23,473 nt of DNA from positions 1 through 23,473 of the IMG/VR virus record IMGVR_UViG_3300009177_000117. One strand, 5' to 3'. Shown here one piece after another: positions 1 through 23,473 of this stretch; positions within the stretch are counted from its first letter, which is position 1; the number at the start of each line of letters is the position of its first letter. A program made the position numbers and the translations under genes. The notes under the pieces are model-generated. The model did not search any database, was not told the origin of the DNA, and was given only the letters and a program-made list of their open reading frames with translations. The DNA is from a virus.

Positions 1-113
1 ACCACTTCGGTCGCCCTGCGGCACTCAGCGAAGTGGTCGACCGCCAGATTCATGCTGTTCAACCGAGTGAGCCACGCGTTCAGTTCGGCGTCGCTGGGGC
101 CGTCCTCGACCAT
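1..113 (-). CDS. Small hypothetical protein, partial (C-terminus beyond window)
   Basis: This is the fifth gene of the minus-strand cassette. It starts with an ATG complementary to 111-113, one codon (CCC) after the TAA stop of the upstream gene. A good Shine-Dalgarno sequence, AGAGGA, lies about 9 nt before the start. The 37 readable residues begin MVEDGPSDAELNAWLTRLN and continue as a soluble, acidic, probably helical sequence, with no stop before the window edge. I do not recognise a family. Start spacing, Shine-Dalgarno sequence and shared register with four upstream genes support it as real. A 9-bp inverted repeat (1-9 with 29-37) lies inside the coding sequence and is probably incidental. 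Confidence 0.6.
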   Translation of the reverse strand, partial: MVEDGPSDAELNAWLTRLNSMNLAVDHFAECRRATEV

Positions 114-116
114 GGG

Positions 117-398
117 TTAGGTCCTCTTTTTAGCGCTCACGTCGCGGATCGGCACGACCCAGTGGCTATGCCAGCGTCTTTCGTAGGACCGCTTGAAAGC
201 CGAGGCGACAAACCGGCCTCGACTTTCGAGAGCATGCAGCCGTTCCGCTTTGGCGTTCAGCAGCGCGGCCGCCTTGACCAGGTCGAAGTCCCCGTCCATT
301 CGGACGCTGCGCATATCTCCCGCTATAGGCCAGCAACAGCTGTCATCGACTTCGCCGCTGTCGTTGATGGCCATCAAGAGCATCTCGGGCGTGATCAT
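117..398 (-). CDS. Small hypothetical protein, MxTPEM paralogue 1 (93 aa)
   Basis: This is the fourth gene of the minus-strand cassette. Its ATG lies one codon (CCA) after the TGA of the preceding gene, in the same frame. It begins MITPEMLLMAIND and carries DFDLVKAAALLN near residues 36-48. Both blocks match the preceding 70-residue protein (MLTPEMIMRIMNE and GWIDLIKAAELLN), so the two are tandem paralogues. The C-terminal third is basic and aromatic (SYERRWHSHW) and has no counterpart in the shorter paralogue. There is no signal peptide or membrane segment. I do not recognise the family. As short minus-strand genes next to late tail genes, they resemble phage accessory (moron-like) genes, but that is only a positional inference. 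Confidence 0.65.
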   Translation of the reverse strand: MITPEMLLMAINDSGEVDDSCCWPIAGDMRSVRMDGDFDLVKAAALLNAKAERLHALESRGRFVASAFKRSYERRWHSHWVVPIRDVSAKKRT

Positions 399-401
399 TG
401 G

Positions 402-614
402 TCAGTCCACTTCATGCCCAGGGCCGCTGAACGCGGCCTCATGGAGCGACCTGTAGAACTCGGTGTTCAAAAGCTCGGCCGCTTTGATCAGGTCTATCCA
501 GCCGTCGCCGATGTCGACAAAGGTCATGTCCCTGTCGTCGGCGACGTACCACTCGGTCGTAAACGGGGTGAGGCACTCGTTCATGATCCGCATGATCATC
601 TCGGGCGTGAGCAT
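402..614 (-). CDS. Small hypothetical protein, MxTPEM paralogue 2 (70 aa)
   Basis: This is the third gene of the minus-strand cassette. The start ATG (complement of 612-614) follows the upstream TGA by one codon (CTC), with AAGGA about 9 nt before it. The sequence starts MLTPEMIMRIMNE, has an acidic, aromatic middle (EWYVADDRDMTFVDIGDG) and then WIDLIKAAELLN. The start block and the KAAxLLN block align with the downstream 93-residue protein, which supports both as genuine genes. It is a small soluble protein with no recognised family. A role in host takeover or superinfection control would fit a counter-transcribed cassette but is not shown by the sequence. Confidence 0.65.
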   Translation of the reverse strand: MLTPEMIMRIMNECLTPFTTEWYVADDRDMTFVDIGDGWIDLIKAAELLNTEFYRSLHEAAFSGPGHEVD

Positions 615-617
615 GAG

Positions 618-863
618 TCAGTCCTTGGTTTCACCGAAAAGCCCCTGCGGCCAGTCGACGGTGCTCTCTTGAATGTTGGTAGGCGAATAACTGAAACTGA
701 ATTCGCCAGGGCCACAAGCGGTCCATACGAGAACGTCACGTCGCGCCTGTCGTTCGCGCCGTTTGCGTTTTTCAAGATGGACGCGCCAACCGCGCCAGCG
801 ATGATTCCAACTGCGCCAACTATACCGCCCGCGTCCGCGCATGGCATGCCAAAGCATTCGCAT
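618..863 (-). CDS. Small basic protein, possible frameshifted membrane protein (81 aa)
   Basis: This is the second gene of the minus-strand cassette. ATG (complement of 861-863) follows the upstream TAG by one codon, with AGGGAG 6 nt before it, so initiation here looks strong. As read, residues 1-35 are unusually rich in Trp and Arg. The second half (GPGEFSFSYSPTNIQES and on to GLFGETKD) looks ordinary. In the first half a different minus-strand frame reads as a glycine-zipper hydrophobic helix (GGIVGAVGIIAGAVGASIL). That helix would run directly into this frame's basic stretch EKRKRRERQARRD if the ribosome slipped by -1 at GAAAAAC near 768-774. The true product is therefore uncertain: this 81-aa protein, or a small membrane protein made by frameshifting. 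Confidence 0.5.
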   Translation of the reverse strand: MRMLWHAMRGRGRYSWRSWNHRWRGWRVHLEKRKRRERQARRDVLVWTACGPGEFSFSYSPTNIQESTVDWPQGLFGETKD

Positions 864-866
864 AAT

Positions 867-1313
867 CTACTCCCTGTTGTCTCGTTCGAAGCCGTGCCGC
901 CACATGCGTTCGATCCTATCAGTTTCCCGAAGCACGTCTCGGGCAAGTTGCCAGTTGATGTCGGGCTCGGCCATCGGATGGTCGAGTACGTGTCTCGCGA
1001 GGGCTTCCGCGGCGCGCAGTTGGGCGAAGCCGGCGATCGGCAGCAGGTTGCGCCGGCGCACCTCGGCGATCAGGACCTCGTCGGACAGAGCTTCGAGCAG
1101 TTGCGCCTTGTCCAACCTGATCTCCACCCGATCCATGGCCTGAAAGAAAGCCTCTTTGATCGGCAAAGCGTCCAGCGAAGCGTTAAACCTATCCCACACT
1201 TCTTCGATGGTCATGACTGGTCCGATGCGCAGGTCGTCGGGCACGTCGGCGAGCTGACGCGGTTCGCCAACCTTAGTCGGGTCGGCGATCTTGTCGACGG
1301 GTTCGTGCGCCAT
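867..1313 (-). CDS. Hypothetical protein, first gene of minus-strand cassette (148 aa)
   Basis: This soluble protein begins MAHEPVDKIADP and is mostly predicted helix from residue 40 onward (TIEEVWDRFNASLDALP; LLEALSDEVLIAEVRRRN; LRAAEALARHVLDH), ending HGFERDNRE. There is no transmembrane segment or catalytic motif I recognise. The ATG at 1313 has AAGGG 7 nt upstream and AGGAGG 12 nt upstream. A GTG at 1316 is an equally possible start, with AGGAGG 9 nt upstream. The frame stays open to 1373, but that extension lacks a better start. It is the promoter-proximal gene of at least five genes transcribed opposite to the tail genes. Function unknown. Confidence 0.7.
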   Translation of the reverse strand: MAHEPVDKIADPTKVGEPRQLADVPDDLRIGPVMTIEEVWDRFNASLDALPIKEAFFQAMDRVEIRLDKAQLLEALSDEVLIAEVRRRNLLPIAGFAQLRAAEALARHVLDHPMAEPDINWQLARDVLRETDRIERMWRHGFERDNRE

Positions 1314-1403
1314 CACGCTACCCTTCCTCCTAGTGTTGGCGTAGTACCTGCAACAATTCCATTGACAAATCAAGCGCCTTCTAGCCTCGCGGCCGTGGCT
1401 GGC
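1314..1403. other. Divergent intergenic region between minus cassette and tail genes
   Basis: These roughly 90 bases separate the start of the minus-strand cassette from the first plus-strand tail gene. They hold the AGGAGG of the minus cassette (complement of 1326-1331) and locally AT-richer sequence. The plus-strand frame of the following gene stays open through this interval, so its exact start is unresolved and could lie here. No plus-strand Shine-Dalgarno sequence is visible. Confidence 0.5.
1341..1368 (-). promoter_or_regulatory. Weak candidate promoter for the minus-strand cassette
   Basis: On the minus strand TTGTCA (complement of 1363-1368) is followed after 16 nt by TACTAC (complement of 1341-1346). 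The -35 matches the sigma-70 consensus at five of six positions and the -10 poorly. A start about 7 nt downstream would leave a leader of roughly 20 nt ending at the AGGAGG of the first gene. Geometry fits, sequence match is weak. Confidence 0.25.
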
Positions 1404-2171
1404 ATGGTCCTCGAAGGATTGGCCGCCCCGGCCGTGCTCAGCGCCGCGCTCGCGGCTGCCCCGGCGGCGGCAGCTCCCGCCGGCGAGGGGGCTGCCGCAC
1501 CAGCCGGAGATGGAGGAGGCGCAGCCGCCGCCGCTCTTTCCGTGGGCGGTCCGCTGCGCGCGGGGCAGAAGGCAGACGTCGGCGAAAAGGGATCGGAGCT
1601 GGTCTTGCGCGGCCGTCTCGCTGATGCCGCTCGCGCCGGCAGGCTGGAGAAGGAGTTGCCGTCACTCGCGCGGTTGCCGAAGAACGATTGGCCGACGGTG
1701 GTCGGCCAGCGCGGGCAAGAGCGGATCGTCGCCGACCGCCAGGTCGAGGTGCTCAGCAACGACGCTTTCCGCCGCCTGGCATCCACGAGTTCTGGTCGGC
1801 AGATGCTGGCGCTGATCGGTGCCCCCGCGCCTGCGGCTGCGTCGGCTGCGCGCGCAGCGATGCCCGGCACCGAACAGGTGCGTCACCTGGCGTCGGGCAC
1901 GGTCGACACGACCCAGATGCTGAGCCAGCACAGCCCATCTGCGGGAGGCCATCAGCAAATCGTGGTCAACAACGCGGCGCCCGAGTTCCGCGTCATAGAC
2001 CAGCGGCAGACTGGTTCGCCGCCGATCGAGATGTCCAGCCAGCGGGGTCCGGACGGCCGAATGGTCATTACGGCGATGGTCAGGGCGGCGACGGCGGAGA
2101 TGCTCCGCACGGGTGAACATCAAAGCGTGATGCGCAACGTGTACGGGCTCACGCCGAGGCCGAGAGCATGA
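1404..2171 (+). CDS. Tail tape-measure protein C-terminal segment (255 aa, start uncertain)
   Basis: An Ala/Pro/Gly-rich stretch is followed by GGPLRAGQ and VGEKGSELVL at about residues 47-67. This is the 'GGPVxAGxxxxVGExGPELFxP' signature found near the C-terminus of many phage tape-measure proteins. The end (IEMSSQRGPDGRMVITAMVRAA) is also typical of tape-measure tails. Known tape measures set tail length and usually exceed 600 residues, so only the C-terminal part is present here. The frame is open to the left through the minus-strand genes, but that part translates like antisense. ATG 1404 was chosen as the first ATG after the divergent gap; it has no good Shine-Dalgarno sequence, and TTG 1362 or GTG 1395 are alternatives. 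It overlaps the next gene by ATGA, as expected for a tail operon. Confidence 0.6.
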   Translation: MVLEGLAAPAVLSAALAAAPAAAAPAGEGAAAPAGDGGGAAAAALSVGGPLRAGQKADVGEKGSELVLRGRLADAARAGRLEKELPSLARLPKNDWPTVVGQRGQERIVADRQVEVLSNDAFRRLASTSSGRQMLALIGAPAPAAASAARAAMPGTEQVRHLASGTVDTTQMLSQHSPSAGGHQQIVVNNAAPEFRVIDQRQTGSPPIEMSSQRGPDGRMVITAMVRAATAEMLRTGEHQSVMRNVYGLTPRPRA

Positions 2172-2551
2172 CAGTAACCTGGCCGTCCAGCGTCCCTCAG
2201 ATTCAGCTGCTGCCGATCGCTTTCAGCATGGTGGATCAACGTTCGGTGTTCAAAACGGACGCAGGCGAACCTCGGACGGCATCGCTGAGCACGGATCAGA
2301 TTTACATCATACAATGCGCGCTGCAGCTGACGGGCGCGCAGTACAAATCGTTTTTGTCGTGGTGGGAGACGACTGCGGCGCGCGGTTCCGAGGACTTCAC
2401 GGGTTTCGAGGACGTGCTGGGCGACACGACCTCGATCAGGCACAAGTTCACGGACCAGTCGATGCCGACGGGGCAGATCTGGTTCAGCGGCGTCAATAGC
2501 GACACCCGCATCTGGAAGGTCGACATCACTCTTTGGAGATTGCCGGGCTAG
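2168..2551 (+). CDS. Probable minor tail protein (127 aa)
   Basis: This gene begins with an ATGA overlap on the tape-measure segment. It encodes a compact soluble protein of mixed beta and helix. Features include LSTDQIYIIQCALQLTGAQ followed by YKSFLSWWETTAARG and a C-terminal beta region ending WKVDITLWRLPG. The 'xxQYxxFxxWW' helix followed by a beta half resembles small minor tail proteins encoded right after tape measures. In lambda, protein M occupies the equivalent place between tape measure and tip complex. The assignment rests on position and general pattern rather than on a confident family match. A distal-tail or tip-adaptor role is likely. Confidence 0.55.
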   Translation: MTVTWPSSVPQIQLLPIAFSMVDQRSVFKTDAGEPRTASLSTDQIYIIQCALQLTGAQYKSFLSWWETTAARGSEDFTGFEDVLGDTTSIRHKFTDQSMPTGQIWFSGVNSDTRIWKVDITLWRLPG

Positions 2552-2555
2552 TTTC

Positions 2556-4232
2556 ATGGCGAACATCTTCGTCTCGACCACTGGCAACGACACGACGGGC
2601 ACTGGCTCTTCGGGAGCGCCGTATCGCTCATGGCAGAAGGCGCACGACGTCGCGAACCCGGGCGACGTGATCTTGATTTCGCCGGGGACGTACACTCCGC
2701 CCACCACTGTGTTCGGCGTCAGGTTGACGAGGCCTGGTCCCATCACGATGGGCGGCAACGGCGGTGTGCCGGTGCTCGATTGCTCTTCGGTCGACAACGT
2801 TGGGAACTTTGGCATTGACCTAAGGGCGAGCAACTGGACCCTGCAGGACTTGCGCATCACGGGCCTGGCCCAACGCGCAGGTACTGATAACTGCGCCGGA
2901 GTTTACGTCAACGGCACAGATGCGGGCCCGATCTCGGGCAACGTCCTGCAGCGTCTGGAAACCGACCACAACGGCGGCAGTGGCGTCTTGGTCGACGCCG
3001 CAGTATCCAACACGCTGATTGTGGACTGTGATTCTCACCACAACTACGATTCTCTCACGACCGCCGGCGCGGGCACGAACGCCGACGGCTTCCACATATC
3101 GCCGAGCGGCCCAGGGAACGTCTGCCGGACCTGTCGGGCGTGGAACAACTCCGATGACGGGTTCGACGTTTTCAACGGCACGGCGGCGGTCACGTTCGAT
3201 CGGTGCTGGTCGGTCCATAACGGGCGCATCCCCGACACTGAGACGATCGCGGGCGACGGCGGAGGGTTCAATTTCGGCAACGGGATCGGCTTGACGCACA
3301 GGGCGACGCAATGCCTGGCGATCTCAAATCTGTACGGCATGAATAAAAATTCCAACACCGGGGCCATGACCCTCTACAACAACAATGTCTACAACAGCTA
3401 TTACGCCAATTACCGATTTCGCGAGGACGGCGGCACTGGAGCCTCGGTTCTTCGCAATAACATCGGATACCACGAACTGAACGACATTAGTTATTTCCAT
3501 GCCAACGTCATACATGACCATAACAGCTGGGACACTGTACCGGTAAGCGACGCCGATTTTGCCAGTTTGAACGTGTCTCTTTTGACTGGCCCGCGGCAGG
3601 CGGGAGGCGGCTTGCCCGTCACCTCGTTCATGCAGCTGGTTTCCGGCAGCGACCTGGTGAACGCTGGGGTCAACGTCGGTCTGCCCTACGTTGGCACCGA
3701 CCCAGACATAGGGGCTTTCGAGTCTGGCTTTGCGGGGAGCTTGCCAGCGAGCGCAGCCGACCAGGTCGCGCGACGGGCGGCGCGAAGTCGCACCGGCAAG
3801 GGCGAAGTATTTCTGGATCTGCTCACGATCACACATCCGACTTTGGGCAGTCCGATCCGGTTGGTGAACAACACCAGCAACGTCGTGTCCCGCGGCCATG
3901 TCTTCACCAAATCTGCGTTTAACTTCACGCCGCCGGCTCAGGTCGAGGATGGTGAGCCGACTGCGATGATCGAGATCGAGAACGTGAGCCGCATCATCGA
4001 GGAGGTGTTGTCTGGCCTTACCTCTGAGCCGACGGTCACGGGCGAGGTTGTGCTGGCCCGTTCGCCGGACAGCGTGCAGATCGGTCCGTTCGAGTTGCCG
4101 TTGTCGAGTGCCGAGCTGACGCAGCACTCGATAAGGCTGACGTTGGGCTACGCGAATCCGCTGTTGCTCCGGGTTTTCCCGAACGTGCGATACAATTCCA
4201 GTGATTTTCCTGGATTAAGCACTCTTGATTGA
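2556..4232 (+). CDS. Right-handed beta-helix fused to DUF1833 tail protein (558 aa)
   Basis: Residues 1-390 look like a parallel beta-helix of the pectin-lyase or DUF1565 kind. The start IFVSTTGNDTTGTGSSGAP, then YRSWQKAHDVANPGDVILI and SPGTYTPP, is the classic opening coil, followed by Asn/Asp/Gly-rich rungs. Residues about 412-556 match the DUF1833 pattern: FLDLLTITHPTLGSPIRLVNN, an ENVSRIIEEVL helix, and LTLGYANPLLLRVFPNVRY near the end. DUF1833 proteins are usually about 150-170 residues, lie just before the NlpC/P60 and J genes, and are taken as tail-tip components. Here the domain would anchor a carbohydrate-binding or depolymerising beta-helix to the tip. ATG 2556 follows the previous TAG by 4 nt; the ribosome site is weak. 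The gene overlaps the next by 8 nt. Confidence 0.75.
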   Translation: MANIFVSTTGNDTTGTGSSGAPYRSWQKAHDVANPGDVILISPGTYTPPTTVFGVRLTRPGPITMGGNGGVPVLDCSSVDNVGNFGIDLRASNWTLQDLRITGLAQRAGTDNCAGVYVNGTDAGPISGNVLQRLETDHNGGSGVLVDAAVSNTLIVDCDSHHNYDSLTTAGAGTNADGFHISPSGPGNVCRTCRAWNNSDDGFDVFNGTAAVTFDRCWSVHNGRIPDTETIAGDGGGFNFGNGIGLTHRATQCLAISNLYGMNKNSNTGAMTLYNNNVYNSYYANYRFREDGGTGASVLRNNIGYHELNDISYFHANVIHDHNSWDTVPVSDADFASLNVSLLTGPRQAGGGLPVTSFMQLVSGSDLVNAGVNVGLPYVGTDPDIGAFESGFAGSLPASAADQVARRAARSRTGKGEVFLDLLTITHPTLGSPIRLVNNTSNVVSRGHVFTKSAFNFTPPAQVEDGEPTAMIEIENVSRIIEEVLSGLTSEPTVTGEVVLARSPDSVQIGPFELPLSSAELTQHSIRLTLGYANPLLLRVFPNVRYNSSDFPGLSTLD

Positions 4233-4632
4233 TTTCTTGCCATTCCTGGGCATCCCGTGGGAACAGATGTCGTGCTGGCGTTTGGTGGCCCACGTCTATG
4301 ACAAGCAGTTCGGCATCATCCTGCCGACTTACGACGCCGCAGATCCCGAGGATCGAGCCTTGGTGGCGAAGCTGATTGAGAACGGTCGCGGCGATTGGAT
4401 CGATGTTTCACGTGACGTCCCGGCATTCCCAGACGTCTTGCTGTTTCGTGAAGATCGGGTCGAACCGACGCACGTCGGCATCGTGGCTGACGACGTCTGG
4501 ATGCTGCACGTTGTGAAAGACGGCCGCAGCCGCATGGATTTGTGGGACGGGAGCTTTCGTGGTCGCATGTGGCGACCGAGGTTGTGCGGCATCTGGCGGC
4601 ACAAGGATATAGCGGCTAACCCGACACTGTAG
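4225..4632 (+). CDS. NlpC/P60-family tail-tip peptidase (135 aa)
   Basis: This lambda K-like cysteine peptidase precedes the J-like gene, as in many siphophages. Members cleave peptidoglycan stem peptides and take part in tail-tip assembly or local wall opening. Visible catalytic elements are Cys17 in SCWRLVAHVY, His83 in THVGIVADD and His95 in WMLHVV, with the spacing of a Cys-His-His triad; FPDVLLFR before His83 is the usual strand. There is no signal peptide, as expected for a virion protein. The start is a TTG overlapping the stop of the DUF1833 fusion by 8 nt. No in-frame ATG gives a full N-terminus including the Cys motif, which is why TTG is preferred. At 135 residues it is a minimal domain. 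Confidence 0.8.
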   Translation: MIDFLPFLGIPWEQMSCWRLVAHVYDKQFGIILPTYDAADPEDRALVAKLIENGRGDWIDVSRDVPAFPDVLLFREDRVEPTHVGIVADDVWMLHVVKDGRSRMDLWDGSFRGRMWRPRLCGIWRHKDIAANPTL

Positions 4633-4648
4633 TATCACGGGCAGTACG

Positions 4649-7600
4649 ATGAAGCCCGAGATCACGATCTACGTTCGACCCAGCCTGCTCACCGACGAGC
4701 GGGCCGTGTACGAGACGTCGAGTCGGTTGTGTCTGAGCGAGATCATTGAGACTTACGTCCCCGAGCTGGCGCGTGATTGTCCTGACCTGATCGACATCAG
4801 CATCAACGAGGGCGCGCCGATCCCGCCGATGCGGCTGCACGCGGACGGCTCCGAATACTTCCCGTGGGAGGTGATCAGGCCGAAGCCTGGCGCCCGCGTC
4901 TACATCCGTTTGAAGCCGCCCGAGGGCAGCCAAGGCGCGCAACTAGGAATCGGTGCTGGGTTATTCACGCTCGGCGCGGTTCTGTTTGCCACCGGCATCG
5001 GCGGGCCAATCGGTATCGGGCTCATGTTCTCTGGTGCCGGCATGGTCGCTGGAGGACTACTTCAGCCGCCCGCACCGAAGAACAACTCGACAAGCCAGGC
5101 CACTTCCTTTTCCCTCACTGGCACTCAGAACGGCATCGCCCAGGTCGGTCAACTAGTGCCGTTCGTTGCTGGGCGCTGGAACAAGGTATTTCCGCTCCAC
5201 GTCGCCCAACCTTACACGACCTGGCAAGGTTCTACCCAGTATATGCACTGCTTGTTGAGTGCGGGTCTCGGGCCGCTCCTGATCAGCAACGTACGGATCG
5301 GCGACACGCTGATCGACGACATGAAAGGCGTCACATGGCAGCTCCGCTCGGGTCGCGACACTGATGCGCCGACGACTTTGTATCCGAGCGTGGTCTACGA
5401 GGCGCTGAGCGAGCCGCACGGCCAGGCGATCCAAATCACCCACAGCGCGCCCGGTGCGCAAACGGTGCAGATGCCGGCCGGGACCGTCGATCACTTGTTC
5501 TGGGAATTCACGTTCCCGCAGGGCATCTTTCGGGTCAGCAGTTCGGGCAAGGTCAGCAGCAGTTCGGTCACGCTCAAGATCGAGCTTCGCCACTTGGGCA
5601 GCAGCGCATGGACGACCGTCGATCATCACACGGTCTCCAAGAAGGCCCAGAACACCACTCGCTACTTGTTCGACATGGACGTCACGCCGAATCCAAGTGG
5701 TTGGGAATCAAGGGTCACGCGTGAAAGCTTCGACAACAGCGGTGACAACAGTGGCAAGAGCACCAACGGGTTCTATTGGACGGCGTTCCGAGGTCATTCG
5801 AGCGTCGCGCCGGTCAGAGTCCCGGGACATTCCCTGATCGCGCTGAAGATCCCAGCCACCCAGAGCAACCAGGGCTCGCTTGCGCACATCAGCTGTGATT
5901 GCACCAGGTACGCGCTGAGCTGGGACGGGTCGCAGTGGGCGGAAGTGCCGACGGCCAATCCAGCGGCCGTGTTTCGATCGATTCCCCAACACCGTCGTGC
6001 GAACCGCGGTGAGATATTCTTCGATTCCCAGATCGACCTGGCAGGTCTGCAAGCCTGGCACCAACGGTGTGCCCAGGCGGGGCGGACCTTCGGCTTCGTC
6101 TCCAGCGACGAGGCCTCGATGCTCGACCGCCTGCGGGTGGTCGCGAGCGCGGGACGCGCCAGCTACAACACCATCGACGGCAAGCTCGGCGTTATAGAGG
6201 ACCTGCCGCAGGCGCACTACGTCGATGCGATCGGGCCGCACAACTCGGCAAATTTTGTCAAACGGGCCAGTTATCGACGCCTGCCGCACGGCGTGCGGAT
6301 CTCATTTCACGACCAGACGCACGAGATGACCCGCCAGGAGATCGTCGCTTACAACGACGGCTACAACGCGGGCGGCACGTCTGGAAGGACCGCGGCCAGC
6401 ATCTTCGACGACATCGACCTCACCGACCGAGGCATCACTTTCCCGGCCAGGGCGTGGGAGGAAGGGCGGTTTTACCTCGCCGAACTGCAGCATCGCCGCT
6501 GGACGGCGACGCAGGACATGGACATCGGCGGCTTCTTCGCCCGCCGCGGGGAGAAGGTTTCGCTGACCCAGCCGGCGGCTCTGCTGGGCATCGCCGACGG
6601 CTACATAACCGCCATCTCGACCAGCGGCGGAAGCGTGAGTGGGATCACCCTGAGCGCCTCCGTCCTGATGGAGGCGGGCACGACCTACGGCGTCCGCGTG
6701 ACGACGACGACGTCGGACGGAGGCACCCAGCTGGTCGAGGTCGGGGTCGTGTTCTCGGCCGGCGTCCACAATTCGCTGTTGTTTCAGACGCTGGTCTCGC
6801 CGGCCACCGCCCCCATTGTGGTGGGCGACTATTTCCAATTCGGCGAGACGTCGGATGTCGCGGTTGACGTCATAGTCAAATCTGTGTCGCCCAAGGGGCC
6901 GCGCGAGATTTCTGTTGAAGTTGCGCCCTACGCACATCCTGAGATCGAGGACGCGATCAGGGGCGACATCGACCCCTACGATCCGCACACGACTTTGCCG
7001 CAAGGCCAGCCTAAGCCGCCGCCGAGGCCAGCGATCGTGGCCATTCGCAGGGGTGAGTTGATCCCGCCGCGGGAGCCTTACCCAGTTCGGATGGTCCAAC
7101 TGACGGTGATAATCACGTCGCCACCGTCGTCGGCGACGAACGCGAGCTTCTTCGATGCGCAGTACCGCGTCCAGGATGACACGACGGGGGAGTGGACCGC
7201 GGCGTCGGCGTCGACGTCCGGTCTCGACGTCTCGTTTTTGGTGCCGTGGGGAGAAATCTACGAAATCCAAGTCAGGGCTGGCACCGTCTACAACGGGCTG
7301 CCGCTGACGTCGGCGTGGTCTAATACGGCGGTCGTCGATTGCAAGACGATCCCTCAGACGATCGTCGACACCGCGAACGTCACGGGCCTGCAGTTGTTCG
7401 GGCAGGGCCACTTGACCAACTTCGTCGGCCGCGATCCGCACTTTGTATGGCGGATGACCGGCTTTTCTGGGCCGGCGGAGATCGGGGAAGAGGAAAACCA
7501 GGGCGACACGACCTTCCTCGATCCGACCTTTGCGTATTGGGACGTGCGCATTTACACGAGCATGTCGACCCAGCTCAGGCGCACCGAGGCGGTGACCGCG

Positions 7601-9295
7601 CCAGATTACGTGTACAGCTATGAGAAGAACTACGTCGACGGCGGGTCGTTGTCTGGCTCCGTGGTGATCCCCTCGGCGCCGCAGACTGAGACGTGGTCAG
7701 ACGGCACCCAATGGACCGACGGGACGGCTTGGGCGGGACAAAGCGCCGTCGTTTCTCAATCGTTGAGCGGGGTTGCCCGACAGATCACGATCGAGGTTCG
7801 GATCGTCGACACCTACGGTCGGCAGAGCCGGAACCCGGCAAGGTTGACCGTTCAGAACCCAGCGCCGTCGCAGGTCACCGGGCTGAGCGTGACGACGAAC
7901 ATCGGAACTATCTGGGTTTCATTCAATATACCCCCCGACCCGGACTGGGTCGGCATGAAGGCATGGGCCAGTACCACGACCGGCTTCACGCCCGATGACG
8001 CGACGAATTTGCTGGGCAAGCTCAACACCTGCGCTGCCTCCTTCAATACATTCGCCAACGGCGCTCCGGTCCTGCCCGGCGTGCTCTATTATGTGCGGGT
8101 TGCCGCCTATGACGCCTTTTCGGACCTCGCAGCCGATCTCAACGTGAGCGCTGAGATCGAGGTCGTGACGGGCACGGTCGACGTCAGCGACCTGCCGATC
8201 TACACGTTCGACCCTGCGCCGATCTTCACGGTGGCGTTGGGCGCCCCGGACGTTTTGTCTTGGACGGCGTCGGGCGTCCACGTGACGCGCCCGGTCAGCG
8301 GCACGACCGACTCGCGGAGCATCGGCGCCGGAAGCGTGTCGTGGGGCGGCCAAACGATCTACGTTTCGTATCAGGAATTATCAACGGTCCTGACGGCCAC
8401 GACCGACATCACGGTGCACGTGCGCAGCGATCGCACGTTGATGGCGGTGTGGGAGTACCCGGGCGGTCAGAACGTCACAGCCTTGAACGGTAAGGCCGGC
8501 ATTTCGGGCGAGATGATCTACGCGCACACGATCACGGGTCAGGCACTTGTGACCGACAGGGCGATCATCACTTCTCAATTGCAAGTTCAGAACGCCATGA
8601 TCACCAACGCGAAGATCGTTGATCTCGACGCGAGCAAGATCCTCGCCGGCAGCGTTTTCACGCAGCTGCTTTATCTCGGAGCGGCCACCGGCGGACGCAT
8701 CACGATCGACGGCACTTTCCCCGTCCTCAATGTCTGGGACGACCAGCCCGTGCCCCACCTTCGGGTGCGGATGGGCAAGCTCGGACCGGCCACCACCGAT
8801 TGGGGGCTGCAGGTCAACGGTGCCGACGGCACGAACCTGATTGATTTCGAGGGCGGCATCGACGGGTCCTATATCAAGGACCTGACCGTCGACACGCTCA
8901 AAATCAGGAACGGCGCGTTGTCGTCCACTTGGTGGGCTGTGCAGTCTAGTTCATACGGTATCTCTAACGGCGACACTAGCGACCATGGTGTCGTACAGTT
9001 GGTCGCTAACCTCCGCGCCTTGTCGAACGGGTTTGTCCCGCCCGTGATCATTCAGTATGAGCTAGTATGCTCCTCTACGGCCGGCGGAGGTTTCGCCTCC
9101 ACTATGATTATCAGTGATGGGCACAACATAAGCGAGATCAGTTCCCCGATCGGCAATGGAGCCAGGATCAATAAAATCTTCGTTGACCAGAATCCGAATG
9201 TAGGCTCCACGACCTACAATATCAGGATCAACACGAACGGCAACCAATCCACTATCAAACTCGGTGCTCTCCTCGCGCAGCAGTGGCTGAAGTAA
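4649..9295 (+). CDS. J: Tail tip / host-specificity protein J (TipJ-like, 1548 aa)
   Basis: This is the longest gene and sits right after the NlpC/P60 peptidase, as lambda J does after K and I. The order is an N-terminal assembly region with a Gly-rich hydrophobic stretch at about 99-137 (IGIGLMFSGAGMVAGGLL), then hub-like beta domains to about 800. FNIII-like beta-sandwiches follow at about 808-905 and 1071-1175 (PAPSQVTGLSVTTN and YYVRVAAYDAFSD). Next is a central-fibre helical segment at about 1291-1340 with repeated TNAKIVDLDASKI-type turns, and a variable C-terminus that probably binds the receptor. J trimers form the tip and central fibre. At 1548 residues it is longer than lambda J (1132). 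ATG 4649 has CACGGGCAG upstream. The stop overlaps the next ATG by one base. Confidence 0.85.
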   Translation: MKPEITIYVRPSLLTDERAVYETSSRLCLSEIIETYVPELARDCPDLIDISINEGAPIPPMRLHADGSEYFPWEVIRPKPGARVYIRLKPPEGSQGAQLGIGAGLFTLGAVLFATGIGGPIGIGLMFSGAGMVAGGLLQPPAPKNNSTSQATSFSLTGTQNGIAQVGQLVPFVAGRWNKVFPLHVAQPYTTWQGSTQYMHCLLSAGLGPLLISNVRIGDTLIDDMKGVTWQLRSGRDTDAPTTLYPSVVYEALSEPHGQAIQITHSAPGAQTVQMPAGTVDHLFWEFTFPQGIFRVSSSGKVSSSSVTLKIELRHLGSSAWTTVDHHTVSKKAQNTTRYLFDMDVTPNPSGWESRVTRESFDNSGDNSGKSTNGFYWTAFRGHSSVAPVRVPGHSLIALKIPATQSNQGSLAHISCDCTRYALSWDGSQWAEVPTANPAAVFRSIPQHRRANRGEIFFDSQIDLAGLQAWHQRCAQAGRTFGFVSSDEASMLDRLRVVASAGRASYNTIDGKLGVIEDLPQAHYVDAIGPHNSANFVKRASYRRLPHGVRISFHDQTHEMTRQEIVAYNDGYNAGGTSGRTAASIFDDIDLTDRGITFPARAWEEGRFYLAELQHRRWTATQDMDIGGFFARRGEKVSLTQPAALLGIADGYITAISTSGGSVSGITLSASVLMEAGTTYGVRVTTTTSDGGTQLVEVGVVFSAGVHNSLLFQTLVSPATAPIVVGDYFQFGETSDVAVDVIVKSVSPKGPREISVEVAPYAHPEIEDAIRGDIDPYDPHTTLPQGQPKPPPRPAIVAIRRGELIPPREPYPVRMVQLTVIITSPPSSATNASFFDAQYRVQDDTTGEWTAASASTSGLDVSFLVPWGEIYEIQVRAGTVYNGLPLTSAWSNTAVVDCKTIPQTIVDTANVTGLQLFGQGHLTNFVGRDPHFVWRMTGFSGPAEIGEEENQGDTTFLDPTFAYWDVRIYTSMSTQLRRTEAVTAPDYVYSYEKNYVDGGSLSGSVVIPSAPQTETWSDGTQWTDGTAWAGQSAVVSQSLSGVARQITIEVRIVDTYGRQSRNPARLTVQNPAPSQVTGLSVTTNIGTIWVSFNIPPDPDWVGMKAWASTTTGFTPDDATNLLGKLNTCAASFNTFANGAPVLPGVLYYVRVAAYDAFSDLAADLNVSAEIEVVTGTVDVSDLPIYTFDPAPIFTVALGAPDVLSWTASGVHVTRPVSGTTDSRSIGAGSVSWGGQTIYVSYQELSTVLTATTDITVHVRSDRTLMAVWEYPGGQNVTALNGKAGISGEMIYAHTITGQALVTDRAIITSQLQVQNAMITNAKIVDLDASKILAGSVFTQLLYLGAATGGRITIDGTFPVLNVWDDQPVPHLRVRMGKLGPATTDWGLQVNGADGTNLIDFEGGIDGSYIKDLTVDTLKIRNGALSSTWWAVQSSSYGISNGDTSDHGVVQLVANLRALSNGFVPPVIIQYELVCSSTAGGGFASTMIISDGHNISEISSPIGNGARINKIFVDQNPNVGSTTYNIRINTNGNQSTIKLGALLAQQWLK

Positions 9296-10035
9296 TGGCA
9301 GGCTTCCTGATTTATGCGCTGTCAACGGGAGGACTGGTGAGGATCGGGAATGTCCCGGACGGAGAGGAACTAGTACAGGCAACAGCCGGCGAGGGCGTCT
9401 TGTTGAACGACGACCTAACCGTGTCTGGAGATACCCATTGGGTCAATCTCGGTCCGCCGGCGGTCCTGACGGCCAAGACCGCCATGGCCACCAGCATCGA
9501 CAGGACCTACATCGCAGCCGCGTTGAGCCAGGTTGCCACGATCACCGGCGTGCCGCAGGGGGCAAGGTTCTTGGTCAACGACGTCGACAAGGGCCGGGTC
9601 GACGACGGCGTGGTGACCTTCTCGGCCGCGGCGGTCGCGCGCTATGCGTTGACCCTCACGCACTATCGTTACCTTGACCAAGCCTACACGGTGGACGTAG
9701 GTCTCGCTCTGCTCGCCGCGGCGACCGAGACCGAGTATGCCGTCAGTCTGGGCTCGCCGCTGACGCCGGCGATCGAGACTGAAACGGCGCTATCGGCTGG
9801 GCAGGAGCGGACCAGCCAGCTGACGGCGGCGAGCGAGACCGAGACCGCCGTCGCCGCTGGCATGGTGATCCAGGTTAATCTCGACCTGGTGTCAGAGACC
9901 GAGAGCGCGGTCGATGCATCGGCACCGCTGCCAGCTGCGACGGCAACGGAAACGGCGTTGGACATCGTCTTCAGCATCACCGTCCAAGTGCCAGAAGCAG
10001 TCGAAACCGAAACGGCGCTGGACGTCGCAGCTTAA
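9295..10035 (+). CDS. Tip-associated protein with C-terminal ETETA repeats (246 aa)
   Basis: The ATG at 9295 shares its A with the TAA of J (TAATG), which suggests translational coupling; an in-frame GTG at 9283 would add four residues. Residues 1-60 (FLIYALSTGGLVRIGNVPD, then EELVQATAGEGVLL) resemble the small proteins that follow J genes in several phages. Residues 60-135 form a beta domain ending ALTLTHYRYLDQAYTVDV. From about 143 the protein is a repeat in which a short ETETAL-like motif recurs every 16-20 residues, six times, to the C-terminus. The repeats could form a thin fibre shaft or a flexible spacer. A role as tip cap or fibre attachment is inferred from position. Confidence 0.65.
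   Translation: MAGFLIYALSTGGLVRIGNVPDGEELVQATAGEGVLLNDDLTVSGDTHWVNLGPPAVLTAKTAMATSIDRTYIAAALSQVATITGVPQGARFLVNDVDKGRVDDGVVTFSAAAVARYALTLTHYRYLDQAYTVDVGLALLAAATETEYAVSLGSPLTPAIETETALSAGQERTSQLTAASETETAVAAGMVIQVNLDLVSETESAVDASAPLPAATATETALDIVFSITVQVPEAVETETALDVAA
9715..10030 (+). repeat. In-frame ETE[TYS]A repeats, six copies, 16-20 residue period
   Basis: Within the 246-residue protein the units ETEYAV, ETETAL, ETETAV, ETESAV, ATETAL and ETETAL occur in order, separated by 10-14 small or hydrophobic residues. The DNA copies are diverged, so selection appears to maintain the protein motif rather than recent duplication. Confidence 0.7.
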
Positions 10036-10050
10036 AGGAGCACATGAACA

Positions 10051-10518
10051 ATGGCGGCCTATGTGGCGAATATCTCGCGAGGGCGTGTAACAGAAATGTA
10101 CCGCCGTATCAGTCTAAACGACCCCAATACCAGCGTCTTCAAAGTGATTCTCCTGAAGACCAATGAGGCGGTCGGCACTCTGGTCGACCAGGACACCGTG
10201 GCGTCGATGCTGGCCGCGAGCAGCGAGGCAAACTTCACCAACTACGTACGCAAGGTGCTGACGGACATTAGCCTCGCGGCATTGCCGGCGCCTGACGACA
10301 CGAACAACAAGATGGTGTTGCAGCTCCCGGCGCAGACGTGGACCAGTGCGGGCGGGGCTCTCAACAACACGCTGACGATGGTCTGCGTGGCGTACTTCGC
10401 CGACACGTCAGGCGCGGACAGCACAGGGGTGCCGTGCTGCTTCTACGACTTCGCGACCACGACCAACGGCACCGACATTACGGTCAACTGGCCGAGTGGC
10501 TTCTGGCAATCCCTATGA
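10051..10518 (+). CDS. Conserved phage structural-region protein, unknown function (155 aa)
   Basis: AAGGAG at 10035-10040 lies 10 nt before ATG 10051. A nearer ATG (10044) opens only a short frame. The protein starts MAAYVANISRGRVTEMYRR and reads as an all-beta domain: FKVILLKTNEAVG, YVRKVLTD, MVLQLPAQTWTSAGG, LTMVCVAYFAD and DITVNWPSGFWQSL. The layout (an early 'FKVxLL', then a charged arginine strand, then 'W..AGGxxNNT') resembles small beta-sandwich proteins scattered among phage tail and decoration genes. I cannot assign a role with confidence. A virion decoration or fibre-associated protein is the best guess. It overlaps the next gene by ATGA. Confidence 0.65.
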   Translation: MAAYVANISRGRVTEMYRRISLNDPNTSVFKVILLKTNEAVGTLVDQDTVASMLAASSEANFTNYVRKVLTDISLAALPAPDDTNNKMVLQLPAQTWTSAGGALNNTLTMVCVAYFADTSGADSTGVPCCFYDFATTTNGTDITVNWPSGFWQSL

Positions 10519-10721
10519 ACGTAGTGATTGATGACCCAGACGACGTAAAGTTGCGGCGGTCGCTGCAGCAGAACGCGCTGCCAGCGTTCGCCTCGGCAGC
10601 CGAAGCGCAGGCGTGGCTGGATGAGATCGACGCGGCGACGACGATCGTGCAGTTGAAGGCTGTACTCAAAGACAAGATCAAGGCGCTGACGGCGAGCGCT
10701 GTGATAGAAAGGAGGCAGTGA
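10515..10721 (+). CDS. Small helical phage protein (68 aa)
   Basis: The ATG at 10515 overlaps the previous stop (ATGA). The same frame is open further upstream, but that is a shadow of the preceding gene. The 68-residue product is acidic then helical: VVIDDPDDVKLRRSLQQNA, an AEAQAWLDEIDAA helix, and a C-terminal KDKIKALTASAVIERRQ helix. It has no membrane segment or signal. Small helical proteins between fibre genes are often assembly chaperones, but nothing here proves it. The next gene follows after 3 nt. Confidence 0.6.
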   Translation: MNVVIDDPDDVKLRRSLQQNALPAFASAAEAQAWLDEIDAATTIVQLKAVLKDKIKALTASAVIERRQ

Positions 10722-10724
10722 GCG

Positions 10725-11135
10725 ATGCCGATAGATCCAACGAAGCCGCTCGACGGTGTTAATTCCATCAAGGCCGACCTGAGGGTCAATCTACAGGCGG
10801 CCAAGGATGGCATCGAGACCGCCGACAGCGTCCTTGCCGGCGGCTCAACCACGATTAGCGCGACGACTTTCGGCAATCACACCTTTGCGCGCATGCGATG
10901 CACGTCGGGAGCTGCGGTGACCGTGACACTGGGAAGCAACGTGCTGGCGGGCTGCGCTCTCGAACTCGTTCAGTACGGCACGGGGCTGGTGACGGCAATT
11001 GCAGGTGCCGGAGCTACCCTGGTGAAACCCGCCGCGGCCAGCACGTCGACCGCGGCACAGTATGACGCCATGATCTTCGAGGTCGACACGAACACGGGCA
11101 GCAACGCTGCCTGGCGGCTGGTCACCCGCTCATGA
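10725..11135 (+). CDS. Stand-alone fibre capping-type beta domain protein (136 aa)
   Basis: AAAGGAGG at 10708-10715 provides a strong ribosome site about 9 nt before ATG 10725. Residues 1-35 (DGVNSIKADLRVNLQAAKDG) form a helix. From about 45 to the end the sequence follows the small beta domain often found at the C-terminus of phage tail fibres. Its elements are AAVTVTLGSN, ALELVQYGTGLVTAIAGAGA, AQYDAMIFEVD and NAAWRLVTRS. That domain normally caps long fibres; here it is an independent gene with only a short helical N-terminus. It may cap or attach the large glycosidase fibre encoded next, with which it overlaps by ATGA. Confidence 0.65.
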   Translation: MPIDPTKPLDGVNSIKADLRVNLQAAKDGIETADSVLAGGSTTISATTFGNHTFARMRCTSGAAVTVTLGSNVLAGCALELVQYGTGLVTAIAGAGATLVKPAAASTSTAAQYDAMIFEVDTNTGSNAAWRLVTRS

Positions 11136-14104
11136 GCCGTGTCGCCGCCGCAGCAAGCGCCGCGGGCACCAGCGAGTTGGGCAGCGGCGGAGGGGGGCCG
11201 CCGCCTCCGCCGCCGACCAGCAACGTACTCAGCATCTCGGGCAGGACGTGGCTCCTGAACGGTCAGCCGTTTGAAATGTGGGCCGTTCGCGTCGCGTGCG
11301 CGGCCATGACCGAGAACCTCACCGTCGAGTTGATCAACAACCTCGACGCCTACAAGGCGAACGGGATCAACTCCATTACGGTCACCTACGCGGGCGCAAG
11401 CTGCCTCTACTGGGGCAGCCCGAACGGGCCTTCTGGCAGTCCATTCTCAACGGATGGTCTGACCATTGACGCTGCCACTCAAGCTCGCATGGAGCGCATC
11501 ATCCAAGCTTGCGATGATCGCCAGATGGTGGTCTACGTCAACACGTGGTACTCCCTGGCGGGCTTTGGAGCGACCAACTCGGCTGCCGCTCGCCAGATCC
11601 ACAAGACCGTCGCGACTAAGCTCCTGGCATGGCGGAACGTCGTCATCTCGCCCGGCGGCGAGATGGACAGCACCAACTTTTCCGACACCAACGGCATCTT
11701 CGACCTGAGCGTGGCGTCGAACATCGGTTTGCTCGGTTCGGACATTCATTCCATCGATCCGACCAGGATCTATGCCGCCGGCGGTTTTGGTGACCCTTAC
11801 AACATCGCGATCGGGCAGAACGCGAACGTCAACGCCCTGTCGTGGAACCCGTCCGCCCCGGCCAGTCCTGGTGTTAATGCATCAAAGTATGCCACATACA
11901 CAGGCTCTCCCAACAATATCAACAAACCAATCTTTGACAATGCACTGGATTTCCGCAGTGCATCTAATGATACCGCCGGCGTCTTTACTAATACGCAGAA
12001 GAACAACTGGTACACTGAAGTCAACGCCAAGCTCGGGATCCCATCGGCTGGCTTGCCGGGGTTGCATATGTGCTTCTTCTCCGAGCCTTGGCAGCAGGCG
12101 CAGGGGCAATTCCCGCCGGCCGGTAGCGGGACCGGCGAGGCGGGCGTGCACTACGAGCTTGGCGGGTACGGGACCGCCTCCGATCCAGGCATCAAGTGGT
12201 TTTGGGACTACGTCAGGGGCTACAAGACGATCTCACCTGCGGTCACTACGTTCACGGCGGCCAGCCTTGAATATTTGTCCAGGACTGAGAGCATCTCGTA
12301 CCCGCTCACGATCACCGCTTGGGCGAAGGTGACCAACGTCGCGACGGACTACGCGATCGCTGGTTTTGGCGTTCTGGGTGGCAGCGGCCGACGTCAGATG
12401 CTCTACGCCAAAGCGACCGGCACGATCGGCATGCAGAGCCGCAATGACGCCGGCACGTCTGTGGAAGCGGCGACCACAGTTGGGCCAGCTGCTAACAACT
12501 GGTTCCATGCCGCGGGCGTGGTCGCGTCGCTATCGAGCCGTTCCGTCTATTTCAACGGTCACGACAAGGTCACTAATACCACTCCCTTGGCTACGCCGGC
12601 CTCGGCTCCCGACCACTTCAACGTCGGTGCCACGACGACCCCGTCGCTCTATCTCAACGGCAACATCGCCGAGGTGGCGGTCTGGTCGATCGCCCTGTCC
12701 GACGCCGAGATATCGCAGTTGGCTGGCGGCGCGCTGCCGACCAGCATCCAGGCCGGGAGCCTGTGGGGTTATTGGCGTGTCACCGGCGGCAATCCTGAGC
12801 AGGATGTGAGCGGCCACAACCGCAGCCTGAGCGTTAACCCCGCATCCACCGGAGCCATCGAGCCCGTGGATAATAGCTTGACCCAGGTCGCGATGCTCGC
12901 CGACACGACTCCGCAGCAGCGGTGGGACGGGTTCGGGTTCACGATGGGCAGCCCCTACGACACGACTTCGATGGCGGCAGCTGCGCAAGCTAACCACGTG
13001 CAGCTGTTCGACGAGCTGAACGCGGTGTGGACTGGTGGATATGTGGCCGGCAGTGTCTACGCCCCATTCGCTCAGGTCTGCAAAAACAACGGCATAACTG
13101 GATTCCTCGCGGTTGGACAATGTGCCACTCAATACACGCCGACCTCGTTCGCCGATCAGATCGCGGCCACTGTTGGCAGCTGTTTCTGGACCCACGCCAG
13201 CCTTCAGAATGAGCCAGACGGTGGCAATGCTTATGAGGTGTATGCTGGTGGCTATACTGAGATTGTGAACAAGAGCCAGGAGTTGCGCAATCGACTGAAT
13301 GCTAATGGGTTGTCGAACGTCAAGATAATTGCCAACGGCTGGAGTCATTTCAGCGGCAGCGGTTGTGCCCCCGAGTACAACGCGCTCCAAGCGGCCGGCA
13401 AGATCCCCAATGTCGTCATGGCTGGCTGTGGTCACGCTTATGGAGATAACGCCAGCAATGTCGAGTGGGATAACGCCTGGGCAAATTATAAGCCACAAGG
13501 GATGTACCAGACCGAGGGCGGCTATGGCCACGAACAGACATCTCCCGCGCGGATGCTCAGCAATCTCAACAATGGTGTCGGGGTGTATTTTCACTTTGGC
13601 AGCCAGATCCCATCCAACCCAACCCAGGATGCGCTCGACCAGGGTTTGGTAGAATACAATGGGACCCGTCGGCCCTGCCATCGGTCCTATCAGGTCATCA
13701 ACCGTGACTTGTCGCTCGGATCTCTGTTCAGGCTGGTGCATTGCGACGACCGGCCTCCGAACATCAACGCCACCTATGCGGACCGGATGATCCGGCGGCA
13801 AACCCCTTACGTCCCCAGGCTTTACGGGTGCGTCGCCAAGAGGCCGGACGGCAGGTGGTGGCTCGCGTGCTGCAATGGCACGTTCGGCACGGATTTTTTT
13901 AATCAACTTGGCGCCCACTACGGCGCGCACGACTTCCAGGTGACGTTCAAAATCACTGAGTTGGGTAGCGCCAATCTGGCATGGACGGGCCGACGGTCTG
14001 ACAACGCTGGAGCAACCATCACAAATGTGAGCTACAGCATGGTTAATGGCTTCATACGGATGACTCTCCGTTGGGGCGAGACCGTGGCATTGGTGTCGAC
14101 ATGA
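11132..14104 (+). CDS. Double glycoside-hydrolase-like tail fibre with central LamG domain (990 aa)
   Basis: A Gly/Pro linker (about 18-29) leads into a first TIM-barrel-like domain (about 30-365; WLLNGQPFEMWAVRV, INSITVTYAG, NVVISPGGEMD). A LamG/ConA-like lectin follows (about 370-570: ITAWAKV, WFHAAGVV, SVYFNG, IAEVAVWS). The last domain (about 590-990) looks like a clan GH-A glycosidase, nearest in pattern to GH30: QRWDGFGFTMG opening, acid/base motif LQNEPDG with Glu694, and nucleophile-type QTEGGYG with Glu795, 101 residues apart. A C-terminal beta region ends GETVALVST. Such a virion enzyme would cut capsule, exopolysaccharide or cell-wall glycans during adsorption. Substrate cannot be read from sequence. 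The first barrel may be degenerate. Parts near 11870-12010 and 13230-13480 look AT-richer than their surroundings. Confidence 0.75.
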   Translation: MSRVAAAASAAGTSELGSGGGGPPPPPPTSNVLSISGRTWLLNGQPFEMWAVRVACAAMTENLTVELINNLDAYKANGINSITVTYAGASCLYWGSPNGPSGSPFSTDGLTIDAATQARMERIIQACDDRQMVVYVNTWYSLAGFGATNSAAARQIHKTVATKLLAWRNVVISPGGEMDSTNFSDTNGIFDLSVASNIGLLGSDIHSIDPTRIYAAGGFGDPYNIAIGQNANVNALSWNPSAPASPGVNASKYATYTGSPNNINKPIFDNALDFRSASNDTAGVFTNTQKNNWYTEVNAKLGIPSAGLPGLHMCFFSEPWQQAQGQFPPAGSGTGEAGVHYELGGYGTASDPGIKWFWDYVRGYKTISPAVTTFTAASLEYLSRTESISYPLTITAWAKVTNVATDYAIAGFGVLGGSGRRQMLYAKATGTIGMQSRNDAGTSVEAATTVGPAANNWFHAAGVVASLSSRSVYFNGHDKVTNTTPLATPASAPDHFNVGATTTPSLYLNGNIAEVAVWSIALSDAEISQLAGGALPTSIQAGSLWGYWRVTGGNPEQDVSGHNRSLSVNPASTGAIEPVDNSLTQVAMLADTTPQQRWDGFGFTMGSPYDTTSMAAAAQANHVQLFDELNAVWTGGYVAGSVYAPFAQVCKNNGITGFLAVGQCATQYTPTSFADQIAATVGSCFWTHASLQNEPDGGNAYEVYAGGYTEIVNKSQELRNRLNANGLSNVKIIANGWSHFSGSGCAPEYNALQAAGKIPNVVMAGCGHAYGDNASNVEWDNAWANYKPQGMYQTEGGYGHEQTSPARMLSNLNNGVGVYFHFGSQIPSNPTQDALDQGLVEYNGTRRPCHRSYQVINRDLSLGSLFRLVHCDDRPPNINATYADRMIRRQTPYVPRLYGCVAKRPDGRWWLACCNGTFGTDFFNQLGAHYGAHDFQVTFKITELGSANLAWTGRRSDNAGATITNVSYSMVNGFIRMTLRWGETVALVST

Positions 14105-14124
14105 CATTGTTGGGCGGATGAGCC

Positions 14125-16566
14125 GTGGCTCTTCGGACGGGGGCCAATCTACAGACATTCCGCGCTTGGGCTCGGAAAACTGCAGGAACGTCAGATCCCA
14201 CGATCAATATGGAGCTGTGGGAGAACGGGGCTTCGCTCGCCACGCTTCTTAGCTCCAGCCCGGTCTCAAGCACTAGCGGCCAGATTCTAACGGGGGTCTG
14301 GGACGCAAGTCTACTCTCGGATCTGACAGGCGCTGGCGTCGAATGCCGCATCGTCAGCACGCCTGGTGTCGGACAGGTCCCCGATCTGCAGACGATCCGT
14401 CCGAACGCGGCCGTCACCAACGTCAGCATGACGGGCGCGTTTACCGCGATCGACGAGGACCCGGCGTCGAGCGCGGGCGATTGGATCACGGCGACCAGCA
14501 ATATCACTACGGTCAGCTGCAACGCTCCGCTGTCTGACCCATCCACGACGCTTGCATCCGGGGCATTGCTTCAAACGGTCAGAGTGCTTGTGCGTCGGAA
14601 TACACTCACGGCTGGCACCGGGCAGCCGACCGTCACAGTGCAGATCCGCGAGGGCGCGACGACCATCCGTGCGACTCCGATCAGCGCGGTCAGCATTGGC
14701 ACGAACGACGTCGGCATTGTCTTGAGCGGCACCTTTACCTGGCAAGCGGGATGGGATGCCGCTGCCATGCAGGTGTTCGTGCAGGGCAACGTCGGCGGCA
14801 GCGGTAACTCAAGGCGCACGATCGACCTCGGCGCGGTCGCAGTCGACGCGGTTTTGAGCACGACCCACAGCGCTAATACCAACACGGTTGAAATTGGTGC
14901 GATCGAATGGGACGTCGAGCTCGAACTAGTACCGCAGTCAGTCACGTTAGCGACTAACGCCACTTGGGCCTGGGACGATACAACCCTCTGGGACGACGCC
15001 ACGCTTTGGGACGACGCGACCACGGCTGTCGCGACCGGCCTGGCGCCAAGATTTGCCGCCAATGCTGACCTGGCGCCGGCGTTGGCGGCAGCCTCCGCGA
15101 CCGGTGTGGCGCCGACTGTCACGGCCAGCGTCTCGATTGCATCGGGAGTCGGCACCGCTGCCGCAAATGGCATAGCCCCGACCGTCTCTGCTGGACTCCA
15201 GACGTTCGCCACGAGCACGGGCGCGGCAGCTGCCGTTGGTGTCGCGTCGACTTTGGCAGCGTCCAGCGCGTCGGCGCCCAGCGTCGTGACGAGTTTTGCG
15301 ACAGGCGTCGCAGCAACGCTTTCGACGTCTTCCGGGTTGGCATCGCTCGCGGGCGCGGCAGCAGCGACTGGCGTAGCGCCGACGGCCAGCGGCAACTGGG
15401 TCGGCCTCCCGGCCGTCGGGCCAGCTGCGGCGGCAGGCGCAGGGCCGACTGTGGCGGCATCGTTGGTCGCAGCTACAGCTGCGGGGCTGGCGAATGCTGA
15501 TGGGATCAGGCCTGATATTATCGTCAGCGGCGCCGCTCAACTTGACACCAATACTGGTGCGGCTGCGGCTGACGGCGCGATACCAACGCTGTCCATCGGC
15601 TCCTCGCTGAGTACGAGCGCGGGCCTGGCAGCAGCGTCTGGCGCGGCACCGATCGTCAGTGCCGGCGCGCTTGTCGCGACCACGACCGGAAACGTTCCAG
15701 CAACTGGCGCAGCTCCAATCGTCTCTGGTGCCGTCGTCGCGCAAACGGCGGTTGGCACGGCTGATGGTGTCGGCGCGGCGCCCACGTTGGCGGCGTCAAG
15801 CGCCGCGGCGACGAATGCGGGCAGCGCGAGCGGCACTGGTCCGAGCCTTTCGCTCAGTGCAGGCAGTCTCGCAGCGGCAGATGTTGGCACGGCGGCGGCC
15901 GTTGGCTCCCTTACAAATGTGGCGACCAGCGCGCTCATGGGCGTTGCGACTGGGACAGCCGTCGCCAACGGCATCGCTCCAGACTTGGCGATCGCGGGCA
16001 ACAGGTCGGTCTCGCCAATCACTGGCGACGCGACTGCTGCCGGGATCGCGTCCGTCATAAATCTGGGAGCCATCGTCGACACCGCCAATCCCGTAACCGC
16101 GACCGCAAGCGGCGTCGCTCCAAGCTGGGCCCAAAACACGACTGTGCTTCCAGGTGTGGGCGCTGCCGTCGCAAACGGCGTCGCTCCAGCCATATTCGGG
16201 GCGCAACATGTCGCCGTCGCGCCCCTGGCCGGCGCGGCAACGGCGGGCGGTCTGGCGCCCAGCTTCGCAAACATCGTCAGCATCGCGACGAGCACAGGCG
16301 AAGCGGCGGCCGCAGGCCTTGCCCTCAATGTCAGAGGCTCTGCGCTCTGCCTGCCGCACGTCGGCACTGCGGCAGCCGTCGGCATCGCTCCTCATTTCTC
16401 GACCGGGATTGAGCAGGCGTTGACGCCAGCGACGGGCACGGCGATCGCCGACGGCCCCGCTCCAATCTGGCGCGTTGCCGGCTTCTCTGCCACTATCGTT
16501 GATCGAGGCGCGAGATCGCGCTTTACGGATCGGTCGGCATTCGCTCCAAAGGACAAGGCCGCATGA
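14125..16566 (+). CDS. Adhesin with duplicated beta-sandwich and 22-residue repeats (813 aa)
   Basis: The frame begins at GTG 14125; a TGA at 14119-14121 excludes any earlier start. Residues 1-95 and about 105-245 are two diverged copies of one beta domain (GANLQTFRAWARK against GALLQTVRVLVRR). The first copy lacks its N-terminal strands. A short WDD-rich repeat (LWDDAT, about 283-300) precedes roughly 21 degenerate copies of a 22-residue repeat with core AxGxAPT, to about residue 785. The end carries ATIVDRGARSRFTDR, nearly the same as the end of the 738-residue repeat protein at 20268. No signal peptide or sortase motif is present, so it is more likely a virion fibre than a bacterial surface protein. 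It overlaps the spike gene by ATGA. Confidence 0.7.
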   Translation: MALRTGANLQTFRAWARKTAGTSDPTINMELWENGASLATLLSSSPVSSTSGQILTGVWDASLLSDLTGAGVECRIVSTPGVGQVPDLQTIRPNAAVTNVSMTGAFTAIDEDPASSAGDWITATSNITTVSCNAPLSDPSTTLASGALLQTVRVLVRRNTLTAGTGQPTVTVQIREGATTIRATPISAVSIGTNDVGIVLSGTFTWQAGWDAAAMQVFVQGNVGGSGNSRRTIDLGAVAVDAVLSTTHSANTNTVEIGAIEWDVELELVPQSVTLATNATWAWDDTTLWDDATLWDDATTAVATGLAPRFAANADLAPALAAASATGVAPTVTASVSIASGVGTAAANGIAPTVSAGLQTFATSTGAAAAVGVASTLAASSASAPSVVTSFATGVAATLSTSSGLASLAGAAAATGVAPTASGNWVGLPAVGPAAAAGAGPTVAASLVAATAAGLANADGIRPDIIVSGAAQLDTNTGAAAADGAIPTLSIGSSLSTSAGLAAASGAAPIVSAGALVATTTGNVPATGAAPIVSGAVVAQTAVGTADGVGAAPTLAASSAAATNAGSASGTGPSLSLSAGSLAAADVGTAAAVGSLTNVATSALMGVATGTAVANGIAPDLAIAGNRSVSPITGDATAAGIASVINLGAIVDTANPVTATASGVAPSWAQNTTVLPGVGAAVANGVAPAIFGAQHVAVAPLAGAATAGGLAPSFANIVSIATSTGEAAAAGLALNVRGSALCLPHVGTAAAVGIAPHFSTGIEQALTPATGTAIADGPAPIWRVAGFSATIVDRGARSRFTDRSAFAPKDKAA
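15020..16490 (+). repeat. Degenerate 22-residue (about 66-bp) in-frame repeats, about 21 copies
   Basis: The repeating core is [TA]AxAxG[VI]AP[TS] followed by about ten small residues and a glycine. Period is 22 residues, with occasional 23-24. The copies are more diverged than those at 20355-22345, which suggests an older array. The period is a multiple of three and the frame stays open, so this is a protein repeat and not a CRISPR or other non-coding array. Confidence 0.8.
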
Positions 16567-17822
16567 GCTTGATTGACGCCACTTTCCCGGCAACTGGAGC
16601 CGCTGTCAGCAAAGCCGGCGAGCGGGCCAACTGGGCCGCGGCCAAGAGCGAGATCGAGCTGTTTCAGGCCATCGAGGTCAACGTGAAAGCATACGGCGCC
16701 GTCGGCAATAATTCCACGGATGATGGGGCCGCGATCAACGCGGCCATCGCCGCCGCCAACGCGCTCACAGCCGCCGGCTTCGTCACCTTGCGTTTCCCGG
16801 TCGCCAATGGGTACCGGATCAACGCGGCTATGACGGCCCTGGTCCCGAACATCAGCGTGATCATGGACGCCCCAGTCGTCTACAACGCCGCGCCCATAGC
16901 TGTTTTTGTCAAGACCACCGGCGACACCGAGACCCTCAACCACACTGGCGGGAACAATCTGGTGCTATGGTTCCGCACGTCTGGATCGGCGAACTACAAC
17001 ACCCAGACGTTCGGAGGCGTGCGCTGCTATAACTTGATCAACTCCTACGTCCGATTGAAGCAGTTCATTGGCTTCAACATCGGGTTCCAAATGAATGCCG
17101 CGACCGGTCAGTATTGCACCGGCAATCACGTCACCGTCGGCAAGATGGACGCGCAATACGCGGTCGACTTGGTTGCAGACGGCTCGAACGCGTGGATCAT
17201 CCAGAACAGCTTCTACGGGCACGGCCAGATCGGCCACGGCGCGCCGACCACGCTCGACCGCGCGGGCGTCCGCATGCAGTCGATCAATGGCGCGCTCCCC
17301 ATGCACGACAATAAGTTCTACGCGCTGGACGTCGAGTTGAACACGAGCGGTACCAACCGCGCGGATGTCTTCCGCACGATCGGCCAGTGTCGCTTTATCG
17401 CGCGCGACCTGTACTTAGAGACCGACAACAAATTCCTGTATTCAGACGGCGGCGGCTATTGCGTCGCCACGTGCATCGCCGGGGCGGGCGCCACGGACAT
17501 GTTGATCGACGAGCCTACCTACAGCGGCTCGCTCGTTCAGTACGTCGAACAGTATGCCGGGACGCTAGAGACTTCAGCGACGGGCGCGCGCACGCTGACC
17601 CAGAACCACGTCAACAGCCAGCAGCGAAACTCGTCCGGCACGGCGACCTGGACCGTGAACAAGTTCGTGGGTCTGATCACAGTGGACAACGTCGACGGCG
17701 GGACGATCACGCTGTCTGCCGGCACGGGCGTAACGTTGAGCGCGAGCACGATCGCGGCTGGCGCAGTCGCGCGCCTACTGGGCCGCGTCAACGGGACCAA
17801 GGTGCAGGTGATGGTGCCATGA
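16563..17822 (+). CDS. Pectate-lyase-fold tail spike (419 aa)
   Basis: VNVKAYGAVGNNSTDDGAA with INAAIAAANA (about 39-67) is the Pectate_lyase_3 N-terminal signature found in many phage tailspikes. A beta-helix follows, with turns such as NHVTVGKMDAQYAVDL and NKFYALDVELN. A C-terminal beta region ends TITLSAGTGVTLSASTIAAG and VNGTKVQVMVP, typical of trimerising or capping ends. Residues 1-35 (FPATGAAVSKAGERANWAAA) probably form the virion-attachment piece. Spikes of this fold bind and often cleave surface polysaccharides; catalytic residues cannot be chosen from sequence alone. Start and stop overlap the neighbours by ATGA on both sides. Confidence 0.8.
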   Translation: MSLIDATFPATGAAVSKAGERANWAAAKSEIELFQAIEVNVKAYGAVGNNSTDDGAAINAAIAAANALTAAGFVTLRFPVANGYRINAAMTALVPNISVIMDAPVVYNAAPIAVFVKTTGDTETLNHTGGNNLVLWFRTSGSANYNTQTFGGVRCYNLINSYVRLKQFIGFNIGFQMNAATGQYCTGNHVTVGKMDAQYAVDLVADGSNAWIIQNSFYGHGQIGHGAPTTLDRAGVRMQSINGALPMHDNKFYALDVELNTSGTNRADVFRTIGQCRFIARDLYLETDNKFLYSDGGGYCVATCIAGAGATDMLIDEPTYSGSLVQYVEQYAGTLETSATGARTLTQNHVNSQQRNSSGTATWTVNKFVGLITVDNVDGGTITLSAGTGVTLSASTIAAGAVARLLGRVNGTKVQVMVP

Positions 17823-18586
17823 CGATCATTCGGTTCGTCGGTTTCGAGACTGGCGACGTCGCGGAGTTTGACGCCAAGAACGCCAACGTCACGAACGTGA
17901 ATAGCCTCAAGACGACTCCCGGTGTCCGCAGCGGGACCTACACCTGCCGCCTCGCTTCGGCGATCACATCGACGGCGTGGGGGCAGATCAACTTCACATC
18001 GCCGGGGGCGACGTGCGGGATCAAGTGCGGCCTCTGGATCGCGGCATTGCCGAGCACCGATCCCCAAGAGATCGTGACCGGTCAGGGCGCGGCCCTGCAG
18101 TTCGCTGTGCGGGTCGGTAGTGACGGCAGGTTACGCGTCTACAAAGGCAACGAGACGACCCTGCAGGCGACTGGCACGAAGGTCCTGGCAATCAACACGC
18201 AGTATCGGATCGACGTGAAGTACGTCAACACCAGCAACACCTCGAAGACGGTCACGGTCAATGTCGATGGTGCTACTGTTGCCGACATCGACACGACATG
18301 GACCGAGACCGCTCAGAATTTGGTCAACGTATACTTCGGCGTCGGCACGAACTACAACACAGCGACTTATGACTTCTACTTTGACGACCTGACGGTCGCT
18401 AATGATTGGGTGCCGTCGATGCTGATCCCGAACGCCATCGCGGCGAGCACGAACCTCACCGGAACCATCTCCACGCTGGTCGAGCCGGTCGACGTGCCGG
18501 CCGCGACATGGCTCACGGCGACCAGTGTTAGCGCCGTCACCGACCTCCGCGTCAGTTTTCCGACGCCAGCGTTCAATCTGCTATGA
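17819..18586 (+). CDS. ConA/LamG-like lectin protein with truncated C-terminal domain (255 aa)
   Basis: ATG 17819 overlaps the spike stop (ATGA). The frame is open further left, but only as a shadow of the spike gene. Residues 1-200 read as a jelly-roll lectin-like domain: IIRFVGFETGDVAEFDAKN, GRLRVYKGNETTLQ, YRIDVKYVN and TYDFYFDDLTV. The gene at 18669 is its paralogue over this whole part. Residues about 203-255 (PNAIAASTNLTGT, WLTATSVSAVTDL) match the region around residues 93-145 of the 813-residue protein, but the gene stops where that domain should continue. It probably binds surface glycan as a virion appendage. No catalytic motif is evident. Confidence 0.7.
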   Translation: MTIIRFVGFETGDVAEFDAKNANVTNVNSLKTTPGVRSGTYTCRLASAITSTAWGQINFTSPGATCGIKCGLWIAALPSTDPQEIVTGQGAALQFAVRVGSDGRLRVYKGNETTLQATGTKVLAINTQYRIDVKYVNTSNTSKTVTVNVDGATVADIDTTWTETAQNLVNVYFGVGTNYNTATYDFYFDDLTVANDWVPSMLIPNAIAASTNLTGTISTLVEPVDVPAATWLTATSVSAVTDLRVSFPTPAFNLL

Positions 18587-18666
18587 GCTTAACTGGCGGC
18601 GCAAACCTCCTGTCGCAACAGCTCGCTGTGACCGAATCCGTGATTCGAGTTCGCACTAGAAGCTGA
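18583..18666 (+). other. 27-codon frame holding a remnant of a beta-sandwich domain
   Basis: An ATGA overlap starts a 27-residue frame (MSLTGGANLLSQQLAVTES...) that ends 2 nt before the next gene. It contains LTGGANL, which resembles the TGANLQTFR and SGALLQTVR segments of the 813-residue protein. It lies exactly where the truncated C-terminal domain of the preceding gene would continue. It may be a frameshifted remnant or a tiny coupled gene. Confidence 0.4.
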
Positions 18667-18668
18667 CG

Positions 18669-19787
18669 ATGACGCTCTTAAATTTCTCTGGTGTGGAAAG
18701 TGGCAACATTGGCGAGTTCGACTCGAAGAACGCCAACGTCAACACGGCCAACGCCATCAGCACGTCGCATCCGCGAAACGGTACGTATTGCTTGAATCTA
18801 AACTCCACCATCACCGCGGCTTGCTGGGTTTTGTTGTCTTGCACCGCGGGCTCTCCCAGGGCTGTCCGGTTCGGGTTTTACGTGGCCACGCTTCCGACTG
18901 GTGGCAACGAGGAGATCTGCGGATGGGATAGTGCCACGCAACAGGAAGGTGACCTGCAAATAGGCACCGACGGCATATTGCGTTTATATGCCCGCGACGG
19001 CACCACTGTGCGGGCCACGGGTACGGCAGTCCTAGTTACGGGTAGATGGTATTGCATCGAAATCATGGTCACAAATACTGCGAATACATCAAAGACAGTC
19101 CAAGTTCGGGTCAACGGAGCGACTGACATAGCAGACACTTTGACGACGGAGACCACGGCTAACGTCATTGATTTCTTCTTCGGCGTGGGTACCATCAAAC
19201 ACGCGTCGACTTATGATTATTATTATGATGACATGGCCGTCGGGGATGACTGGATAGGTGACGGAAAATGTGCCGTGGTTACAGGTAAGACAGGCGCACC
19301 TACCTATGACAACTGGACTAAATCCAGCGGAACTACAGCATTCAACTTGTGGTCTGAGATACCGTTCAATGTCACCAACCAGTGCATCAGCCCATCTGGC
19401 ACATCTAATGCCCAAACTGAGTTATTGGCAGCCACGAGTACTATAGTCGGGTCGAACTCGATAGTGAACGCGGTCAAGGTTGGCATGGTGGCGAAACTCA
19501 GCGCGGGGACAGCGAGGACGTACGCGATCCGCTTCAGATACAGCGCCGCTGATCACGACACCACGAGGGTCGTGACGACTTCCGATGCATATTGGCAGAC
19601 AGCCGTGGTCACGGGATTGAGTCTGGCTACGTTGGACGCGGCGGAGATCGGCGGCGTCCGCAGTGGCACGACGTCCGGAGCGCAGTTTCAAATCGAAGAT
19701 ATCTGGATGTTCGTAGACTACATCCCGCATTATGCTGATCCAGCGGCTAGCAAGCGCAAGAGCTTCCAGCACATGCTTGTGAGGTGA
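18669..19787 (+). CDS. Lectin-like paralogue with extra C-terminal beta domain (372 aa)
   Basis: Residues 1-200 are paralogous to the preceding 255-residue protein: LLNFSGVESGNIGEFDSKN, GILRLYARDGTTVRATGTA, WYCIEIMVTNTANTSKTVQ, and TYDYYYDDMAVGDDW in place of TYDFYFDDLTVANDW. Residues about 205-360 form a second beta-rich domain (WSEIPFNVTNQCI, VNAVKVGMVAKLSAG, AQFQIEDIWMFVDYIPHY) ending KRKSFQHMLVR, a layout seen in phage appendage proteins. The DNA up to about 19480 looks less GC-rich than its paralogue, which suggests a separate origin of this copy rather than a recent in-place duplication. Probably another glycan-binding virion protein. Confidence 0.7.
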   Translation: MTLLNFSGVESGNIGEFDSKNANVNTANAISTSHPRNGTYCLNLNSTITAACWVLLSCTAGSPRAVRFGFYVATLPTGGNEEICGWDSATQQEGDLQIGTDGILRLYARDGTTVRATGTAVLVTGRWYCIEIMVTNTANTSKTVQVRVNGATDIADTLTTETTANVIDFFFGVGTIKHASTYDYYYDDMAVGDDWIGDGKCAVVTGKTGAPTYDNWTKSSGTTAFNLWSEIPFNVTNQCISPSGTSNAQTELLAATSTIVGSNSIVNAVKVGMVAKLSAGTARTYAIRFRYSAADHDTTRVVTTSDAYWQTAVVTGLSLATLDAAEIGGVRSGTTSGAQFQIEDIWMFVDYIPHYADPAASKRKSFQHMLVR

Positions 19788-19793
19788 GTCAAA

Positions 19794-20261
19794 ATGGCCA
19801 GGATGTACAGCATAGCTTTCGACAACATCGCCGTCAGCGCGGCTCAGGATCTGTTTGAAATAGCCCCAGCGGCGACCGCCGGGGTGATCATCCACGGCTT
19901 GGTGATGGGACAATCGACGGACTATGGCGATGCAGCTGCTGAGGGACTGCGGGTGCTCATCATTCGCGGCTACACAGTCAGCGGTTCGGTCGGCTCTTCG
20001 GTGACGCCGACACCCCTGATTCCAGGCGGCGCGGCTGCCAGCAGCGCTTGCGAGCGCAACAACACCACCGTGGCCAACACCGGATCGCCGGTCACGGTTC
20101 ACGCGGATTGTTGGAACATTCAAGCGGGCTATCAGATGTGGTGGACGCCCGAGACCAGGATCTACGTCGCCCCGAGCAGCCGCGTCGTGGTCAACCTGCC
20201 TGCAGCGCCGGCCGACGCCATCACCATGTCGGCCACGCTCTACTTTGAAGAGACGGCATAA
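19794..20261 (+). CDS. Conserved phage protein of virion gene clusters (155 aa)
   Basis: GAGGTGAG lies before ATG 19794, and the previous stop is 6 nt upstream. The sequence MYSIAFDNIAVSAAQDLFEI followed by VIIHGLVMGQSTDYGDAAAE, LRVLIIRGYTVSGS, NIQAGYQMWWTPETRIYV and MSATLYFEE follows a pattern I recall from small beta proteins in many phage and prophage structural regions. Their function is not known to me. It probably forms a compact beta-sandwich and may be a decoration or fibre-base protein. It is followed after 6 nt by the large repeat protein. Confidence 0.7.
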   Translation: MARMYSIAFDNIAVSAAQDLFEIAPAATAGVIIHGLVMGQSTDYGDAAAEGLRVLIIRGYTVSGSVGSSVTPTPLIPGGAAASSACERNNTTVANTGSPVTVHADCWNIQAGYQMWWTPETRIYVAPSSRVVVNLPAAPADAITMSATLYFEETA

Positions 20262-20267
20262 CCTCTG

Positions 20268-22484
20268 ATGTTCGTCTTCCGCCAATATACCAGAACGAGA
20301 CGACGTCTCGCCTTCGTGGGCGGCGGAGTATCGCCTGACGTCGTTCTTACACCTGGCGTTGGTGATGCAGCAGCCACTGGCGTGGCGCCCACGCTCGCCG
20401 CCTCGTCGCTCATGGCGACTGCCGTCACGGACAACGCGGCGACCGGCGTTGCACCAACGTTTGCAGCCCATGCTTCACGCGCACCAGCTTTGGGGGATGC
20501 TGCTGCCACTGGCGTTGCGCCAACGTTGGCCGCAAGTTCGACAGCGGCGACTTCGGTCGGCAACGCCTCGGCCACGGGCGTCGCCCCGACCCTGGCTGCG
20601 TCCAGCCTGGCGGCCACCAGCGTTGGGACCGCGGCAGCCACTGGCGTCGTTCCGACCGTAGCCGCATCGAGCCTGGCAGCCACCAGCGTCGGCACGGCAT
20701 CGGCAACGGGCGTCGCCCCGACGTTCGCGGCCGGCCTCAGTCGCGCGCCTTCCGTAGGAGACGCTGCTGCCGCTGGTGTCGCGCCTACGGTGGCGGCGGC
20801 AATCCTGGCGGCAACCAGCGTCGGATCTGCATCGGCCACGGGCGTTGCCCCGACTCTGGCTGCTGGTTCGACGGCCGCGTCCTCGGTCGGCACGGCAGCC
20901 GCAGATGGCGTCGCGCCCACAGTCTCGGTCACCACAGTCATATCAATCACTGCCGCGACTGACGTCGGCACTGCTGCGGCTGCCGGCGTCGCGCCGACTG
21001 TCTCCATCACGGCGGACATCAGTCGCACGCCTGCGGTGGGCACGGCAGCCGCGGATGGCGTCGCGCCGACGCTTGCCGCCGCCAGCCTCGTTGCAAGCGA
21101 CACCGGTACTGCCGCCGCGACTGGTGTTGCGCCGACGGTAGCGCTGAGCGCATTGCGCGCGCCAGCGGTAGGTGATGCGGCCGCGACTGGCGTCGCTCCG
21201 ACCGTGACCGGCAGCGCCAACGCGACGGTCGCGACCGACACCGGGACCGCTGCCGCCACGGGCGTGGCTCCGACCCTCGCCGCGTCCATACTCGCCGCGA
21301 CCAGCGTCGGGACAGCAGCGGCAAACGGCGTCGCTCCGACGGTGGCCGCATCCTCCACGGTTGCGACCAGCGCGGGCACAGCCTCGGCGACCGGCGCCGC
21401 CCCGACCATCGCGACATCGTCGACCGCGGCCACGAGCGCCGGATCGGCGTCTGCCGTTGGCGTGGCCCCGACCATCACAGCATCTATCACGGCCGCCACG
21501 AGCGTCGGCAGCGCGGATGCCGACGGCCTCGCTCCAGGAGTTGCGGCTGCCGGCTCGGTCTCAGTATCGCCCGACACGGGCACGGCGGCTGCGGACGGCG
21601 TTGCGCCGACCTTGTCCATCGGTTCCAGCTTGGCGACGTCCGTCGGCTCGGCGACGGCTGGTGGCGTGGCGCCGACCTTCGCAGCCTCCGTCAGCCGCGC
21701 GCCTTCCGTCGGGACTGCGGCCGCCGACGGGGTCGCTCCCACGCTGTCTGCAGGCTCTCTGGCGGCTACGGCTGCGGGATCGGCGGCGGCGACTGGCGTT
21801 GCCCCTACCGTATCTGTCACCAGCAACATCGACGCGCAGCCGAGCACGGGCACGGCTGCCGCCACCGGCGTCGCCCCGACGATCGCGGTCGGCTCCAATC
21901 GGACGCTTACGGTAGGCACGGCTGCGGCCGCAGGTGTCGCGCCGACTTTCGCGGCGCATGTTCCCGCGTTGCCTGCAGCTGGCTCCGCGTCTGCTGTTGG
22001 TGTCGCGCCCACGGTCAGTGCATCGGCCAGCCTAGCGACGAGCACTGGAACTGCCTCTGCGATTGGCGTCGCGCCCACGGTCCAGGCTGGTCAAGACGTT
22101 CACGCGCTGCCGACCGTCGGCACCGCTGCCGCCACCGGCGTCGCCCCCACAGTCGCCGCGGGCGCGACTTATCAAACCGCGTCTGGATCAGCGTCCGCTG
22201 ACGGCGTCGCGTTGACGATTGAAGCTGGCAGCGACGTTGCCACAAATCCAGGTGACGCGACGGCTGGCGGCGTGGCCCCGTTCTGGGCCGCCGGGACGAT
22301 CGCGATCCTCTACCCAGAGACAGGTGACGCGACCGCGGACGGACTTGTCGTGGTCTTCCGCCAACGCGATATTTCTGCCACTTTGAGCGACCGAGGTCCG
22401 CGTGGTCAGTTCAACGATCGAGCCGCGAGGGCTGGCTTCGGTGACAGAGGCCCCAGAGGCAGCATCAAGGATCAAGCGGCATGA
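20268..22484 (+). CDS. Long 22-residue-repeat fibre-like protein (738 aa)
   Basis: A short basic and aromatic N-terminus (FVFRQYTRTRRRLAFVGGG) is followed from about residue 30 by about 30 tandem copies of a 22-residue repeat. The consensus is xA[AS]AxGVAPT[VLF]AA plus about ten Ser/Thr/Ala residues ending VG. There are no Cys, few charges and no aromatic residues through most of the array. The last 37 residues hold two DRGPRG motifs (ATLSDRGPRGQFNDR, then FGDRGPRGSIKDQ). With one coil per repeat at about 4.8 angstrom rise, the array would be roughly 14 nm long. The same repeat and tail occur in the 813-residue protein. A virion shaft or fibre is the best guess, though a low-complexity surface-coating protein is possible. 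It overlaps the next small frame by ATGA. Confidence 0.7.
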   Translation: MFVFRQYTRTRRRLAFVGGGVSPDVVLTPGVGDAAATGVAPTLAASSLMATAVTDNAATGVAPTFAAHASRAPALGDAAATGVAPTLAASSTAATSVGNASATGVAPTLAASSLAATSVGTAAATGVVPTVAASSLAATSVGTASATGVAPTFAAGLSRAPSVGDAAAAGVAPTVAAAILAATSVGSASATGVAPTLAAGSTAASSVGTAAADGVAPTVSVTTVISITAATDVGTAAAAGVAPTVSITADISRTPAVGTAAADGVAPTLAAASLVASDTGTAAATGVAPTVALSALRAPAVGDAAATGVAPTVTGSANATVATDTGTAAATGVAPTLAASILAATSVGTAAANGVAPTVAASSTVATSAGTASATGAAPTIATSSTAATSAGSASAVGVAPTITASITAATSVGSADADGLAPGVAAAGSVSVSPDTGTAAADGVAPTLSIGSSLATSVGSATAGGVAPTFAASVSRAPSVGTAAADGVAPTLSAGSLAATAAGSAAATGVAPTVSVTSNIDAQPSTGTAAATGVAPTIAVGSNRTLTVGTAAAAGVAPTFAAHVPALPAAGSASAVGVAPTVSASASLATSTGTASAIGVAPTVQAGQDVHALPTVGTAAATGVAPTVAAGATYQTASGSASADGVALTIEAGSDVATNPGDATAGGVAPFWAAGTIAILYPETGDATADGLVVVFRQRDISATLSDRGPRGQFNDRAARAGFGDRGPRGSIKDQAA
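20355..22345 (+). repeat. Tandem 66-bp in-frame repeat array, about 30 copies
   Basis: The unit encodes 22 residues, with a few units of 24-26. Neighbouring copies around 20540-20740 are nearly identical (for example repeated GCCACCAGCGT), while distant ones diverge in third positions. That pattern is expected if unequal crossing-over continues to change the copy number. Confidence 0.85.
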
Positions 22485-22612
22485 GCTCGAAATCCGTGAA
22501 CATCCAAGTCAAAGAAGGCGCTGCAACCGCCGATGGCGAGAAGTCCAGCGTGTCGGCATCGGCGTCCATGGCGCCCGCCACCGGCGTTGGCATTGTGAGG
22601 GCTGGTAAATGA
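22481..22612 (+). CDS. Tiny repeat-like protein between ATGA overlaps (43 aa)
   Basis: The ATG at 22481 overlaps the stop of the large repeat protein, and its own TGA overlaps the ATG of the next gene; both junctions are ATGA. The product starts MSSKSVNIQVKEGAATADG and ends MAPATGVGIVRAGK. EGAATADG and APATGVG resemble pieces of the 22-residue repeat. Exact overlap at both ends supports translation. Function unknown; it may be a small partner of the repeat protein or a decayed repeat unit kept for coupling. Confidence 0.5.
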   Translation: MSSKSVNIQVKEGAATADGEKSSVSASASMAPATGVGIVRAGK

Positions 22613-22977
22613 GCGACCCTATCTACGACATCGCCGATCGTCGCACGCTCGGCTACGACGTGGTCGACGACATGGGCAATCCTGTCGATCCCGAATTCAT
22701 TTCGTTTTTGATCACCGAGCCAGGCGGGCGCAAGACGAAGATCGTCACGGGCGATCCCGAGCTGACCAACCCGGCAGTGGGCACCTGGGAAGTCACTTTC
22801 GTCTGCGCGAGACCAGGACGCCATGTGGTCAGGGTCGAGACGAGCGGCAACGTCCAGATGGGCGACGAGTATTTCTTTCAGGTGCGCAGGCCGCAAGCAT
22901 ACAAGGTCGGCGAGTTCGTGCTTGGTCGCGGACGCGCGATTGCAGCTGGCGTGGCGCCGACCGTGTCCGCCGCGTGA
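22609..22977 (+). CDS. Small Ig-like phage protein with one C-terminal repeat unit (122 aa)
   Basis: Residues 1-100 read as a single Ig-like beta-sandwich: IYDIADRRTLGYDVVDDMGN, FISFLITEPGGRKTKIV, TWEVTFVCARPGRHVVRVE and DEYFFQVRR. This is a layout common in small phage proteins that start with 'YDIGDRR'. The last residues (GRAIAAGVAPTVSAA) are one copy of the 22-residue repeat core that fills the two large proteins upstream. The natural domain appears to end near VRRPQAYKVGEF, so the tail looks added. The ATG overlaps the preceding small frame. It is the last gene before a strong hairpin. Confidence 0.7.
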   Translation: MSDPIYDIADRRTLGYDVVDDMGNPVDPEFISFLITEPGGRKTKIVTGDPELTNPAVGTWEVTFVCARPGRHVVRVETSGNVQMGDEYFFQVRRPQAYKVGEFVLGRGRAIAAGVAPTVSAA

Positions 22978-23037
22978 CCTCCCGAGGCAGCGGCCAGCGC
23001 TTGTCGCGGCGCCAAGTCGCGATGGCGCCTCGGGAGG
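22978..23037 (+). terminator. Long hairpin directly after the last adhesin gene
   Basis: CCTCCCGAGGC (22978-22988) pairs perfectly with GCCTCGGGAGG (23027-23037), beginning at the first base after the stop codon. A smaller stem, TCGCG with CGCGA (23004-23008 and 23018-23022), sits inside the 38-nt loop. No T-run follows, so it is not a canonical intrinsic terminator. A transcript-end or processing and stability element is more likely. Confidence 0.5.
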
Positions 23038-23121
23038 CACCAGACAATCAATAGCTTGTGTGCGGCATCATTGTAAGACCCAGCATATTGCGTTAAGACT
23101 GCCCCGTCGCGGCGCGCCATC

Positions 23122-23147
23122 ACCTCCGAGGGTTGGACCGAGGAGGT
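23122..23147 (+). promoter_or_regulatory. Hairpin covering an AGGAGG sequence before the last gene
   Basis: ACCTCC (23122-23127) is complementary to GGAGGT (23142-23147), with further pairing of GG and CC inside. The AGGAGG at 23141-23146 is only 1 nt from ATG 23148 and 19 nt from ATG 23166, poor spacing for either. If it acts at all it would be sequestered in this stem. Confidence 0.3.
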
Positions 23148-23165
23148 ATGCTCGGAGTTATTTGG

Positions 23166-23473
23166 ATGGCCGCAGGTGCGTGGAAATGGTTTGGCGCAGG
23201 TCTTTTGTCGACCGCCACTGGCGGCATCAACCTGAACACCACACCAGGCGATCATTTCAGGATGGTCCTGGTTACGTCGAGTTGGACGCCAGCGCAGACC
23301 ACGGATGCTACCTGGACGACTCTATCTGCCAACGAGGTCGCCAATGGCGGCGGCTACACTACTCACGGCAAGACACTTACCGTCACGACCACCAGGACCG
23401 GCTTGGTCGTTAAATTCTCGGTCGACGACCAGTCCTGGACCACCTCGACCATCACCGCCAAGTATGCTGTGAT
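23166..23473 (+). CDS. Small phage structural-region protein, partial (C-terminus beyond window)
   Basis: The frame from ATG 23166 (GGAG 8 nt upstream) or ATG 23148 is open to the window edge. The 102 readable residues begin MAAGAWKWFGAGLLSTATGG and contain FRMVLVTSSWTPAQTTDATW, NEVANGGGYTTHGKTLTV and a last segment SWTTSTITAKYAV. This matches a common small phage family of about 120-140 residues with the patterns 'IKVALVTSxYTP', 'EVxGxGYTxGGxxL' and 'STITARYAVIY'; function unknown, often near tail or head genes. ATG 23166 fits the family N-terminus best. About 20-40 residues probably lie beyond the window. Confidence 0.7.
   Translation, partial: MAAGAWKWFGAGLLSTATGGINLNTTPGDHFRMVLVTSSWTPAQTTDATWTTLSANEVANGGGYTTHGKTLTVTTTRTGLVVKFSVDDQSWTTSTITAKYAV

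Follow-up and report, generated by a model that had tools for sequence, protein, structure and literature searches.

Two proteins of an uncultured phage carry an alanine-cored variant of a 22-residue repeat series that adjoins tail wing arm homologues in many phages

We found that two proteins of 813 and 738 residues, encoded in a viral DNA of 23,473 nucleotides (IMG/VR virus record IMGVR_UViG_3300009177_000117, positions 1 to 23,473; this whole stretch is here called the window), are built largely from tandem 22-residue units. These units are an alanine-cored variant of a repeat series common to many unrelated phages, including minor tail proteins of mycobacteriophages. We regard it as reasonably probable that both ORFs encode tail-appendage proteins of the virion, in which a rod of these repeats is paired with an arm of the PHROG_644 family; the virion location, the attachment to the arm, the rod shape and the adhesive role we infer.

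Gene context of the repeat arrays

The window encodes a lambda J-like protein whose closest relatives are found in Bradyrhizobium, Rhizobium and Rhodobacter phages, indicating that the window lies in the tail-tip region of a siphophage. The features of this region are as follows.

4649..9295, + strand: lambda J-like central tail protein (phrog_31), by profile match
10051..10518, + strand: 155-aa protein, phrog_26662, with a weak phrog_644 match
14125..16566, + strand: 813-aa repeat protein, GTG start
14125-15009: N-terminal domain of the 813-aa protein, about 290 aa, no family match
about 15010-16491, + strand: GVAPT array of the 813-aa protein, the more degenerate one, about 22 units of 22 aa
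16563..17822, + strand: tailspike-like protein between both repeat genes, weak pectate-lyase-type match
17819..18586, + strand: 255-aa putative adhesin, paralogue of 18669-19787
18669..19787, + strand: 372-aa putative adhesin (phrog_2448)
20268..22484, + strand: 738-aa repeat protein, ATG start
about 20352-22379, + strand: GVAPT array of the 738-aa protein, about 30 units
22609..22977, + strand: 122-aa ORF, weak sub-threshold Filamin-type match, C-terminus with an isolated repeat core GVAPTVSAA
23166..23471, + strand: start of a PHROG_644 gene (Bxb1 tail wing arm relative), cut at the contig end

The first-pass annotation had placed the arrays in a tail adhesin cluster, and tail and adhesin genes indeed surround both repeat genes. 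The two adhesin genes at 17819-18586 and 18669-19787, which lie between the repeat genes, are tandem paralogues with 43% identity over 200 aa and are part of a duplicated adhesin cluster. The 155-aa protein is a possible second arm-like gene, and the stray core in the 122-aa ORF is perhaps a remnant of array recombination.

Several other proteins of the region have unusual architectures. The 250-aa ORF behind the J-like gene (9283-10035) has its own repeat of about 16-20 residues with the core ETETA(L/V), unlike GVAPT. An unusual fusion at 2556-4232 places a right-handed beta-helix (Pel9A-like) ahead of a DUF1833/minor tail domain. The 990-aa protein at 11132-14104 has a central LamG domain with flanks that look glycoside hydrolase-like by eye, and no other Pfam match. 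The N-terminus of the 813-aa protein (14125-14420) seems to begin partway into a beta-rich domain that recurs further downstream, which makes the first copy look truncated.

Structure and age of the two arrays

The 738-aa protein consists of a 28-aa N-terminus, about 30 units with the consensus TSVGTAAATGVAPTVAASSxAA, and a 34-residue C-terminal tail (SATLSDRGPRGQFNDRAARAGFGDRGPRGSIKDQAA), while the 813-aa protein has a domain of about 290 residues, for which a search for relatives found none, about 22 units and, at the C-terminus, a short charged tail. Against a threshold set by shuffled sequences, 29 units were detected in the 738-aa protein plus one degenerate last unit (PETGDATADGLVVVF...), and 18 in the 813-aa protein plus four degenerate ones recognized by eye, close to the 30 and about 21 copies that had been claimed. 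The claimed 22-residue period was confirmed by lag-22 identities of 0.46 (738-aa) and 0.29 (813-aa), the shuffled maxima over all lags being 0.21 and 0.20, with the refinement that units are spaced by 22, 24 or 26 residues only in the 738-aa protein and by 22-24 in the 813-aa protein. Charged and aromatic residues are as scarce as proposed (DEKRH 5.4% and 4.8%, FWY 1.3% and 2.2%, for the 738-aa and 813-aa proteins, respectively). Since their C-termini resemble each other on inspection (SATLSDRGPRGQFNDR... and SATIVDRGARSRFTDR...), the two genes are probably paralogues.

Unit pairs of the 738-aa array, compared at conserved residues, mismatch at a rate of 0.05 for codon position 1, 0.06 for position 2 and 0.62 for position 3, the random expectation for position 3 being 0.68. 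The randomised third positions together with the near-invariant cores indicate that the repeat duplications are old and that the protein sequence is under strong purifying selection. Tandem arrays can grow by slippage, and the relatives described below differ in unit number; however, the closest pair of units shares only 74% DNA identity and is not adjacent, and with third positions near random, a recent slippage expansion without function is hardly credible. The concentration of mismatches at codon position 3 also identifies the sense frame as the selected one. An antisense ORF of 612 aa was ruled out as a real gene by this codon-position variation and is considered a by-product; its repeat profile showed no in-register match to the relatives.

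A repeat series across phages

No credible match to the window repeat proteins was found in Pfam, PHROGs or NCBIfam, and the 22-residue repeat itself has no Pfam or NCBIfam family, so the search for a named family suggested by the first-pass annotation returned no model naming it. A named 22-residue phage repeat was not found in the openly available papers searched either. A phmmer match to a Roco leucine-rich repeat protein (6e-7) was rejected, as it reflects period and composition only; judged by the leucine-rich repeat pattern LxxLxLxxN and Pfam LRR, there was no Pfam LRR match and no Asn ladder.

Searching named phages and viral contigs directly with the window ORFs as protein queries gave no match, after which we used a DNA pattern with two GVAPT/GAAPT cores at a spacing of exactly 22 codons. 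This pattern occurred in 40 viral contigs, while a control with one extra base occurred in 2. Upon inspection, 32 of the 40 contigs encode real repeat proteins with units such as TPSVGALTLTGVAPTVVRGTII, which aligns with the window unit in register. To assess this register, the anchor columns (G10, A12 and P13) were masked and 5000 column permutations were made. For the 738-aa protein, shift 0 against the relatives was the best of 22 and was reached by 0 of 5000 permutations; for the 813-aa protein, p was 0.0006. The relatives in turn match, likewise in register, units of mycobacteriophages (AALTITGGQPxV) and of Manatee Spring phages (GAYALTGTAAAL). The window units are linked to both only through these intermediates, and their direct register test against mycobacteriophage units gave p = 0.22.

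A tblastn search with one relative (L024) retrieved 53 phage records, mostly mycobacteriophages, many of them labelled minor tail protein. PHROGs files the mycobacteriophage repeat proteins as whole-protein families (phrog_553 and phrog_13352) and not as a repeat; the PHROG_553 HMM matched Yoshi gp26 and left the window proteins unmatched. Our results do not support the idea of a repeat peculiar to this phage, given the 32 repeat proteins in viral contigs and the phrog_553 minor tail proteins. A search for the GVAPT tandem in 84,980 species genomes gave 63 bacterial stretches, most of low complexity and none a real member on inspection, and the single match in 385 genomes of one bacterial class was discarded because of internal stop codons.

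JangDynasty gp61 (L129:1822-2223), a 133-aa minor tail protein with 23-residue repeats encoded directly after a wing arm gene, is possibly a distant version of the repeat; its register test did not reach significance (p = 0.22), and PHROGs links it weakly to phrog_553. Roseobacter phage CRP-902 gp53 (L127:4419-5345), two genes before a PHROG_644 gene, has a different repeat, GVAGTGAxG, with a period of about 20/40, and ends in WGNNAWGNGTWGNG, similar to the sequence with which some IMG/VR repeat proteins begin.

An all-alanine core in the window units

The window units keep the defining features of the series, namely the period of 22, G4, G10, A12, P13 and a hydrophobic residue at position 15. 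Among the relatives, a large hydrophobic residue occupies position 6 in 84% and position 8 in 88% of units, whereas at both positions 95-100% of the window units have a small residue (alanine or another), and we therefore call the window units a variant. Both core leucines of the relatives' unit are alanine in nearly every window unit, and no other all-alanine double-unit (tandem) pattern was found in the viral contigs. Such a uniform leucine-to-alanine change over about 40 units amounts to a natural experiment on thinning a repeat rod. At the C-terminus, many relatives, among them the repeat proteins of L009, L015, L024 and L039, have a short tandem motif, xNWxxIxDxQTP; the window proteins have DRGPRGxFxDR at this place.

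Pairing with PHROG_644 and the link to Bxb1 tail wings

For the analysis of neighbouring genes, loci were selected by the repeat alone, and those with at least 480 bp of upstream sequence were taken as testable. A PHROG_644 gene on the same strand was located at most 300 bp upstream at 25 of 28 testable viral loci, which span about 9 of 11 lineages in our own grouping and hence do not stand for 25 independent events. The counting profile was seeded from six of these loci, and PHROG membership was independently checked for L024, L015 and L039. Moreover, in four mycobacteriophages, Yoshi, MadMen, Lucky2013 and prophiGD91-2, PHROG_644 is the gene after the repeat gene. The PHROG_644 gene start of the window, at 23166, is 39% identical to Yoshi gp27 and lies 613 bp downstream of the 738-aa ORF with one gene (the 122-aa ORF) between them, while the 813-aa ORF has no adjoining PHROG_644 gene. 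The window arm gene is downstream of the repeat gene, whereas that of the marine relatives is upstream. Judging from these gene orders, the repeat protein and the PHROG_644 'wing arm' are a conserved gene pair in many tailed phages.

Although PHROGs lists PHROG_644 as "unknown function", Bxb1 gp31, deposited as 'Tail wing arm' (PDB 9d93), matches phrog_644 at 1.5e-42. BLAST alone left Bxb1 gp31 and Yoshi gp27 unlinked (E 0.33), but profile comparison with hhalign linked the Bxb1-type and the window/Yoshi-type subfamilies over their full length (95.1%, E 3e-8). A wing arm homologue is thus encoded near the window repeat genes. In EnzoK, consecutive genes are annotated as tail wing base/carboxypeptidase, tail wing arm and tail wing brush, and in Yoshi the order is gp25 (phrog_382, a minor tail protein with lysin activity), gp26 (the repeat protein) and gp27 (PHROG_644). 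Yoshi gp25 and the EnzoK wing base belong to the same lysin-type family, phrog_382, so the Yoshi repeat gene is flanked by base-type and arm-type genes. Work on phage LeBron matched carboxypeptidase-bearing tail proteins to the Bxb1 wing base (PMC13148394). Among the scanned proteins of the window, which is a genome fragment, no wing base with a D-Ala-D-Ala carboxypeptidase domain was matched. Based on this comparison of gene neighbourhoods, we infer that the repeat protein is a further wing component.

Fold of the repeat

The first-pass annotation had proposed a new shaft-like fold, perhaps a beta-solenoid, and suggested structure prediction as a check. Two AlphaFold runs, both of monomers, were made with window units (50 rows) and L024 units (44 rows), and are not fully independent since the L024 alignment contains three window rows. 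Both predicted each unit to have two strands and no helix, with breaks at A-P-T and T-P-S, at a pLDDT of 63.9 and 62.3 and a pTM of 0.53 and 0.54 for window and L024, respectively. Structural search of the models against the PDB gave no E below 0.001 and TM-scores of 0.1-0.36, and a Foldseek viral library gave matches at E 0.03-0.1, mainly to uncharacterised proteins of uncultured phages and one to a 'Curlin associated' protein. The regular strands are compatible with the proposal; the runs gave no confident coil and no significant PDB match. A left-handed hexapeptide beta-helix was likewise not recovered by structural matching (best E 0.012, TM-scores 0.11-0.21).

A narrow monomeric beta-solenoid with two strands per turn, curli- or FapC-like and with a length of about 14 nm at 30 units, would account for the strands at 2/3-11 and 14/15-19/21 and the turns at A-P-T and T-P-S in both models, for the small inward residues (A6, A8, G10 and A12), for the 24- and 26-residue units, whose two or four extra residues are compatible with strand alternation, and for the 'Curlin associated' phage proteins among the Foldseek viral matches (E 0.07-1). 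The modest pLDDT, the low PDB scores, the lack of a Pfam curlin match, on which an identity with curli was rejected, and the 21- and 23-residue units of relatives argue against it, and the length, which rests on an assumed 0.48 nm per repeat, is not supported by our results; we therefore hold the solenoid as a tentative model. Phage fibres are commonly trimeric, and an obligate homotrimeric shaft with interdigitated beta structure, as in fibre shafts, would be invisible to monomer prediction. The pTM of about 0.5 despite regular strand prediction, and the G/P spacing and alternating hydrophobics of the relatives, are consistent with such a shaft, but known shaft families are unmatched by sequence, and we give it the same tentative standing as the solenoid. 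Flexible low-complexity linkers would fit the composition rich in alanine, threonine, serine and glycine as well as the modest pLDDT; however, position-specific conservation with saturated third codon positions, a regular strand pattern with few residues under pLDDT 50 and the hydrophobic core positions of the relatives make disorder less likely than either solenoid or trimeric shaft, and on the whole unlikely.

Proposed role and comparison with known systems

The PHROG_644 gene context leads us to read the 813-aa and 738-aa proteins as probable shafts of lateral tail appendages. In this arrangement, each protein would start with a short N-terminus or an N-terminal domain, continue as a rod of beta-rich 22-residue repeats and close with a small piece at the C-terminus. 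The array would most likely serve as a rigid spacer or bristle with almost no charge, holding adhesive ends out from the side of the baseplate, and the number of units would set the length of the rod. Several observations weaken this appendage reading: the AlphaFold models reach low to moderate confidence and have no significant PDB match, the 813-aa ORF lacks a PHROG_644 neighbour, one gene separates the 738-aa ORF from the arm gene, the arm gene lies on the opposite side of the repeat gene from that of the marine relatives, the mycobacteriophage match runs through intermediates, and near its arm Bxb1 has the glycine-rich gp33 instead of a 22-residue repeat. A bolder version, which we find possible though doubtful, is that the GxLxLxGxAPxV repeat is an unnamed fold from which lateral 'tail wings', borne on PHROG_644 arms, build their bristles or shafts in phages whose hosts differ widely, and that the all-alanine core found here packs into an unusually thin rod.

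The analysis brings scattered, mostly unannotated phage repeat proteins together as a single series and connects them with a baseplate part of solved structure, the Bxb1 wing arm, and PHROG_644 and its repeat partner gain a shared, testable role as side appendages. As a module of repeat protein and wing arm homologue, they make the tail-appendage role directly testable.

Among known systems, curlin repeats of the CsgA type are of similar length and have two strands per repeat, as predicted for the window units; the window proteins differ in having no Pfam curlin match and in sitting in phage tail gene clusters. The Bxb1 tail wing (base gp30, arm gp31 and brush-type gp33) is similar in that its arm gene family adjoins the repeat gene, but gp33 is glycine-rich without the 22-residue repeat, and the window has no recognisable carboxypeptidase wing base. 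Yoshi gp26, MadMen gp21 and Lucky2013 gp38 (phrog_553), together with prophiGD91-2 gp102 (phrog_13352), share with the window proteins units of about 22 residues with a hydrophobic-x-hydrophobic-x-G-x-x-P core and a short N-terminus. They lie beside PHROG_644, which in the window is one gene away from the 738-aa ORF, and several are annotated as minor tail protein. They have far fewer units (about 5 in Yoshi), a leucine/isoleucine core and a large C-terminal domain, and the window proteins, which do not match phrog_553, are connected to this group via intermediates only. The repeat proteins of uncultured IMG/VR phages (for example L024, L039 and L044) have the same 22-residue register and many units, like the window, and a PHROG_644 gene immediately upstream; they differ in that positions 6 and 8 are Leu/Ile, that positions 17-19 include charged residues and that the C-terminus has NW...DSQTP motifs where the window proteins have DRGPRGxF.
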